Source: an uncultured Erysipelotrichaceae bacterium
Lineage (GTDB): Bacteria; Bacillota_I; Bacilli_A; RFN20; CAG-826
Direction of reading: 5' to 3'
Assembly: GCA_902802905.1 (NCBI GenBank)
Contig: CADCNT010000010.1
Span: 1 to 64,000, forward strand
Length of the DNA stretch: 64,000 bases
Within the stretch, counting starts at the first letter, position 1; every line of letters starts with the position of its first letter. A program made the translations under genes and the position numbers. The notes beneath the pieces are model-generated. The model was given only the letters and a program-made list of their open reading frames with translations, did not search any database and was not told the origin of the DNA. Positions 1 to 64,000 of the stretch are shown piece by piece.

Positions 1-18
1 ATATTTCCTTTTAGACAT
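1..18 (-). CDS. Start of a minus-strand gene, possibly IS3-type transposase OrfA (partial)
   Basis: Only six codons are in the window (MSKRKY). An ideal AAGGAGG site at 25-31 sits 6 bases upstream of the ATG, so the start is real. A short basic opening such as MSKRKY is typical of IS3/IS150 OrfA proteins, and the terminal repeat behind it agrees. With six residues this remains an inference. Confidence 0.45.
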
Positions 19-99
19 AAAAAACCTCCTTCTAAAATCATACTAAAAGAAAAAGTAGACCGCCTTTTTTAACGTGTCTACTTTTATCTTATCGGTTCA
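1..99 (-). mobile_element. Left-edge fragment of a probable IS3-family insertion sequence
   Basis: Seen: on the minus strand a gene starts at 18 with a strong ribosome binding site. Behind it lies an inverted repeat, AAAAGTAGAC at 51-60 against GTCTACTTTT at 76-85. Read from 99 leftwards the sequence begins TGAACCGATAAG and continues to AAAAGTAGACACG. Known: IS150/IS3-group ends commonly begin TG and carry a similar AAAAGT-GACA block close to orfA. Inference: 99 is about the outer end of the element, and the rest lies outside the window. No target duplication could be checked. Confidence 0.45.
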
Positions 100-283
100 G
101 GGAAACCCCATGCTTTTTTGTTTACATTTTTTTATCGTTGTTTATTAAGTATAATCTTTATAAAATAAAGAACATACAAACTGTGTTGATATGGATTATG
201 ATTCAATCTATCAAAAGAAAATACTAAGATTAATGCTAATCTTTTGCTTTGAATATTAGTATCACACACTGTTCATATCTATT

Positions 284-304
284 CCCACTGCTATTGAGCA
301 GGGG
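284..304 (+). other. Hairpin in the leader of the 328 gene
   Basis: CCC at 284-286 and CTGCT at 288-292 can pair with AGCAG and GGG at 297-304, with A287 bulged and a four-base loop. It ends about 10 bases before the ribosome binding site of the next gene. A TATAAT at 150-155 could be the -10 of that gene, giving a leader of about 170 bases, but no good -35 is visible. No T-run follows, so it is not a terminator. It could affect mRNA stability or translation. Confidence 0.35.
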
Positions 305-327
305 ATAACTTATAAGAGGATGTATAT

Positions 328-2037
328 ATGAACAAATTATTTAACAAGATTGCCACACTTAGCGTTGGTCTAGCGATGGCAGTCGGTGTTGGAGTTGCTG
401 TTGGATTATCTCAAAAGGAATCCATGCCAGCAAAAGCTACTCCTGGGGCTAGCCCAATGACATCTGTATTTAATTCTAAGTCATGGGGAGTTTCTAGCGG
501 TGATTCATGGGTCTCAACAACTGCTGGTAGTGCGTTCAATCAAGATAAAGGTATTCAGGTTTATAAGAATGTAACTGCTGTCGCTGTAAGTTCAGAAACT
601 TATTCTGGGATTTCAAAGATTTCAGTCAACGCAGGGACATCGAAAGAAGCTACTGCAACAGTAAAAGTTAAAGTTGGAGATGGCACGTTCAAAACATGGA
701 GTATAAGCAAAAATACTGCTAATGAAGATCATGATTTTGATTTCTCTCCAATCGAAAGCGGGAAAGTAACTTTATCTGTCGCTGCTTTCAGTGCTAGTGC
801 CTATTGTAAATCCATTACAATTACTTTTGATGCTGGTCCACAAGTTAATAATGTCACATTAAATAAATCTAGTGTAACTATTGATAAGAATGAAACTGCT
901 ACTGCAACGATTACTGTTAGTGCTGATGCTGGAGCATCGTATACTTTGGCTGCATCATCTAGCAACGAATCTATTGCCACTGCATCAATCGACGGAACTA
1001 CATTAACTGTTAGCTCCCATGATTCTTATGGCAATGCAACCATCACCGTAAGTGCTGGTGGTAGATCTGCTTCATTACTCGTAAAAGTTGTCGATCCAAA
1101 TTCCCTAAAGTTTTTACAACAATGCACATCTGCAAATGAAATTACCGATGGGCAACAGTATGTAATTGCCGGATTTGTAAGTGGTGACACATATTTATTC
1201 AATGCAAAAGCCGAAACGTCTCAGGTAGCTGGTGAAGTAAATTCTAATTCTTGGAACGACACATTTGGCACAAGTTCTATTAGGACAATGAGGGCTGATT
1301 ATGCAATGTATGCGTTTTCTTTTGCTGGCAATAATACAGATGGATTCACTATTCAAGATTTGAATGATAAGTATCTTGGTCAAACTAGTGGTGCTAACTT
1401 TTCTAGATGGGACTCCGTTACAGATGACAAAGGCAAATGGACTATTACACAATCTGATAAATTTGGCTCTTTCAAAATATCGAACAAAAATGATAATTCT
1501 AGAGTATTTGCCATAAATAGTGATGGAAAGTTTGCACCATATTTTAATAATAATATTGATGGAGCTTCCTACTTCTACGTTGAAATCTATAAAGTGGTTG
1601 ATTTAACAGGTATTACCACACTTTCAATCACATGTGATGGTGAAGGTGGAAACTCTGCTAACTGGAGTACTTTAGAAGGACAATTTAACGGAATTACAAA
1701 TCTTGCTTGGAAAGCATATTATAAACATGCTGCTTATGAAAAAACGGGTAGTGGTCTTGATACGGTTGTTACTCCATTAGAAAACACAATTGACGCTGTT
1801 GCTCAATTTGTTGCCAAATATGATTATATTGTCGGTAAGTACAACAAAGGACAAGGACAAGCTTCCTACACTGACTTTATTGGAAGAGATCCAGCCGCTA
1901 TCGGCGGAAGCTCAAGATTCTATAGTCCAACATTTAACGAAAACAGTGCTCTCATCGGAACAATTATTATTGCTTCCATGGTAGGTTTAGCGATCGTTGG
2001 TTCCTACTTACTAATTAAGAGAAGAAAAGAAAGATAA
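328..2037 (+). CDS. Secreted, membrane-anchored surface protein with Ig-like domain
   Basis: Unknown function; built as a cell-surface protein of 569 residues. Residues 1-37 form a signal peptide (basic start, hydrophobic run, ending near AKA). The first 170 residues are beta-rich. Around 173-255 is a Ser/Thr-rich module with strands such as VTLNKSSVTI and ATITVSA, as in bacterial Ig-like (BIG_2) domains. The C-terminus has one membrane helix (about 542-562) followed by KRRKER. There is no LPXTG, so it probably stays in the membrane. The ATG at 328 has AGAGGA 7 bases upstream; an ATG at 320 runs into a stop. It is a single-gene unit ending in the terminator at 2057. Confidence 0.7.
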   Translation: MNKLFNKIATLSVGLAMAVGVGVAVGLSQKESMPAKATPGASPMTSVFNSKSWGVSSGDSWVSTTAGSAFNQDKGIQVYKNVTAVAVSSETYSGISKISVNAGTSKEATATVKVKVGDGTFKTWSISKNTANEDHDFDFSPIESGKVTLSVAAFSASAYCKSITITFDAGPQVNNVTLNKSSVTIDKNETATATITVSADAGASYTLAASSSNESIATASIDGTTLTVSSHDSYGNATITVSAGGRSASLLVKVVDPNSLKFLQQCTSANEITDGQQYVIAGFVSGDTYLFNAKAETSQVAGEVNSNSWNDTFGTSSIRTMRADYAMYAFSFAGNNTDGFTIQDLNDKYLGQTSGANFSRWDSVTDDKGKWTITQSDKFGSFKISNKNDNSRVFAINSDGKFAPYFNNNIDGASYFYVEIYKVVDLTGITTLSITCDGEGGNSANWSTLEGQFNGITNLAWKAYYKHAAYEKTGSGLDTVVTPLENTIDAVAQFVAKYDYIVGKYNKGQGQASYTDFIGRDPAAIGGSSRFYSPTFNENSALIGTIIIASMVGLAIVGSYLLIKRRKER

Positions 2038-2056
2038 TTCTCTAATTCAAACTAAT

Positions 2057-2091
2057 AAAAGACTTGCGTAATTTATGCGTGAGTCTTTTTT
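2057..2091 (+). terminator. Rho-independent terminator
   Basis: AAAAGACTTGCGTA pairs with TATGCGTGAGTCTTTT (with G-T pairs) around an ATT loop and runs into a T tract. It closes the 328-2037 unit. Confidence 0.85.
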
Positions 2092-2143
2092 ATTATGTTG
2101 ATATAATAAGCCTAAATTTACTTCATGTTTGGAGGGATTGATA

Positions 2144-2920
2144 ATGAGAAAAATTACTAAAGCCCCAATATTTATCGCCGCATTAGCGACAATGCTCACA
2201 TCATGTGGAACTGACTCTATTGCTGGTACATATGGTTTCCAAATGGGAAAAGAAACTGGAACCCATTTTGGTATCTATTTAACTTTAAAAGACAAGAAAT
2301 ATGTTTCACCAGACCCAGCTGTTATTGTGAATGAAAAGAGCAAAGAATGCGAATTTAAGTTCTCGATCAAGTTTGGTGATGAAACAGACATTATTTCCTC
2401 TTTTATTTCTGTGGTTGCAGAAATTTTAGGACAAGAAGGTAATAAGATTACTATCCCTGGATATTACTATAAAGGTACACAAATCGATGAAGAAGGAGCG
2501 ATAGAAATTAAATTAGGCGTTGATTTCTCTTTCATGAAGACATTATTTGACGGTATTGATGATATGCCTGACATTTCCTTCCCTCAATTAGACCCAGACA
2601 CAATTGAACAAGTTGTTTATACAACTTACTTAAATAACATCGTAACTGTTAATATCCCTGTTAGCGAAATAGATGTTTTATATCAATTATATTGGTACGG
2701 TGTTGATTTCAATGTTGATGGAGAAGGTAAACTAGTTAAAAATGACACTCCATTTGAGGGTCATAAACCTGGTAGTCATCCAACTGCTGAAGATGTAAAA
2801 ACCATTAACGAAACATATAACTATAAAGAAACTCATAAGCAATTCTTTGAAACATTAAAAATGGATTCAGGAGACTATCGCGATTATTACACTTTAGCGA
2901 TGGGATTATCAAAGGCATAA
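2144..2920 (+). CDS. Lipoprotein heading an ABC exporter operon
   Basis: A 258-residue lipoprotein of unknown function. The ATG at 2144 was chosen because GGAGGG at 2131-2136 lies 7 bases upstream; the in-frame TTG at 2129 would overlap this site. Residues 1-22 are a lipoprotein signal with lipobox LTSC. The mature part starts with a short beta-rich unit (SIAGTYGF) and has no recognisable catalytic motif. Its stop is one base before the next ATG, so it is co-transcribed with two ABC ATPases and a permease. It may be a substrate-capturing or sensing partner of that transporter (inference). TATAAT at 2102-2107 is a candidate -10. Confidence 0.7.
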   Translation: MRKITKAPIFIAALATMLTSCGTDSIAGTYGFQMGKETGTHFGIYLTLKDKKYVSPDPAVIVNEKSKECEFKFSIKFGDETDIISSFISVVAEILGQEGNKITIPGYYYKGTQIDEEGAIEIKLGVDFSFMKTLFDGIDDMPDISFPQLDPDTIEQVVYTTYLNNIVTVNIPVSEIDVLYQLYWYGVDFNVDGEGKLVKNDTPFEGHKPGSHPTAEDVKTINETYNYKETHKQFFETLKMDSGDYRDYYTLAMGLSKA

Positions 2921-2921
2921 C

Positions 2922-3893
2922 ATGGATAAAAAAGAAATCATTATTGAAGTTGATCATTTAACAAAAGACTATGGCTATGGCCGTGGTGTCTTTGATGTCT
3001 CTATTAAAGTCCATAAAGGTGAATGCTATGGCTATCTAGGCCCTAATGGAGCAGGTAAATCCACAACTATTAGACATATTATGGGCTTTGCTAAACCAAC
3101 AATAGGGGCAACCCGTATCTTTGGGCAAGACACTTTTGGTAATACCGAAAACATCTTAGATAAAGTTGGTTATTTACCAGGTGAACCCGCTATTCCAGCT
3201 GGTTTAGATGGTTGGGGATTCCTCAACATGATGGAAGGTATGAGAGGTGGAGTGGATAAAAACTGGCTTGATCATTTACTTAAGCTCTTTAAATTTAATC
3301 CCGGTGTACCTGTGAAATCTATGTCTCTAGGTGAAAAAAGAAAACTCGCAGTGGTTGCTGCTTTTATGAATGACCCAGATGTTTTAATTCTTGATGAACC
3401 TACCAGTGGACTAGATCCAGTAATGCAAAAAGTGTTTATCAAATTCATCATCGATGAAAAGAAAAGAGGAAAGACAATTCTTCTTTCAAGCCATATCTTC
3501 TCTGAAGTAGACGCTACTTGTGACACGATTTCGATTATTAAAGATGGAAAACACGTCTCTACATTTAACGCGAAAGAATTAAAGAAAGAACAAAATCGAA
3601 CATTCGAATTAGAATTTGCGGATAAAGATAATTTCCATCGTTTCATAGATGAAAAGAATAAATTCAGCATTGTTTCCTCTAATGAGTCCACACTTAATTG
3701 TTTAGTGTCATTCCCACACGATAAATATAACGAATTCTTTGACACTCTTGAGGGAATTAAAGTCACTAAATTCCAAGAGAAACCATTTACATTACAAGAC
3801 TACTTTATGTCCTTCTACAAAGAAGAAAGAGACTTTGGTGGTCTAGCGGGAGTTAAAGGTAATTCTAAGGAGGGATTAAATAATGGAAAATAA
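2922..3893 (+). CDS. ABC transporter ATP-binding protein (ABC-2 type, first of a pair)
   Basis: Cytoplasmic ATPase of 323 residues. Walker A is GPNGAGKST at 40-48, the signature is MSLGEKRKL, and Walker B/D-loop is LILDEPTSGLDP at about 155-166, followed by the switch histidine (SSHIF). The last 90 residues are the variable extension typical of ABC-2 type (drug, lantibiotic or polysaccharide) ATPases. The signature reads SLGE instead of SGGQ, which is common in this class. It overlaps the next, related ATPase gene by 11 bases. The two probably form a heterodimer that drives the 4790 permease. Substrate unknown. Confidence 0.88.
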   Translation: MDKKEIIIEVDHLTKDYGYGRGVFDVSIKVHKGECYGYLGPNGAGKSTTIRHIMGFAKPTIGATRIFGQDTFGNTENILDKVGYLPGEPAIPAGLDGWGFLNMMEGMRGGVDKNWLDHLLKLFKFNPGVPVKSMSLGEKRKLAVVAAFMNDPDVLILDEPTSGLDPVMQKVFIKFIIDEKKRGKTILLSSHIFSEVDATCDTISIIKDGKHVSTFNAKELKKEQNRTFELEFADKDNFHRFIDEKNKFSIVSSNESTLNCLVSFPHDKYNEFFDTLEGIKVTKFQEKPFTLQDYFMSFYKEERDFGGLAGVKGNSKEGLNNGK

Positions 3894-4788
3894 AGAAGTC
3901 ATTATTTCAGTTAAAAACCTCACTAAGGATTATGGTAAAGGTCGTGGTATCTTTGATATCTCTTTTGATGTATATAAGGGGTCTGTGTTTGGTTATTGCG
4001 GCACGAATGGTAGTGGTAAGACCACAACTTTAAGAAATATCATGGGCTTTATCAAGCCTGATAATGGCGAAGTCTTTGTAAAAGGATTAAATGCTTGGAA
4101 AGAAGCGGATGAAATTAAAAAGTATATTGGCTATTTACCAGGCGAGATTGCCTTCCCGGCAGTGGAAAACGGCTCTGAATTTTTAAAGATACAAGCAGAG
4201 TCTCTTGGTTTAACGGACATGTCTAAAGCGGAAAGAATCATTAACGCTTTGCAATTAGATCCAACCGCGAACTTAAAAAGAATGTCTAAAGGTATGAAAC
4301 AAAAGACAGCGATTGTCGCCGCCTTCATGCATTCACCAGAAATATTAATATTAGATGAACCTACAACTGGCTTAGACCCATTGATGAGAGATGCATTTGT
4401 GAATCTCATCAAAGAAGAAAAAGCCAGAGGGGCCACAATCATCATGTCTAACCACATGTTTGATGAATTAGAAGAAACATGTGATTATGTCGGATTTATT
4501 AAAGATGGACACTTAATAGATGTCGTGGACATGAACGCTTTAAGAAATCTCCCTTATCGAGATTATCAAATTACTCTTACAAATAAAGAAGACTACGAAA
4601 AGATTGATGTTAGTAAATACGAAGTGCTCGAGAAGAATGATGATGAGTTATCGCTTCTTATAAGAGTAGAATTGAAGAACACTAATCAACTACTTCAAGA
4701 GATTAGAAAATATCAAATCAGTGGATTTACGGAAAGAAAACATACATTAGAAGAACACTTCATTAAAGATATTAAGGAGGCAGAATAA
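3883..4788 (+). CDS. ABC transporter ATP-binding protein (ABC-2 type, second of a pair)
   Basis: A paralogue of the preceding gene, 301 residues. The two start alike (VxxLTKDYGxGRGxFD) and share the order of motifs: Walker A GTNGSGKTT, signature MSKGMKQK, Walker B LILDEPTTGLDP, switch region SNHMF. The signature deviates from LSGGQ. It has its own AAGGAGG site at 3868 despite overlapping the upstream gene. Tandem ATPases with one permease suggest either a heterodimeric motor or that one copy is regulatory. Confidence 0.88.
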   Translation: MENKEVIISVKNLTKDYGKGRGIFDISFDVYKGSVFGYCGTNGSGKTTTLRNIMGFIKPDNGEVFVKGLNAWKEADEIKKYIGYLPGEIAFPAVENGSEFLKIQAESLGLTDMSKAERIINALQLDPTANLKRMSKGMKQKTAIVAAFMHSPEILILDEPTTGLDPLMRDAFVNLIKEEKARGATIIMSNHMFDELEETCDYVGFIKDGHLIDVVDMNALRNLPYRDYQITLTNKEDYEKIDVSKYEVLEKNDDELSLLIRVELKNTNQLLQEIRKYQISGFTERKHTLEEHFIKDIKEAE

Positions 4789-4789
4789 G

Positions 4790-5776
4790 ATGGAAGCAAC
4801 TCAAGAAAAAAGAAGAATCTCATTTATATCAAAACCATTATTCAAGCAGTCATTTAAATCATTATTTGGTTTATGGCTAGCGATGACTATTGGTTCTGCC
4901 TTTATCTTTATTATTATTAATGTGGCGATTGGCTCTAAGAGCATCTTCACTAACATTAATATGGATGAAGTTTCTACCTATGTTAAAAATGAAGGCTTAG
5001 GCTGGTTACAAGTTTTAGGTTTATTAGAAAAGATGGGCTTTAACTTAGCAAGAATTCAAGTCATGTCGCAAATTGACTTAAATAGCATTCTTAATGAATT
5101 AATATATAAGATTGCTGGTGTCTTATTACCAATGATTTATGTGATGATTTGCGCGAATAGATTAATCGCTGCACAGGTGAGTGATGGCTCTATGGCGTAT
5201 ATCTTATCGACACCTACTAATCGTAAAACAGTGGTGAGAACCCAATACATTTTCTTACTTTTATCCATCTTTGTGATGTATATCGTGATCTTTGTTGCTG
5301 CTTATTCCTCAGAAGCGATTTCCCAAGCAATCCAAGCTGCTAAAACACCAACTAAAGTGAGAGCGTGGAATCCATATGTCACTCCGTTATTCTGCTTCGG
5401 TTCCTTCTTAAGCATCTTTGCTTTAGGTGGTATCGCCTTTGGTGCTTCATCTTTCTTTAATAAGAGCAATTATAGTGTCGCTGTTGGTGGAGGAGCATGT
5501 ATCATTTCCTTCCTTTGCTGTATCTTAGGCTTATTTGGTAACCAAGTATTTGTCGCGGTCGGTATTGGTGTTAAAGCTATGAGCTTATTTAACTATTTAT
5601 CTATTTTCACTCTGGTGGACAACACCTCAATGAGTTCGTTTGCTAAAGCGGCGGCAGGATATGATGCAGCATTCGATTTTAATTGGATATGGGAGCTAGC
5701 AATCCTTATTGTAATAGGTGCTGTTTTTGCCTATTTAGGTGGCAGAAGATTTGTAAAAAAAGATTTGCCACTTTAA
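4790..5776 (+). CDS. ABC-2 type permease
   Basis: Integral membrane protein of 328 residues with about six hydrophobic segments: one near 25-45, one near 110-125, and four between 145 and 320. The C-terminus FVKKDLPL, after the last helix, is typical of ABC-2 family permeases. AAGGAGG at 4774-4780 fits the ATG at 4790. It is the last gene of the four-gene operon and is followed by the bidirectional terminator at 5792. It forms the channel for the two preceding ATPases; export of a peptide, lipid or drug is likely but not determined. Confidence 0.82.
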   Translation: MEATQEKRRISFISKPLFKQSFKSLFGLWLAMTIGSAFIFIIINVAIGSKSIFTNINMDEVSTYVKNEGLGWLQVLGLLEKMGFNLARIQVMSQIDLNSILNELIYKIAGVLLPMIYVMICANRLIAAQVSDGSMAYILSTPTNRKTVVRTQYIFLLLSIFVMYIVIFVAAYSSEAISQAIQAAKTPTKVRAWNPYVTPLFCFGSFLSIFALGGIAFGASSFFNKSNYSVAVGGGACIISFLCCILGLFGNQVFVAVGIGVKAMSLFNYLSIFTLVDNTSMSSFAKAAAGYDAAFDFNWIWELAILIVIGAVFAYLGGRRFVKKDLPL

Positions 5777-5791
5777 TAAACTGGAAAGAAA

Positions 5792-5815
5792 AAAAGCAAC
5801 CTGATGGTTGCTTTT
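5792..5815. terminator. Bidirectional Rho-independent terminator
   Basis: AAAAGCAACC pairs perfectly with GGTTGCTTTT around a TGAT loop, with A and T runs on both sides. It serves the + operon ending at 5776 and the minus beta-mannosidase gene ending at 5835. Confidence 0.85.
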
Positions 5816-5834
5816 CTTATATAAGTCTTTATTT

Positions 5835-8177
5835 TTATAAGTTGTTCACACACATAACTTCAATGTTTTCAACTTTAATTGGCTTTGTTGCTATGATTCT
5901 AATTGGTCTATTTGCTAATAAATCAAAATAGTTATCGCTAAAGACAACTTCGTAGTCATGTGCGTTTAAATACACTGCGCGAGCAAAATTATCTGAAGAT
6001 ATTTCAAATTCATATTCGCTTATTTGCTTCATCTTTATAGTTGCCGTTGGATATTTATAATTTTTGTCTTTCAAGAAATGGTAAATGTTTGATGATAATA
6101 GCTTGCCATTTTTATCTTTTAAATATGCTACATAACCATAACAATTTTTGTCGTCTTCAAAATTGATAATATCAACATCGGAGTATTTATCAACTCTAAC
6201 ACTAATGGTCTTTTCTTCTTTTAAATTGAATTCTAGATCAATTTTAGAATAAGAAAGTTGATATTCTTGTTCTTCACTGGTGTCGTTAGAGACACAAATG
6301 CAATCTTTCTTAAAGAGAACTAAGTGTGGATTATAAAACCTCTTTGAATAGTAGTGCAGCGCTTTTAAACCAAAATAATAATCTATAGAACTTAATGATT
6401 GGCATGGCCAACAATCGTTTAACTGCCAATATATCGCTCCATTGCAGCGATATTTATTCCCTCTTAAGTTTTCTACACAAAGTTTAATTCCTTCAGCTTG
6501 AGTCAGCATTGATAAATATGTAACTTCTTTTAAGTCTTTTTCGTTGAAATTAAATTCTCTTCTTACATATCTCATCATCTTTTCATTGCTCTTGGCGGGG
6601 TCTTTTTGATGAGAAATCATGACTTTGGAATCCAAACTTAAATCAGATTCTTCTGTGAATTTACAAATCGTATCATAAGTTGGTAAAGATTGAAGGCCAA
6701 ATTCAGATAATAATCTTGGTTTAATATTTAAATAATCTTCTATTTCTCTATCAGATCCCCATACCCACCAGTAGTGAGTGTCTAAGAAATTAGTGTCACT
6801 AGGTGAAGCAAAATATGGTTCTCCAGATGTCGGAGAAGATGTTAAATAATAGAAGTCACTCTCTTGATTAACAATATCTTTTAGCAAATGATGGAACATT
6901 TCTAAATATTGTAGTGCTTGCTTATGACCGTGTCCTCTAACTCCGTCTTCTACTTCATTATTACCTGCAATTATAAATAGGGAAGCGTGGTGTCTAATTC
7001 TTCTTAACGCGTCGCGCGTTTCTTTTATTACATTATTTTTAAATAAGGAATCATCGATGTTGTAACTACCGCAGGCAAACATTAAGTCTTGCCAAACAAG
7101 GATTCCTAATCTATCGCATGTTTCATAAAAATCATCGTTTGGATAATAACCGCCACCCCACACTCTAATGCAATTGTGGTTGAAGTTTTTAGCAAGCTCA
7201 ATGAGTCTTTCTGTTCTTTCTTTGCTGGTGAACGGAATGATGCTGTCTTCTGGAATATAGTTTGATCCTTTTAAGAAAACTTTATTGCCATTAACATATA
7301 TTGCAAAGTTTCTGCCGTATTTATCAAAAGAGTCATCAACTCTAATTTTTCTGATTCCAATTTGGTAGTGGTAGCTATCTTCTCCTAAATCAATTGTTAA
7401 ATCGTATAGGTTTGGTTCTCCAAAACCAACGGGATTCCATAGTTTAGGAGAACTTATTTCAAAAAATACGCCATCTCTGTATGGTTTTTTGACGTTAAAT
7501 CCGTGACCTGATAAAGCTACTGATACATTAGATTTATCAGTGTTTTCAATTTCTAAATCAACTTTAACTATGACACTTCCGTCATCTTTGAAATCATAAT
7601 GATGTCTAAATGTTTCTAAATATCCATTATTGGTGGACAAGATACAAGACTCGCCCATGATTCCCATATCAGGAATAAGTGGTCCCCAGTCCCAGCCAAA
7701 CATATAGTTGGCTTGTCTAATTATTGGGGATTCCTTTTCGGTTATCGCATAAGATTCAAATAAACCTTCTTCATTTGGATGGTTTTTGATGTAGTTATAA
7801 GAAGAAGAGAATAAGATGGTTAATTTGTTTTCAGCTTTTAAGATTTTGTTATCAAGTAAAAAGTGATAGCGGATATGCATATCACTAACATCGCTAATTA
7901 AAACGTCATTAACAAAAATTTTCGCGATAGTGCAAACTCTATCTAAAACAAGGTAGTTCTTCTTAGATAGTTCTTCCTTGCTTAAAACAAAAGTGGTTTC
8001 GAATTTATAATCCTTTTTTAAATAAGGTAGAACCTTTGCTTCATTATCTCGATAATATGGATCATCTATAAGATTGTTTTCTAAAAGAGCGCTCATAACT
8101 GAGCAAGGACATGACTTACTTACTACTTCAATACCTTCAGATGATATTTTCCATGATTGGTTTAATAGATGCTTCAT
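5835..8177 (-). CDS. Beta-mannosidase, glycoside hydrolase family 2
   Basis: Removes terminal beta-1,4-linked mannose, as in the core of N-glycans or in mannan. 780 residues, no signal peptide, so cytoplasmic. Family marks: GWDWGP near 161-166, IRVWGGG near 337-343, acid/base Glu408 in GNNE, and nucleophile Glu492 in SEFG. The order is N-terminal sugar-binding domain, Ig-like sandwich, TIM barrel, C-terminal sandwich. It lies 2 bases after the AraC-type regulator and is co-transcribed with it. The divergent operon starts with an alpha-mannosidase, so the two would act in series on mannose-containing oligosaccharides. Confidence 0.92.
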   Translation of the reverse strand: MKHLLNQSWKISSEGIEVVSKSCPCSVMSALLENNLIDDPYYRDNEAKVLPYLKKDYKFETTFVLSKEELSKKNYLVLDRVCTIAKIFVNDVLISDVSDMHIRYHFLLDNKILKAENKLTILFSSSYNYIKNHPNEEGLFESYAITEKESPIIRQANYMFGWDWGPLIPDMGIMGESCILSTNNGYLETFRHHYDFKDDGSVIVKVDLEIENTDKSNVSVALSGHGFNVKKPYRDGVFFEISSPKLWNPVGFGEPNLYDLTIDLGEDSYHYQIGIRKIRVDDSFDKYGRNFAIYVNGNKVFLKGSNYIPEDSIIPFTSKERTERLIELAKNFNHNCIRVWGGGYYPNDDFYETCDRLGILVWQDLMFACGSYNIDDSLFKNNVIKETRDALRRIRHHASLFIIAGNNEVEDGVRGHGHKQALQYLEMFHHLLKDIVNQESDFYYLTSSPTSGEPYFASPSDTNFLDTHYWWVWGSDREIEDYLNIKPRLLSEFGLQSLPTYDTICKFTEESDLSLDSKVMISHQKDPAKSNEKMMRYVRREFNFNEKDLKEVTYLSMLTQAEGIKLCVENLRGNKYRCNGAIYWQLNDCWPCQSLSSIDYYFGLKALHYYSKRFYNPHLVLFKKDCICVSNDTSEEQEYQLSYSKIDLEFNLKEEKTISVRVDKYSDVDIINFEDDKNCYGYVAYLKDKNGKLLSSNIYHFLKDKNYKYPTATIKMKQISEYEFEISSDNFARAVYLNAHDYEVVFSDNYFDLLANRPIRIIATKPIKVENIEVMCVNNL

Positions 8178-8179
8178 TG

Positions 8180-9028
8180 CTATTTTACCTGTTTATGATT
8201 TTTCCTAAATTTTAGAGGCGAACATCCAACGTACTTTATAAATTTGGAATAGAAGTTGCTTGTGGATTCAAAACCAGATTCAATAACTATTTCTGTGATT
8301 GATAAATCGGTTTCAATAATTAATTTCTTTGCGTATTCAATTCTTTGGTTGATGATGAAGTCTTGAATTGTAATCCCGTACTGTTTATGAAAAATGGTGG
8401 ATGTGTAGAATTTGGAATAACCAACATATTCAGCGATTTCATCGAGTGAAACTTTTTGAGTAAAACGATTATTCTTTTGTAAAAAATAGATTACTTTTGC
8501 GGAAACAGAATCATCATATAGTGATGTATTGTTCTTATCAAGTCTTATGAATAAGGTGAAAATCATCTCCACTAAAGCAATTCTTATGTCTAAAGATTTG
8601 TCGTGGTCTTTGTTCTCTATTTCGTCATTAATCATCTTAAATAAAAAATAGAATTTATCATATTGCTTATCAGTAAGATGAAAAACGATTGGGTTTTTGA
8701 AGGAGTGAAGTTTTTGAATAATCCAACCAGGAAGTATTGATGGTTTTACTTTAATATGCGAAAAGGAAATGCCTTCAGAAATGATTTGATGATAGTCGAT
8801 TGGTCGCAACAAAAAGATATCATTTTTCTTTAACTCAAATTCTTCTCCGTTGAATACTTGGCGGCCTTTTCCGGAGGTCACTAATTCAAACTCAAAATGG
8901 TCGTGGTAATGTAGGGGGTAATCCCCTGCAGGCCATTCGGCATAGCCAAATTTAATATCATCATCAAGGACAAAGACAAGATTGTCTCTTTTTTGTTCCA
9001 TACAACTATTATATAGCAACTCCTCCAT
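8180..9028 (-). CDS. AraC-family transcriptional regulator
   Basis: 282 residues. The N-terminal cupin-like sensor has YHDHFEFELV and later PIDYHQI; the C-terminal 100 residues hold two helix-turn-helix motifs ending CSPLKFRK. It probably senses a sugar and controls the beta-mannosidase gene behind it and the divergent alpha-mannosidase operon. Start uncertain: the ATG at 9028 has no ribosome binding site. A later in-frame ATG at 9001 (MEQKRDN) lies only about 6 bases after a TATAAT on the minus strand, which would give a leaderless mRNA. Confidence 0.85.
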   Translation of the reverse strand: MEELLYNSCMEQKRDNLVFVLDDDIKFGYAEWPAGDYPLHYHDHFEFELVTSGKGRQVFNGEEFELKKNDIFLLRPIDYHQIISEGISFSHIKVKPSILPGWIIQKLHSFKNPIVFHLTDKQYDKFYFLFKMINDEIENKDHDKSLDIRIALVEMIFTLFIRLDKNNTSLYDDSVSAKVIYFLQKNNRFTQKVSLDEIAEYVGYSKFYTSTIFHKQYGITIQDFIINQRIEYAKKLIIETDLSITEIVIESGFESTSNFYSKFIKYVGCSPLKFRKNHKQVK

Positions 9029-9090
9029 ATCACAATAAAAAGGAATTTTTTATCAATTCCAAAGTAGAGCTGGTATCTTTAGAAGGCTAA

Positions 9091-9104
9091 AATATAGCTA
9101 TATT
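9091..9104. promoter_or_regulatory. Palindrome in the divergent AraC/alpha-mannosidase promoter region
   Basis: AATATAGCTATATT is a perfect 14-base palindrome in the 97-base gap between the two divergent genes. It is flanked by TATCAATT at 9053-9060 and AATTGATA at 9105-9112, an outer inverted repeat. It is a candidate operator for the AraC regulator or another regulator (inference). Confidence 0.4.
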
Positions 9105-9125
9105 AATTGATAAAGGGCTTTATAT

Positions 9126-11618
9126 ATGAAAAAAGTTTTACATTTAGTTTGTAATTCTCATATCGACCCTGTTTGGCAATGGGATTGGGATGAGGGTATA
9201 AGCGCAACATTATCTACTTTTTATGCTGCATGCAATCTTTTGGATAAGTACGACTTTATCTTCTGTCATAATGAAGTAATACTCTATGAATATATTGAAA
9301 AATATGACCCAGAACTTTTTGCACGCATCGAGAAATTGGTAGCGGAAGGTAAATGGAAAATCATGGGAGGATGGTATATCCAACCTGATTGCTTGGTTCC
9401 TTCAGGCGAATCTTTTATTAGACAATGTTCTTTAGGAAGAGAATACTTTAAAGATAAATTTAACGTAAGACCAACTACTGCGATTAACTTTGATGCTTTT
9501 GGCCATACAAGAGGACTTCCTTCAATTCTTAAAAAATGTGGCTTTGATTCATATGTTTTCTGCCGTCCTTTATTATGCTTGCATACAATGCATGATGTTG
9601 ATATGCCACATGGACCATACCTTTGGGAAGGATATGATGGAAGTCGTGTAAAAGCCCTTCGATATGAAGACACAGAAGCAAACTATACTTCAGTCTTTGG
9701 CTATGCGAAAAGAGATATCTTAAGAAAATCTGATTATTATAAAGACTTAGATGTCAGGCTCGCTCTTTGGGGCGTTGGAAATCATGGTGGGATGTCTAGT
9801 GAAAAAGATTTAGAAGACATCATGGTCTTAATGGATGAGAAAAAAGGTGAATTCATTATTAAGCATTCTTCTTTAGAAGACTATTTTAAAGAATGTGGTG
9901 AGCCAACCACTGCTGATAATCGTCAATACCTCGCTTTAATCAAATCGTATTCATCTGTGCATCCAATTAAGTTAGCTCACGATCAATTAGAAAATGCTTT
10001 ATATTTCACTGAAAAAATCTGCTCTGTTGCTGACCTTTCAGGAAAATATCACTATAACAAAGAAGTGTTAAAAGACGCTGAACGTGTCTTATGCCAAGTT
10101 GAATTCCACGATGTCTTAAGCGGCACTGCGATTAAGATTGGTACCGATTCATCAATTAGAAAAGCCCATCACGCAATCGATGAACTGAAAAAAGAAGCAA
10201 TGACCGCGTTTGTGCGCCTTGCTGCTGACCTTCCTAAAGTTATCCCAGGTGATGACAATATGGTGGTCTTTAATCCATTCCCATACGAATTTAATGGCTA
10301 TGTTGAAACTGAAATTTATCCAGTTAATGCATGCGTCGATAACCAAGCATTTAAACTTAATGTTTACGATATAAATGGAAAGCCAGTTGATTTCCAAATG
10401 ATTCATGAAAACAGCTTGATTGGTCATCAAAAGAGAGTGCGTCTTATTTATGATGTGAAAGTTCCTGCTTTTTCTGTCACTTCTTATGGAGTTCATAATG
10501 AGGTCGTGAAAAAAGAAGAAAAATCAATCGATTGCGAAAATGACATCATTGTTGAAGATGAAGTTAAGTATGTTCGTATTTCTCGAAAGACTGGCTTTAT
10601 TGAATCGTTCAAAGTCAACGGAGAAGAATATTTGGCTGGTCCAGGAGGAATCCCATCTATCTTTAGTGACGGACCTGATCCATGGGGTTGGCGAATTAAA
10701 AATTTAACAGATCCTGTTTATAACGAGAATGGATGGCCAGTTGATGTTGGCAAGTCCACTCTAAAAGATATGAGGTGTGACAATTCTTCCAAAGGTGTAT
10801 ATGAAGGTCTTAAAGGTGTCACTATTCTAGAAGAAGGCAAATTACTTACTGAAGTTCAATCTCTTTATTCTAGAGGTGAGACTCACGTTATAGTTAACTA
10901 CAAGATTTATAAAAATAAACCAACTGTTGATATGAACATTCACGTTTTATTCAACGAACATCAAAAAGGTTTAAAAATCAAATTCCCTCTTAAAGGCAGC
11001 AAGAGCTATTTTGCTCAGATGGCGTTTGGAGTGGAGAACTACTCTGATGAAAAAGAATATCCATGCAACCGCTATGTCGGTATGAAAAAAGGCGACAAGT
11101 GTCTCGCCATTTATAATCGCAGCGGCATTCATAGTGTTTCCAAAAAAGGAAAATACATTACATTAACTTTACTTAATGGTTCAGCGTATTGCTGTCACCC
11201 AACAAGATCATATAATCCAATGCTTGTTGATATGAATCGTTATGTTCCATATATTGAGCAAGGCGTTAGTGATTTCTCCTTGCGCTTACAAGTCAACAAA
11301 GTGGAAGAATGTGAAAAGTATGCGATGGAATTTAACCAAGCACCTTATTCCTTACATTATTTCCCACATGGAAGTGGCAAGAATGTAGTAAAAGATATTA
11401 TTACTTTATCTAATCCGAACATCGTAATTACCGCTCTCAAGCGAAGAAATGATGGAACTTTCTTAATCCGTTTATATAATGGATTAAGTAAGAAAGCTTC
11501 TACTGAGTTACAAATGAAAGGCATTAAAAAGAAGATTTCATTTGGTAAATATGAATTTAAGACTTTTGTCTTTAATGATAAACAAGTCGTAGAGTCGGAG
11601 GATGCTTCAATTTATTAA
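9126..11618 (+). CDS. Alpha-mannosidase, glycoside hydrolase family 38
   Basis: Cleaves alpha-linked mannose from oligosaccharides. 830 residues, no signal peptide, so cytoplasmic. Zinc ligands His12 and Asp14 lie in SHIDPVW. The probable nucleophile is Asp123 in NFDAFGHTRGLP. The family pattern GGWYIQPD follows at 81-88. The C-terminal half is beta-rich, as in GH38. It is the first gene of a very tight + operon running to 25593; the next gene overlaps its end. With the divergent beta-mannosidase and the alpha-fucosidase further on, it points to use of N-glycan-like sugars. The start follows a weak GGG-rich site and the 97-base divergent promoter region. Confidence 0.93.
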   Translation: MKKVLHLVCNSHIDPVWQWDWDEGISATLSTFYAACNLLDKYDFIFCHNEVILYEYIEKYDPELFARIEKLVAEGKWKIMGGWYIQPDCLVPSGESFIRQCSLGREYFKDKFNVRPTTAINFDAFGHTRGLPSILKKCGFDSYVFCRPLLCLHTMHDVDMPHGPYLWEGYDGSRVKALRYEDTEANYTSVFGYAKRDILRKSDYYKDLDVRLALWGVGNHGGMSSEKDLEDIMVLMDEKKGEFIIKHSSLEDYFKECGEPTTADNRQYLALIKSYSSVHPIKLAHDQLENALYFTEKICSVADLSGKYHYNKEVLKDAERVLCQVEFHDVLSGTAIKIGTDSSIRKAHHAIDELKKEAMTAFVRLAADLPKVIPGDDNMVVFNPFPYEFNGYVETEIYPVNACVDNQAFKLNVYDINGKPVDFQMIHENSLIGHQKRVRLIYDVKVPAFSVTSYGVHNEVVKKEEKSIDCENDIIVEDEVKYVRISRKTGFIESFKVNGEEYLAGPGGIPSIFSDGPDPWGWRIKNLTDPVYNENGWPVDVGKSTLKDMRCDNSSKGVYEGLKGVTILEEGKLLTEVQSLYSRGETHVIVNYKIYKNKPTVDMNIHVLFNEHQKGLKIKFPLKGSKSYFAQMAFGVENYSDEKEYPCNRYVGMKKGDKCLAIYNRSGIHSVSKKGKYITLTLLNGSAYCCHPTRSYNPMLVDMNRYVPYIEQGVSDFSLRLQVNKVEECEKYAMEFNQAPYSLHYFPHGSGKNVVKDIITLSNPNIVITALKRRNDGTFLIRLYNGLSKKASTELQMKGIKKKISFGKYEFKTFVFNDKQVVESEDASIY

Positions 11619-11619
11619 T

Positions 11620-14600
11620 ATGAAAGCAGGCAAATTGTCTATTTGCTTATTAGGATTATTTACTTCAATGGCCTTAGTGGCCACGAATGTAAATCAATCT
11701 TTTGCTTTTACTCATGCGTCTAACAATGTTGAGGGGTACTATGCTAAAGCTAGTAGTGGCGCTAACCTCAATAACATCAAGTTCGATTTAGAAGAAAATA
11801 GTGCCCCACAAGCGAGCTATAAGCCTGCATCAATTGACGCGATGAAATTAATTAGAGAAGATGGCTCAATCAACTATCTTCCAGAAAGTTATGTCAACGC
11901 CACTATTGTTTTTACTAAAGTAAGTGCGACACAATATCAGATTCCTACAACGGTTTTGCAAGGCGTTAAAGGTGGCATCTCTAGAGGTGACACGATTGTA
12001 TTAGACGGAAACTTTACTTCCGACGATTGCACTTTGCATATCAAAGAATCAAAACTCTATGTTTATACCAAGGACGCAATTGTTACTGTTCCTCATTCAG
12101 TAAAAAACATCACTTCTTGTTTAGATAATCTTGTATCAAGTAAAGAAGCCAGAGACAGAGAATGGGCGTTTTTGCTTTGGTCTGAAGGTCTTTCTTTCGA
12201 TGACTTTTTAAGGACAGTGGACGATGGCTACTATCCAACAAGCATTCATAATGTCTATGTCGATGGTCAACCACACGCGAATTGCTTATATGACGCTCTT
12301 AGAAGAAGAGATCCTTATGATCCTAAAGCTTTAATGTATGAAATCTATGTTTGTGCCACTGGTCAAATTGGTACTGATAATCCAAATATTGGAACAGTGG
12401 TGGTATTAGATGGTGTCTTTAATTACAAAAATTATGTTCCAGGACAATATAGTGAAAATCCAATCCTTGATTTAGAACCTGGTGAAAGCTATGGCATTCA
12501 AATTGGTCTCCTTACACTTTTAAAAGTTGGAGCGGGTGTTGATGACTATGTAAGAATTAATCTTAAATCTTATTTATTAGAACAATTTGAACTTCTATAT
12601 AACCCTGACCTATATGAACCAGACTTGTACTTACAAATTAGTGAGATGCAAGACGCCTTGGAAGCATCTTTAAAAGATTTAACAACCGCGAAAGATATTT
12701 ATTCTGCTTATAACTATTATGTTTCCCAGATGGGATTATTAGAATTAACCGAAGAGAGTTTCCAATCCTTTAAAAATGCTTATATCAAAGAGGTTATGGA
12801 TTACGTTGATGTTTCTCTTTATTGGGACTCTGTCGCTTTAACCATTCAAGGATATGTTGATGATTGTATTAACACTATTAATAACGCAGTTACCACTAAA
12901 CAAGTAGTAGATGCAGTTAATGAAGTGAAAACCAAAGTTGATAAAACCCACACTCGTTTATATGACATGGAACAGGCTATCTTGAATAGAACTTCTGGTT
13001 GGGAAAACTATCTTGCCCAATATGATTATGTGACTTTAGATGATTTATCTTTAGGTGAATCACAAGTATTCCATGGAAGAAAAAGCGAAAGACAAAATGA
13101 TATCGATACGTATGATAAAGAAAAGAATCAAATCGATACATTTGTTCCTAGCGCGGAAAATAAAGCGGGTAATGTTGCTTTCTGCTTTAACTATCAAGCT
13201 GACGCGGTTCCAACTAAAGGCGCGAACATCTTTATAGTTTTACGCGGCATTAAATATTTTGGTTATTGCTTTGCTATGGGCACCAATTCTAAAGGATTCT
13301 TCTTCCAACGTACACAAGGTGGAAGTGGTGAAGAAGATACTGATTTTGAAGGTCGAGAAAGATGCTTCATGTCTACTTCTAAAATCCCTGTTGTCATTAG
13401 AGCGATTGATTTAATTGAAGGTAATCGCACTTGGATTAATGTCAATATTGGTGGATTTGATTATTTAGACAAGATTGTTGATTCCTTATCATTTGCCACT
13501 AATTCTCGTGTTTCTTTCCGCAACAATATTGAAGATGATAGTGATGTTGATGGCATTGCTACAATTAGCAACTACTATCATCCAAAAGCAAAAGATGTTA
13601 AGGCTAAATATTATGGACTATTTAACTACGATGGTGGACATAATGATGAAGATGAGACACTATACCTATCTTTAGATGATAATGAACTTAAATATGATGC
13701 GGTTGAAGGAATTAATAGTTATGCGATTCGTAGCGATAATATTAAGCTCATTAGAAATAATGTTGAGTATAAATTAGGAAGAACTGACGTTCCTGTAATT
13801 GGCAAATATAGTGCTTCTTCTTATCGTTTATATTTATCTAATTTATTTAATAATGAAATCGGCGGGCTAGTTGATGGAGACACCATTGTTGTTTCCGGTG
13901 CCTTTGCCTATTTTGATGATGATCCAAACGATAAGGTTGCTTTTGAAGTTGGTACATCAAAATTTGTCTATTCTGCTTCTAGTAAGTCTTGGAGTCAAAT
14001 TGTCTCACTAGAAGACGCTAAAAAAGATGCAATTAGACAATTAGATTATTATGTTAGCGAAGATTATTTAGAACAATTTGACGAAGCAGAAAAAGAACAA
14101 GTCACAAATATTGTTAATAACGCAGTTTTATATGTGAATAATCAAACCTCTGTTGAAGGTGTTTACACCGTATTTAATAACGCAGTTAACTCCATTAATA
14201 CAGTGATGACTTCTTTACAAAAATATCAACAAGAAGTTATTTCACTTATTTCTTCTTACAAACAAGATGAATATGGTAGTTATCGTCAAGAAGAACTAGA
14301 CCTCATCATGTCTTATAAGCAAGAAGCTACTGAAAGTGTTTATAATGCTTCATCTAGAAAAGAAATTGATGATATCTATCAAGAAACAATTGAGAAAATA
14401 GACGCTGTTTTGACTGATGAAGAAATGTCTATTAAAGAACTAAAAGAAGCAAAATATCAGGGTGTTAACACAATTAAGAATAGATATGCTTCTTTAATCA
14501 ATAGCTCAATGAGTGATGAGAAGTTAGAAAAACTCAATAATGAAACTATTAAATCAATTGAAAACGTACAAGCCGCTAGTAGCATTGAAGAAGTGAATTC

Positions 14601-14775
14601 AGTTGTTAATGCTTATTTAAAAGCTCATCCACTTCCAAATAGTGGCTCTAGTGGATGTGACGGAAGTATTGCTACTTCTTCCATCATTATTTCCGCTTTA
14701 GCGGCAAGCTTCTTAACTATGTTAATAATTAAAAAATGGAAATATAAATTGATTGGAGGACAAATCAATGAATAA
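11620..14775 (+). CDS. Large secreted surface protein, C-terminally anchored
   Basis: About 1051 residues, function unknown. The ATG at 11620 is preferred over the in-frame ATG at 11602 because the latter abuts its GGAGG site; from 11620 a clean signal peptide follows (MKAGKLSICLLG to SFAFT). Middle: beta-rich stretches with 'NGSINYLPESY'-like and 'GDTIVLDG' units that occur twice (near residues 50-130 and 690-790). These alternate with alpha-helical, coiled-coil-like stretches (near 310-420 and 810-1000). C-terminus: a membrane helix followed by KKWKYKL. It lies between alpha-mannosidase and a sugar-binding protein, so a role in binding glycan at the surface is plausible. Confidence 0.65.
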   Translation: MKAGKLSICLLGLFTSMALVATNVNQSFAFTHASNNVEGYYAKASSGANLNNIKFDLEENSAPQASYKPASIDAMKLIREDGSINYLPESYVNATIVFTKVSATQYQIPTTVLQGVKGGISRGDTIVLDGNFTSDDCTLHIKESKLYVYTKDAIVTVPHSVKNITSCLDNLVSSKEARDREWAFLLWSEGLSFDDFLRTVDDGYYPTSIHNVYVDGQPHANCLYDALRRRDPYDPKALMYEIYVCATGQIGTDNPNIGTVVVLDGVFNYKNYVPGQYSENPILDLEPGESYGIQIGLLTLLKVGAGVDDYVRINLKSYLLEQFELLYNPDLYEPDLYLQISEMQDALEASLKDLTTAKDIYSAYNYYVSQMGLLELTEESFQSFKNAYIKEVMDYVDVSLYWDSVALTIQGYVDDCINTINNAVTTKQVVDAVNEVKTKVDKTHTRLYDMEQAILNRTSGWENYLAQYDYVTLDDLSLGESQVFHGRKSERQNDIDTYDKEKNQIDTFVPSAENKAGNVAFCFNYQADAVPTKGANIFIVLRGIKYFGYCFAMGTNSKGFFFQRTQGGSGEEDTDFEGRERCFMSTSKIPVVIRAIDLIEGNRTWINVNIGGFDYLDKIVDSLSFATNSRVSFRNNIEDDSDVDGIATISNYYHPKAKDVKAKYYGLFNYDGGHNDEDETLYLSLDDNELKYDAVEGINSYAIRSDNIKLIRNNVEYKLGRTDVPVIGKYSASSYRLYLSNLFNNEIGGLVDGDTIVVSGAFAYFDDDPNDKVAFEVGTSKFVYSASSKSWSQIVSLEDAKKDAIRQLDYYVSEDYLEQFDEAEKEQVTNIVNNAVLYVNNQTSVEGVYTVFNNAVNSINTVMTSLQKYQQEVISLISSYKQDEYGSYRQEELDLIMSYKQEATESVYNASSRKEIDDIYQETIEKIDAVLTDEEMSIKELKEAKYQGVNTIKNRYASLINSSMSDEKLEKLNNETIKSIENVQAASSIEEVNSVVNAYLKAHPLPNSGSSGCDGSIATSSIIISALAASFLTMLIIKKWKYKLIGGQINE

Positions 14776-16402
14776 AAAATTATTAGTTATCCCAATGTTA
14801 GGTATTGTCATTCCTACTTTGTCTGCCTGTGGCAAGAAAAGCGGAACCATCGATGACCCGACAAAGGCCAATCTTCACGTTCTTACCTTGGATAAAGGTA
14901 TCGGCACTAAATGGCTTGAAAATGCAGCAGCAATCTTTAACGAAATGTATGCTGAATCCGAAGATTTCCAACAAGGCCGTAAAGGTGTTAAGGTCTCAAT
15001 TATCGGTGACACTAAACTTGACGGTGCTTACTTAAATACCGCTGTTTTAAATGACGATATTTATTTCACTGAACAAGTCGATTATCGAGATTTAGTCAAT
15101 AAAGGCAAGCTCCTTGATATTACCGATGTCTTAAAGGCTGACTTATCATTCTATGGAGACGAAGAAGGAAAGACAATTTTAAGCAAAATCGACCCAACCA
15201 TGGAATCTTATATGAACATGAATAATAAATATTATGGTGTTCCTTTCTATGATTCCTTCTACGGATTTGTTTATGATGTCACTTTATGGAAAGAAAATAA
15301 TTTATATCTTTCTAACGATCCTGAAGATCCATTTGTCCCTTATGATGATGCTAATATTTCAGTTGGTTCAGATAACATAGCAGGTACACCTGATGATGGT
15401 CTTCCAGCCACTTATGAAGAATTTGGTTTATTGATGGATGAACTCAATCAACGTGGCATCACTCCATTTATCACCGCTGATATCGCTAAAGAATATGTCG
15501 CTGACTACTTATACAATGTTGTCGCTGACTATGAAGGCGTTAATCAAATGGTTTTGAATTTAACTTTAAATGGTACCGCGACTGATTTAATCGATACCGT
15601 GGATAATAATGGTAATATCACTTATAAACCAGCAACTCAAATTACGCAAAGCAATGGTTATTTGCTAACTAGACAAGCAGGTAGATACAGTGGTCTTAAT
15701 TTCTTAAAGAATTACATTATGACCTTACCAAATGGTCAAGCTAGTGGTTATAGATTTGTTGATACACATACAACTGCCCAACGACAATTTGTCCAAAAGA
15801 ATGTTGGTAGTCGTCCTGATGTCGGCATGATTATTGAAGGTTCTTGGTGGGAAAACGAAGCTGCTTCTATTATCGCTACCGAAGCAGAAAAGTCTGGAAG
15901 AAGAGACTTTGCAATTATGCCAATCCCATTTGCTAGCAAAGAAAAAGCTATTGAATCCAATTATAAGCATACCTATTTATCACTTTCTCAAAGCTTTGGT
16001 GTTATCTCCTCTAAATGTAGCAATGTCAAACTCGCAAAAGAATTCATGAAGTTCTTACATTGTGACAAGATGCTTTCTAAATTTACCGCAGATACTTCAA
16101 TTACCCGTCCTTTAAATTATGAAGTGACTTCTCAAGATCAATCTAAACTTAGCAACTACGCGAAATCACTTATTTATTTAAAACAGCATTCTAATATTGT
16201 TTATCCATATTCCTCTTTACCAGTGATGGTCAATAATCCATCAGATTTCAAACATTACTACTTTGTTTGGAAGTCTGACGTTGATGGCACTCCATATAAT
16301 CATCCATGGGATTATTTAAGAGAAGGAAGCAAAAACCCAACAATCAAAAAATATTTTGATGGTCATTATGATCATTATTACAATAGGTGGCCAAACTTAT
16401 AA
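14768..16402 (+). CDS. Extracellular sugar-binding lipoprotein of an ABC importer
   Basis: 544-residue solute-binding protein. The ATG at 14768 is 8 bases after GGAGG (14755-14759); the earlier TTG at 14753 is within that site. It has a lipobox, LSAC, at about residue 20. The body follows the family 1 solute-binding fold, including the hinge-like GVPFYDSFYGFVYD and the late EGSWWENEA and AKEFMKFLH. It directly precedes two MalF/MalG-like permeases and is the receptor that captures oligosaccharide outside the cell. At more than 540 residues it is larger than common maltose-type binding proteins, consistent with a complex oligosaccharide ligand. Confidence 0.88.
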   Translation: MNKKLLVIPMLGIVIPTLSACGKKSGTIDDPTKANLHVLTLDKGIGTKWLENAAAIFNEMYAESEDFQQGRKGVKVSIIGDTKLDGAYLNTAVLNDDIYFTEQVDYRDLVNKGKLLDITDVLKADLSFYGDEEGKTILSKIDPTMESYMNMNNKYYGVPFYDSFYGFVYDVTLWKENNLYLSNDPEDPFVPYDDANISVGSDNIAGTPDDGLPATYEEFGLLMDELNQRGITPFITADIAKEYVADYLYNVVADYEGVNQMVLNLTLNGTATDLIDTVDNNGNITYKPATQITQSNGYLLTRQAGRYSGLNFLKNYIMTLPNGQASGYRFVDTHTTAQRQFVQKNVGSRPDVGMIIEGSWWENEAASIIATEAEKSGRRDFAIMPIPFASKEKAIESNYKHTYLSLSQSFGVISSKCSNVKLAKEFMKFLHCDKMLSKFTADTSITRPLNYEVTSQDQSKLSNYAKSLIYLKQHSNIVYPYSSLPVMVNNPSDFKHYYFVWKSDVDGTPYNHPWDYLREGSKNPTIKKYFDGHYDHYYNRWPNL

Positions 16403-16411
16403 TTTAGAGCC

Positions 16412-17356
16412 TTGTTTATGAGTCTATTAAAAGGAAAGAAAATTAATCGTGTAGGAAAGACTCCTCTTAAAAAAGGAGATATCATTTTCTACACGCTTTT
16501 GCTTCTTATTCCTTTAAGCCAAATTTTAATATTCTATTTTGGTGTTAATTTCCAATCTTTCCTTTTAGCTTTCCAAACTAGAGACGCGAGCGGAAATCTC
16601 GTCTTCGATGCCTCTAAAAACTGGAATTTATTTGTTGCTGACGCTAAAACATCGATATTCTGGACTTACGTAGGGAATTCATTCTTGGTTTATTTATTCA
16701 CTTCGTTAACAGGAACAGTGTTAGCAACTTTATTCTCTTACTATATTTATAAAAGAAGAACGTTCTGCAACTTCTTTAAGTTTGTGTTGTTCTTACCTTC
16801 ATTATTACCAGCAATTCTTTTAGTTATTATGTTTAAGGGCTTTGTTGGTAATGGTTTGCCGGCATATTTAAACTATATGTTTGGCATCGATTTTTCACAG
16901 ATGGAAGGTGGAGGAAATATATTCCTTAAACAAAACACCACAACCATCATTATTATCACCATGTATTCCATTTGGATTTCTTTTGGCGCACAAGTTCTTG
17001 TTTATACAGGAGCGATGGATCAAATCTCTCCAGAAGTAATTGAAGCTGGTAAACTTGACGGAACCAATTCGTTTACCGAGTTTTTCCATATCATCTTGCC
17101 TTCTATTCTTCCAACCTTAGGAACGTTCTTAATAGTGGGTATTGCCTCAATATTTACCAACCAGAATAACTTATTTAATTTCTATGGTGGTGGTGGACCA
17201 CATGAACACTACACAATCGGTTATTTCATTTATTTGAAATTAAGAGATGGTGAAGCCAACTATCCATATGCTTCATTTATCGGACTTGTATGTACTTTAT
17301 TTGTCTTACCTCTAACTTTTGGCGTAAGAAAACTAATCAATAGAGTGAGTAAATAA
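16412..17356 (+). CDS. Sugar ABC transporter permease (MalF/UgpA type)
   Basis: 314 residues with about six membrane helices. The cytoplasmic EAA loop that contacts the ATPase is visible as EVIEAGKLDGTNSFTEFFHI. The first codon may be TTG at 16412 or ATG at 16418; neither has a strong ribosome binding site. It forms the membrane channel with the next gene and receives sugar from the 14768 lipoprotein. Confidence 0.9.
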   Translation: MFMSLLKGKKINRVGKTPLKKGDIIFYTLLLLIPLSQILIFYFGVNFQSFLLAFQTRDASGNLVFDASKNWNLFVADAKTSIFWTYVGNSFLVYLFTSLTGTVLATLFSYYIYKRRTFCNFFKFVLFLPSLLPAILLVIMFKGFVGNGLPAYLNYMFGIDFSQMEGGGNIFLKQNTTTIIIITMYSIWISFGAQVLVYTGAMDQISPEVIEAGKLDGTNSFTEFFHIILPSILPTLGTFLIVGIASIFTNQNNLFNFYGGGGPHEHYTIGYFIYLKLRDGEANYPYASFIGLVCTLFVLPLTFGVRKLINRVSK

Positions 17357-17358
17357 TT

Positions 17359-18288
17359 ATGAAGAAGATTAAGTTAGGGACAAGCAAACATTTCAGTGTC
17401 ACAAAAGGTAAACCATCTGTTACCACAGTTTTCTTATTTGTTTTACTTATCATTTACACTTTGGTTTTATTTATTCCAGTGATTTGGTCAATCTATGCTT
17501 CTTTAGCGGATAGCTATACTTTTGGTGATGTTTTTGACCCTCAATACCCTAACTTATCAAAAACATTGGCCTTAAGCTTTGATAACTTTAAATTTGCTTG
17601 GGAAGAATTAACAATTACTGTCCAAGTCAATGGTGTTAGAGAAACATTTGATACGATTGGTTTACTTGGCAATAGTATCTTATATTCCACGATATCCGCT
17701 TTATCATTTACGATTTGTCCTGTAATAGTTGCATATGCAACTTCAAGATTTAAATATGGCTTCTCTAAGATTATTTATGCCTTTGTTGTCGTAGCAATGT
17801 CCTTGCCTATTGTTGGTAATATGGCTAGCGAAATTCAAATGTTACATAACTTAGGAATGTTTGACACGATTATCAGTATGGTGATCTTGAGATTTAACTT
17901 CTTGTCGATTTACTTCTTAATTTTGCACGCGCAGTTCTCATCTATTCCTAATGATTATTCAGAAGCCGCGAAAGTTGATGGGGCAAGCAATTTAAGAATT
18001 ATGTTACAAGTGGTGATTCCTCAATCACTTAACACAATTGTTACTGTCTTTATTCTTTCCTTTATTACTTATTGGAATGATTATCAAATCCCATTGCTTT
18101 ATTTGCCAAGTTATCCAACTGCTGCGTACGGCATCCATAACTTTATCTATAATCCAGATAGTGCGATGGCTACAGTGCCACATCAAATGGCGGTTGCGGT
18201 TTTGTTAACCTTACCTATCGTTATCGTCTTTATCGTCTTTAATAAACGTTTAAGAGTATCTGTCGCTATGGGAGGTATTAAGAGTTAA
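17359..18288 (+). CDS. Sugar ABC transporter permease (MalG/UgpE type)
   Basis: 309 residues, about six membrane helices, with the EAA loop SEAAKVDGASNLRIMLQVVI. It starts 2 bases after the stop of its partner permease. A loop between helices 1 and 2 (about residues 50-95) is external. It belongs to the same importer as 14768 and 16412. The ATPase is either the short one at 24018 or the MalK-like one at 33519. Confidence 0.9.
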   Translation: MKKIKLGTSKHFSVTKGKPSVTTVFLFVLLIIYTLVLFIPVIWSIYASLADSYTFGDVFDPQYPNLSKTLALSFDNFKFAWEELTITVQVNGVRETFDTIGLLGNSILYSTISALSFTICPVIVAYATSRFKYGFSKIIYAFVVVAMSLPIVGNMASEIQMLHNLGMFDTIISMVILRFNFLSIYFLILHAQFSSIPNDYSEAAKVDGASNLRIMLQVVIPQSLNTIVTVFILSFITYWNDYQIPLLYLPSYPTAAYGIHNFIYNPDSAMATVPHQMAVAVLLTLPIVIVFIVFNKRLRVSVAMGGIKS

Positions 18289-18290
18289 TT

Positions 18291-21200
18291 ATGAAATTTA
18301 AGAAATTATTAGTATTTTCTCTTTTAGGTTTACCTCTAGTTTTATCTTCTGTGAGCTGTGAATCTTCCTTTAACGCTTATTCCGTTAAACTTTTAAGAGC
18401 AACAGAAAACAATGATGTTTATATTGGCGATACGATTAATGTGGAAACCAGGCGCTTAGAATATGAAGGTGAACACCAAGATGTTTTAGGTGTTATCGTT
18501 AATCCTGACGGGGATACCTATCAAGGCAAGTCATTTACTGTCACTGAAGCCGGCCTATATAAAGTGGTTTATAAGGCTTATTTTGGTCATCATAAAGAAG
18601 AACAAGTAGTGAATTACTTGTGTAAGAGAAAGAGCCAAAACTTCTTCTCTGTTACTAATCCAGTGGATGTCTCTTATGGCGAATATCGTCATGACTTCGC
18701 TAATTACAGGAACGATGGAGTCATTATCGACATGAAGAGTGGTACTGAAATTCGCTTTAACGTGCCTCTTTCTATCGATGACTTTATGAACGATCAAATT
18801 CAAACTCGTCCAGGAAAAGGTTATAAAGACCGTTCTTATGGTATGACCGCTAATCCGTTAATTGATTTCTTAATTGATCCAAACGAAGCGATGTCTGCTG
18901 ATTTTTCCACTTTAACTATTCGTTTAACTGACTCTATTGATAGAACTAACTTTGTTGATGTTCATATTGAAGATGCTTACTTAAGTGGTGTTCCTGATAC
19001 ATGGACTATGTCTAGTGTGAGAGTTGGTGCTTCTTGTAACTGGCAAATGGGCTGGGAATGGGACGGACAGGCTGATGGTAATCCTAATAAGAGTAATGTT
19101 GGTAAATTCCATAACGGCGTTAGTGGAACTGGTTTAAACCTTACTTTCCGCGCGGTTCATCATAGTAATGTTATTAATTCCGCGAAGATTTTATATTGCG
19201 CTGCTAATGGTAGATTCTATAATTGCTTAGGTTCGTTAGAATCAACCACTAACTTTACATACTTTGTAAATGATTTAAGTGATCCTATAGTTTATGGCAA
19301 TAGTGCTTGGGAAGGATTTAAGAGTGGAAAATTCTATTTATCCATTATTCCTACATCTTTCTCTAACGCTACTGCGAGATTATTAATTAAATCAGTTGGC
19401 AAATATATTTTCCCTTCCGAAGTATTAGTGGATGATATTGCTCCAGTTATTTCTGTAGACACATTAGGCTACGATGATAAATATTTACCACGCGCAGCAG
19501 TGGGCAAAGCTTATCCAATATATGACGCTACTGTTAGTGATAACTATGATTTAGATTTGAACTGCAATGTCAGTGTTACTTATCGTGATTCCGTAAACAA
19601 AAAAGATATTGATGTTTCCGTTATTGATGACGCTTTCATGGTGAATAAATCTGGCTTCTACACTATTAAATATGAAGCTAGAGATAAAAGCGGAAATGTT
19701 GCTGATGTAATTACAAAACGTGTCATTACCACAGATATAGTTGATGATGTGGTTTTATCTTTGGATTCCCCCGAAAAGACTGTCAGTGCTTATGATAATG
19801 TGAAAATTCCAAACATCAATGATGTTCAAAGTGTTGGTGGAGTTGAAAATAGCAAGATTGATATCACAAGACGTGTTATTGATCCAAAAGGACATGAATT
19901 AATTATTTATGGTGATGAATTCCGTCCATCTTTAGTTGGTGATTATCAAGTAGTGTTCACTGGCAAAGATTATGTTGGTAATGCCGGAGAAGTGACTTAT
20001 ATAGTTCATTCTCAAGAATTAACTAAACCAGCATTTATTAGTGACCCTAACTTACCACCTGCCTTAATTAGTGGATTCAAATATCAAATCGAAAATATTT
20101 CCGCGATTGAAACTAAAGGCGGAGAGGTTGTACCTGTTACCCCTGAGATTTTAATCAATGACCAACCATATACTGGAGAATTTGTTGCAAGTGGTAATAA
20201 AGCCAAAGTGACTTATAAAGCAAATGGAGAATCATCATATTCTACTATTGATGTTGATTTAGATGTAATTGATGTTTCTAGTGATGAAGGTGGATTACAT
20301 CACGCAAAATATTTTGTTGGTGATTATACCGCTAGCGAAAGCGTTTATCGCGAATCAAATAATGTTACTTTAAGTGGTGCTGTAGAAAGCTATTCAACAT
20401 TTATTAATCCACTTAATCCAAACGCTTTCTATATTGGTTTACGTTTGATTGAAGATCAAACAAATATGAGAACCGTAAGCGTGAAACTTACTGATTCTAA
20501 AGATAAAGACGTTCATGTGACCTTTGATATTGATTTAGTTGAACAAACAATTAAAGTACCGTATCTACCAGAATTAGCATTTAGCTTCTTTGAAGATATT
20601 GTTGGCTTAGAATATAACGACGAGAGTAAAGCGTTCTATGACACTAACCAAAATAAGTTGGGAACATTAATTAGAGATGATAACAACAATCCATTTACTG
20701 GTTTTAGTGGTGGTGCTTATTTATCTGTTGGCTTTAAAGATATTGAAGGTTATTCAAGTCTAGCCATTGAAAAGATTTGTAATCAGCCAATTGGTTATAG
20801 AAGTAAAGGCAAAGATAGAATTCAACCATCAATCAAATACAATTCAACTTTAATTTCCGAGCAACAAAAAGGAAATCAATTTGTCTATCCAACATTTGAG
20901 GCTTTTGATGTTTTAAGTGACATCGCGGAAACTTCAATTACTATTGTTAAACCAGATAACACATCAATCACTGGTGGTAAAGATATGAAAGAAACATTCA
21001 CTATCGAACAGACTGGTGATTATCGTATTACTTATATTGCAAAAGATTCCGCGAACAACACTAAGAAAATCATTGAGATTGTTTCAGTTTATGATGATTT
21101 ACCACCAACAATCACAGTGAAAAACCCACCAAAGAGCTCCTATTCTTTGAATTCTTCATTTAAGATTCCAGAATACACCGCAAGCGATGAAAGCGGTAAA

Positions 21201-21458
21201 TACACTGTGGATGTGATTTTAATCCTACCAACAAATGAAATGAGAATCTTAACTCACCATGTCCATGATGAAGAAACTGAAGAAGTGGATGTTATTGAAT
21301 ATGCTTTAGACCCAGAAAAAGAGCTTTATGATCCGAGCTTCATTGTTAATAAAACAACATGTAAATTGCAATTAAAAGGAACCTATAGACTAAGATACGT
21401 AGCCTATGATACTGCGTATAACACTACAACCTTAGAATATAGCTTCACCGTTAAATAG
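18291..21458 (+). CDS. Large Ig-like-domain lipoprotein
   Basis: 1055 residues with lipobox SVSC near residue 23, so anchored outside the membrane. Residues 130-370 form a beta-rich module with several Trp and Asn residues (NWQMGWEWDG), which may bind sugar. The rest is a chain of Ig-like domains of the DUF5011/HYR type; the repeated phrase GFYTIKYEARDKSGN, GDYQVVFTGKDYVGN, GDYRITYIAKDSANN, GTYRLRYVAYDTAYN occurs at four domain ends. It sits between permeases and another glycan-related lipoprotein. A surface glycan-binding role is inferred; no catalytic residues were recognised. Confidence 0.7.
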   Translation: MKFKKLLVFSLLGLPLVLSSVSCESSFNAYSVKLLRATENNDVYIGDTINVETRRLEYEGEHQDVLGVIVNPDGDTYQGKSFTVTEAGLYKVVYKAYFGHHKEEQVVNYLCKRKSQNFFSVTNPVDVSYGEYRHDFANYRNDGVIIDMKSGTEIRFNVPLSIDDFMNDQIQTRPGKGYKDRSYGMTANPLIDFLIDPNEAMSADFSTLTIRLTDSIDRTNFVDVHIEDAYLSGVPDTWTMSSVRVGASCNWQMGWEWDGQADGNPNKSNVGKFHNGVSGTGLNLTFRAVHHSNVINSAKILYCAANGRFYNCLGSLESTTNFTYFVNDLSDPIVYGNSAWEGFKSGKFYLSIIPTSFSNATARLLIKSVGKYIFPSEVLVDDIAPVISVDTLGYDDKYLPRAAVGKAYPIYDATVSDNYDLDLNCNVSVTYRDSVNKKDIDVSVIDDAFMVNKSGFYTIKYEARDKSGNVADVITKRVITTDIVDDVVLSLDSPEKTVSAYDNVKIPNINDVQSVGGVENSKIDITRRVIDPKGHELIIYGDEFRPSLVGDYQVVFTGKDYVGNAGEVTYIVHSQELTKPAFISDPNLPPALISGFKYQIENISAIETKGGEVVPVTPEILINDQPYTGEFVASGNKAKVTYKANGESSYSTIDVDLDVIDVSSDEGGLHHAKYFVGDYTASESVYRESNNVTLSGAVESYSTFINPLNPNAFYIGLRLIEDQTNMRTVSVKLTDSKDKDVHVTFDIDLVEQTIKVPYLPELAFSFFEDIVGLEYNDESKAFYDTNQNKLGTLIRDDNNNPFTGFSGGAYLSVGFKDIEGYSSLAIEKICNQPIGYRSKGKDRIQPSIKYNSTLISEQQKGNQFVYPTFEAFDVLSDIAETSITIVKPDNTSITGGKDMKETFTIEQTGDYRITYIAKDSANNTKKIIEIVSVYDDLPPTITVKNPPKSSYSLNSSFKIPEYTASDESGKYTVDVILILPTNEMRILTHHVHDEETEEVDVIEYALDPEKELYDPSFIVNKTTCKLQLKGTYRLRYVAYDTAYNTTTLEYSFTVK

Positions 21459-21470
21459 GAGGAAAAGAAG

Positions 21471-23396
21471 ATGAAAAAAAGATTATTTGTATTTGCTTCA
21501 TTAATCGCAGCTTTATCGCTTGGCAGCTGTTCTTCCTCATCCTCTGGAGGCGGAAAACAAGAAGGGCCAGAAGTTATCCCTGATAAATATATCATGGAGA
21601 ACAACGTTTCTACTTATTCATTAGTGTTAAGTAAGAATCCTCAAGCTAAAGAGACATTCGCAGCTTCGGAATTTACTTATTTCATGAAGCTTGCCACTAA
21701 TTATGCTTTCCCAGTCCTCAATGAAAAAGAAGTTAGAGAAGGGCAACATTATATCTCTTTAGGTGTTACCGAACAATTTAAAGCTAACTTCCCTAATTAT
21801 GATTATTCAATTCTTGATGGCACGCAATCTGGATACTTCATTTCTACCAAAGATGAGAATATCTATATTGTTTGTAGTGATGATTTTTCAGGCGATGGAG
21901 TCTTATATGGAGTTTATGACTTATTAGAAGACTTTATTGATTATCGTTATTACCATGACACAGAGATTTATTACGAAGAAAAATCTACGATTAATCTCAT
22001 TGATTATAAACAGACTTTTGTGAACTATAGCTATGATATGCGTAGTATCTCTACTGTTTATACTTACACAAACGACTTACATTCTAGACGTATGCGATTA
22101 ATTAACAACTCTCGTGGTTCAGAATGGATGCGCGCTACATATGGACATAGTCAAATTCAAAAGATTTTAGGTCCTTGGATGATTGACACTAATGATCCTC
22201 AAGGAAGAACATATGGACAATCTCATCCAGATTGGTTTACTGATCCAAATATGCCAAAACCAAGTAGTGGTGGCATGATGATTGATAACTGTTTAAATTG
22301 GTGTGCTGGTCCAGAAATTGAGCGTGTTGTTGCTGATAAATTAATTCAATTTATTCAAGCAGAGCCACTTGCGAAATTTATTATGTGCGCTCAAGAAGAT
22401 AATAGTAGTACTTGTATTTCTCTTCCTGGTGTACAAGAAGCACTTGATACTTGGGCTAAAGGTTCTTATACCGCTTTACAGATTTATTTCATGAACCACG
22501 TGATTGATTTAGTGGATGAATGGGCACAAAAGAATTGTCCTGAAAGAGAATTGCAATTTGTCATCTTTGCTTATCACACAACTTTAGAGCCACCTCTAGA
22601 CTCTAATGGTAATCCAGTGATCAAACTCCATGACAAATTAAGAATCTATATTGCGCCTATTAGAGCTAATTATTCAGCGCCATTTACTTCTCCACTTAAC
22701 AAAGATACATATCGTATTTTTGAAGGATGGGATAAAGTGGCTCATGGCAAACTAATTACTTATTTATACGATTTAAATTACCGTATGTATTTTGTGAACT
22801 TCAATAACTTTGGTTCTTGTGGTGGTATCTATCAAGAATTATTAAAGTATGGTATTAAATACATCATGACACAGGGTGTTAGTGATAGTAACGCTCCATG
22901 CTTTGACGAATTAAGAGTGTATTGCGAAGCTAAGTTGATGAGAGATGTTAGCCTTAACTATGATGATTTAGCCTATGACTTTATTGAACAATACTATAAA
23001 GATGTTGCCCCTCAACTAAAAGATTTCTATGACATGCTTAGAAATAGATATTCTTATTATCAAACATTAGTTAATCCTTCCAGTGGTGGCACAACTGGCA
23101 ATATTGATAATACCGCCCTTTATCCTTTAACCTTTGTGAGACAAATGGACCTCAAACTTAAGGAAGCTTTCACGGCTATTGAGGGCTATAAAAATATCGA
23201 TCCTGAATATTATAATCTCCTCTATACTCGTATCATGAAAGAAAACTTAGAAGTTATTTATCTTAAAGTTAAACTTTATAGTGATTATTTCATTACCGAA
23301 GTAGAAGAGTTAAAAGAAACATTCTATTTCTACGCGAACTACTTTGGCATCACTAAAGTAGGCGAAGGTATTCCAATTGAAGGAGCGCTTGGTTAA
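21471..23396 (+). CDS. DUF4838-like lipoprotein, possible glycosidase
   Basis: 641 residues, lipobox GSCS after a hydrophobic signal, followed by a Ser/Gly linker. Residues 45-170 resemble the alpha-glucuronidase/GH20-type N-terminal fold (AASEFTYFMKLAT, YISLGVTE, GVLYGVYDLLED). The central part (about 180-500) contains CAQEDNSST, HDKLRIYIAPIRANY and WDKVAHGKLITYLYDLNY, as in DUF4838 proteins, which are suspected glycoside hydrolases. AGGAGG upstream supports the ATG. It would act at the cell surface on the glycan taken up by the linked ABC importer (inference). Confidence 0.72.
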   Translation: MKKRLFVFASLIAALSLGSCSSSSSGGGKQEGPEVIPDKYIMENNVSTYSLVLSKNPQAKETFAASEFTYFMKLATNYAFPVLNEKEVREGQHYISLGVTEQFKANFPNYDYSILDGTQSGYFISTKDENIYIVCSDDFSGDGVLYGVYDLLEDFIDYRYYHDTEIYYEEKSTINLIDYKQTFVNYSYDMRSISTVYTYTNDLHSRRMRLINNSRGSEWMRATYGHSQIQKILGPWMIDTNDPQGRTYGQSHPDWFTDPNMPKPSSGGMMIDNCLNWCAGPEIERVVADKLIQFIQAEPLAKFIMCAQEDNSSTCISLPGVQEALDTWAKGSYTALQIYFMNHVIDLVDEWAQKNCPERELQFVIFAYHTTLEPPLDSNGNPVIKLHDKLRIYIAPIRANYSAPFTSPLNKDTYRIFEGWDKVAHGKLITYLYDLNYRMYFVNFNNFGSCGGIYQELLKYGIKYIMTQGVSDSNAPCFDELRVYCEAKLMRDVSLNYDDLAYDFIEQYYKDVAPQLKDFYDMLRNRYSYYQTLVNPSSGGTTGNIDNTALYPLTFVRQMDLKLKEAFTAIEGYKNIDPEYYNLLYTRIMKENLEVIYLKVKLYSDYFITEVEELKETFYFYANYFGITKVGEGIPIEGALG

Positions 23397-23397
23397 T

Positions 23398-24015
23398 ATG
23401 AAAATGAAATTATTATTACTCCCTCTTTCTTTATTATTTGTTTTGGGTGGCTGTTCAAGTAATCAATCCGAAGGCGGACAATCCTCTAATAGTGATCCAG
23501 TTAATTTGGTAACCTTATCAGAAACTTCTATCTCTGTTCCAGAAGAAAGAAGTCACCAATTAGAAGCCACAATTGATTCTTCTTTAGAAAGATATTTGAG
23601 ATTTTGGTCTAGCGAGAATGAAGATGTCGCCACTGTTGATGAAAACGGCTTGGTGACCGCTGTTAAAAAAGGTAATACTATCGTGGTTATACAAGTTGGT
23701 CAATACTACGCTAGATGTGCAGTAGAAGTAGTGGACTATTTACCAAACGAAGTCCTCTCTGTCACGTTTTCTAAGGATAACTATAACTTAAATGTTGGTG
23801 ATGAATACGTACTTGAACCAACTGTGAAGCTAGGCGAAGAAGAAATAACTGATTATGAAATTGCTTTCGAAAGTAGTAATTCTAATATTGCTACTTATTT
23901 GTTAGATAAGTCATCTATAAAGGCTGTTGGTGAAGGAAAATGTGATATTTTATTCACCTTTACCTATTTAACTTATAGTGTTAAAGAATTAATTTATGTT
24001 AATGTTTATGAGTAA
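23398..24015 (+). CDS. Small lipoprotein with Ig-like (BIG_2) domain
   Basis: 205 residues. The ATG at 23398 was chosen: AAGGAG at 23380-23385 precedes it, and the TTG at 23377 lies ahead of that site. Lipobox GGCS near residue 18. A BIG_2-type domain spans about 40-120 (SETSISVPEERSHQLEAT, then VATVDENGLVTAVKKGNTIV), and a second shorter one follows. It probably belongs to the surface part of the glycan uptake operon. Confidence 0.75.
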   Translation: MKMKLLLLPLSLLFVLGGCSSNQSEGGQSSNSDPVNLVTLSETSISVPEERSHQLEATIDSSLERYLRFWSSENEDVATVDENGLVTAVKKGNTIVVIQVGQYYARCAVEVVDYLPNEVLSVTFSKDNYNLNVGDEYVLEPTVKLGEEEITDYEIAFESSNSNIATYLLDKSSIKAVGEGKCDILFTFTYLTYSVKELIYVNVYE

Positions 24016-24017
24016 GC

Positions 24018-24737
24018 ATGGAAAAAATTAATCTTGAGCACGTAACTGTATATTTTGAAAACACAAAAGATAATATCGTCACCGCACTTGATGATATATC
24101 TTTTTCATTTTTCGCTAATAAAATCAATGTCGTCGTTGGCTATTCAGGAAGCGGGAAGTCAACTTTATTAAAGTGCTTAACTGGTTCCTTGGTGTATAAC
24201 GGCAAAATCCTTTTTGATGATAAGGACATTGAACTAATCCCAATTCAAAAAAGAGGGATATCCTATATGGATCAAAATATCACTTTGTATCCAAGCGCAA
24301 ATGTTTATGAAAACATCATGTTCCCTTTAAAAGCAATGAAAGTGGAACACGATGTGGCTGATCAAAGAATTAAAGACATCGCTTGTAAATTAGATATTAG
24401 TCTTCTTTTAACTAGAAAGACCAAATTTTTATCAATGGGTCAAGCCAGCAGAGTTTATCTAGCAAGAACTTTAGTTAAAGATAGCGACATCTATTTATTT
24501 GATGAGATATCAAAGAACTTAGATCCTTCTATCGCTAAAGAGATTTCGACTTTAGTGAAGAATTATCTTGTTGAGAATAATAAGACGGGAATATATGTTA
24601 CCCATAACATTAACGAAGCGACTGCGATTGCTGATTATATTTATGTTTTAAATGAAGGCAAATTAGTGGGTATCTATACTCCAAAAGAATTTGTTTCTAG
24701 TGATAACGAAATAGTGAAATCTTTACTAGTGGGATGA
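24018..24737 (+). CDS. Short ABC transporter ATPase of the sugar operon
   Basis: 239 residues, only the nucleotide-binding core. Walker A GYSGSGKST, Q-loop region SYMDQNITLYP, signature LSMGQASR, Walker B YLFDEISKNLDP and the H-loop THNINEA are present. It lacks the C-terminal TOBE/regulatory domain of MalK-type ATPases, and the DEISKNLDP box differs from the usual DEPLSNLDA. It is in line with two permeases and a binding protein, so it may be their dedicated motor. A full MalK-like ATPase also exists at 33519. It ends with TGA (24735-24737), evidence for the standard code. Confidence 0.85.
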   Translation: MEKINLEHVTVYFENTKDNIVTALDDISFSFFANKINVVVGYSGSGKSTLLKCLTGSLVYNGKILFDDKDIELIPIQKRGISYMDQNITLYPSANVYENIMFPLKAMKVEHDVADQRIKDIACKLDISLLLTRKTKFLSMGQASRVYLARTLVKDSDIYLFDEISKNLDPSIAKEISTLVKNYLVENNKTGIYVTHNINEATAIADYIYVLNEGKLVGIYTPKEFVSSDNEIVKSLLVG

Positions 24738-24738
24738 T

Positions 24739-25593
24739 ATGAAAAAGAAAAAGTCGGTTTTTTCTAACACTGATTATCAATATTCTTCTTTGCCTACTAC
24801 TAGAAAAGAAGCTTTTAAAGATGTTTATAAGCATAATTTCAAAACCATTACTTTATCAGGTTTAACACTTTTACTTTTCGCCATTCCTTTAATCATCTTC
24901 CTAGTAGCAATGGATTTTGGAAAACTAGGAATGACACCTGATAGATTTAATGAGCAAGAGTTAAGAGCAGTATTACTCTTATGGGATATTATTGTGAATG
25001 CTGGCGCCATTGTTTTACTTTATTCTGTTTTAATTGGCCTTATGGGAATAATGAGAGTTCTCAAACTTTTAGTGTGGCAAGAAGGTATAGACTTCTGGCA
25101 TGACTTTAAAGTTGGAATAAAAGAAAACATCAAATATTTCTCTTTGTTGTATTTGTTTGGCTCTCTTATATATTTAGGAACTTACTGTGTATATATCTTT
25201 TTACTCAACTTCCTAATTGGTATTTGGCTAATTATTCTATTTATTATCATCTTTGTTTCAATTGGAATATGGGCTTATTTTGTGATTAATGTCTATCAAA
25301 CAACATTATGGAATTACATTAAAAATGGGTTGTTCTTCTTTTCTAGAAGTCTTCCATTAACTCTCCTTTATGTTGTGATGATTGTGTTTCCGTTTTTCTC
25401 TATTTTCATTCCTGTTTCTGGACTTACGATTGTGATCAAATATCCTGTAATGATTGCTATGTTGATATTCCATTATCCATTTTTAATAATTGTTGGATAT
25501 CTATATTCACTGACTAAATTTGATCTTTATATTAATAAAGATAATTACCCTGAAATTTATCGCAAAGGATTATACAATCTCAACAAAAAGTAA
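24739..25593 (+). CDS. Multi-pass membrane protein, DUF624/YesL-like
   Basis: 284 residues with about six hydrophobic helices and a basic N-terminal tail. The layout (LPTTRKEAFKDVYKHNF before helix 1, then long helices separated by charged loops such as LVWQEGIDFWHDFKVGIKEN) resembles the DUF624/YesL family often found beside sugar ABC importers. Function unknown in that family. It is the last gene of the operon that starts at 9126. Confidence 0.6.
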   Translation: MKKKKSVFSNTDYQYSSLPTTRKEAFKDVYKHNFKTITLSGLTLLLFAIPLIIFLVAMDFGKLGMTPDRFNEQELRAVLLLWDIIVNAGAIVLLYSVLIGLMGIMRVLKLLVWQEGIDFWHDFKVGIKENIKYFSLLYLFGSLIYLGTYCVYIFLLNFLIGIWLIILFIIIFVSIGIWAYFVINVYQTTLWNYIKNGLFFFSRSLPLTLLYVVMIVFPFFSIFIPVSGLTIVIKYPVMIAMLIFHYPFLIIVGYLYSLTKFDLYINKDNYPEIYRKGLYNLNKK

Positions 25594-25664
25594 TTTTTGT
25601 TCAATAAAACGAAAGAATTGCTATACCTGTTGCATTACCTTATAGATATAAGAGGACATAATTT

Positions 25665-27332
25665 ATGAAAAAATCACATTCATTTATTTTTGCTGGGTTT
25701 TTGTCTTTGTCTTTAATTTTGGCTGCCTGTGGGGCTCAGCCAGAAAAGAAGTACACAATTACATTCTTGGATGAAGACCAAACAGAATTAAGCGTCATTA
25801 AAGTCAAAAAAGGCGAAATGCCTGTTTATGATAAGGAAGAGCCTACCAAAGCATCAACCGCTCAATTTAGTTATGTTTTTAGTGGCTGGTCTCCAGAATT
25901 AGTGGAAGCCACTGAAGATGCGACATATACCGCAACTTATGCTTCTACAGTTAGAAGTTATACAATCACATTCTATGATGAAGATGGCACAACTGTTTTA
26001 GATAGTAAGTCTGTAGAATACGGCACTGTCCCATCTACAAGTGTTGTTCCAACCAAAGCATCAACTGCGACAACCGATTACAAATTTAATGGTTGGGATC
26101 CAACTCCTGTTGCCGTAACTGGTGAAGCAAGTTATAGAGCAACATATTCTGAAAGTGCTAGAGAATACACCATTCAATTCGTTGATGGCGATAAAGTATT
26201 ACAATCTGGCAAGCTTCATTATGGAGATATGCCTGAATATAAAGGCAATGAGCCAACAAGAGAACCAAGTGAAGATTACACTTATATTTTTGAAGGTTGG
26301 GATAAAGCAATCGCCGCTGTTAGTGGAGATGCAACATATACTGCAGTCTTCCATGAAATTGACAAATTTGGTGTTTGCGCTCACTGTAACAAATTCTTAG
26401 GATCTGAAAAGATTGCTGATTATTCAATTAAGGATTCCAAAATCAATGAAGTCGCTACTCCAGCAGTTGGATTTAATACAGTATATGGCAAAGCCAGTTT
26501 TGATAATGGCCCAGCAGGTATTGATTTAGATATTTCCAAATACGCTACAGTTTATTTTGCTCTAACTCATAGCATGACCTACTTATATGTCTTTGGTGGA
26601 AATGATGATTATGCAAAATTATATAACTTGGGATGGTTCCAATTTGTTTTGCAAAAAGATTCTGATTTAAAATGGCATGCTTATTACAAACTTGAAACTG
26701 AAAAAACTTGGATAGAATCTAAGCTCGATGACGGTGATAAAACTGCAACTAACTTATCTTCACTTCTCAAATTATATAACTGGAGCGAAGATGAACGCGC
26801 TGCAGCTCAATTATTATGTACAGAAATCTATGCCTCTGATGCACATGAACACGCACCTGATGAATATGGCATTTGTAAGTTCTGTGGTATTTTAGCTGAT
26901 AGTGAGCAAGTGTGTGACGCCGCTGTTAAAAACGCTCAACCAATTAATGAACCAGCACCAAAAGGATTTGAAATTGTTTCTTCTGTTACTGGATTATCAA
27001 GCGGCAACGTTGGAGCAAGCTTCGATGCTACAAAATATAATAAGTTATACTTCTCCTTATGGCATGATATCTCATACGTCTACGTTTTTGGTGGAGATAG
27101 TAATAGCCCAACATTATGGCAAGCAGATTGGTATAACATTATGCTTGTTAAGGGTGAAAGCGGATGGGTGTCTTATTTCAAAAAAGCATCTGATAGTACC
27201 TGGACAACAGATAAGACCAAAGTTGATGGTAAGAATGATGAAAACTTCTCCTCTATCTTGAGATTATATAACTGGTCGTCTCTACCTGGCGCTACAGTTA
27301 AATGTACTGAAGTTTACGGTGTTTTAGCCTAA
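25665..27332 (+). CDS. Secreted lipoprotein with three InlB-type repeats and two CxxC repeat domains
   Basis: 555 residues, lipobox LAACG near residue 22. Residues 30-230 hold three B-repeat units (Listeria-Bacteroides type), each ending in a GW motif such as FSGWSPELVEAT or FEGWDKAIAAVS. Then follow two copies of a domain of about 150 residues, starting FGVCAHC (about 235) and YGICKFC (about 400). Each contains a YVFGG turn, LxxYNW and a closing TE(I/V)Y. The same domain occurs in the next two genes. No catalytic motif; a surface glycan-binding role is inferred. AGAGGAC precedes the ATG; the preceding 71 bases are probably its promoter. Confidence 0.75.
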   Translation: MKKSHSFIFAGFLSLSLILAACGAQPEKKYTITFLDEDQTELSVIKVKKGEMPVYDKEEPTKASTAQFSYVFSGWSPELVEATEDATYTATYASTVRSYTITFYDEDGTTVLDSKSVEYGTVPSTSVVPTKASTATTDYKFNGWDPTPVAVTGEASYRATYSESAREYTIQFVDGDKVLQSGKLHYGDMPEYKGNEPTREPSEDYTYIFEGWDKAIAAVSGDATYTAVFHEIDKFGVCAHCNKFLGSEKIADYSIKDSKINEVATPAVGFNTVYGKASFDNGPAGIDLDISKYATVYFALTHSMTYLYVFGGNDDYAKLYNLGWFQFVLQKDSDLKWHAYYKLETEKTWIESKLDDGDKTATNLSSLLKLYNWSEDERAAAQLLCTEIYASDAHEHAPDEYGICKFCGILADSEQVCDAAVKNAQPINEPAPKGFEIVSSVTGLSSGNVGASFDATKYNKLYFSLWHDISYVYVFGGDSNSPTLWQADWYNIMLVKGESGWVSYFKKASDSTWTTDKTKVDGKNDENFSSILRLYNWSSLPGATVKCTEVYGVLA

Positions 27333-27349
27333 TTTATTTATAAAAATAA

Positions 27350-27383
27350 AAAACTGGCAGTTTATAAAAATTGCCAGTTTTTA
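27350..27383 (+). terminator. Rho-independent terminator
   Basis: AAACTGGCA (27351-27359) pairs with TGCCAGTTT (27372-27380), followed by a T run. It separates the 25665 gene from the next transcription unit. Confidence 0.85.
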
Positions 27384-27555
27384 TATGCCATTGCAAAATA
27401 AAGGAAAAATTTTGAAAAATAGAGAATATAAGGAGACCATATAGGCCGTATCATAAAACCATAAATAAAAGTTTTTGTTATATAACATGCGGAGATTTGT
27501 TCTTTTGCGTAGTTTATTTCAAGAATTTAATTATTTCATAATTAGGAGGATAATT

Positions 27556-28887
27556 ATGAACAAGAAATTTACATTAACTAGTTTGTTAGCAGTTACAACA
27601 CTCGCGGTGGTCGGTGTCATGGCTGTTACACAAGCTCCTCAATCTGCAAAACTTTTTGCTAATAACCCAGGTGGCGAGTGGCATCACTATCTAGAAAGTG
27701 ATCCTCAACTCGATAGCCATGGCAAATCTACCAAAAGGGGCACGAAAGAATATTGGGTTGAATGTGGCGGCGGATATCAATTTACTGAACCTTCTACCGG
27801 AACAATTATTGAAGAAGCCGGCGCACCTAATACCAAAGAATTTGCTGCAAACGATAGTCGTTGGTCAGATTCTGATGATAACTATTGTGATGTACATGGA
27901 CATAGTTTTGATTCTCATGGTGTTTGCGAACATTGTAATGCACTTAATGGTGGTTCCGTGATAGCTCCAAGAGCAATTGCTAATGCATCTGCATCGGCTG
28001 AAGCAGCTCCATTAGGATTTACATCTGTTTCTACTGTTAATGGCGTAACACACAACACAGGTATCGGATATAACGTTGATGTTACCGCATATAGCGTTTT
28101 GTATTTCTCTCTTTATCATAGCGCTTCTTATGCATATGTCTTTGGTGGCGATGGCCCAAGAATGTGGCAGTCAGATTGGTACAATATTTTATTAATTAAA
28201 GGCCAAGATGGTTGGGAAGCAATAGCTAAAAAAGCAACTGAAACTGCATGGGATGATACTCGTACAAAAGTTGATGGCGCTACCGATCAAAATTTTAGTA
28301 GCATCCTTAGAATGGCAAATTTTGAAAGTGAATTATCTAGTGCAAATATTAAATGTACTGAAGTTTATGGTATTTTACCTCCTCATAGTCATTCACTTGA
28401 TGAATTTGGTATTTGTACTATTTGCAAAGAATTTGTTGGTGCAACCAAACTTGCTGATTCAGCACTTTCCGAAAAACTTGATCCAGAAAATAATCCTGCT
28501 GCTCCTGCCGGATTTGAAACCTCTGTAAGATCTGTCGCAACTCATAACTCAGGAGATAGAATTGCAAGTATTGATTGTTCTAACAAGAGCAAATTATATT
28601 TCGCCCTCTATTCACCTGATTTCAATATTCAAATTTGTGATGGTGGTGGAAAGAGCTTCGAAAAAGGCGAATGGATTTATGTCTTCTGTGACCACACTGG
28701 AGGATCCGGTAGCAATTTGTGGACAGTCTATGGCAGAAAAGCAAGTGAAAGTTCATTCAGTTTGTTGAAAGAATTCACAAAGGGTGGAAGTACAAACTTA
28801 AAATATTTCTTTACTATAGTTAACTGGTCACAATCAAAAGGCGATTTCAGTATGTTCTCCACAGAAGTATACTCGATGTCATTCTAA
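27556..28887 (+). CDS. Secreted protein with two CxxC repeat domains
   Basis: 443 residues. The ATG at 27556 has AGGAGGA at 27544-27550, so the earlier in-frame start at 27475 is not used. A signal peptide ends near LFANNPGG. Residues 35-100 hold a motif shared with the next gene: KEYWVECGGGYQF, a TxEF and a DxRW. Two copies of the 150-residue repeat domain follow, at about 120 (HGVCEHC) and 283 (FGICTIC), each ending in TEVY. It lacks a C-terminal anchor, so it may be released or held by another protein. It is a single-gene unit ending in the terminator at 28905. Confidence 0.72.
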   Translation: MNKKFTLTSLLAVTTLAVVGVMAVTQAPQSAKLFANNPGGEWHHYLESDPQLDSHGKSTKRGTKEYWVECGGGYQFTEPSTGTIIEEAGAPNTKEFAANDSRWSDSDDNYCDVHGHSFDSHGVCEHCNALNGGSVIAPRAIANASASAEAAPLGFTSVSTVNGVTHNTGIGYNVDVTAYSVLYFSLYHSASYAYVFGGDGPRMWQSDWYNILLIKGQDGWEAIAKKATETAWDDTRTKVDGATDQNFSSILRMANFESELSSANIKCTEVYGILPPHSHSLDEFGICTICKEFVGATKLADSALSEKLDPENNPAAPAGFETSVRSVATHNSGDRIASIDCSNKSKLYFALYSPDFNIQICDGGGKSFEKGEWIYVFCDHTGGSGSNLWTVYGRKASESSFSLLKEFTKGGSTNLKYFFTIVNWSQSKGDFSMFSTEVYSMSF

Positions 28888-28904
28888 TCAAATAATTAAT
28901 TTAA

Positions 28905-28947
28905 AAAATGGCCACTCTTAATCGATTTATGATGGGTGGCCATTATT
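28905..28947 (+). terminator. Probable Rho-independent terminator
   Basis: ATGGCCAC at 28908-28915 pairs perfectly with GTGGCCAT at 28936-28943 across a 20-base loop, followed by TATTTAT. The loop is long, but the stem and position fit a terminator for the 27556 gene. Confidence 0.65.
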
Positions 28948-28966
28948 TATACTCTTATTAGCAAAT

Positions 28967-28994
28967 TCTCAATACTGGTTAATAGTAATTGAGA
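28967..28994. promoter_or_regulatory. Inverted repeat upstream of the 29028 gene
   Basis: TCTCAAT at 28967-28973 is mirrored by ATTGAGA at 28988-28994, centred about 45 bases before the ATG at 29028 and close to an AT-rich -10-like stretch around 29000. It may be an operator (inference). Confidence 0.35.
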
Positions 28995-29027
28995 AGAAAA
29001 TAATAATATATACACGGAGGAACAAAC

Positions 29028-31667
29028 ATGAATAATAAAAAGAAATTAATCCTTACTTCGTTTGTAGCTTTAGCTACATGCGTTGGTGTTGGATTGCAAT
29101 TTATGTCTAATGTTCCTTTAAGCGTTGTTAATTCTACTAGTGGTGTCCAATGGAGACACTACGACAGAAAAGCCCCTACTCTTGCAGAAAAAGGCATTAA
29201 AGAGTATTGGGCCAATTGTGATGGCCATAATCACCAATTTGTAGCACCAGTAAGTGGCACAGTAGTGGATATGGGGTCAAACTATGATACCTCTGAATTT
29301 ACTATTAATGATGATCGTTGGATTACATATTGTGATGAACACGGTCATAATCTAGATCAATATCATGTTTGCAGTAGATGTGGACAATTAGATGGAGACT
29401 TAATTAGCGCGAAAGCAATTAATGGCTCTACTAGTTCTTCTAGTGTTAACCCTGCTAAAGGCTTTAATAGTGTCTATCTAGCGAGCAATGTTGCTAGAGG
29501 CTCTGAAGTTGGAGTTAATTTAGACATCTCCAGTTATGACTATATTTATTATGCTTTATATGTAGTTCCTCAAGATTACCTCACTTATTTATGTGTTTAT
29601 GGTGGTAATACAGATACATACGCTAAGATGTCTCCTGGTAGTTGGTATTATCTATTACTTTATAGAAACAAACTTAACGATAATAAATTGGAACTATATT
29701 TTAGACATACGTTAAGTGATAGTTGGGAAAGTAAAGTATTAGATGCTGCTGATCAGACAACAACATCATTTAGCAAAATTAGATTCTATACATGGGAGAA
29801 AGATAGTTCACAACAATATCTTGTAAATTATTCAGTTTATTGTAGTGAAGTTTACGCAATAGATGCTGAAACATATTGCGCTCATACATTCGATGAACAT
29901 AATGTTTGCACCAAATGTATGAAACATAAAAACGCTGTTCAAGTATATGACTATTCCATTAGTGAATCTACTCCTACAGATATCATTGTGGCTCCAGTAG
30001 GATTTAACAATGTCTATTCTGCAACAGGAAAGCCTTCTGGATATAACGGAGCAGATGTAGATATTACTAAATATAACGTCTTGTATTTAGCATTATACGG
30101 AACAGAATATTTGCTTCCATATAGTGGAGGAGAAAATGACAATACCCACAAGATTATTGCGGAACGTTGGTATTACCTTCTTTTAGAAAGAGTCAATGGC
30201 TCTTGGACTGGTTATATAAGAGATGGCACATCTGGCTCATGGGTTTCTCGTACAGTTGATGGGCCTAATGATACTAACTTTAAATCCTTATTAAGACTTT
30301 ATAACTGGGGAAGTGGAGTGCCATCAATTACAATTTACAATACTGAACTATACGCTGATGAGACTCCGATTACTCCAGAGGAATTAACTGGTGGCTTAAA
30401 TATAGGCGTATGGAATGGTTCATATCATTTTATTAATACATCATCAATTGATGACATGGTTGATGCTGGTATTAGCACTGTTATAGGTGTTAATCCGCGT
30501 TGGAATTCAAACTGGAATAATGTACTTAATTATGCATTGTCTAAAGGCGTGAAATTTATTGTTGATCCACGTGGTTGGGATTCTGAACATAAATGTTATG
30601 CTGATTGGGATGGAACATGCCCAAGCTACGCTAGTCACGATGCTGTTCTTGGTTTCATAATGTGGGATGAACCAAGCACACTTAAGTTTTCAGAAATTGC
30701 GGATATGAAAGCGCAATTTGACGCTGTTATGCCTGCAAATAAAATCTTCTTTGTGAATTTACTTTCTTCTGCAGCGTCCCAAACTGGTTTATTTGGAAGT
30801 GAAAGTGTACCTCCAAGTTATAATTACTACGAAACTAATTATGCGCAAGCATATCACAATACAGTAAATCCAGATGTTTATAGTTATGATTCTTATCCAT
30901 TATTTACTAATGGACAAATTAGAAAATCATACTTTGCAACACTTGATATCTGGAGCAATTTATCAAAAACAACACATATTCCTACTTGGTATACCTTCTT
31001 AGCCTCATCTCATTTATCTGGTGATGGTGATGGATATACATATATATTGCCAAGCAAAGAACAATTAAAATGGCAAATGTCAGTCGCTGTTTCATTTGGT
31101 ATCACTAACTTAATGCATTATGTATTTGCTACTGATCAAGCAGACTATACTTGTATGGCAAATATCAATGGAAGCAAGAATGCTTACTTTAATACTATCT
31201 GTAACGCTGATGAAGAAATGCATTATTTAGATAGTGAACTACCTAAATATACATGGGAAGCTGCGACTACATATCACAACAATTCAAACAACGATTCAAA
31301 AAAGAATTTATTGTTTAAAGAATTGCAACACACAGTGTCTAATTCACAAGTTGGTATTAATACTATTTCGGCGACATCAGACTTATTAATTGGCTCTTAC
31401 ATTAAAGGTGATGACCATGCTTATATGGTTGTTAACTCAGGTACAAGCACTGATTATACAAGTATATGGTCCAAAAATTATACTGATTATAACGCAAATA
31501 TTGCTTATGAGAACAACGCAAATACAGTTTCAATTACATTTAGCTCTAGCTATAGCGGTGCTTATGTTATGAAAGACGGAGAAACAACTTATGTTTCCGC
31601 TAGTAGTAACACAATTAGTATTAACTTAGATGCTTATGGAAGCGCATTTGTTATTCCAGTTAAATAA
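29028..31667 (+). CDS. Secreted multidomain protein: two CxxC repeat domains plus a TIM-barrel hydrolase-like domain
   Basis: 879 residues with signal peptide. Residues 40-105 carry the [13 protein letters not shown] and DDRW motif seen in the preceding gene. Repeat domains start near 111 (YHVCSRC) and 290 (HNVCTKC). From about 453 a new domain begins ([12 protein letters not shown]) that looks like a glycosidase TIM barrel: WDEPS with candidate acid/base Glu near 548, then [11 protein letters not shown] and [12 protein letters not shown] beta-rich C-terminal module ends it. It is probably an extracellular glycosidase with two binding modules; the exact family was not recognised. CGGAGG upstream fits the ATG. 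Confidence 0.7.
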
Positions 31668-31690
31668 TTTATAGATTAGAGGATTTTGTT

Positions 31691-33493
31691 ATGGCAAAGA
31701 GTAGACTTATTGGTGATTATCCAGTAATTGGTATTCGCCCAACAATCGATGGCAGACGCGGCAAGATTAAAGTCCGTGAGTCTTTAGAAGAGCAGACAAT
31801 GAATATGGCTAAGGCCGCTGCTAAATTGATTGAAGAAAATGTTTTCTATTCAAACGGAGAACATGTAAAAACTGTAATTGCAGATACAACAATTGGCAGA
31901 GTTGCAGAAGCTGCAGCCTGTGCTGATAAGTTTAAAAAAGCGGGAGTAGATATCACTTTAACTGTCACACCTTGCTGGTGTTATGGTGCTGAAACCATGG
32001 ACATGGACCCAATGACTATTAAAGCCGTTTGGGGATTTAATGGTACTGAAAGACCAGGAGCGGTTTATCTTGCTAGTGTTTTAGCAACACATTCTCAAAA
32101 AGGATTACCTGCTTTTGGTATTTATGGTCATGATGTTCAAGACGCTGACGACACTTCAATTCCAGATGATGTCAAAGAAAAAATTTTAAGATTTGCTAGA
32201 GCCGCAGTTGCCGCCGCAACAATGAGAGGCAAATCATATTTACAAATTGGTTCAGTAACCATGGGTATTGGCGGATCTATTATTGATCCTAACTTCTTTG
32301 AAGAATATCTTGGCATGAGAGTCGAATCTGTAGATGAAGTGGAAATCATTCGAAGAATGGATCAAGGCATCTATGATTTAGAAGAATATAATAAAGCTCT
32401 TGCATGGGTTAAAGAACACTGCAAGCCAGACTTTGATAAGAACCCTAAAGAACTTCAAAAGAGCCCTGAGCAAAAAGAAAAGGACTGGGAGTTCACTGTT
32501 AAGATGGCATGTATTATCAAAGATTTATATAACGGGAATAAGAATTTAAAAGGTTGGGAAGAAGAACAAGTAGGACACAACGCGATTGTTGGTGGCTTCC
32601 AAGGTCAAAGACAATGGACAGACTTCTATCCAAACTGTGATTTCCCGGAAAGCATTCTTAATTCTACATTTGACTGGAATGGCGCTAGAGAACCATATGT
32701 TCTAGCCACTGAAAACGACACTCTAAACGGAGTTTCGATGCTCTTTATGAAATTATTAACAGGAAGAGCACAAATGTTCTCAGATGTCAGAACGTATTGG
32801 TCAGGTAAATCAGTAGAAAGAGTTGCTGGTTATAAGATTAACGGACACGCTAAAGAAGCAGATGGTTTCTTACATCTTATTAATAGTGGTGCTACATGTG
32901 TTGATGCTTGTGGTGAAGTTAAAGATGAATTAGGCAACCCAGTCATGAAGAAGTGGTGGGATGTTAATGAAGCAGATATTAAGACCATGATGAACGCAAC
33001 TACTTGGCCTGCTGCGGATTTAGGATATTTTAGAGGTGGTGGATACTCCTCTAGATTTGTTACTCGCGCAGAAATGCCGATGACAATGATTAGATTAAAT
33101 TTAGTTAAAGGATTAGGACCTGTTCTTCAAATAGTTGAAGGTTGGAGTGTTAATCTACCTGATGAAGTGACAGATGTTTTATGGAAGAGAACTGATTATA
33201 CTTGGCCGTGTACCTGGTTTACTCCACGTATTACTGGTAAATATCCATTTACAAGTGCGTATGATGTGATGAATAATTGGGGTGCTAATCATGGTGCTAT
33301 TTCTTATGGACATATTGGTGCAGATTTAATTACTTTAGCTTCAATCCTTAGAATTCCTGTTTGTATGCATAACGTTGATGAAAAAGATATTTATCGTCCA
33401 TCTTCTTGGAGTGCATTCGGAATGGATAAGGAAGGTCAAGACTATAGAGCATGTGAAGCCTATGGTCCAATGTATAAAAATATTAGAAAATAA
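31691..33493 (+). CDS. fucI: L-fucose isomerase
   Basis: Converts L-fucose to L-fuculose in the cytoplasm, a Mn-dependent aldose-ketose isomerisation. 600 residues, the usual family length. Family stretches are plain: [11 protein letters not shown] near the start, [25 protein letters not shown], and the active-site region [13 protein letters not shown] through [22 protein letters not shown] precedes the ATG. It heads a fucose block with an alpha-fucosidase, an aldolase and a kinase downstream. D-arabinose isomerase activity is possible, as in other FucI proteins. Confidence 0.95.
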
Positions 33494-33518
33494 TTAAAAT
33501 AATTTAGGGGGATAAGTT

Positions 33519-35129
33519 ATGGCAACTTTATCTTTAAAAAGTATTAATAAAATATATCCAAACAATGTACAAGCAGTGTTTGACTTTAATCTTGATATCA
33601 AGGATAAAGAGTTTATTGTTTTTGTTGGCCCTTCTGGATGTGGTAAGTCGACAACATTAAGAATGATTGCGGGTTTAGAAGACATTACTGCTGGTCAATT
33701 ATATATTGATGGATTAATGGTGAATAATGTTGCCCCTAAAGATCGTAACATCGCCATGGTGTTCCAATCCTATGCTTTATATCCACATATGACTGTTTTT
33801 AATAACATGTCATTCTCTTTGAAACTTAGAAGTATTAAATTCCCTCTTTACGAAGAAAATGCTGAAGCAGATGCTTTAAAAGAAAAGAATCTAGTCTTGT
33901 TTAAAGAAGTCGATAAATTAAATCGTGCGATTAAAAAGAAAAACGAACCAAAAGAATTATTAGATAAAAGAGAAGAGATTCTTGAAGAAATCTACTCTAA
34001 TGAAGAAAAAAGAAAAACGATGCTTGTACCTTTAAAAGGTATTAGTGAAGTAGAAATCAAAGATACCGAAGAATTAATCAAGAAGATTAACAAAGACATC
34101 TTAGATTCTAAAAAGGCCCTTGAAAAAGCTAATAAAGATATAGAAAAACTAAACAAGATGCTTTCTAATCCAAAGGCTAATGAAGAAGACATCGAAGAGA
34201 TCAATAAATCGCTTAAAATGCTTAACGAATATCAAAAGCTTACTTCTGAAGGGATTAGTCAAAAAGAAAATCAAATTAAGGCTACAGAAGAGCAATTAGA
34301 ATTCTTTAAGAATAACGAAGTGCCTTTAATGAAATATCGTAAACACACTCGTTATGAGATTAAACTGGAAGTTTATAAGACCGCTAAAATATTGGACTTA
34401 TCTAGATACTTATTTAGAAAGCCTGCCGCTTTATCGGGTGGGCAAAGACAACGTGTCGCTTTAGGTAGAGCCATAGTGAGACATCCAAAAGTGTTCTTAA
34501 TGGATGAACCATTATCTAACTTAGACGCTAAATTAAGAGCGCAAACTAGAAACGAGATTTCTCGTATTCATGAATCTGTTGGTGCCACTACAATTTATGT
34601 TACCCATGACCAAACAGAAGCTATGACAATGGCGGATCGTATTGTCGTTATGAAAGACGGATATATCCAACAAATTGGCACTCCGAAAGAAGTCTATTAC
34701 AATCCAAACAATATGTTTGTTGCGGGATTCATCGGCTCTCCTGCTATGAATTTCTTTAATGGCAAGCTTATTAAAGACAAATTTGTCTTCTCTGGAGAAG
34801 GAGATGCTTTTGTTAAACTTAGCAAAGAACAAGTTAACTTATTAAAAGATTATCAAGATAAAGAATTAGTGCTTGGCATTAGACCAGAATCCATCTTCTT
34901 TAAAGGTGATTCAAATAATGCAAAACCATCTAATGAGTTACAATCTGTTTGTGACTTTGCAGAACTATTAGGTCATGAATTAGTGATCTATAGTGATATA
35001 AACGGGCAAAAGTTTATTATTAAAACTTCAATTGAAAACGATATAAATGATCATGACAAAATTAACTTCTTATTTAATGAAGATGCCTTATATTTCTTTG
35101 ACAAGGAAACAACTAGGAGAATTCAATAA
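33519..35129 (+). CDS. MalK/MsmX-like sugar ABC ATPase with a coiled-coil insertion
   Basis: 536 residues; MalK-type ATPases usually have about 370. Walker A is GPSGCGKST at 37-45, the Q-loop FQSYALYP follows at about 82-89, and LSGGQRQRVALGRAIV is at 305-320. The Walker B (MDEPLSNLDA), H-loop (THDQTEAMTMADR) and C-terminal TOBE domain are normal. Between them, from about 107 to 278, lies a highly charged Lys/Glu-rich helical insertion with heptad-like repeats (KKINKDILDSKKALEKANKD). The reading frame is intact, so it is not a frameshift. It could energise the 14768-17359 importer. GGGGGAT precedes the ATG. Confidence 0.9.
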   Translation: MATLSLKSINKIYPNNVQAVFDFNLDIKDKEFIVFVGPSGCGKSTTLRMIAGLEDITAGQLYIDGLMVNNVAPKDRNIAMVFQSYALYPHMTVFNNMSFSLKLRSIKFPLYEENAEADALKEKNLVLFKEVDKLNRAIKKKNEPKELLDKREEILEEIYSNEEKRKTMLVPLKGISEVEIKDTEELIKKINKDILDSKKALEKANKDIEKLNKMLSNPKANEEDIEEINKSLKMLNEYQKLTSEGISQKENQIKATEEQLEFFKNNEVPLMKYRKHTRYEIKLEVYKTAKILDLSRYLFRKPAALSGGQRQRVALGRAIVRHPKVFLMDEPLSNLDAKLRAQTRNEISRIHESVGATTIYVTHDQTEAMTMADRIVVMKDGYIQQIGTPKEVYYNPNNMFVAGFIGSPAMNFFNGKLIKDKFVFSGEGDAFVKLSKEQVNLLKDYQDKELVLGIRPESIFFKGDSNNAKPSNELQSVCDFAELLGHELVIYSDINGQKFIIKTSIENDINDHDKINFLFNEDALYFFDKETTRRIQ

Positions 35130-35755
35130 TGGTTATTGATTTCTTAGGTGACTCTATTACTGAAGGGGCATTAGCGTCAGCCCAAAATAAATGCTATGTT
35201 GAAAGAGTTGGGCAAATACTTAACTGTAAAGTGATTAACCACGGTGTTAGTGGTACACGTATCGCACGTCAAATAAAACCATCAACAACGCATCGCTTTG
35301 ATTTGGATTTTTGTTATCGTATTAAAGATTTAGACCCGAAAGCGGATTTATTATTTGTTTTTGGTGGTACGAATGATTTTGGACATGGTGATGCACCAAT
35401 TGGGGTTAGTTCTGATTCTGATCCTTCTACCTTTTATGGGGCAATGAATTATCTTTGCGAAAATTTACTTAAGATGTATCAAAGAAAACAAATTACATTT
35501 ATAATTCCTCTTCATAGAAAAGATGAAGATAACCCTTATGGCGAAGGAGAAAAAGAAAGACCATATCTTACTTTAGAAGAATATATAAACATAATGATTG
35601 AAGTGCTAAATAAGTATCAAATCAATTACTTAGATTTTAGAGAGGATTTTGGTGAAGCAGAAAATAATCCTTTATTCGGGGATGGCTTACACCCAAGCGA
35701 TATGGGCCACGAATTATTAGCCCAGCTCATTGTTAACTATATTAAAAACAAATAA
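35129..35755 (+). CDS. SGNH/GDSL-type hydrolase
   Basis: 208 residues, cytoplasmic. Block I is FLGDSITEG with nucleophile Ser9; block III is FGGTNDFGHG; block V is DGLHPSDMGHE with the catalytic Asp and His. Such enzymes are esterases, and next to sugar genes they often remove acetyl groups from glycans. The ATG overlaps the stop of the preceding ATPase by one base, so the two are coupled. The acetylated substrate is an inference from context. Confidence 0.88.
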   Translation: MVIDFLGDSITEGALASAQNKCYVERVGQILNCKVINHGVSGTRIARQIKPSTTHRFDLDFCYRIKDLDPKADLLFVFGGTNDFGHGDAPIGVSSDSDPSTFYGAMNYLCENLLKMYQRKQITFIIPLHRKDEDNPYGEGEKERPYLTLEEYINIMIEVLNKYQINYLDFREDFGEAENNPLFGDGLHPSDMGHELLAQLIVNYIKNK

Positions 35756-35778
35756 TTGTTTTAAAATAATTGTAGATT

Positions 35779-36987
35779 ATGAAACCACAATACATTCAAA
35801 ATTTTGAAAAATTAGGCTTTGGACTATTTGTTCATTATGGACTTTATAGTGTTCTTGGAAAAGGCGAATGGTATGAACATGTCTACAATATGGACAAAGG
35901 GAAATATCATCTACTCTCTAATCGCTTCAAAGTAAGCAAATCATGGGCCACTAATTTAGTTAGAACCGCTAAAAAAGCGGGAGCGAGATATATTACTTTT
36001 ACTACAAGACATCATGATGGTTTTTCTTTATATGATACATGTGGTTTATCAAAGTTTGATGCTATTCATTCTTTAGCTAAACGCGATTTGGTTAAAGAGT
36101 TTGTGGAAGCATGTAATAAAGAAGGCATTGTTCCAATGTTTTATCACACCTTGATTGATTGGGATAATGATGACTATAAAAACAACTTTTCAAAATACAT
36201 TGATTATCTTATTAAAAGCATTGAGATATTATGCACTAAATACGGCCGTATTGGTGGATTCTGGTTTGATGGATATTGGGATAAGCCAAACGCTGATTGG
36301 CAGTTTGATCGTCTTTATAAAACAATAAGAAAATATCAACCAGAGGCCATTATTATTAATAACACCGGCTTATCGGCTCTAGGAGAAGTTAGCCATTATG
36401 ATATTGACTCTGTTACCTTTGAAAGAGGAAAACCATTTAGGGTTTCTTCTAGTGATGGCAAAGAAAGAGCAGGAGAAGTGTGTGATTCCTTAACTGACCA
36501 TTGGGGATATGCAAAAAATGATATCGCTTTTAAAAGCATTCCTTATTTAATTGAAGAGTTAGTGGAATGCAGATATCAAAGATGTAACTTATTACTTAAT
36601 GTCGGTCCGCTTGCTAGTGGCGAATTAAGACCATTAGAAAAAGATATTTTGTTTGAATTTGGTAAATGGGTGAAACTACAAAGACATGTGATTTTTGATT
36701 GTGTTCCTAGCGGAATTAAGGCTACAAATGCATGCGTTTTTGAAGATGATAAATATTATTATGCCCTTATCAATAATGTTCCGATGAGCGCTAACGAGAA
36801 TGTTACCCGTCAACAAAATAGGCCGCAAGTAATTATCCGTACCAATAAAAGAATAGCGGAGCCTAAATATTTGGATGATAACGACCAAAAAATAAAAGTG
36901 GATCAAAAGACACATTCGTTTGAAGTGCTTCCATTTATGTATGGTAATAGCCTTTACACTAGAGTGGTGAGATTCAAGTTAAAATAA
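35779..36987 (+). CDS. Alpha-L-fucosidase, glycoside hydrolase family 29
   Basis: Releases L-fucose from glycans. 402 residues, no signal peptide, so it acts on imported oligosaccharides. Family marks: FGLFVHYGLYS near 14-24, TTRHHDGFSLYD near 75-86, nucleophile Asp164 in GFWFDGYWDKP, and LLNVGPLASGELRP. It sits between the fucose isomerase and the aldolase/kinase genes, so released fucose can be metabolised at once. The gene starts 24 bases after the SGNH hydrolase and lacks a clear ribosome binding site. Confidence 0.93.
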   Translation: MKPQYIQNFEKLGFGLFVHYGLYSVLGKGEWYEHVYNMDKGKYHLLSNRFKVSKSWATNLVRTAKKAGARYITFTTRHHDGFSLYDTCGLSKFDAIHSLAKRDLVKEFVEACNKEGIVPMFYHTLIDWDNDDYKNNFSKYIDYLIKSIEILCTKYGRIGGFWFDGYWDKPNADWQFDRLYKTIRKYQPEAIIINNTGLSALGEVSHYDIDSVTFERGKPFRVSSSDGKERAGEVCDSLTDHWGYAKNDIAFKSIPYLIEELVECRYQRCNLLLNVGPLASGELRPLEKDILFEFGKWVKLQRHVIFDCVPSGIKATNACVFEDDKYYYALINNVPMSANENVTRQQNRPQVIIRTNKRIAEPKYLDDNDQKIKVDQKTHSFEVLPFMYGNSLYTRVVRFKLK

Positions 36988-37017
36988 AACGCCGTATTGT
37001 GTTAAGAAGTCGATTGT

Positions 37018-38082
37018 ATGAATGTAATAGACATCATTTCTAAGTTTAATATTGTAGGAAGTGTTATTGATTATTCTCCAATTGGAAATGGTCATATCAA
37101 CACGACCTTTTTAATTAAAACTGATTGTGAAAAAGCCTATGTCTTGCAAAAGATAAATAACAACGTTTTTAAAAATGTTGATGGATTAATGAATAACATC
37201 TTTCAAGTTACAGAATATCTAAGCAACAATGATTTTGAAACATTAGAGTTAATTAAAACAAAAGACGGCGGTGTTTATTATCAAGTCGGAAATGAATATT
37301 ATCGAGTCCTAGTGTTTATTGATAATGCGATTTGTTATGAGGGAGTTACAGACTTGCAACAAGTTTATAACGCCGGGAAAGCTTTTGGCTTATTGCATAA
37401 AGCATTAAGAGGATTTGATGCTTCTTTGCTATATGAAGTTATCCCTAACTTCCATAACACTAAACAAAGATATAACGATTTATTAGTATCGATTAAAAGC
37501 GATCAAGTTAATAGAGTTAAGGATTGCAAAACAGAAATTGATAATCTTCTTAGATATGAGAAACAATATTCAATAATAGTAGATGCATTAGCAAATAAAG
37601 AAATATCTTTTGTGGTTACTCATAACGATCCAAAAATTAACAATGTCTTATTTGATAAGACTAGTGGAGATATACGCGCGGTCATTGATTTAGATACGAT
37701 AATGCCTGGCAGTTATCTTTATGACTTTGGTGACGCTTTAAGAAGTTTATTTACTGGTGAATATGAAGATTCAAAAGATTTATCTAAGATTGGTGTTAAC
37801 ACACAAATATTTGAAAAGTATACAGCGGGATATCTTAATGAGATGAAAGATGTTTTAAATAAGAAAGAAATATCCCTTTTAGCGTTTTCAACTTTCTTGT
37901 TAACTATCGAGTCTGCAATAAGATTTATAACAGATTATCTTAATGGTGATACATACTTTAAGACCGATTATCCTGAACATAATCTAATAAGAGCGAGAAC
38001 ACAGTTAAAGCTCGCTAATGAGATTTTTAATCGACTACCTGAATTGAATAAAATAGTTCAAGAATGTTTGACTAAAAAGTAA
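37018..38082 (+). CDS. Sugar 1-kinase of the aminoglycoside phosphotransferase fold, NahK-like
   Basis: 354 residues. The opening GNGHINTTFLI and YVLQKINNNVFKNVDGLMNNI matches N-acetylhexosamine 1-kinases of the NahK type. The catalytic loop is THNDPKINN with Asp204, and the metal-binding segment is VIDLDTIMPGSYLYDFGDALR (Asp224/Asp226). NahK phosphorylates GlcNAc or GalNAc at C1 for salvage from host glycans. That role fits the mannosidases and fucosidase nearby. Substrate not proven; related homoserine- or choline-kinase-like proteins share the fold. Confidence 0.8.
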   Translation: MNVIDIISKFNIVGSVIDYSPIGNGHINTTFLIKTDCEKAYVLQKINNNVFKNVDGLMNNIFQVTEYLSNNDFETLELIKTKDGGVYYQVGNEYYRVLVFIDNAICYEGVTDLQQVYNAGKAFGLLHKALRGFDASLLYEVIPNFHNTKQRYNDLLVSIKSDQVNRVKDCKTEIDNLLRYEKQYSIIVDALANKEISFVVTHNDPKINNVLFDKTSGDIRAVIDLDTIMPGSYLYDFGDALRSLFTGEYEDSKDLSKIGVNTQIFEKYTAGYLNEMKDVLNKKEISLLAFSTFLLTIESAIRFITDYLNGDTYFKTDYPEHNLIRARTQLKLANEIFNRLPELNKIVQECLTKK

Positions 38083-38138
38083 AAATAAGTGGCCTCTGTT
38101 GGTTTTTAAATAAAAATGTTAAAAAAGGAGAAAACAAT

Positions 38139-38957
38139 ATGAACTTCATTGATTCTAAATTTGTAAAAGAAATAAGTGAAATAACCGATAACATGTATCG
38201 TCAAGGCTGGGATGAACGTAATGGCGGAAATATCTCATATATGATTGATGAAGAATATGTTAGAGAATATTTTCCTAAAGACATTTTTATTAGAGACATT
38301 GAACTTGGTTTTACCGCTGATGAGTTGCTTATAGGCAAGTACTTTTTAGTTACTGGAACTGGTAAATACTTTAGGAACATCATTAAAGATCCTGAGAATA
38401 ATTTAGGATTAGTAAAAATAGATGATAGCGGCCATGTTGCTCATCTTATTTGGGGATATAAATGTGGTGGCAAGATGACAAGCGAATTTCCAGCTCACTT
38501 AATGAGCCACGCGGCAAGATTAAAAGTAAATCCAAAAAATCGAATAGTAATGCACACTCACCCAACATATACAATCTGTATGGGAGCATGTTTGCCAGTT
38601 GATGATATTGTCTTCACAAGAAAACTTTGGAAATCAAACACTGAAGCAGTAGTGGTTTTCCCTGAAGGCATAGGCGTACTTCCTTGCATGATTTGTGGCA
38701 CAAACGAAATTGGAGAGGCTACTGCTGAAAAAATGAAAGAATATCGTTTAGTTTCTTGGACTAACCATGGAATATATGGTGTTGGCGAAACTATCGATGA
38801 AGCTTTTGGCTTAATTGAAACTGTAGAGAAGACCGCTCAGATTTATATGATTAGCCTTGGCCATGTTGTTAATGAAATTCCTGATGAAGTTATTATTGGT
38901 TTAGCAAAGCTATGGAATTTAAAAATGAAACCAGGTGTTATTGATGATAAAAAATAA
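38139..38957 (+). CDS. rhaD: Class II aldolase, rhamnulose/fuculose-1-phosphate aldolase type
   Basis: Splits a 6-deoxyketose-1-phosphate into DHAP and L-lactaldehyde. 272 residues, resembling RhaD (about 275) more than the shorter FucA (about 215). GGNIS is at 29-33, catalytic Glu116 lies in SEFPAH, zinc ligands are His139 and His141 in MHTHP, and a third His is in NHGIYG. No rhamnose isomerase is present here but fucose isomerase is, so in this cluster it probably cleaves L-fuculose-1-phosphate. AAGGAG precedes the ATG. It overlaps the kinase that follows. Confidence 0.85.
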   Translation: MNFIDSKFVKEISEITDNMYRQGWDERNGGNISYMIDEEYVREYFPKDIFIRDIELGFTADELLIGKYFLVTGTGKYFRNIIKDPENNLGLVKIDDSGHVAHLIWGYKCGGKMTSEFPAHLMSHAARLKVNPKNRIVMHTHPTYTICMGACLPVDDIVFTRKLWKSNTEAVVVFPEGIGVLPCMICGTNEIGEATAEKMKEYRLVSWTNHGIYGVGETIDEAFGLIETVEKTAQIYMISLGHVVNEIPDEVIIGLAKLWNLKMKPGVIDDKK

Positions 38958-40254
38958 GTATTATCTCGCTATTGATTTAGGTGCCTCTGGTGGCAGACAC
39001 ATCATTGGTTATCAGAGAAACGATAAAATCGTTTTAAAAGAAGTATATCGTTTCAAAACAATGATGGAAGATACTGCTGATGGTTTTGTGTGGAACCATG
39101 TTCGTATCTTTAATGAGATAATTCACGGGATAAAAAAAGCATTTGAGTTATATCCAGAGATTGTTTCTTTAGCAATCGATACTTGGGGTGTTGATTATGT
39201 ACTTTTAAACGGAGATAAACCAATGCCTCCGTTTTATGCATATCGAAATAAACGTAATATCGCTTCTAGCGAGCATGTTAATAAAATCATTCCTTTTGCA
39301 GAATTATATAAAATGACTGGCGCGCAATTTGCAACATATAACACTATTTATCAGCTATATGCAGATAAAAGAGAAGGCAGATTACTAAACGCTACTGATT
39401 ATTTGATGATACCTAGTTATTACACATATAAGTTAACAGGTATAAAGACTCACGAATACACTGATGAATCTACAACATCACTTTTAAATCCATTAACAGG
39501 GCAATATGCATATCCACTAATTGATTTATTAGACTTGCCAAGAAGACTATTTGGCAAAATTATGTTTGCTGGTAACTATGTTGGAGAATTACTTCCAGAA
39601 ATTCAGAAGAAAGTTGGGGGTAACTGCAAAGTTGTTTTGTGTGCGTCTCATGACACCGCTAGCGCTTTTGAATCTACCGATATCGATGAAGAATCTGTCT
39701 TTATTTCTAGTGGAACTTGGTCGCTTTTAGGAATAAAAACCGATTCTCCAATCATTTCTGAACAATCACTAAAAGCAAACTACACTAATGAAGGTGGAGT
39801 TGGCTACATTAGGTTTTTAAAAAACATTATGGGTATGTGGGTTGCTAATAGTCTTAAAAACCAATTACATCTAGCACATGCTTATATAGACAAGCACATA
39901 GATAGTGTTGATTACAAAGTTACATTTGATATAAATGATATCAGCCTTCTTGCTCCTGAAAATATGAAAAAGGCTTTATTAAAACTATTAGAGAAATGCC
40001 CTCCTCAAAACGATTTGGAACTCTTTGCTTCTATTTATCGTTCGATGGCTATTTCTTATAGTAATGCGATTAAAGAATTAGAGAATATTACAAATAGAAC
40101 ATTTAAAAAGATTGTCATCGTTGGTGGTGGTTCTAAAAACAAATATTTAAATAGTCTTGTAGAAGAATATACAGGTAAAAAAGTAATTGTTGGTTCAACA
40201 GAAGCAACAGCGCTTGGTAATATTAAAATGCAAATGAAAGCAAATAAAGACTAA
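38944..40254 (+). CDS. rhaB: Rhamnulokinase-type FGGY sugar kinase
   Basis: 436 residues. Phosphorylates a 6-deoxyketose at C1. The N-terminal ATPase motif LAIDLGASGGRHI and the later SLAIDTWGVDYVLL and SSGTWSLLGI are characteristic of RhaB. The second ATP site is VIVGGGSKNKYLN. The ATG at 38944 has AGGTG upstream and overlaps the aldolase gene by 14 bases; a GTG start at 38935 is possible. With FucI upstream its natural substrate may be L-fuculose. It is the last gene of the fucose block, followed by a terminator. Confidence 0.86.
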   Translation: MIKNKYYLAIDLGASGGRHIIGYQRNDKIVLKEVYRFKTMMEDTADGFVWNHVRIFNEIIHGIKKAFELYPEIVSLAIDTWGVDYVLLNGDKPMPPFYAYRNKRNIASSEHVNKIIPFAELYKMTGAQFATYNTIYQLYADKREGRLLNATDYLMIPSYYTYKLTGIKTHEYTDESTTSLLNPLTGQYAYPLIDLLDLPRRLFGKIMFAGNYVGELLPEIQKKVGGNCKVVLCASHDTASAFESTDIDEESVFISSGTWSLLGIKTDSPIISEQSLKANYTNEGGVGYIRFLKNIMGMWVANSLKNQLHLAHAYIDKHIDSVDYKVTFDINDISLLAPENMKKALLKLLEKCPPQNDLELFASIYRSMAISYSNAIKELENITNRTFKKIVIVGGGSKNKYLNSLVEEYTGKKVIVGSTEATALGNIKMQMKANKD

Positions 40255-40273
40255 CTACTAATAACTATGGTTT

Positions 40274-40304
40274 AGCGTCATTATATATGGCGCTTTTTAT
40301 TTTG
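40274..40304. terminator. Terminator between convergent operons
   Basis: AGCGTCAT (40274-40281) pairs with ATGGCGCT (40287-40294) with one G-T pair, followed by TTTTTATTTT. It lies between the + kinase gene and the minus esterase gene and overlaps the end of the latter. Confidence 0.75.
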
Positions 40305-41139
40305 TAGCTCTTTTTAAAGAAGCAAAGGCTTCAAAATATCTTTTTCCTAAAGTCAAAATTGATTCTTTTGAGAAATGGTCTAAATCGCCATTATGAATGG
40401 CTTCTGCATTGCTAGGTAAATCGGAAGTAGAAACAAACGCTGCATTACCGATTTTATTACATACATCGATAGTGGCTTTTTCCACAGCTTCTGTTTCGAC
40501 TAAATAACGTTTTTTCCAATCCCTGCACATGCCGCCAGTGATAATTGGAAAATCAAATTGCTTATATTCTTCTCTAAAGGCTACGAACTGCTTTAAAAGA
40601 TTTGAATAGTAATAGTTGTATCTTTCATCATAAGTAAACTGAGCGTTTTCGAATGCATCATGTTCTCCTTGATGCCAAAGGAAAGCGACTATTCTATTGT
40701 TCTTGTTTAAGGATAGTCCGACATTAACCATGTCTAATATTCTTATATATAATGGGTTACCGACACCATGTTGGTCAAAAGCAAACCCGCTTCCGCCATA
40801 ACCAGTTTTGATTACAAGTATTTTTCTATTTGGGGAATAAAACTGTGATTTTTTATATTCTTCAACAAAGCCAAGTGATAAATCAGCGTTATATTTATCT
40901 TCAGATTTTCTTTCTTGTAGTTCTCTTATTATTGTCTCTACAGGATAGACAAAATCTAGACCACCATAAGATCCATCTTCTTTTAATTTCATTCCGAATT
41001 TATTCTTATCAATTATTTCATAAGCATCAGATATTACTAAAGGCTTACTATCGAGTGAAACACCGTATCCTTCTGCATTGCTTTGACCAGCAAGAATGAT
41101 GATATCAAATTCCATCTTGCTTAAATCATCTTTATTCAT
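40297..41139 (-). CDS. Sialate O-acetylesterase-like enzyme (SASA domain)
   Basis: 280 residues, no signal peptide. It has the nucleophile block LAGQSNAEG with Ser20 and the late block LWHQGEHDA, the two marks of the sialic-acid-specific acetylesterase (SASA/DUF303) family. Such enzymes deacetylate glycans; the substrate need not be sialic acid. AAAGG precedes the ATG. It lies 14 bases after the ROK-SIS gene and is co-transcribed with it on the minus strand, facing the fucose operon. Confidence 0.85.
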   Translation of the reverse strand: MNKDDLSKMEFDIIILAGQSNAEGYGVSLDSKPLVISDAYEIIDKNKFGMKLKEDGSYGGLDFVYPVETIIRELQERKSEDKYNADLSLGFVEEYKKSQFYSPNRKILVIKTGYGGSGFAFDQHGVGNPLYIRILDMVNVGLSLNKNNRIVAFLWHQGEHDAFENAQFTYDERYNYYYSNLLKQFVAFREEYKQFDFPIITGGMCRDWKKRYLVETEAVEKATIDVCNKIGNAAFVSTSDLPSNAEAIHNGDLDHFSKESILTLGKRYFEAFASLKRATK

Positions 41140-41153
41140 ATATTAATTGCCTT

Positions 41154-42692
41154 TTAAATTCTTTTTTCTAACTCTAAACAGATATAGTGATATATTGGCA
41201 AGTGATATTCTTGCACTTTGTATGTTTCTGTTTCTGGCGCTTTAATGCAGACGGAAGATAATCTAGATAGTTCGCTATCGTTTTTGCCGGTTAACGAGAT
41301 AGTCTTAAGCCCCAACGATTTTGCTATCTTAGCGGCGTTAACAACGTTTTTTGAATTCCCTGATGTTGATAACATCAATAAAACATCATTAGGACTATTT
41401 TTAGAATATCCAACAACTTCTTGAGCAAAAATAAAGTCTGGATCTACATCGTTGCTAAAGGCAGTTAAGAAAGCAACTTGAGATGTAAGATCGATACAAG
41501 GGATGCCTAATTGCAATTTGCTTGAAACCTCTTCATTGAATTCTTGATTAATTTTGTTGAATATTTCTTTGTTTAGGGGCGCTCTTTTAACAAATGCTTT
41601 CATTAGTTCAGCAGTGATATGAGCAGCGTCGCTGCTAGAACCGCCATTTCCGCATACCAAAATCTTGCCATTGTTTTTATAGCAGCTTTCTAAGATATCA
41701 ATCGCATGTTCAATGTTCTCTTTTTGGTTACTTAATTCTGGATAACGTTCATAAAATGTCTTCATATCATCACCTACTGTTATTCCCATTAACGAAGAAT
41801 AGTCATCTATTTGTTCTTGTAGCATTGAAGGCACAACCCTGCATGCTTCAAAGTTATTTTTGATTGTGTTATTTTTAACGGATTCTAATACTTTCTTTTC
41901 CAGTATGTCTATACATCTTGGATAGATACCTCCTATAACCACTAAATCTAGATTTAAGATATCTATCAAAACAGAAATGGTTTCTCCTAATCTCTTAGCG
42001 ACTTCATCTAATACTTCTATAGCTACTTTATCGCCTAATCTTGCTTCATCTGCAATGTCTTTAGTTGTAAGTGTTTGATACTTATTAAGAGCGGTGGACT
42101 TGTCTTTGATATATTCTTTTGCCCAAAGAGGAATGTTGCCTCCTGCGACAAACCCTTCAACTGAACCAGCTTTGTTATAACCAACTGGACCAATTTCACT
42201 TAAACGAACGTGACCAATTTCTCCTGCCATCCCATTATGACCTACATAAAGCTTGTCGTTTAGAATTAATCCGCTTCCTATACCAGTGCCAAAGGTTAGA
42301 TATGCCATATTGTGATAGCCTTTTCCAGCACCGAGTTTATATTCTGCTAGCGCACATGCATCTGCATCGTTAAGCATATAAACGTCAGTGTGATACTTTT
42401 GTTTTAAAAGATTTACTATTGGGAAATTATCAAAGCCAGGCAGATGTGGTGGCTTTAATAACAACCCTTTATTGATATCTAATGGACCTCCAACAGAAAT
42501 AGAGATAGCTTCTGCTGAATAAGGAGATTTATCGATAATTGAATATATTTGTTCCATTTCTTTTTCTGGATTATTAGGGAATGAAGCAAAAACTACTTTT
42601 TCGATATTAGAAAAGCCACCATCATAAAAGGCGTGTGTTACAGCGGTTTTTGTGCCGCCTATTGATATTCCAAAAACACTGATCTTTTTCAT
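41154..42692 (-). CDS. Fusion of a ROK-family sugar kinase and a GmhA-like SIS isomerase domain
   Basis: 512 residues. Residues 1-305 are a ROK kinase: GISIGGTKTA phosphate loop, catalytic Asp109 in MLNDADA, FGTGIGSGLI, and GHNGMAGEIGHV with His161. The usual ROK zinc site (CxCGxxGCxE) is missing and replaced by GPVGYNKAGSVEG. Residues 320-512 match phosphoheptose isomerase GmhA: GNGGSSSDAAHITAEL, FLTAFSNDVDPDFIFAQ, LSTSGNSKNVV and a late VQEYHLPIYH. A single protein could thus phosphorylate a sugar and isomerise a sugar phosphate. The substrate is unknown. The minus-strand -10 may be TATAAT near 42710. Confidence 0.85.
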   Translation of the reverse strand: MKKISVFGISIGGTKTAVTHAFYDGGFSNIEKVVFASFPNNPEKEMEQIYSIIDKSPYSAEAISISVGGPLDINKGLLLKPPHLPGFDNFPIVNLLKQKYHTDVYMLNDADACALAEYKLGAGKGYHNMAYLTFGTGIGSGLILNDKLYVGHNGMAGEIGHVRLSEIGPVGYNKAGSVEGFVAGGNIPLWAKEYIKDKSTALNKYQTLTTKDIADEARLGDKVAIEVLDEVAKRLGETISVLIDILNLDLVVIGGIYPRCIDILEKKVLESVKNNTIKNNFEACRVVPSMLQEQIDDYSSLMGITVGDDMKTFYERYPELSNQKENIEHAIDILESCYKNNGKILVCGNGGSSSDAAHITAELMKAFVKRAPLNKEIFNKINQEFNEEVSSKLQLGIPCIDLTSQVAFLTAFSNDVDPDFIFAQEVVGYSKNSPNDVLLMLSTSGNSKNVVNAAKIAKSLGLKTISLTGKNDSELSRLSSVCIKAPETETYKVQEYHLPIYHYICLELEKRI

Positions 42693-42810
42693 TGATTATC
42701 GCTATGAATATTATACATTTTATATATAATAAGACTGCTATTTTTTAATAATATTTAGTGTTTAAGTGACATCAGTTGCTTTTTTATAGTGATTATCATT
42801 TATTGCTGTG

Positions 42811-42828
42811 GCATAATTATGCTATAAT
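42811..42828 (+). promoter_or_regulatory. Toxin-antitoxin promoter with operator palindrome
   Basis: GCATAATTATGC at 42811-42822 is a perfect 12-base palindrome directly joined to TATAAT at 42823-42828 (candidate -10), with TTATTG 17 bases upstream as a weak -35. Autorepression of toxin-antitoxin operons through such palindromes is common. AAGAAGGA at 42835 is the ribosome binding site for the antitoxin gene. Confidence 0.65.
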
Positions 42829-42848
42829 TTTGTCAAGAAGGAACAATT

Positions 42849-43112
42849 ATGCCAACAATTATACCAATTAGAGACCTAAGAAATACCAGTGAGATTTCAG
42901 AAATGGCCCACAAAAAACAAGAACCTATTTTTATTACTAAAAACGGATATAGCGATTTAGTTTTAATGAGCACTGAATTATATGAGAAGATTGCTCTTAC
43001 TAATCGTATAGATCAAGCTATTTTTGAATCTGAAGAAGAAGTCTTGAATGGTGCTAAGCCGATTTCTTTAAAAGAAGCAAGGAAACAGCTAGATGGAAAA
43101 TATTACAAATGA
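42849..43112 (+). CDS. Antitoxin, Phd/YefM (RelB-like) family
   Basis: 87 residues. The N-terminal DNA-binding part has PIRDLRNTSEISEMAHKK and EPIFITKNGYSDLVLMS, the standard Phd/YefM pattern. The acidic C-terminal tail (ESEEEVLNGAKPISLKEA) is expected to wrap the toxin. It overlaps the toxin gene by 20 bases. It neutralises the toxin and with it should repress the promoter palindrome upstream. Confidence 0.88.
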   Translation: MPTIIPIRDLRNTSEISEMAHKKQEPIFITKNGYSDLVLMSTELYEKIALTNRIDQAIFESEEEVLNGAKPISLKEARKQLDGKYYK

Positions 43113-43407
43113 ATATGAAATTTTAGTCAATCCTAGGGCATGTAGAGATATTGAAGACATTTATAAATATATATCTTCAGAAATATTGGAACCAATAGTT
43201 GCCAAACAACAAACAGACCGCATTTGGGATGCAATTAGCCTGCTATCTACTTTTCCTTATTCCCATCAGGACAGGATTGTAGGAAGATATGCTGGGAAAG
43301 GCTATAAACAGCTTCTTATAGACAACTATATGGTTATCTATAGAATAACTGAAGATAAAAAAATTGTGACTGTTGTAACAGTTCAATACGCCGGCAGAAA
43401 TATTTAA
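43093..43407 (+). CDS. Toxin, RelE/ParE family
   Basis: 104 residues. It shows the RelE/ParE fold pattern: NPRACRDIEDIYKYISSE, then a long helix, LLSTFPYS, and the C-terminal strands YKQLLIDNYMVIYRI and VTVVTVQYAGRNI. RelE-type members cut mRNA on the ribosome and ParE-type members attack gyrase; sequence alone does not decide which. The overlap with the antitoxin gene supports coupled translation. Confidence 0.87.
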   Translation: MENITNEYEILVNPRACRDIEDIYKYISSEILEPIVAKQQTDRIWDAISLLSTFPYSHQDRIVGRYAGKGYKQLLIDNYMVIYRITEDKKIVTVVTVQYAGRNI

Positions 43408-43634
43408 TTGCTATTAAATAGACATAGTAGCTAATAAATAACACTTGGGTGGATATGAAAATCACTCTCGCTAGTAAGCGGAGTTCTTTATGTATATGTT
43501 CAATAGAAGAACGAGTATTTATAAACAAGTGGTGGAACATATATTCATACTATAATCCGATGTTGCATAAATAGATGCTTGTTTGTTTATAGTTATTGAA
43601 AATAAAGCTCCAATTGATTATGATAATTAGCACT
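43408..43634. other. Intergenic stretch without recognised feature
   Basis: 227 bases between the toxin gene and the tRNA. I see no conserved reading frame, terminator or repeat; a 21-codon frame near 43493 has no ribosome binding site. It presumably contains the tRNA promoter. Confidence 0.5.
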
Positions 43635-43710
43635 GGGTCTGTAGCTCACCTGGGAGAGCGTATCGTTCGCAACGATAAGGTAGGGAGTTCGAGCCTCCTC
43701 AGATCCACCA
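43635..43710 (+). tRNA. tRNA-Ala (anticodon CGC)
   Basis: A full 76-base cloverleaf. The acceptor GGGTCTG pairs with CAGATCC, including the G3-T70 pair that is the identity mark of alanine tRNA. The D arm is GCTC/GAGC, the anticodon stem TATCG/CGATA with loop TTCGCAA (anticodon CGC, reads GCG), and the T arm GGGAG/CTCCT with loop TTCGAGC. Encoded ACCA ends it at 43710. Confidence 0.93.
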
Positions 43711-43782
43711 AAATAGTGAAAAATGTTGTTGTCTAAAGTCACTTATTCGAAATTGGACAAAACGACTTATCCAGCATAGATT

Positions 43783-43805
43783 AGGCCTCTTATGAGGTCT
43801 TTTCT
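43783..43805 (+). terminator. Terminator ahead of the peptide array
   Basis: AGGCCTC (43783-43789) pairs with GAGGTCT (43794-43800), then TTTTC. The flank CGACTTAT-CA-CATAGAT is shared with the terminator at 46336, suggesting duplication. Confidence 0.7.
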
Positions 43806-43825
43806 TTGACCTTTATTATTTCTTG

Positions 43826-43857
43826 TGTGACACTTTTGTGACAACCACTGTGATAAT
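43826..43857 (+). promoter_or_regulatory. Shared direct-repeat promoter, copy 1
   Basis: TGTGACAC at 43826, TGTGACA at 43837 and TGTGATAAT at 43849, so repeats are 11 and 12 bases apart. GATAAT is the -10. It precedes the first two peptide genes. No -35 at normal distance. Confidence 0.8.
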
Positions 43858-43886
43858 ATAAAATCAACTAAGGAGATATTATGCAT

Positions 43887-44174
43887 ATGAAACAAGATTT
43901 ATTAAAAGGTTTAACTAAAGAACAAATCGCAAAAGTTAAAGCATGCAAAAATCATGAAGAACTATTAGCGTTAGCAAAAGAAGAAGGCATTGAATTAACT
44001 GATGAACAACTATCCGCTATTAGTGGTGGTGGTGTCTGTAGTGTTGCTTCAGATGTTGGAGATTTTTTTAATCCATTTGATTGTCCAGAGTGTGGAAGCA
44101 ACAAAGTTGAGGCAGTGAAAGGCAAAGGTAATCTATTCCAATGCCAAAGCTGCGGATTTAAATGGAGAGAGTAA
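43887..44174 (+). CDS. Nif11-type leader / zinc-ribbon core peptide 1
   Basis: 95-residue precursor. Leader 1-48: MKQDLLKGLTKEQIAKVKAC, then EELLALAKEEGIELTDEQ, ending ISGG, the Nif11-like leader class cut after Gly-Gly by C39 peptidases. Core: a fifth Cys two residues after the GGG, a GDFFNPFDCPECG segment, and a second knuckle CQSCGFKW, so CxxC and CxxC as in a small zinc ribbon. The ATG at 43887 gives the start shared by the family; ATG 43881 is 5 bases after AGGAG and also possible. It lies 7 bases before peptide 2. Expected to be exported by 56874/59062. Confidence 0.85.
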   Translation: MKQDLLKGLTKEQIAKVKACKNHEELLALAKEEGIELTDEQLSAISGGGVCSVASDVGDFFNPFDCPECGSNKVEAVKGKGNLFQCQSCGFKWRE

Positions 44175-44181
44175 AGATTCC

Positions 44182-44475
44182 ATGAAACAAGATTTATTAA
44201 AAGGCTTAACTAAAGAACAAATCGCAAAAGTTAAAGCATGTAAAAACCACGATGAGCTTTTAAGCCTTGCTAAAGAAGAAGGCATTGAGCTCACTGATGA
44301 ACAATTACAAGTCGTTAGTGGTGGCGGCGCCTGCAGTGCTATTTCCAGTATTGGCGATAAAATCAATCCATGGGATTGCCCAAGATGCGGTGCGAACAAA
44401 CCTGTAAAAGATGGCAGGACCTACACTTGCGAGAAGTGCGGCTACACATGGACAGACAATAGTTCACCAATTTAA
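44182..44475 (+). CDS. Nif11-type leader / zinc-ribbon core peptide 2
   Basis: 97 residues, in one unit with peptide 1. The leader is nearly identical in DNA to peptide 1 for the first 60 bases, evidence of recent tandem duplication. Cleavage motif VSGGG. Core: GACS just after GG, then GDKINPWDCPRCG, and CEKCGYTW, ending in a polar tail. It shares the 15-residue linker type of peptides 1 and 7. The core has diverged while the leader has not, as expected for RiPP precursors. Confidence 0.85.
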   Translation: MKQDLLKGLTKEQIAKVKACKNHDELLSLAKEEGIELTDEQLQVVSGGGACSAISSIGDKINPWDCPRCGANKPVKDGRTYTCEKCGYTWTDNSSPI

Positions 44476-44500
44476 TAAAAACGTTAATTATTCTATCGTG

Positions 44501-44529
44501 ACCGAGTGAAATATCTCGGTTTTTCTTTT
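44501..44529 (+). terminator. Terminator after peptides 1 and 2
   Basis: ACCGAG pairs with CTCGGT across TGAAATAT, followed by TTTTCTTTT. It is similar to the terminator at 47912. Confidence 0.75.
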
Positions 44530-44647
44530 GCTTGCTCGTATTCGAGCCACGTGGCGCGTTTCTTTTATTAATAAAAACTAATTACTATCGGGTAGAATTA
44601 ACGTGTTAATAGAGAAAAAAATATGAAAGCAAGATTAATATTTCTTG

Positions 44648-44679
44648 TGTGACACTTTTGTGGCGATTACCGTGATAAC
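44648..44679 (+). promoter_or_regulatory. Shared direct-repeat promoter, copy 2
   Basis: TGTGACAC at 44648, TGTGGCG at 44659 and CGTGATAAC at 44671, with the same 11/12 spacing. It precedes peptide 3. The second repeat has changed slightly. Confidence 0.75.
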
Positions 44680-44707
44680 ATATTATTATTCAAGGAGAAT
44701 ATAGCTT

Positions 44708-44995
44708 ATGAAGCAAGATTTATTAAAAGGTTTAACTGACGAACAAATCGCTAAAGTTCAAGCATGTAAAGATCGCGAAGAATTGTTATTATTAGCAAAA
44801 TCTGAAGGGATTGAACTTACCGATGAACAACTAGAAGCTGTTAATGGTGGAGCGTGTTCTAACACAGATAATTGTCCGCCATGTCCATCATGTCGAAGCA
44901 CTAATGTTAAATTAAGACAATCTGGCAAGATTTTAAAAAAATACAAGTGTAATGATTGTGGTAAAGAGTTCCAAACAGAATATACAAGCAAATAA
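44708..44995 (+). CDS. Nif11-type leader / zinc-ribbon core peptide 3
   Basis: 95 residues. Leader MKQDLLKGLTDEQIAKVQAC with the conserved leader Cys, then EELLLLAKSEGIELTDEQ and VNGG. Here only two glycines and Asn instead of Ser precede the cut. Core: ACSN after GG, then an extra Cys in DNCPPCPSC and a second knuckle CNDCGKEF; Trp is replaced by Phe. It is the most cysteine-rich of the short-linker type. AAGGAG at 44693-44698 sits 9 bases ahead of the ATG. Followed by a 160-base gap with a decayed terminator-like block. Confidence 0.82.
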   Translation: MKQDLLKGLTDEQIAKVQACKDREELLLLAKSEGIELTDEQLEAVNGGACSNTDNCPPCPSCRSTNVKLRQSGKILKKYKCNDCGKEFQTEYTSK

Positions 44996-45105
44996 ACTAA
45001 CTGCCTTCAAACTTAATCAATATAAAATAAAAGCCGGGTGTAAAAGTGAACTAGTCGAACAAAAACAAACATATATCGTTAAAGATTTATTGGAAGCGGA
45101 AGGTC

Positions 45106-45135
45106 TTGTTTAGGAGTTATTTATTTTGCTACAAT
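45106..45135 (+). promoter_or_regulatory. Candidate promoter of the TerB-like gene
   Basis: TTGTTT at 45106-45111 and an extended -10 TGCTACAAT ending at 45135, spaced 18 bases. The TGTG repeat motif of its neighbours is absent, so this gene is probably regulated differently. Confidence 0.5.
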
Positions 45136-45155
45136 AAACTCAAAGGGGAATTAAA

Positions 45156-45590
45156 ATGACGTTTAACGAAATTTACAGCACGTACTTAAATTATTCACAA
45201 GATGAAAAAATCGCACTTGCAAAAGGCGCGACAGTTGAATTGCTTAAGTTTTTCCAAAAAGTTGGCTTGACGGAAGACAATCCTGAATTAGTTCAATCTT
45301 TCTTTCATACATTGCTTTCACTCTTCATTGGTGCAGATGGTAAAATCACCTCTAATGAAGCTGCAATTTATAATGAGATTTTTGGAACAAACTATCGTCC
45401 ATCCGAAATGGTAGGATTTGTTGGTGAAGTTATTAAAGAAACAGATAATTTTATTGACATAGATTCATTTATCGACCAAATGAATCAAGAACAAAAAACA
45501 TTATGCTGCTATATTATTTTAGCGATTATAACAGCTGATGGAAACGTTACCGCTGAAGAATCTGCCGCATTTGAAAGAATCTTAGCTTAA
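45156..45590 (+). CDS. TerB-like protein
   Basis: 144 residues, all-helical. Two acidic motifs, IGADGKITSNEAAIYNEIFG (about 62-81) and TADGNVTAEESAAFERIL, are typical of the TerB/DjlA-like tellurite-resistance fold, which binds metal through these acidic residues. There is no signal peptide or membrane helix. It lies inside the peptide array but under its own promoter, with ribosome site AAAGGGG. A role in metal handling or self-protection is possible but not shown. Confidence 0.7.
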   Translation: MTFNEIYSTYLNYSQDEKIALAKGATVELLKFFQKVGLTEDNPELVQSFFHTLLSLFIGADGKITSNEAAIYNEIFGTNYRPSEMVGFVGEVIKETDNFIDIDSFIDQMNQEQKTLCCYIILAIITADGNVTAEESAAFERILA

Positions 45591-45610
45591 TTTCTAAAGG
45601 TAAACATAAG

Positions 45611-45637
45611 ACACTCCTAAAAAATGGGGTGTTTTTA
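45611..45637 (+). terminator. Terminator after the TerB-like gene
   Basis: ACACTCC pairs with GGGGTGT (one G-T pair), followed by TTTTTA. Confidence 0.7.
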
Positions 45638-45689
45638 TTATAGAACATTATCAAATCAATTATGTTAAAATATCAATAAGGGAATAATA

Positions 45690-46268
45690 ATGGCGAGTGA
45701 TTTAGGAAAAAGCTATAAGCTTAAAAAGATAAAAATTAATTATCCAAATGGTGATGTTTATGAAGGAATGGGCGCTGCCTATTATAATCCGCCATATGAA
45801 CCTCATGGAATAGGTCGATATTATCAAAAGTCTAGTGGAATTACTTTTGAAGCAGACTGGGAGTGGAGAAAGGGACCAGACTTTAAATCGATAAGAATAA
45901 TAAATAAGCCATTAGGAAAATCGTTTGTTATCTTACAGGTTTACGCTGGTGAGATTTATAGCGATTTAGTTCATCTTGATATAATCGAGGCAAAAGAAGG
46001 AGAATACGCCTTTAAAGATTTGCCATCTATCATCTTAGAACCACATAGTTGGTCAAAACATCAATTTGTTATAAAGAAAGTAAGCGACGAAGAATTGATT
46101 TTTGATTTTACCGGTCCGAAAGTGGATCACGGTAATTTTATCAACAAGCGCGCACCTAAGAATGAGCCAAAAGAATATGAATCAACTGTATCATCACATA
46201 TCATTTGGGATCACGATGATGAATATGATGTGAGCCAAACCGCAAAAATCGAACTATTATATTTTTAA
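45690..46268 (+). CDS. Hypothetical protein with MORN-like N-terminus
   Basis: 192 residues, no signal peptide. Residues 14-60 read like MORN repeats (YPNGDVYEGMG, then HGIGRYYQKSSGITFEADW). The remainder is beta-rich with no known motif and ends KIELLYF. MORN repeats usually mediate membrane or protein contact. The gene is single, between TerB and peptide 4, and lacks the shared promoter motif. AAGGGA precedes the ATG. Function unknown. Confidence 0.6.
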   Translation: MASDLGKSYKLKKIKINYPNGDVYEGMGAAYYNPPYEPHGIGRYYQKSSGITFEADWEWRKGPDFKSIRIINKPLGKSFVILQVYAGEIYSDLVHLDIIEAKEGEYAFKDLPSIILEPHSWSKHQFVIKKVSDEELIFDFTGPKVDHGNFINKRAPKNEPKEYESTVSSHIIWDHDDEYDVSQTAKIELLYF

Positions 46269-46335
46269 AAGGTAGCTGTCGTCGTCCAAATCCACTTATC
46301 TGGTTTTGCACAAAACGACTTATTCAACATAGATG

Positions 46336-46358
46336 AGGCCTCCGCGTGAGGTCTTTTC
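46336..46358 (+). terminator. Terminator before peptide 4
   Basis: AGGCCTC pairs with GAGGTCT around CGCGT, then TTTTC. Together with about 25 bases of upstream flank it is a near copy of the terminator at 43783. Confidence 0.75.
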
Positions 46359-46359
46359 T

Positions 46360-46391
46360 TGTGGCACATTTGTGACAAATGGTGTGATAAT
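46360..46391 (+). promoter_or_regulatory. Shared direct-repeat promoter, copy 3
   Basis: TGTGGCAC at 46360, TGTGACA at 46371, TGTGATAAT at 46383. It directly abuts the upstream terminator and precedes peptide 4. Confidence 0.8.
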
Positions 46392-46418
46392 ATAAAAATC
46401 AACAAGGAGACTTGCGAT

Positions 46419-46715
46419 ATGAAACAAGAATTATTAAAAGGATTAACTGAAGAACAAATTGCTAAAGTCAAGAAATGCAAGAACTACGACGAACTATTAG
46501 AACTTGCCAAAGCTGAAGGTGTTGAATTAACTGACGAACAATTAAAAATTGTTAGTGGCGGTGGCAAAGACTATTGTCAATCTACACCAAGCGACCCGTG
46601 TATGTATTGCGGATCAAAAGACGTCAAATATAAAAGAGAAACAACTGGTGTCTTATTTGATTACCAATATTGTGGCACATGTAGAACATGCGGAAGATCC
46701 TTTTATATTTTTTAA
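46419..46715 (+). CDS. Nif11-type leader / zinc-ribbon core peptide 4
   Basis: 98 residues from the ATG at 46419, which follows AAGGAG by 9 bases; the longer frame to 46359 starts inside the promoter and is rejected. Leader MKQELLKGLTEEQIAKVKKC and EGVELTDEQ, ending VSGGG. Core: the post-GG Cys is shifted to position 4 (KDYCQS), then CMYCGSKD and a second knuckle CGTCRTCGRSF with an additional Cys. The extra Cys in the second knuckle gives it seven core-side cysteine options, more than the others. Single-gene unit. Confidence 0.83.
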   Translation: MKQELLKGLTEEQIAKVKKCKNYDELLELAKAEGVELTDEQLKIVSGGGKDYCQSTPSDPCMYCGSKDVKYKRETTGVLFDYQYCGTCRTCGRSFYIF

Positions 46716-46761
46716 TTATAAAAGCGTAATAACCAAATACCCCTTTATATTATTAAATTTG

Positions 46762-46785
46762 AAGCCGTTTAAAAGCGGCTTTTTG
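46762..46785 (+). terminator. Terminator after peptide 4
   Basis: AAGCCG pairs with CGGCTT across TTTAAAAG, followed by TTTT. It abuts the next shared promoter. Confidence 0.75.
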
Positions 46786-46817
46786 TGTGGCACATTTGTG
46801 ACAGATACTGTGATAGC
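46786..46817 (+). promoter_or_regulatory. Shared direct-repeat promoter, copy 4
   Basis: TGTGGCAC at 46786, TGTGACA at 46797, TGTGATAGC at 46809. Precedes peptide 5. Confidence 0.8.
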
Positions 46818-46845
46818 ATAGAATTAACAAAGGAGAACTTTGAAA

Positions 46846-47115
46846 ATGAAAGAAGAATTATTAAAAGGTTTAAGCGAAGAACAAATCGCGAAAGTTAAAA
46901 AATGTAAAAGCCAAGATGAATTATTAAAACTCGCTAAAGAGGAAGGCATTGAATTAACTAGTGAGCAAATCGAAGCCGTCAGTGGTGGCGGATGTTTCTC
47001 AAGCATGAAATGCCCAAATTGTGGTTCAAAAGATTTTAGAAAATTGCCAAATTACCAAATAAGTGGATGTTCAACTTATAAATGTAATGCATGCGGTCAC
47101 GAGTGGTCTTTATAA
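46846..47115 (+). CDS. Nif11-type leader / zinc-ribbon core peptide 5
   Basis: 89 residues from the ATG at 46846 (AAGGAG 10 bases upstream; the TTG at 46840 is in the spacer). Leader MKEELLKGLSEEQIAKVKKC, EGIELTSEQ, VSGGG. Core is the shortest: Cys immediately after GGG (GCFSS), then CPNCGSKDF, an additional Cys (SGCSTY), and CNACGHEW. Single-gene unit ending in the terminator at 47174. Confidence 0.84.
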   Translation: MKEELLKGLSEEQIAKVKKCKSQDELLKLAKEEGIELTSEQIEAVSGGGCFSSMKCPNCGSKDFRKLPNYQISGCSTYKCNACGHEWSL

Positions 47116-47173
47116 AATAAACACGATAAGTGAATTAATAAAATACTATCAAAAGATTTATACCGTATAGATT

Positions 47174-47198
47174 AGGCCTTTTCGGAGGCCTTTTTTTG
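47174..47198 (+). terminator. Terminator before peptide 6
   Basis: AGGCCT at 47174-47179 pairs with AGGCCT at 47186-47191, followed by seven T. Same relative position to the promoter as at 43783 and 46336. Confidence 0.75.
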
Positions 47199-47228
47199 TG
47201 GCACTTTTGTGACAATACCTATGATAGT
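47197..47228 (+). promoter_or_regulatory. Shared direct-repeat promoter, copy 5
   Basis: TGTGGCAC at 47197, TGTGACA at 47208, TATGATAGT at 47220. Precedes peptides 6 and 7. Confidence 0.8.
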
Positions 47229-47256
47229 ATATGAATATCAAAGGAGAATTTTGAAA

Positions 47257-47541
47257 ATGAAAGAAGAATTACTTAAAGGTTTAACTGAAGAACAAATCGC
47301 TAAAGTAAAAGCTTGCAAAAACCAAGATGAATTGTTAGCGTTAGCCAAACAAGAAGGCGTTGAACTCACAGATGAACAATTAGCCGCTGTTTCCGGTGGT
47401 ATCTGCACAAGTACACCTACCTTTATCTGCCCAAAATGTGGTTCTGCCAAAATTAAAACTAGATATAATGAAAACTCTATTGCTGAATGGTGGAATAATA
47501 CCTGTCAAGATTGTGGATTTGTCTGGATTGTTAATAAATAA
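47257..47541 (+). CDS. Nif11-type leader / zinc-ribbon core peptide 6
   Basis: 94 residues from the ATG at 47257 (AAGGAG 10 bases upstream); the longer frame to 47209 would start in the promoter. Leader MKEELLKGLTEEQIAKVKAC, EGVELTDEQ, VSGG followed directly by ICTS. Core: CPKCGSAK, an aromatic insertion (EWWNN) and CQDCGFVW. In one unit with peptide 7, 18 bases apart. Confidence 0.84.
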   Translation: MKEELLKGLTEEQIAKVKACKNQDELLALAKQEGVELTDEQLAAVSGGICTSTPTFICPKCGSAKIKTRYNENSIAEWWNNTCQDCGFVWIVNK

Positions 47542-47559
47542 TAAAGGAGAATTTTGAAA

Positions 47560-47847
47560 ATGAAAAAAGATTTATTCAAAGGTTTAAGCGAAGAACAAAT
47601 CGCTAAAGTAAAAGCTTGTAAAAATAGTGAAGAACTCTTGGCTTTAGCTAAAGCAGAGGGCATTGAACTTACAGATGAACAACTAGCCGCGATTAGTGGT
47701 GGTGGCGCTTGTAGTGTTGTTTCAGATCTCGGAGATAAAATCAATCCTTTTGATTGCCCATTCTGTGGATATAACGGTAAATTTGATAAAGACGGTAATG
47801 AAATTACCTGTCCAAAATGTGGAAAAACTTGGAGAGATAACGGTTAA
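47560..47847 (+). CDS. Nif11-type leader / zinc-ribbon core peptide 7
   Basis: 95 residues from the ATG at 47560 (AAGGAG 10 bases upstream). Leader MKKDLFKGLSEEQIAKVKAC, EGIELTDEQ, ISGGG. Core: ACSV after GG, GDKINPFDCPFCG, CPKCGKTW. It shares the long-linker subtype with peptides 1 and 2, so that subtype occurs at both ends of the array. Terminator at 47912 ends the unit. Confidence 0.85.
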   Translation: MKKDLFKGLSEEQIAKVKACKNSEELLALAKAEGIELTDEQLAAISGGGACSVVSDLGDKINPFDCPFCGYNGKFDKDGNEITCPKCGKTWRDNG

Positions 47848-47911
47848 TATTTAAAGCTTTTTGATATTCGAAAATAAGTTCTCGAATAAAAAAAGAATAA
47901 GCCTCTAAAAA

Positions 47912-47938
47912 GCCGAGTGCAAAATCTCGGTTTTTTTG
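47912..47938 (+). terminator. Terminator after peptides 6 and 7
   Basis: CCGAG pairs with CTCGG across TGCAAAAT, followed by seven T. It abuts the next shared promoter. Confidence 0.75.
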
Positions 47939-47970
47939 TGGCACTTTTGTGACATAGGTATTGATACAAT
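47937..47970 (+). promoter_or_regulatory. Shared direct-repeat promoter, copy 6
   Basis: TGTGGCAC at 47937, TGTGACA at 47948, ATTGATACAAT at 47960. Precedes the lipase-like/lipoprotein operon and so ties it to the peptide genes. Confidence 0.78.
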
Positions 47971-48012
47971 AATAAGCGAAGGGAAAATAATTATTATTTT
48001 TAAGAGAGTTAT

Positions 48013-50016
48013 ATGAAAAATTTTGCATTAATGTTCTTCCTCTCATGTGGGCTTGTCACTGGTGTTGCTAGTGGTGGGGCTCCTACTAGAGCAAATGAAA
48101 CTTATGAAGTGAATAAGTATTCTTTTTTCTACGCTCCTGATAGTAGATATGAAACTGCACCTCACTTCACCGCCGATATTTATTTTTCCCAATCCTATTT
48201 TGAACACTCATCCTATGAATATGACACACATTTAGCTACTGCTTCCCTTTGCTTAGCGATGTCCACTTATCCTGACTATACTTCAGCATATGATGATGAA
48301 TGGTATCAAAGCCAACCTAAGTTTATTAAGAATACATTGGAGACTATTGGCTTTAATTCATTTACTACTAATCAAGATTACGTAGAAACTGCGAGAATGG
48401 ATTCTATTGGTTTGGCCATTGCTAAAAAAGAATTTAATAATTATACAGTTATTGCTGTGGCACCTAGATCTGGTGGCTATTATAGAGAATGGGCAAACAA
48501 TATGCATTTAGGCGATGGCACTAAGTCAGACTATATGCATGAAGGCTGGTATAACGCAGCTAATAAGTTAATTGATTTTGTTATTAATTACGTTAAAGAT
48601 AACCAAGTCACTGGACGTGTGAAATTATGGATGACAGGTTATTCTAGAGGCGGAGCAACCGCTAATTTGGCTGCCGGTTTAATTGATGCCCGTTTAGATA
48701 AGGGTGAAAACTTATTAGGTAATCAAGCCAGTTTAACTAGAGAAGATGTCTATGCTTATACATTTGAAGCGCCTCAAGGAGCGAATGTAAATTCTAAAAC
48801 CATTAAACTCCCTAAAGATGCCATTTATGGCAATATCTTTAATGTAATTCATCCTAATGATATCGTTCCTAAAGTTGCGATGGCGGAGTATGGCTTTACT
48901 CGCTTTGGAATTGATAAATTCATTACCACTAAATTTTATGATCCTAGCAATTACGACAGTAATCGCCGTGTCTTTAATAAGTTATTTGATATCGTCAATC
49001 AAAATGATGAAGTCAAATACAGCGGTGATAATTTTGGAATGTATGGTCTTAAAATTGAAGACTTCTTAAGAATTATTACCGTGATTCCTGCGATTGTTGG
49101 TTTAATTACTGGTGACCTTGGTCAAGCAAAAGACAAAACTAAGGCCAATTATGACGCCAATATTGCATCAACCTTATTCATTGAAGAAATTACCTCAGAA
49201 CTAGGTTCTAGAGATAACTATGTTAAGAAATATCAACCCTCTTTAGAGAATTTGATGCTTATTATGAAGAACGAACAGTACACTGATATACCTTCTACTC
49301 CAGGTTTAGTGTTAAGAATGTTTATCCTTACTGTTTTATCTAGTTCTCTTTTAGGTAATTTTAATTCGATACAAAAGGCTATTAAGAGTAGCGTAGGTTC
49401 TTATGCGTCTGCAATCGTGGACCTCCTTGATGTTTTAGTTGATCCAATGGTGGATGCATATTGGGAAAGACCAAATGAACTTATCTCTATTGCAGTGCAT
49501 ATTGGTGATATCTTCCAAAACCATTATGCGGATATCATTCTCGCCCATGTGCAAGCACAAGATAGTTACTATATTGATGACTATAACAAGAATAATGAAG
49601 AAAAGATTAGTGTTGTTTCTTTTAGAAATAACGCTGATTTTGGAAGAATGAAATTCTTCGGCTTTAATGATTTAGGCTTAAGATTAGAGAGCAAGAACGG
49701 CACTCGTGTTGTTAACGTTGAAGGACATCTTGTTGGCAAGAGCGATATTGAGCAATGCAATAAAGAATATGCGGTTGGCTATTATAGCTATATTACCGAA
49801 GAGAAGATGGAACTATTTATGCCTATCAATAAGAAATATAACATCTCGATGAAGTCTTATTCTAAAAAGCCACGTCACCGCGTTGAATATTGGGCTTACT
49901 ATCAATTCTTTGCTTTAGATAATCGCGGAGTAAAAAGAGCGCAACTAGACCATAAAAAAGACACAGCCTACTTTAACTCTGATCGCTTTAAACGCGACGT
50001 TAATGTCAAACTATAA
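48013..50016 (+). CDS. Secreted alpha/beta-hydrolase, lipase-like
   Basis: 667 residues with a signal peptide (MKNFALMFFLSCGLV to RANE). The nucleophile elbow WMTGYSRGGATANL has Ser211 in GxSxG. A likely catalytic Asp/His region follows (TFEAPQGAN and VIHPNDIVPKVAMAEYGF near 281), as in class 3 lipase-type folds. The C-terminal 300 residues are mostly helical and unassigned. The gene has the shared promoter and overlaps or abuts the lipoprotein gene behind it, so the two act together. A role in membrane-lipid attack, processing or immunity for the exported peptides is an open inference. Confidence 0.78.
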   Translation: MKNFALMFFLSCGLVTGVASGGAPTRANETYEVNKYSFFYAPDSRYETAPHFTADIYFSQSYFEHSSYEYDTHLATASLCLAMSTYPDYTSAYDDEWYQSQPKFIKNTLETIGFNSFTTNQDYVETARMDSIGLAIAKKEFNNYTVIAVAPRSGGYYREWANNMHLGDGTKSDYMHEGWYNAANKLIDFVINYVKDNQVTGRVKLWMTGYSRGGATANLAAGLIDARLDKGENLLGNQASLTREDVYAYTFEAPQGANVNSKTIKLPKDAIYGNIFNVIHPNDIVPKVAMAEYGFTRFGIDKFITTKFYDPSNYDSNRRVFNKLFDIVNQNDEVKYSGDNFGMYGLKIEDFLRIITVIPAIVGLITGDLGQAKDKTKANYDANIASTLFIEEITSELGSRDNYVKKYQPSLENLMLIMKNEQYTDIPSTPGLVLRMFILTVLSSSLLGNFNSIQKAIKSSVGSYASAIVDLLDVLVDPMVDAYWERPNELISIAVHIGDIFQNHYADIILAHVQAQDSYYIDDYNKNNEEKISVVSFRNNADFGRMKFFGFNDLGLRLESKNGTRVVNVEGHLVGKSDIEQCNKEYAVGYYSYITEEKMELFMPINKKYNISMKSYSKKPRHRVEYWAYYQFFALDNRGVKRAQLDHKKDTAYFNSDRFKRDVNVKL

Positions 50017-50029
50017 GGAGGAAAAGAAG

Positions 50030-51115
50030 ATGAAAAGAAATGCTTTATTATTAATTCCTCTAGTGGTGGGACTTGTCTCTTGTAGTAACTCTTCTAGTGT
50101 TCCAAATCGAGAGACTGTGAATAGATTAAAAGAATTGTTAAGTAAACAAGACTTGTCTGAATTCTACACTAAAACAGTAAATGGTATTTATTCACAAGAA
50201 TATGATGTTTTAGACATTGAAAAAGACGGAGAAGAAAGAACAACAAGTTATTTCAGCTATCTTGGAGTTGGTCTATTCGGTTTCTATTATGATCTTAGCA
50301 AGAATCAATATGACTCTATTGTTGATGAAAATGGTGATATTGATACCTTTGATGCGATTTCTACTGGGCAAGGATCATATGGCATCATGCAAGTATCCAG
50401 AACCATGTATTTTAATAGAGAAGGTAGTTCCGAGGCCAAAATTAATAACCTCGATATTTCACAAAATGTTAATCTTAAAACTGTCGAACAAGATCTCTGG
50501 GTCGAAAATAGTCTACTTGTTAGCGATGATGGTGTCTTTCAGTATGAAACTCGTCAAGAATTCTCCGCTATTATAAATAGAGAATTATTATTTAACTCTG
50601 TTTCTACTAGAACATTCCGTGATATTTTTTCAAAAGTAGATTTATTTGACACTCCTGGGAATGTTGAACATTTAGATAAGTTATATTTTTCCATCTGTCG
50701 AGATTTAGCAAACAAAAGCGATAAGCAAATTAGTAATTTCATAAAAGCAAATCAAGTTTCTATTCAAGAAGAACAAAATAATGTTGAAGTAAGTTTTGTT
50801 TACACTAACGAAGATCTTGAAGAAGAGGAAATGGATTATATTTTCCCTGGTGCGATTAAAGGAACACTTTATTTTGATAAAGAAACTTATCAATTCTTAA
50901 ACTTCGAATACGAAATGGTATATCAAGTCGAAACCTATGATAGGGAAACTGGTAGCATTAAGGTCATTAATACAAAATTCACTTGTTCTGGAGAATCCAC
51001 TCGTGAAATACCACATGATACAGTAGAACCAATTAACCCAACAATCTATGATGATGTTGCTCAGTTTTTAGAAGATGTAAATGAAAATGTCGTGCCACCA
51101 AGTATTGTCATATAG
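50030..51115 (+). CDS. Lipoprotein paired with the lipase-like protein
   Basis: 361 residues from the ATG at 50030, 9 bases after AAGGAGG (50014-50020); the ATG at 50003 precedes that site and would overlap the upstream gene. Lipobox VSCS near residue 18. The body is beta-rich (repeated strand pairs around VDENGDIDTFDAIS and YLNFEYEMVYQ) with no catalytic motif; it may be a chaperone, inhibitor or receptor for its neighbour. Unknown family. It ends shortly before an orphan copy of the shared promoter motif. Confidence 0.65.
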   Translation: MKRNALLLIPLVVGLVSCSNSSSVPNRETVNRLKELLSKQDLSEFYTKTVNGIYSQEYDVLDIEKDGEERTTSYFSYLGVGLFGFYYDLSKNQYDSIVDENGDIDTFDAISTGQGSYGIMQVSRTMYFNREGSSEAKINNLDISQNVNLKTVEQDLWVENSLLVSDDGVFQYETRQEFSAIINRELLFNSVSTRTFRDIFSKVDLFDTPGNVEHLDKLYFSICRDLANKSDKQISNFIKANQVSIQEEQNNVEVSFVYTNEDLEEEEMDYIFPGAIKGTLYFDKETYQFLNFEYEMVYQVETYDRETGSIKVINTKFTCSGESTREIPHDTVEPINPTIYDDVAQFLEDVNENVVPPSIVI

Positions 51116-51126
51116 TTTGTTATCTA

Positions 51127-51158
51127 TTTGGCACTTTTGTGACATTTCATGTGCTTCA
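51127..51158 (+). promoter_or_regulatory. Shared direct-repeat element, orphan copy 7
   Basis: TTTGGCAC at 51127, TGTGACA at 51138 and TGTGCTTC at 51150 keep the 11/12 spacing, but the -10 is not GATAAT; TAAAAT at 51163-51168 is the nearest substitute. No protein gene starts directly behind it. Confidence 0.6.
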
Positions 51159-51169
51159 AAGGTAAAATA

Positions 51170-51232
51170 TTGCCAAAGCTTCGTGCGATGGCGTTTGAAA
51201 ACAGTATCGAAAGCTCGGTACTGTTTTGTTTT
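51170..51232 (+). ncRNA. Possible small RNA between orphan promoter and terminator
   Basis: Between the orphan promoter element (51127-51158) and a strong hairpin terminator (51201-51232) lie about 60 bases without a translatable frame. A short RNA could be made from here. Equally, the hairpin may simply end the lipoprotein transcript. Inference only. Confidence 0.25.
51201..51232 (+). terminator. Strong Rho-independent terminator
   Basis: ACAGTATCGA pairs with TCGGTACTGT (one G-T pair) around AAGC, followed by TTTGTTTT. Confidence 0.85.
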
Positions 51233-51294
51233 ATAAAGTGGCACACCTATTCTTCTTTTTGAAAGAATGAATGTTTTGATAAAATGAAATTGTT

Positions 51295-52005
51295 ATGAGA
51301 AGAATATATTTCTCTTGGATAATCGCGGTACTTGGAATTTTTGGCACTGTTTATGGTGCTTATTTGCTCATTTATCACTTTAATCACGGAAATTGGCTTT
51401 CCGCTTTCAGTTTAGTATTACTTATTATTGGCATAGTGTGTTTATTGCTTTCTATTCCTGTGTGGATTATTTCCTATATAAACAATAAGAAAATGAAGGA
51501 TGAACCAACTCATCCACTTGTAAAAGAAGAGCCTAAAAAAGAAGTAGTGGAACAACCTAAAGAAGAAAAAATAGAACCAGTGCAAAGACAAAAACCAGCA
51601 CGCAGCGGCTATATTTCTAGGTCTGATGATAAAACTTACACAAGTTATGTCCCAACTACGGTTTATGTAAAACAAGTCGGTTATGGACCTGTTTTAAGAG
51701 TGGAAGGTAATCGTATTTTAAATATGCGTTCTAATACGTATTATCGTATTGAAGGGAATATGGTTAACCAAGAAGGATCTGGTCCAGTGTTTGAAATAGT
51801 GGGTAACCAAATTAAAAATGCTTTTGGTGGCTACTTATTTGAATTAAGTGGCAGCAATATTAATAAAGTTTATGGTGGCTTTTATGCCTCTGTTAGCGGG
51901 AACTACATCTCCTTATATGATTTATCAATGAAATATGAGATGACAGATAGTTTGTCTAAGAAGCAAATACTCGTTGTTGCTGCCTTACTTTTTAGGAGTT
52001 TATAA
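51295..52005 (+). CDS. Membrane protein with repetitive beta-rich C-terminal domain
   Basis: 236 residues, unknown. Two membrane helices (about 8-28 and 36-61) are followed by a charged Pro/Lys/Glu-rich linker (residues 66-102). The C-terminal part (about 125-215) is a series of short beta units of 10-13 residues: VLRVEGNRILN, YYRIEGNMVNQ, VFEIVGNQIKN, LFELSGSNINK, FYASVSGNYIS. It looks like a small beta-helix facing the cytoplasm or the wall. No ribosome binding site; a TAAAAT lies about 10 bases before the ATG, so the mRNA may be leaderless. A half copy of the shared motif (GTGGCAC) is at 51238. Confidence 0.62.
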   Translation: MRRIYFSWIIAVLGIFGTVYGAYLLIYHFNHGNWLSAFSLVLLIIGIVCLLLSIPVWIISYINNKKMKDEPTHPLVKEEPKKEVVEQPKEEKIEPVQRQKPARSGYISRSDDKTYTSYVPTTVYVKQVGYGPVLRVEGNRILNMRSNTYYRIEGNMVNQEGSGPVFEIVGNQIKNAFGGYLFELSGSNINKVYGGFYASVSGNYISLYDLSMKYEMTDSLSKKQILVVAALLFRSL

Positions 52006-52009
52006 AAAA

Positions 52010-52037
52010 TAATCGCCTTATGAGGCGATTTTCTTTT
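52010..52037. terminator. Terminator between convergent genes
   Basis: AATCGCCT (52011-52018) pairs perfectly with AGGCGATT (52023-52030), with T runs beyond. It serves the 51295 gene and possibly the minus-strand epimerase gene. Confidence 0.8.
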
Positions 52038-52043
52038 GTTTCT

Positions 52044-53027
52044 TTAGATTAGATTTTTTTTGAATTTATATTTTATGAAGTGATGAAATCTCTTATTCTT
52101 ATCGAATAAAATGCTTTTTGTTCTATCCAGTTGTGGCTCAATTGCAATTCCTCTTCTGGCTTCTTGTTTTGAATTATTAGCGACAAAGCCTGGAGCAAAG
52201 TTATCAGTGTATATAACAACCGCATCTAAACTTGTTGATATATTAAGTTGGTAACGCTCATTTTTCAGTGTTATTTGACTGATATTTGGGTTAACTTTAT
52301 CAAAAACCCAACAGTGGTCAAATCCTTTTAGCATTCCGTTATTTATCTCTTTGTTATCGATATCTATGCCTAGTTTCTTTTCTTTTCGGAAATCTAAATA
52401 AGAAGGAACCGCTTTGCTTTTGGTGAAAATAAGATCTTTTGGATCTAACTGTAAATAATTAGACGCTTTTACTTGTAAGCTGAGATTATTTACTCCAGCA
52501 TCTCCTAAACAAAAGTAGGAGTGGTTAGTAAGAGATATTGGACATTTTCCATCTAGCGAACAATCTAACACTATTTTGATGTCTGGTTTATCGTTTGCTA
52601 TTTCATATCTCACTTTGATTAATGCGTTAGAAGGAAAACCTGACTCTCCAGCTTTAGATAAGTATGAGAATGTGATAGATGTGTTTCTTTTGTTTTCTTT
52701 TACTACATACTTAAATTTTTGATTTGATAAACCATCTATTCCTCCATGGAGGGTTTTACTGTCTTCGTTAGCGGCTAAACGATATATATGTCCATCAATT
52801 TTGATAACACTGTCTTTAACTCTACCTGCGACTCTACCAATGGTTTTGCCGTGATAGACATCGTTTCTTACAAAATCTTTTATGTATTTTGGGCGATAAA
52901 GCATCTCCACGTCATCGTACACAATATAGAAAAGTGAAGCTCCTAAATCACATAGGGTGATAACCATATGAGAGTTATTAGTAACTTGGATGAATTTTAG
53001 ATTTTCTTTTTCAAAGGTTTTAATCAT
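52044..53027 (-). CDS. galM: Aldose 1-epimerase (galactose mutarotase)
   Basis: 327 residues, cytoplasmic. Interconverts alpha and beta anomers of aldoses so that kinases can use them. Family marks: LCDLGASLFYI, NDVYHGKTIGRVAGR, KTLHGGIDGLSNQKF with an active-site His, SLTNHSYFCLG with the second His, and near the end AIEPQLD with the catalytic Glu. A single gene divergent from 53095. Probably supports the sugar pathways of this region. Confidence 0.88.
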   Translation of the reverse strand: MIKTFEKENLKFIQVTNNSHMVITLCDLGASLFYIVYDDVEMLYRPKYIKDFVRNDVYHGKTIGRVAGRVKDSVIKIDGHIYRLAANEDSKTLHGGIDGLSNQKFKYVVKENKRNTSITFSYLSKAGESGFPSNALIKVRYEIANDKPDIKIVLDCSLDGKCPISLTNHSYFCLGDAGVNNLSLQVKASNYLQLDPKDLIFTKSKAVPSYLDFRKEKKLGIDIDNKEINNGMLKGFDHCWVFDKVNPNISQITLKNERYQLNISTSLDAVVIYTDNFAPGFVANNSKQEARRGIAIEPQLDRTKSILFDKNKRFHHFIKYKFKKNLI

Positions 53028-53094
53028 ATTGCTACCTTAAATTATAACTTAGATTGTTGTGATTATAACCATCAAACATTACAATTAAAAAGCA

Positions 53095-53838
53095 ATGAAT
53101 AAAATTATTTACAATTATCACACTCATACATCTAGATGTGGCCACGCCGTTGGTCTAGATGAAGAATATGTTATTAAAGCAATTGAGTTAGGAATTAAGC
53201 GTCTTGGGTTTTCTGACCATATCTTTTTTCCGGGTTTATCTCAAAAAGGTGTGAGAATGAACGAAGATGAAGTAGATGGATATTTAAAGTCTATTCATCA
53301 ATTAAAAGAAAAATATAAAGATCAAATAGATATCAAAGTTGGCTTTGAGGCAGAGTACTTGCCAATGTTTATTGATGAATATAAAGATTTAGTAAAATCT
53401 GGAAAAATTGATTATCTAATTCTCGGTCAACATTTTGGTCAATTTGCTAACAAGATTGATATTTATAAAGAAGATGTTATTAGATACGCATTAGATGTAA
53501 AAGGAGCCATTTCCGTTGGGATTTTCACATATATAGCCCATCCAGATCATTTCCTTTTAGGAGTGAAGAAGTGGAATGAAAACTGTGAGAAAGCCGTTCG
53601 CATTATCATGCAAGCATGTGAAGAAACTGGTACTCCAATTGAGATTAATATTTTAGGCATAAGAGAACATAGGCCATATCCAAGTAAAGAACTATTTAAA
53701 ATTTCTAAAGAATATAATGTGAAATATGTACTAGGTGTTGATGCGCATAAGCCAGAAGATTTTAATCAAAAAGATATCGATCGTGCATTTACCTTCCTAA
53801 AAGAATTAGACATAGATATATTAAATTTAAAAATATAA
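53095..53838 (+). CDS. PHP-domain phosphatase, histidinol-phosphatase-like
   Basis: 247 residues. The PHP metal site is clear: YHTHTSRCGHA (His9, His11, His17), FSDHIFFPG, the Glu in GFEAEYLP, YIAHPDHF and a late GVDAHKPEDF. Similar to HisJ/HisK histidinol-phosphatases, which remove phosphate from histidinol phosphate in histidine synthesis. No other his gene is in the window, so another phosphoester substrate is possible. No clear ribosome binding site. Confidence 0.83.
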   Translation: MNKIIYNYHTHTSRCGHAVGLDEEYVIKAIELGIKRLGFSDHIFFPGLSQKGVRMNEDEVDGYLKSIHQLKEKYKDQIDIKVGFEAEYLPMFIDEYKDLVKSGKIDYLILGQHFGQFANKIDIYKEDVIRYALDVKGAISVGIFTYIAHPDHFLLGVKKWNENCEKAVRIIMQACEETGTPIEINILGIREHRPYPSKELFKISKEYNVKYVLGVDAHKPEDFNQKDIDRAFTFLKELDIDILNLKI

Positions 53839-53849
53839 TTAAATTATAT

Positions 53850-53882
53850 TGTGGCACATTTGTGACAATATATGTGATACCA
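53850..53882 (+). promoter_or_regulatory. Shared direct-repeat promoter, copy 8
   Basis: TGTGGCAC at 53850, TGTGACA at 53861, TGTGATACCAT at 53873. It precedes the maturation/export operon. The -10 ends about 11 bases before the ATG at 53893, so transcription should start within a few bases of the start codon. Confidence 0.82.
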
Positions 53883-53892
53883 TATTTTCAAC

Positions 53893-55065
53893 ATGCTAGA
53901 AAAAGAAATTCTTACATTGATGTATCAAGATTTTGAAGTTCTTACTTTTGAAGTGGACTACGAAAAAGAAAGAATCAGAATTGTTGAAAAGCTAGAACAT
54001 TTCGATAAAGCACCTTATGGCGTAACCGAAGATAGTTTTAAACTGATGAGATTTTTTAACGCTCGCACTATATCCGCACAAAGAAGTGACTATGAAGCAA
54101 TTCTAAAAGCTATGAAATGCAAGAGTGGTTTTGAACTATCTTTTAAAGGACATGGGCTTTCTTTAGCCAATCATTATTGGTTTAAAAGAGAAGGCGAAAA
54201 TTTAAAATATGGTGACATTAACTTCTTTACTAATAAGTGGGATGATACATTCGGTAGAGCGGTATTAAGTGGAGACTACGAAGCTTTAAAGACATGTGAC
54301 TTAAATGTTCCTGATATAGTTATCTCTGGTTGGGGCGTTAAGGGGTGGATTTATGATAACGGACCTAAATTATATAAATTAGGAATCCATAATGAACATC
54401 CAGAAGAAGCAATATGTGAAGTTTTAGCCGCTAAACTCGCTAGTAGATTATTAAGCCCAGAAGAAGTGCTCCAATATGAGCTAAAGACGATTAACGGGAA
54501 GTATGCTTCTGTGTCTAAGCCATTAATCACTGTGGATGAAGAATTAGTACCTCTATCAATTCTTTTACCTCCTGCTTGGTATTTAATGTTTAAAGAGAAA
54601 AACGCAAATAGAGATCTGAGTAAAGAATTCTTTAAGAAAGTTGAAAACTATGACATGCCTGAGTTATATCAATTCTTTGTCAAAGTTTCTTGCTTACGTA
54701 CGTTATGCTTTGTCTCTGATTTGCATTTCGATAACCTCTCTGCAATTAGAAATATGAAAACAGGAAAGCTGAAAATGGCGCCTCTATATGATTTAGGTGG
54801 AGCGTTTGGTTCTTCTGAATCAGGTAAGAGTATGATTACAAACGCCAATAAAGGTACTTTATTAATAATCTATTTTATGTTTGGTGATTTATCTCCAGAT
54901 TGGGATTATTCTTGGTACAAGCCAGAAAAACTAGTTGGAATTGAAGATGAGATTAGAGAATATTTATCAAAGAGTGATTTCTATAACCCTGAAATTATCG
55001 ACTGTGTAATTGAGATTTATCATCAACAAAAGAAAACTTTAGATGAAATAGCGAAAAAGATTTAA
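53893..55065 (+). CDS. HipA-like kinase-fold protein in the peptide maturation operon
   Basis: 390 residues, cytoplasmic. The C-terminal half resembles HipA/CtkA-type kinases: KLYKLGIHNEHPEEAICEVLA (helix that contacts ATP), YASVSKPLI, and a catalytic/metal segment VSDLHFDNLSAIRN followed by LAPLYDLG-like APLYDLGGAFGS. The residues 1-130 are unassigned. It is not paired with a HipB antitoxin. Instead it is the first gene of the operon with a radical SAM protein and two exporters, under the shared promoter. It may modify the peptides or regulate the system (inference). No ribosome site: probably leaderless. Confidence 0.7.
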   Translation: MLEKEILTLMYQDFEVLTFEVDYEKERIRIVEKLEHFDKAPYGVTEDSFKLMRFFNARTISAQRSDYEAILKAMKCKSGFELSFKGHGLSLANHYWFKREGENLKYGDINFFTNKWDDTFGRAVLSGDYEALKTCDLNVPDIVISGWGVKGWIYDNGPKLYKLGIHNEHPEEAICEVLAAKLASRLLSPEEVLQYELKTINGKYASVSKPLITVDEELVPLSILLPPAWYLMFKEKNANRDLSKEFFKKVENYDMPELYQFFVKVSCLRTLCFVSDLHFDNLSAIRNMKTGKLKMAPLYDLGGAFGSSESGKSMITNANKGTLLIIYFMFGDLSPDWDYSWYKPEKLVGIEDEIREYLSKSDFYNPEIIDCVIEIYHQQKKTLDEIAKKI

Positions 55066-55078
55066 AAGGAGAAAGAGT

Positions 55079-56473
55079 ATGTTTTATCGTTTAAAAGATA
55101 ATGTTGCATTAAGAAAGTGGAGATATGTCGACCGTGCGATTTATAGAAAAGGCAGTGAAAACGCAACCGGCATTTCTCAAAAAGAATTTGATATACTTCT
55201 TCTTTGTGATGGAAAGCATGATATCGAACCATCTCCATATCTTGCTAATTTATTATCTCAACGGCTTATTGAAGAATGTAAAGAAGGTGATGAGGCTAAT
55301 CCCTGGTCACTTTTACATGAATATGATAACTATTACTTCCCAAAGATGAATTTAATGATTACTGGGAAATGTAATCTTAACTGTTTGCACTGTTTCAATG
55401 CGAAAGATAACGCTCCGCTTAATACTGAATTAACTTATGAAGAAGTTTTAAATATTTTGGATCAAGCACGTGATATTGGAGTGCATGCTTTTACCATTAC
55501 AGGTGGGGAGCCGTTAGTTCATCGTCGTTTCTTAGATATTATTAGAGCGATTTATGAAAGGGACATGTTTGTCTTTGAATTGAACACTAATGGCTTACTT
55601 ATCACTCAAAAAATGCTTGATGTCTTTAAAGAGTTAAAATGTTACCCATTAATTAAAATTTCTTTTGATGGAGTTGGCTATCATAACTGGATGCGACAAA
55701 ATCCAAGAGCGGAAGATTTAACTGTTAAAGCGATTCAATTATGTATTAAGAATGGCTTTAGAGTGAAAGCACAAGTGCAAGTTAATCGTAAAAATGTCGA
55801 CGTGATGTTAGATACCGCCAAACTTCTAAATGAAATGGGTGTTGATGAGATGAGAATTATTAGAACTACTGAAGCACCTAGATGGGAAAAGAATTCTCCA
55901 GATTCTTCTTTGCCAATTGAAGAGTACTATCAAAGAATGTTGGAGTTCGCTAAAACATATACTCAAAGCGATATGGAAATGACTATTGATATCTGGCAAC
56001 TTATCAGACTATACCCAAGACACAAATCCTATGATTTAGTTCCTATTGCCTGTTCTAAAGATGAATTTAATATCCGTATTCCAATGTGCAAAGGTAATCG
56101 TGGTATGATTGCGGTTTCTTCTAGCGGAGAAGCTGTACCTTGTTTACAGATGTCTGGTTGGTTTATGGAACGCGGAATTAGCTTAGGTAATGTTCTTAAA
56201 ACTCCTTTAAAAGAATTAGTAAAAGATAGCCCATATCTTAATTTAGCAATGGCACCTTTGCTTAAGCAAATTTTGGAAAATGATAAATGTGGTAACTGTA
56301 AATACTATAAAGTTTGTGCCGGTGGTTGCCCTGCCTTAGGACTGCTATATTCTAAAAACGGAGACTACTATCATGAAGATATAACGAAATGTATTTTCTT
56401 TGAAAATGGTTGGTATGATAGAATAGTTCAAGAATTAAACGAATGGCATCTAATTAAAGCATTGGATCTTTAA
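55079..56473 (+). CDS. Radical SAM/SPASM peptide-modifying enzyme
   Basis: 464 residues. Residues 1-85 resemble a PqqD/RRE-type leader-binding domain (LKDNVALRKW, GISQKEFDILLLCDG). The 4Fe-4S site is CNLNCLHC (Cys98, Cys102, Cys105), followed by TITGGEPLVHRRF for S-adenosylmethionine binding. The C-terminal SPASM region has further cysteines (CKGNRGMIAVSSSGEAVPC and CGNCKYYKVCAGGCPALG, then C). Such enzymes build thioether, C-C or related links in RiPP precursors. AAGGAG precedes the ATG, 13 bases after the HipA-like gene. Likely substrates are the seven Nif11-leader peptides. Confidence 0.9.
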   Translation: MFYRLKDNVALRKWRYVDRAIYRKGSENATGISQKEFDILLLCDGKHDIEPSPYLANLLSQRLIEECKEGDEANPWSLLHEYDNYYFPKMNLMITGKCNLNCLHCFNAKDNAPLNTELTYEEVLNILDQARDIGVHAFTITGGEPLVHRRFLDIIRAIYERDMFVFELNTNGLLITQKMLDVFKELKCYPLIKISFDGVGYHNWMRQNPRAEDLTVKAIQLCIKNGFRVKAQVQVNRKNVDVMLDTAKLLNEMGVDEMRIIRTTEAPRWEKNSPDSSLPIEEYYQRMLEFAKTYTQSDMEMTIDIWQLIRLYPRHKSYDLVPIACSKDEFNIRIPMCKGNRGMIAVSSSGEAVPCLQMSGWFMERGISLGNVLKTPLKELVKDSPYLNLAMAPLLKQILENDKCGNCKYYKVCAGGCPALGLLYSKNGDYYHEDITKCIFFENGWYDRIVQELNEWHLIKALDL

Positions 56474-56485
56474 TGTTAAATTTTT

Positions 56486-56869
56486 ATGAAAAAGCAAGAC
56501 GTTCATATTTCTAGCCCAGAAGAATTAAACAAGCACTTACAACATTCTTCACCGGTAACTTGGATAATTTTGTTTGCGACAATCGCAATCCTTATCGCGT
56601 TTTTTGCTTGGTCATTTATCTATAAATTAAAGGTGAAAATTACTGGTACCGCTACTGTTAATAGTGGTGTTGCTACTTTAGTTGTTGATCAACAATCTTC
56701 TTCGCAATTAAAAGAAGGGCAGACTGTTCATATTTCTAATGCTGAAGGACTCTTATCATATAACGACCAAGACGAACCAATCGTCAGCAATTTGACGTTA
56801 GATGATGGAGAATATTCTTTCTATATCGTCGTAAAAGAAATTAGACCAATTGATTTTGTAATCAAATAA
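56486..56869 (+). CDS. Miniature HlyD-like membrane protein of the exporter
   Basis: 127 residues: a short cytoplasmic start, one membrane helix (about 24-49), then a small beta-rich extracytoplasmic domain with VKITGTATVNSGVATLVV and SSSQLKEGQTVHISN, as in the beta-barrel base of HlyD/NHLM secretion proteins. NHLM-type fusion proteins are usually around 250-300 residues, so the coiled-coil and lipoyl parts appear reduced. It sits just before the peptidase exporter, the usual place of this component. The ATG has no ribosome site; a start by coupling is likely. Confidence 0.68.
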   Translation: MKKQDVHISSPEELNKHLQHSSPVTWIILFATIAILIAFFAWSFIYKLKVKITGTATVNSGVATLVVDQQSSSQLKEGQTVHISNAEGLLSYNDQDEPIVSNLTLDDGEYSFYIVVKEIRPIDFVIK

Positions 56870-56873
56870 AAAG

Positions 56874-59048
56874 ATGAAAAAGAAGAGAATAAAGAAGCAA
56901 GTGACTCATGGAGTAGCCAATACTCCGATTATTATGCAGTTAGAAGCTCTTGAATGTGGAGCTGCTTCTTTAGCAATGGTCATGGCCTATTACGGCAAAT
57001 GGGTACCACTTGAACAAGTCCGTGTTGATTGTGGCGTTTCTCGTAACGGTAGTAATGCGAAAAACATCTTAAGAGCAGCAGAAAAATATGGTTTCAAAAC
57101 TAAAGGCTTTGCTTATAACGTTAAGAGACTTAGAGAAAGAGGAAAGTTCCCTGCTATTATCCACTGGGGTGGTGGACACTTTGTTGTTTTAAATGGTTTT
57201 AGAGGAAACAAAGCAATTCTTAATGACCCTGCAAAAGGTTTAGTGAAAGTTGATTTAAAAACTTTCGATAAAATCTTTACTGGGATTTATCTTGAAATTA
57301 CTCCAGATGAGAATTTTGAACCAGGCGGCAAAAGGAAATCTGTTTTCAAATTCGCTAAAAAGAGACTTAGAGGCGCTTTTGCCTTAGTGGCCTTCTTCTC
57401 AATTACGACGATTGTCTTTTATTTATTTACGATTATTAGTCCAGCAGCAAATCAGGTTTTTGTGGACTACCTGTTAGGAGGGAATAATCCGTCTTGGTTA
57501 TTGCCGTTTATTTTTATATTTGCCGGTGTTGGCTTGTTGCAAGTCATAGTGACAATAGTTCAATCCTTATATCAGTATAAGATTAGAGGCAAATTAGATT
57601 TAATTGGTTCATCCACATACATGTGGAGAATCTTACGTTTACCAATCGACTTCTTTTCTCAACGAATGGTTGGAGACTTACAAGCACGTCAAAGCGAAAA
57701 CGCGACTATTGCAGAAACATTGGTGAATGTTTTTGCTCCGCTTTTATTTAACACGATTATGATCGTTGTTTATTTAGTAGTCATGTTAAATAAGAGCTGG
57801 ATCCTTACCCTTGTTGGTGTTTTTACCATCTTAGTTAACGCATTCGTTTCACGTTATATTTCTAGAGTAAGAGTTAACATCTCTAGAGTTCAAGCACGTG
57901 ATAACTCGAGATTAGCTGGTATGACCTCTAAAGGTATTGAAATGATTGAAACCATTAAATCAAATGGCGCAGAAACCTCTTATTTCTCTAGTTGGCAAGA
58001 AGCCGCTGATAGTGTCTATCAACAAAACGTGAAGATGGCAAAAACTAATTCTTTCCTTGGCTTAGTTCCTACCTTCGTTGCCACATTAGCTAACTACGCA
58101 GTTTTAATTCTTGGTGTCTACTATACAGTTATTGGCCAATTCACTGTTGGTGCTATTTTAGCGTTCCAAGGTTTATTAAGTGCCTTCATGGCTCCTGCTA
58201 ACACACTTATCAGTAGTGGCCAAACTTTACAAGAAATGCGTACTTCTATGGAAAGAGTGGATGACGTTTTAGAATATCCTCTTGATCCAAATGTTACTCG
58301 TGAAATTGAAATGGAACATGTTTCCAAAATTAAAGGTAACTTAATTCTTAAAGATGTAACCTTTGGTTACTCTAGATTAGATAAACCAGTTTTAACTAAC
58401 TTCAACTTAGAAATTAAACAAGGTCAAAAAGTGGCGATTGTTGGTACAACCGGTAGTGGTAAGTCCACAATCTCTAAATTAATTTCTGGTTTATATTCAC
58501 CATGGTCAGGTGAAATCATCTTTGATGGTAAAAAGATTGAAGAAATTGACCATGAAATCTTTACTTCATCGATCGCGGTTGTTGACCAAGACATCACCTT
58601 ATTTGAAGACACAGTCATGAATAACATCAAGATGTGGGATCGTTCCATTGAAGATTACGAAGCCATTATGGCGTGTAATGATGCGCAAATTCATAATTCT
58701 ATTATTTCTAGACAAGGCGGATATAATGCACCTGTGTTAGAAGGTGGTAAGAACTTCTCTGGTGGCGAAAAACAAAGATTAGAGATTGCTCGTTCCTTAG
58801 CGATGGATCCAAGCATTATCATCCTTGATGAAGCCACTAGTGCGCTTGATGCGAAAACTGAATTTGAAGTGGTAAAAGCAATTAAAGCTAGAGGTATTAC
58901 CACAATTGTTATCGCTCATAGATTATCAACGATTAGAGACGCTGATTTAATCGTGGTTTTACAAAAAGGAATTATCGTCGAACAAGGAACTCATGACGAG
59001 TTAATGGCGTTAAAAGGTTCCTATTACGATTTAGTTACAAACGAATAG
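56874..59048 (+). CDS. Peptidase-containing ABC exporter (C39, NHLM type)
   Basis: Cuts leaders after Gly-Gly and pumps the core peptide out. 724 residues. The C39 protease domain (1-140) has catalytic Cys28 in LECGAASL, His102 in HWGGGHFVV and Asp118 in NDPAKG. About six membrane helices lie between 165 and 445. The ATPase follows: Walker A GTTGSGKST, signature FSGGEKQR, Walker B IIILDEATSALDAKTE. It matches the NHLP-family exporter peptidase/permease/ATPase type. Its expected substrates carry Nif11 leaders ending in GG, exactly what the array encodes. Starts 4 bases after the mini-HlyD gene. Confidence 0.93.
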   Translation: MKKKRIKKQVTHGVANTPIIMQLEALECGAASLAMVMAYYGKWVPLEQVRVDCGVSRNGSNAKNILRAAEKYGFKTKGFAYNVKRLRERGKFPAIIHWGGGHFVVLNGFRGNKAILNDPAKGLVKVDLKTFDKIFTGIYLEITPDENFEPGGKRKSVFKFAKKRLRGAFALVAFFSITTIVFYLFTIISPAANQVFVDYLLGGNNPSWLLPFIFIFAGVGLLQVIVTIVQSLYQYKIRGKLDLIGSSTYMWRILRLPIDFFSQRMVGDLQARQSENATIAETLVNVFAPLLFNTIMIVVYLVVMLNKSWILTLVGVFTILVNAFVSRYISRVRVNISRVQARDNSRLAGMTSKGIEMIETIKSNGAETSYFSSWQEAADSVYQQNVKMAKTNSFLGLVPTFVATLANYAVLILGVYYTVIGQFTVGAILAFQGLLSAFMAPANTLISSGQTLQEMRTSMERVDDVLEYPLDPNVTREIEMEHVSKIKGNLILKDVTFGYSRLDKPVLTNFNLEIKQGQKVAIVGTTGSGKSTISKLISGLYSPWSGEIIFDGKKIEEIDHEIFTSSIAVVDQDITLFEDTVMNNIKMWDRSIEDYEAIMACNDAQIHNSIISRQGGYNAPVLEGGKNFSGGEKQRLEIARSLAMDPSIIILDEATSALDAKTEFEVVKAIKARGITTIVIAHRLSTIRDADLIVVLQKGIIVEQGTHDELMALKGSYYDLVTNE

Positions 59049-59061
59049 AAAGGAGAAATAG

Positions 59062-61245
59062 ATGGGTTGGTTTGAAGATCAAGTAAGCCAAAGAAAGAAA
59101 CTCGATGCGAAAACATTCGAAGATTCTTTTAAGTCGCTTGCAGGCATCCACGTTAAAAACCAAAAGAACCTCTCTGAACAAGAAATCAGAGAAAACTTTG
59201 CTATTTCGCAAATTCTTTCTTATTACCATCATCGTATGGCGGATGTGCCGTCCACAATCAAGACTTTTAAAGATAAACTCAGCTATGTTTTAGGCCAATA
59301 CGGCATTGAATATCATAAAGTGGAATTGACTGGTGAATATGTTAATGAGAACAGCTCTCCATTACTTATCTACACCCTTATTGATGAGATTCCAGTTATC
59401 TTATTCCCAACTAAAAACAATCAATATTATTACATCCATTATGGAACTGGTAAAAAGGTCTATATCGATGCGGAATTAATTCACAAATTAGAAATTGATG
59501 CGATTAGTTTCTATCGTCCTCTTCCTTCTGCGAAGATGTCAATTAAGGAATATGCGAAATATTTACGTAAATCCATTAGGCCACTTGATATCATCTTATT
59601 AGTCCTATTTGCTGCTGCCGCATCTGGTGTTGGCTTATTGGTGCCATATTTCACCAAGATGTTGACTGGTGATGTTGTCCGTAGCCAAAACGTTAAATTA
59701 TTCGTCCTTGCATCCATTTATGTTGTAAGCGCCGCAACGGGATTATTGCTTGTTAAGGCAATACAAGGATATATCAACTCGGTTGTTATGATGAAAGTAC
59801 AGAAGTCTGTACAAGAAGCAACGATGATGAGAGTGTTATCCTTACCACCTTCATTCTTCAAAAAATATAATACCGGTGAACTTGCTGCTAGATTTGCTAG
59901 TGTTAATAGCCTTGCAAACATGATTTTAAGCGGAGTCTTTATGACTTTAGTTTCTGTTATCATGTCACTTTCTTATTTATTCCAACTCATCGGCTTTGCT
60001 CCATCTCTTATCGTTCCTGTGATCTTAATTCTTCTTGTCACTGCTGGATTTAATATTTTTATTTCCCTCTTACAAAAGAAATATACCGCGCAAAACTTAG
60101 AACTCACTTCTAAAGAAGCTGGTGTTACTTATGAAATGATTAACGGTATTCAAAAAATTAGATTAGCAGGTTCAGAAAAAAGAGTGTTTGCTAAATGGGC
60201 AAATGCCTACGCTAAATCTGCAAAAGTTAGATATAATCCACCTCTTATTTTAAGAATTTCAACTGCGATTACTTTACTTATTACTTCTTTAGGTAATGTG
60301 GTTCTCTATTATGTTGCAGCGAAAAACAATATTGACGCTGGTAGCTATATGGCATTTGTCTCTAGCTATGGTGTTCTTTCCGGAGCCTTTACTTCATTAA
60401 CTTCCGTAGTGCAAGTGATTACTTCTCTCCAACCAGTTTACGAGATGGCAAGACCAATCTTAGAGACCGAACCAGAAACCGCTCAAGGCAAACTCGTTTT
60501 AGAGTCTGTTAAAGGTAATATCAAACTTGAAAACGTCTGCTTCAAATATATTGAAGACGGACCACTTGTGCTTAACAATTTATCCTTAGAAATTCATGAA
60601 GGTGAATACATCGCAATCGTTGGTCAAACTGGATGTGGCAAATCCACTTTAGTGAGAGTCCTTTTAGGATTTGAAGAACCGTTAAGCGGTAAAGTTACTG
60701 TAGATGGCCATGACATTAATGATGTCGACTTATCTTCACTAAGAAAGAAAATTGGCACTGTTTTACAAAATGGAACTTTGTTCCATGCGGATATTTTATC
60801 TAACATCATTATTTCCTGCCCAACTGTTAAAGAAGAAGAAGCTTGGGTGGCTGCAGAAATCGCTAATATCGCTGATGACATTAGAGAAATGCCTATGGGC
60901 ATGAAGACAGTTATTTCTGAAGGTCAAGGTGGTATCTCTGGTGGACAAAAACAAAGAATTATGATTGCTAGAGCTATCGTCCATAGACCAAAGATTTTAA
61001 TCTTCGATGAAGCCACTAGTGCTCTTGATAACAAGACTCAAAAGAGTATTACTGAGTCGATTAATAAACTTAACTGTACAAGAATCGTTATTGCTCATAG
61101 ATTATCCACAATTAAAAATGCTGATAGAATTATCATGCTTGAAGGTGGTAAGATTATCGAAGAAGGCAGTTACGATTCCTTGATTGCCAAGAAAGGCAAA
61201 TTTGCTGAACTTGTCGAAAGACAAAGATTAGATAACGATAAATAA
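59062..61245 (+). CDS. Second NHLM-type ABC exporter subunit
   Basis: 727 residues. The N-terminal 165 residues are not a peptidase; they resemble the extra domain of the NHLM ATP-binding/permease partner (MSIKEYAKYLRKSIRPLDII leads into helix 1). Six membrane helices lie at about 175-470. The ATPase has GQTGCGKST, ISGGQKQR and ILIFDEATSALDNKTQ. It is the usual partner of the C39-containing exporter, likely forming a heterodimer with it. AAGGAG precedes the ATG, 13 bases after the upstream gene. Confidence 0.92.
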   Translation: MGWFEDQVSQRKKLDAKTFEDSFKSLAGIHVKNQKNLSEQEIRENFAISQILSYYHHRMADVPSTIKTFKDKLSYVLGQYGIEYHKVELTGEYVNENSSPLLIYTLIDEIPVILFPTKNNQYYYIHYGTGKKVYIDAELIHKLEIDAISFYRPLPSAKMSIKEYAKYLRKSIRPLDIILLVLFAAAASGVGLLVPYFTKMLTGDVVRSQNVKLFVLASIYVVSAATGLLLVKAIQGYINSVVMMKVQKSVQEATMMRVLSLPPSFFKKYNTGELAARFASVNSLANMILSGVFMTLVSVIMSLSYLFQLIGFAPSLIVPVILILLVTAGFNIFISLLQKKYTAQNLELTSKEAGVTYEMINGIQKIRLAGSEKRVFAKWANAYAKSAKVRYNPPLILRISTAITLLITSLGNVVLYYVAAKNNIDAGSYMAFVSSYGVLSGAFTSLTSVVQVITSLQPVYEMARPILETEPETAQGKLVLESVKGNIKLENVCFKYIEDGPLVLNNLSLEIHEGEYIAIVGQTGCGKSTLVRVLLGFEEPLSGKVTVDGHDINDVDLSSLRKKIGTVLQNGTLFHADILSNIIISCPTVKEEEAWVAAEIANIADDIREMPMGMKTVISEGQGGISGGQKQRIMIARAIVHRPKILIFDEATSALDNKTQKSITESINKLNCTRIVIAHRLSTIKNADRIIMLEGGKIIEEGSYDSLIAKKGKFAELVERQRLDNDK

Positions 61246-61257
61246 TTGGAGGCTTTT

Positions 61258-61551
61258 ATGGAACATAAACTAGAAAACGGAGTATTAACATTATTTTTCA
61301 AAGGAGATCTTAACTCCAGCAATTCTGAACAAATAGAAGAAGAGATTGAAAAAATCTTAGGCGCAAATAAATTCCAAAGTATAGTGCTTGATTTTGCAGA
61401 ATTACGTTATATTTCATCTGCTGGATTAAGAATCATTCTTAAGATTAAAAAAGAACATGATGACACCAAAGTCGTTAAGGTCAATAAAGATGTTTATGAT
61501 ATCTTTGAAATGGTTGGCTTTAGCAGTGTCATCACCATTGAACGAGCTTAA
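61258..61551 (+). CDS. STAS-domain protein (anti-sigma factor antagonist type)
   Basis: 97 residues from the ATG at 61258 (GGAGG at 61247-61251; the TTG at 61246 is before this site). The fold marks are VLTLFFKGDLNSSNS, SIVLDFAELRYISSAGLRII, with the phosphorylatable Ser in SSAG, and VYDIFEMVGFSSVI. These proteins switch sigma factors or transporters in partner-switching systems. It is the last gene of the maturation/export operon, just before a terminator. It could regulate the exporter or signal back to expression (inference). Confidence 0.85.
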   Translation: MEHKLENGVLTLFFKGDLNSSNSEQIEEEIEKILGANKFQSIVLDFAELRYISSAGLRIILKIKKEHDDTKVVKVNKDVYDIFEMVGFSSVITIERA

Positions 61552-61570
61552 GAATTGTTGTTAGATAATA

Positions 61571-61608
61571 AAGTCCAAGAGTTTGCTCTTGGCTTTTTAT
61601 TTTTTTCA
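61571..61608 (+). terminator. Terminator of the maturation/export operon
   Basis: CCAAGAG pairs with CTCTTGG around TTTG, followed by a long T-rich run to 61608. Confidence 0.88.
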
Positions 61609-61711
61609 AAAACTAAACGGAAACCAGATGGATTTTATAAAAAGCAAAATAATAAAACCATTCATAAAACAAATCATGTAAAATGATTTAGTCAAAAGTT
61701 GAGGACTAATT

Positions 61712-63589
61712 ATGAAAACAAAACTACTTTATATTACAATTCTTCCGCTTCTAATTACCTCATGTAATGGTGGAGGAAACTCTAATAAAGATTCATATAC
61801 TACAAAAGAGATTCATGCTTATTACTCTGATAGCAAGAATAATACCGCTGTTAATCTTCGTTATTACAACAAAAGTGTTATTCCTTATATTTCTTTAAAA
61901 GACTATCAACAATTACTTTATCGCGGAAGAACCTATCCAGAAGGTAGGGACAGGATGGACATGAGCAAACAAGGTGATGTTTATACCTTCACTGTTGCCG
62001 GAGATTTCAGCGCTACATTCGATGTTAAAAACAATAAGATGGAATCCTCTAACCTATGGTCATTTAAGAACACTAATCTTAATGGAGTTGGTGATATTAA
62101 TTCTGCTTCATATGATGGCTTACCTTTCACAAAACCAACTGGTGTGACTTATTCTGGTACGCCTGTAACCACTGTGATTGATTTTTCAAAATATGATTTA
62201 AAAATCTATGGAGACGATAAAGGCGTTTATGTGCCACTTGGTTTTGCTCTTGATTTATTTAGCAACGAAAACATTTTACAAGGTGCATATAACTCCAAAG
62301 ATATTTATATCTTTAATTTCACAGAAAACGAATCATTAAACGATTTTGGTGGTAGATACTATAACGCGATGTATTCTAATTCAATAAAACAAGAATATGC
62401 GAACTATGTTTATAACGAACTTTGTTTAGATTATGATTTCTTCCTTGGTAGACCAGGTAGAAGTTCATTAGAATTCTATTATTATTTAGCGAATGGATTA
62501 GATGCTGCTTTAAATTCAAGAACACTTGGTAGAACCATATCTAGTTATATGAAGTCAACAGACTTAGGAAAGTTCATTGCTGGGGCAACTTTATTAGGAT
62601 TGCTGCGTCAAGATGGTGGCCATAGTGGTTATTCTCCACTTAATACTTACTATTTTGATCAAGCAAGCGGCCAATATGCACGTCCAACTTGGTTAACTGA
62701 TTCCTTATATATGAATGCTTACTCTTACGTATCTGCTGAACTTAGCAAGCATTTTGAAGAACTAGATAACTATGATAGGTCAATTGGCTATCACAGTGAT
62801 ATTTATAAAGCCAGAAACGAAAAACTTGGAAAACCAAGTCGTTCTTTAAGCGGAACTGAAACATACACTAAAGATGGGGATGTTGCTTATATCCATATCG
62901 ATGGCTTTATGGGCGAGATCGGACTCCAAAATGAATGGAAAAAATACTACGCTGGTGAAAGGGACACAATTCCATTTGGTGATGGTGTTGGTGGTGCAGT
63001 TGGTGCCATCTCTTATGGTGTTAGAGAAGCATCAAAAGATAGTGAAATTAAACATTTAATCCTAGATTTGGCGGCAAATACGGGTGGAAGTACCGATGAA
63101 ATGCTTTTTATGATTGGTTTACTTACTGGCAGTTCGTCCTTCTATACACACAATACGATGAATAAGACTTTTAATACTGCTACTTATAGCTTTGATTTCA
63201 ACTTTGACAAAGTGTTTGATGAAAAAGATAAAGAGATTTATTCACTGCTTGAAGGGAAAGACATCACCGTGTTAGCTACAAGAAATGGATTCTCTTGTGG
63301 CGGCATTTCTCCTATTTATCTACACGATGAAGGACTTTTCACAATTGGTGAAGAATGTGGTGGAGGTTCCTGCTCTATTTATATGCAATATGATGGATAT
63401 GGAAATAATAATCGTGCCTCAACACCTTCTCATACTGTTTCTAAAAACTTAGTTAGTATTGATGTTGCCAGAAAAACTGTTTGTGATCATAAACTCAATT
63501 TCCCAAGTGATCAGACTGGATATGATTATTCAAGCTTATACGACACCGCTACTTTAAGAGCGTTGATTGAAGCACATTATTCTAAATAA
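61712..63589 (+). CDS. Lipoprotein of the S41 (tail-specific protease) type
   Basis: 625 residues, lipobox LITSCN near residue 17. The N-terminal 400 residues are a beta-rich and then helical part. From about 385 it resembles the S41 fold: DVAYIHIDGFMGE, HLILDLAANTGGSTDEMLFMIGLL and a candidate nucleophile Ser in LATRNGFSCGG, ending with a conserved GEECGGGS turn. Acts outside the membrane, possibly as a peptidase. It has its own promoter region and lacks the shared motif, so involvement in the peptide system is uncertain. GAGGA precedes the ATG. Confidence 0.75.
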   Translation: MKTKLLYITILPLLITSCNGGGNSNKDSYTTKEIHAYYSDSKNNTAVNLRYYNKSVIPYISLKDYQQLLYRGRTYPEGRDRMDMSKQGDVYTFTVAGDFSATFDVKNNKMESSNLWSFKNTNLNGVGDINSASYDGLPFTKPTGVTYSGTPVTTVIDFSKYDLKIYGDDKGVYVPLGFALDLFSNENILQGAYNSKDIYIFNFTENESLNDFGGRYYNAMYSNSIKQEYANYVYNELCLDYDFFLGRPGRSSLEFYYYLANGLDAALNSRTLGRTISSYMKSTDLGKFIAGATLLGLLRQDGGHSGYSPLNTYYFDQASGQYARPTWLTDSLYMNAYSYVSAELSKHFEELDNYDRSIGYHSDIYKARNEKLGKPSRSLSGTETYTKDGDVAYIHIDGFMGEIGLQNEWKKYYAGERDTIPFGDGVGGAVGAISYGVREASKDSEIKHLILDLAANTGGSTDEMLFMIGLLTGSSSFYTHNTMNKTFNTATYSFDFNFDKVFDEKDKEIYSLLEGKDITVLATRNGFSCGGISPIYLHDEGLFTIGEECGGGSCSIYMQYDGYGNNNRASTPSHTVSKNLVSIDVARKTVCDHKLNFPSDQTGYDYSSLYDTATLRALIEAHYSK

Positions 63590-63595
63590 CTAAAT

Positions 63596-63618
63596 GACCA
63601 CCTTATGGTGGTTTTTTA
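63596..63618 (+). terminator. Rho-independent terminator
   Basis: ACCACC pairs with GGTGGT around TTAT, followed by six or more T. Confidence 0.88.
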
Positions 63619-63720
63619 ATTTACAAATATTTACCTACATCATTAACAATATAAAATATAATTTTATGAACACCTCATTAAGTGATAGAATATTCTAGTG
63701 TTTCAAAGGGGGATTCTACT

Positions 63721-64000
63721 ATGAAATACGACGTGATTATTGTCGGTGCCGGCCCTAGTGGTTATATGTGTGCTTATGAGCTTGCTAATAAGAGCAAGGA
63801 TTTGAAGATACTCCTTCTTGATCGTGGTCGTAATATCTATGAAAGAAAATGCCCTGTACTTAATCATCAATTAGATAAATGTCCAATTAATAATAAAGGC
63901 TATAGAGAATGCTATCCAGCATGCGCAATCACTAATGGTTTTGGTGGAGCAGGTGCATATTCTGATGGCAAGTTTAATATCACCACTGAATTTGGTGGCT
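63721..64000 (+). CDS. FAD-dependent dehydrogenase, partial (cut by window end)
   Basis: The first 93 residues are visible. The Rossmann FAD site is YDVIIVGAGPSGYMCAYELA at the start. LLLDRGRNIYERKCPV and the downstream cysteines in CPINNKGYRECYPAC, then TNGFGGAGAYSDGKF, match uncharacterised FAD-dependent dehydrogenases of the COG2509 type. AAGGGGG precedes the ATG at 63721. The C-terminus lies outside the window. Confidence 0.82.
   Translation, partial: MKYDVIIVGAGPSGYMCAYELANKSKDLKILLLDRGRNIYERKCPVLNHQLDKCPINNKGYRECYPACAITNGFGGAGAYSDGKFNITTEFGG

What the first reader, a model, noticed from the sequence alone, without database searches (positions are those of the whole stretch)
43826..53882. 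Eight-copy direct-repeat promoter element defining a regulon around the peptide system
TGTGRCAC, then TGTGACA 11 bases later, then TGTGATA 12 bases later containing the -10, appears at 43826, 44648, 46360, 46786, 47197, 47937, 51127 and 53850 with identical spacing, and I found it nowhere else in the window. Two 7-base direct repeats with an 11-base period, ending 8 bases before the -10 and replacing a -35, resemble the arrangement of PhoB/OmpR-type response regulator boxes. It joins peptides, lipase-like operon and maturation/export operon into one unit. No response regulator is encoded nearby.
Basis: partly seen in the sequence, partly recalled or inferred. Interest (0 to 1): 0.75.

Follow-up and report, generated by a model that had tools for sequence, protein, structure and literature searches.

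The report
Operator shared by a secreted-peptide regulon
A repeated DNA switch in front of a family of exported mini-proteins, their export machinery and other surface genes is very probably the binding site of one two-component response regulator, whose gene sits right beside the same switch in related gut bacteria, so genome sequence alone defines a whole control circuit in bacteria mostly known only from metagenomes.

Summary
The 18-bp core TGTGRCACWTTTGTGACA occurs eight times in 43826-53867 and nowhere else in the window (0.19 expected at <=3 mismatches). Six copies are exact; 44648 and 51127 are degenerate, and 51127 lacks the -10. The third "repeat" is an extended -10 (TRTGnTANNAT), not a binding repeat. 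The own genome (1.54 Mb) holds 21 cores with <=2 mismatches against 0 in the reversed control. They precede ten leader-peptide genes and one remnant, a STAS-SpoIIE operon, secreted lipoproteins, an ion channel and a glycosyltransferase.

The likely regulator is the genome's only stand-alone response regulator (G000:C8:26382), predicted to carry an AfsR/PhoB-type winged helix. Element and regulator co-occur within genera (stratified p 1.6e-8), also in genomes without such peptides (p 1e-8). In relatives the element lies just after the regulator gene, or before its kinase-regulator operon. Repeat period and distance to the -10 match pho-box/afs-box geometry. Only one sigma70-region-2 gene was found, so an alternative sigma factor is unlikely.

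Most likely mechanism: the phosphorylated regulator binds as a tandem dimer over the missing -35 and recruits housekeeping RNA polymerase. Binding itself is untested.

The parts
43826..43859 (+). element copy 1: tandem heptamers 43826-43832 and 43837-43843, -10 TAATAT at 43854-43859; drives peptides 43887 and 44182
   Evidence: exact core and full promoter
44648..44681 (+). element copy 2, degenerate second repeat (TGTGGCG), good extended -10; drives peptide 44708
   Evidence: 3 mm of the 34-mer; distance to start codon 60 bp as in relatives
46360..46393 (+). element copy 3; drives peptide 46419
   Evidence: exact
46786..46819 (+). element copy 4; drives peptide 46846
   Evidence: exact
47197..47230 (+). 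element copy 5; drives peptides 47257 and 47560
   Evidence: core exact, 1 mm in the 34-mer
47937..47970 (+). element copy 6; drives the lipase-like operon 48013-51115
   Evidence: core exact, 2 mm in the 34-mer
51127..51144 (+). element copy 7, core only, no -10 at the standard distance; probably degenerate
   Evidence: 1 mm in the core, absent from the 34-mer search; terminator at 51198-51227
53850..53883 (+). element copy 8; drives the maturation/export operon 53893-61551
   Evidence: exact; the same element-operon arrangement is found in relatives directly after the response regulator
43887..44174 (+). Nif11-like leader peptide with double-glycine and Cys4 zinc-ribbon-like core
   Evidence: Nif11 6e-5, just under the Pfam cut-off; alignment A1
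44182..44475 (+). second peptide of the tandem operon
   Evidence: no element of its own
44708..44995 (+). leader peptide
46419..46715 (+). leader peptide
46846..47115 (+). leader peptide
47257..47541 (+). leader peptide
47560..47847 (+). second peptide of the tandem operon
48013..50016 (+). secreted protein with Lipase_3 domain
   Evidence: Pfam 7e-10
50024..51115 (+). putative lipoprotein, second gene of the lipase-like operon
   Evidence: ORF with signal-like N terminus MKRNALLLIPLVVGLVSC; no Pfam hit
53893..55065 (+). HipA_C-like protein, first gene of the maturation/export operon
   Evidence: weak HipA_C 0.0073, below cut-off; conserved between response regulator and export genes in relatives
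55079..56473 (+). radical SAM/SPASM maturase
   Evidence: Pfam 1.8e-20
56486..56869 (+). short secretion protein related to the N terminus of NHLP-system HlyD
   Evidence: TIGR03794 2.8e-8, partial
56874..59048 (+). C39 peptidase/ABC exporter, NHLP type
   Evidence: TIGR03796 840 bits, cut-off 853
59062..61245 (+). second NHLP-type ABC exporter subunit
   Evidence: TIGR03797 654 bits, cut-off 709
61246..61551 (+). STAS-domain protein
   Evidence: Pfam 1.3e-14

Best explanation
The element is an operator-promoter. Two 7-bp direct repeats (TGTGRCA / TGTGACA, 11-bp period, occupying about -40 to -23 if the -10 hexamer TANNAT is taken as -12 to -7) are bound side by side by two winged-helix domains of one response regulator. 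The regulator is the orthologue of G000:C8:26382-27134 (receiver plus AfsR/PhoB-fold C terminus), encoded next to a multi-pass LytS-type histidine kinase. The promoter has no -35 but a strong extended -10. When the kinase phosphorylates the regulator, the tandem dimer covers the -35 position and recruits housekeeping RNA polymerase, switching on a regulon of leader peptides, their radical-SAM/NHLP-type export operon, the lipase-like operon, a STAS-SpoIIE module and a set of lipoproteins. Shown here: the element, its conservation, its targets, its linkage to and co-occurrence with the regulator, and the predicted fold. Inferred: binding, activation rather than repression, phosphorylation and co-expression. 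The signal is unknown.
For: Specificity: 21 cores (<=2 mm) in 1.54 Mb against 0 in the control. Independent test: of 100 peptide genes found by protein homology in the genus regions read, 67 carry the core at 57-64 bp before the start codon; the reversed control never came closer than 6 mismatches, and most of the rest are second genes of tandem operons. Ten of 18 core positions are invariant in 66 promoters. Regulator by elimination: only one stand-alone receiver protein, no canonical Trans_reg_C hit, one sigma70-region-2 gene. Fold: the C-terminal model (pLDDT 87, pTM 0.84) matches AfsR best (Foldseek 1.2e-4; Z 11.4, 115 aligned, 2.9 A) and EmbR, then PhoB (Z 10.3, 88 aligned, 2.1 A); profile hits EmbR 0.006, DrrB 0.04, AfsR 0.22. 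Co-occurrence: outside the genus 20/4/15/138 genomes (both / site only / regulator only / neither), Fisher 2e-13; in genomes without peptides 8/0/11/134, 1e-8; stratified by genus 1.6e-8. Linkage: in G011, G013, G014 and G016 the regulator lies directly before the element-headed export operon; in G047, which has no peptides, before an element-headed STAS-SpoIIE-STAS operon; in eight named rumen genomes an element lies 6-85 bp after the regulator, and in four or five others before its kinase-regulator operon. Geometry: AfsR afs box = two 11-bp repeats at -40 to -19 over the -35 (PMC10936776); pho box = two 11-nt repeats of 7 conserved plus 4 less conserved bases (PMC4415409).
Against: No binding, expression or mutant data exist here. 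The winged helix is not recognised by Pfam in the own protein and only marginally in 5 of 13 orthologues (best 0.0011), so the assignment rests on predicted folds. Fifteen non-genus genomes have the regulator without a strict site, and four have sites without a detected orthologue (two of them under 85% complete). The core also reads as an imperfect inverted repeat TGRCAC-N4-GTGACA (5 of 6 pairs in 61-66 of 66 sites; pair 5-16 never), so a symmetric dimer is not excluded by sequence alone. In the own genome the regulator operon carries only a weak site (C8:22245, 3 mm, -10 one base closer).
Confidence: 0.82

Rival explanations
1. The element is the promoter of an alternative sigma factor (with TGTGRCAC as its -35), possibly released by the STAS/SpoIIE/HATPase partner-switching proteins that belong to the regulon.
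For: The regulon contains a STAS protein and a SpoIIE phosphatase fused to a HATPase_c_2 domain behind a perfect element (C1:22916), a typical partner-switch set.
Against: Only one gene with a sigma70 region 2 was found in the genome, a 434-aa primary-type sigma factor. The conserved block of 18 contiguous bases is longer than a sigma region-4 contact. The -10 is an ordinary extended -10 that is also enriched at promoters without the element.
Confidence: 0.04
2. The operator is bound by a different DNA-binding protein, for example a symmetric homodimer on TGRCAC-N4-GTGACA, and its link with the response regulator is indirect, both being parts of one mobile or co-inherited surface system.
For: The imperfect dyad exists in nearly all sites. 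The peptide/export cluster, kinase, regulator and STAS/SpoIIE genes travel together. Other helix-turn-helix proteins exist, such as P0002 in the regulator's operon.
Against: Co-occurrence with the regulator persists in genomes without the peptides. The adjacent operons differ (ABC transporter, giant secreted proteins, lipoproteins) while regulator plus element stay constant. The dyad fails at pair 5-16 in 66 of 66 sites and T1-G2 has no mirror, whereas the direct repeat is fully kept (position 5 purine in both repeats).
Confidence: 0.1
3. The copies are similar only because peptide cassettes (terminator-promoter-gene) were duplicated recently; the element has no specific regulator.
For: Many copies head paralogous peptide genes in tandem arrays with similar distances.
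Against: The same core heads unrelated genes (lipase, STAS-SpoIIE, lipoproteins, ion channel, glycosyltransferase) and non-peptide operons in genomes without peptides. Bases around it (positions 20, 22, 23, 32) are random while ten core bases are invariant.
Confidence: 0.03

Closest known systems
afs box / SARP operators (AfsR-afsS promoter, Streptomyces)
   Same: Tandem 11-bp direct repeats overlapping the -35 position, first repeat starting about -40, poor or absent -35; the candidate regulator's winged helix matches AfsR best of all solved structures; targets include natural-product genes.
   Different: Sequence TGTGRCA instead of the Streptomyces heptamers; the regulator is a two-component response regulator with only a stub of the BTA domain; promoters have a strong extended -10; host is a low-GC rumen Bacilli lineage.
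pho box / PhoB (OmpR-family response regulators)
   Same: Two 11-nt direct repeats, each 7 conserved plus 4 less conserved bases, head-to-tail winged-helix binding, response regulator with a receiver domain, replacement of the -35.
   Different: Heptamer TGTGRCA rather than CTGTCAT; effector domain not recognised by Trans_reg_C in the own protein and closer in fold to AfsR/EmbR; kinase of LytS type (PF06580); targets unrelated to phosphate.
NHLP/Nif11-type RiPP export systems (TIGR03794/03796/03797, TIGR03798)
   Same: Leader with double glycine, C39-peptidase ABC exporter plus second NHLP ABC subunit plus short HlyD-like protein, radical SAM maturase.
   Different: All scores lie just or well below the curated cut-offs; the exported cores look like small Cys4 zinc ribbons; promoters share a dedicated operator.

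Membership tests
PhoB/OmpR-type tandem operator | two direct repeats of about 7 conserved bases with 11-bp period | tested here: met
   positions 1-7 and 12-18 conserved in 66 promoters; definition from PMC4415409
PhoB/OmpR-type tandem operator | box replaces or overlaps the -35 at a fixed distance from the -10 | tested here: met
   fixed 10 bp between second heptamer and TANNAT in 66 promoters; no -35 consensus
PhoB/OmpR-type tandem operator | bound by the cognate regulator | not testable with these tools
   only linkage and co-occurrence are available
OmpR/PhoB family response regulator | receiver domain with phosphorylatable Asp | tested here: met
   PF00072 9e-22; D7, D8, D51, T79, K99 invariant in A2
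OmpR/PhoB family response regulator | Trans_reg_C winged helix by sequence model | tested here: inconclusive
   no hit in the own protein; 5 of 13 orthologues hit, best 0.0011
OmpR/PhoB family response regulator | winged-helix fold of the effector domain | tested here: met
   PhoB 1qqi Z 10.3, 2.1 A, 88 aligned
SARP (AfsR/EmbR) family | OmpR-type DNA-binding domain | tested here: met
   AfsR 8k60 Z 11.4, 2.9 A, 115 aligned; EmbR Z 11.2
SARP (AfsR/EmbR) family | complete all-helical BTA domain after the DNA-binding domain | tested here: not met
   protein ends about 36 residues after the wing; no BTAD model among Pfam hits. It is SARP-like in fold, not filed as a SARP
alternative sigma-factor promoter | a second sigma factor in the genome | tested here: not met
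   one PF04542 match (assembly 95.6% complete)
NHLP/Nif11 RiPP system | Nif11-type leader and NHLP exporter above curated cut-offs | tested here: inconclusive
   Nif11 23.7 bits (cut-off 23.8), TIGR03796 840 (853), TIGR03797 654 (709), TIGR03798 22.5 (32.3)

The most novel reading that the evidence does not exclude
The circuit is a self-inducing communication system: one or more of the exported zinc-ribbon mini-proteins is sensed by the multi-pass kinase, which activates the AfsR-like response regulator and hence its own peptide family, exporter and surface proteins, with the STAS-SpoIIE-HATPase module acting as a feedback device that has no alternative sigma factor to control.
Probability: 0.15. 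Interest if true: 0.8.

Novelty: new variant of a known kind. Interest (0 to 1): 0.55.

Why it matters
It turns a motif noticed by eye into a testable regulator-operator pair with an assigned regulator, conserved in many mostly uncultured gut and rumen bacteria. A fixed 18-bp operator allows the whole regulon to be read from any related genome, including orphan peptide genes scattered far from their exporter. It also shows afs-box/pho-box promoter architecture used by a response regulator with an AfsR-like winged helix in low-GC Bacilli to control a RiPP-like peptide family, the sort of natural-product role known from SARPs in Streptomyces.

Tried and rejected
Alternative sigma factor: one sigma70_r2 gene only. 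Third TGTGATA as a third binding repeat: rejected, extended -10. General promoter signature: rejected, 21 sites in 1.54 Mb. LytTR regulator: considered for the C8 regulator because of its LytS-type kinase; no LytTR hit. Canonical OmpR regulator: none found in the own genome. Pure inverted-repeat operator: weakened, not excluded. The full-length regulator model (pTM 0.52) was dominated by receiver matches, so the C-terminal domain was modelled alone. Literature searches for a SARP-like response regulator with direct repeats in Firmicutes, for Nif11 plus zinc ribbon, and for rumen Erysipelotrichaceae Nif11 systems found nothing relevant in the library, which proves no absence. Autoregulation in the own genome rests on one weak site, about what chance gives genome-wide (about 0.19 per 64 kb at <=3 mm), though it lies in the right intergenic gap.
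Full report
CHECK. The exact core TGTGRCACN3TGTGACA occurs six times, and with up to three mismatches in the 18-mer TGTGRCACWTTTGTGACA exactly the eight listed positions are found in 64 kb (0.19 expected). With the -10 included, seven remain. Copy 51127 lacks a -10 at the right distance and runs into a terminator at 51198-51227. Copy 44648 has a damaged second repeat.

GENOME-WIDE. The window is contig C10 of a 1.54-Mb, 95.6% complete assembly. The 34-mer has 17 matches (<=3 mm) and the core 21 (<=2 mm), with none in the reversed control. Reading the stretches and Pfam, the 21 sites precede: ten leader-peptide genes; a peptide-gene remnant followed by a secreted protein (C8:16809; the leader starts MKRVLLKGLT and breaks off); an AbiEii-type nucleotidyltransferase plus peptide (C12:35648); a STAS-SpoIIE/HATPase-peptide operon (C1:22916); a glycosyltransferase-like protein (C1:101913); an ion channel (C6:9432); secreted proteins or lipoproteins (C4:49190, C12:41919, C19:5352); and in the window the lipase-like operon, the maturation/export operon and the degenerate 51127. 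This is a dedicated regulon, not a general promoter class.

INDEPENDENT TEST. A profile of the 13 own peptides (A1) found peptide genes across 19 genomes of the genus. In the regions read, 100 peptide genes were located by protein homology alone; 67 have the core with <=5 mismatches, 57-64 bp before the start codon, and in the reversed control no region came closer than 6 mismatches. Most of the others are second genes in tandem operons. In 66 aligned promoters ten core bases never vary; position 5 is A/G and so is its repeat partner 16. Positions 20, 22 and 23 are random. T26, G27, T29, A30 and T34 form an extended -10. TRTGNTANNAT is also enriched upstream of genes without the element, so the third TGTGATA is not a regulator box.

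THE REGULATOR. The own genome has four receiver-domain matches: three in two large kinase-type proteins next to a peptide gene on C6 and one in a stand-alone protein, C8:26382-27134 (P0001). It has no Trans_reg_C protein and a single sigma70-region-2 gene. P0001 follows a histidine kinase (PF06580) with about six or seven hydrophobic segments, at the end of a tightly packed six-gene run. The promoter region of that run holds a weak core (C8:22245, TGTGGCACTTTTGTGCGC, -10 one base closer). Its C-terminal domain modelled alone (pLDDT 87, pTM 0.84) matches AfsR and EmbR best and PhoB next, and a sequence profile gives the same families weakly. It lacks a full BTA domain, so it is AfsR-like but not a SARP.

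LINK BETWEEN REGULATOR AND ELEMENT. In the genus, orthologues (>=66% identity) are in eleven genomes plus a contig-end fragment in G003; all twelve have sites. Sites without a detected orthologue occur in G004 (one weak), G007 (73% complete) and G017 (69% complete); four genomes have neither. In 177 further genomes of the family the table is 20 both, 4 site only, 15 regulator only, 138 neither (Fisher 2e-13), and among genomes without any such peptide 8, 0, 11, 134 (1e-8). Stratifying by genus, to reduce the effect of common descent, still gives 1.6e-8. Gene order: in G011, G013, G014 and G016 the kinase/regulator genes directly precede the element-headed peptide-radical SAM-exporter operon; in G047, which has no peptides, they precede an element-headed STAS-SpoIIE-STAS operon, followed by a second element before a glycosyltransferase similar to that at C1:101959. 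Among 32 named genome loci with a >=60% identical regulator, eight have the element 6-85 bp after the regulator gene on the same strand, and others have it before the small-gene/kinase/regulator operon; in total 20 sites in 450 kb with 0 in the control, against 2 in 861 kb around more distant regulators. The neighbouring target operons differ while regulator and element stay together, as expected for a cognate operator.

HOW IT MOST LIKELY WORKS. Taking TANNAT as -12 to -7, the two 11-bp units lie at -40 to -30 and -29 to -19, the same as the afs box bound by a side-by-side AfsR dimer over the -35, with sigma region 4 resting on the protein (PMC10936776). The unit structure, 7 conserved plus 4 less conserved bases, is that of the pho box (PMC4415409). 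I infer that the phosphorylated regulator binds head-to-tail, substitutes for the missing -35 contact and uses the strong extended -10 with housekeeping RNA polymerase. Binding, sign of regulation and signal are not shown.

WHAT REMAINS OPEN. Why a STAS-SpoIIE-HATPase module belongs to the regulon when only one sigma factor was found; whether the two large kinase-type proteins and an HPt-like protein next to the C6 peptide feed the regulator; whether a peptide is the signal; and four genomes with sites but no detected orthologue.

NOVELTY. The operator architecture is known; the regulator type (a response regulator with an AfsR-like winged helix and a BTA stub), the sequence, the host group and the regulon are new to me and were not found in the library searches. 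I rate it a new variant of a known kind.

Noticed in passing
43887-47847 and loci L039-L043: The exported cores after the GG site look like small Cys4 zinc ribbons (CxxC...CxxC) of roughly 45-50 residues in 12 of 13 own peptides, unusual for a RiPP-like family; function unknown.
   Followed up: partly
46335-46360, 47174-47197; also 46765-46786 and 47915-47937 by eye: Intrinsic terminators of the preceding gene abut the element, their T-tract running into the box, so the units look like insulated terminator-promoter-gene cassettes.
   Followed up: partly
L043:8985-11343 (G000:C1:22984-25342): A STAS protein, a SpoIIE phosphatase fused to a HATPase_c_2 domain and a leader peptide form one element-headed operon, though only one sigma70-region-2 gene was found; a second STAS gene ends the window's export operon (61246-61551).
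   Followed up: partly
L042:2130-6725 (G000:C6): A phosphorelay-like set (120-aa HPt-like protein and two large receiver-containing proteins) lies beside an element-headed peptide gene; receiver-containing proteins of similar size also lie in the G014:C42 and G011:C6 peptide clusters.
   Followed up: no
L041:8811-8928 (G000:C8:16809 on): A perfectly placed element heads a truncated peptide gene, while nearly identical promoters in G008, G009 and G016 head intact peptide genes.
   Followed up: partly
L175, L176, L367, L368: NRPS-like proteins with a small phosphopantetheinyl-transferase-like protein lie beside the regulator (G002, G008) or behind an element-headed lipoprotein (G009, G018); identified by eye only.
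   Followed up: no
L039:8886-9614 and L040:15111-15857: Two AbiEii/DUF2204-type nucleotidyltransferase genes sit next to element-headed peptide genes on C12.
   Followed up: no
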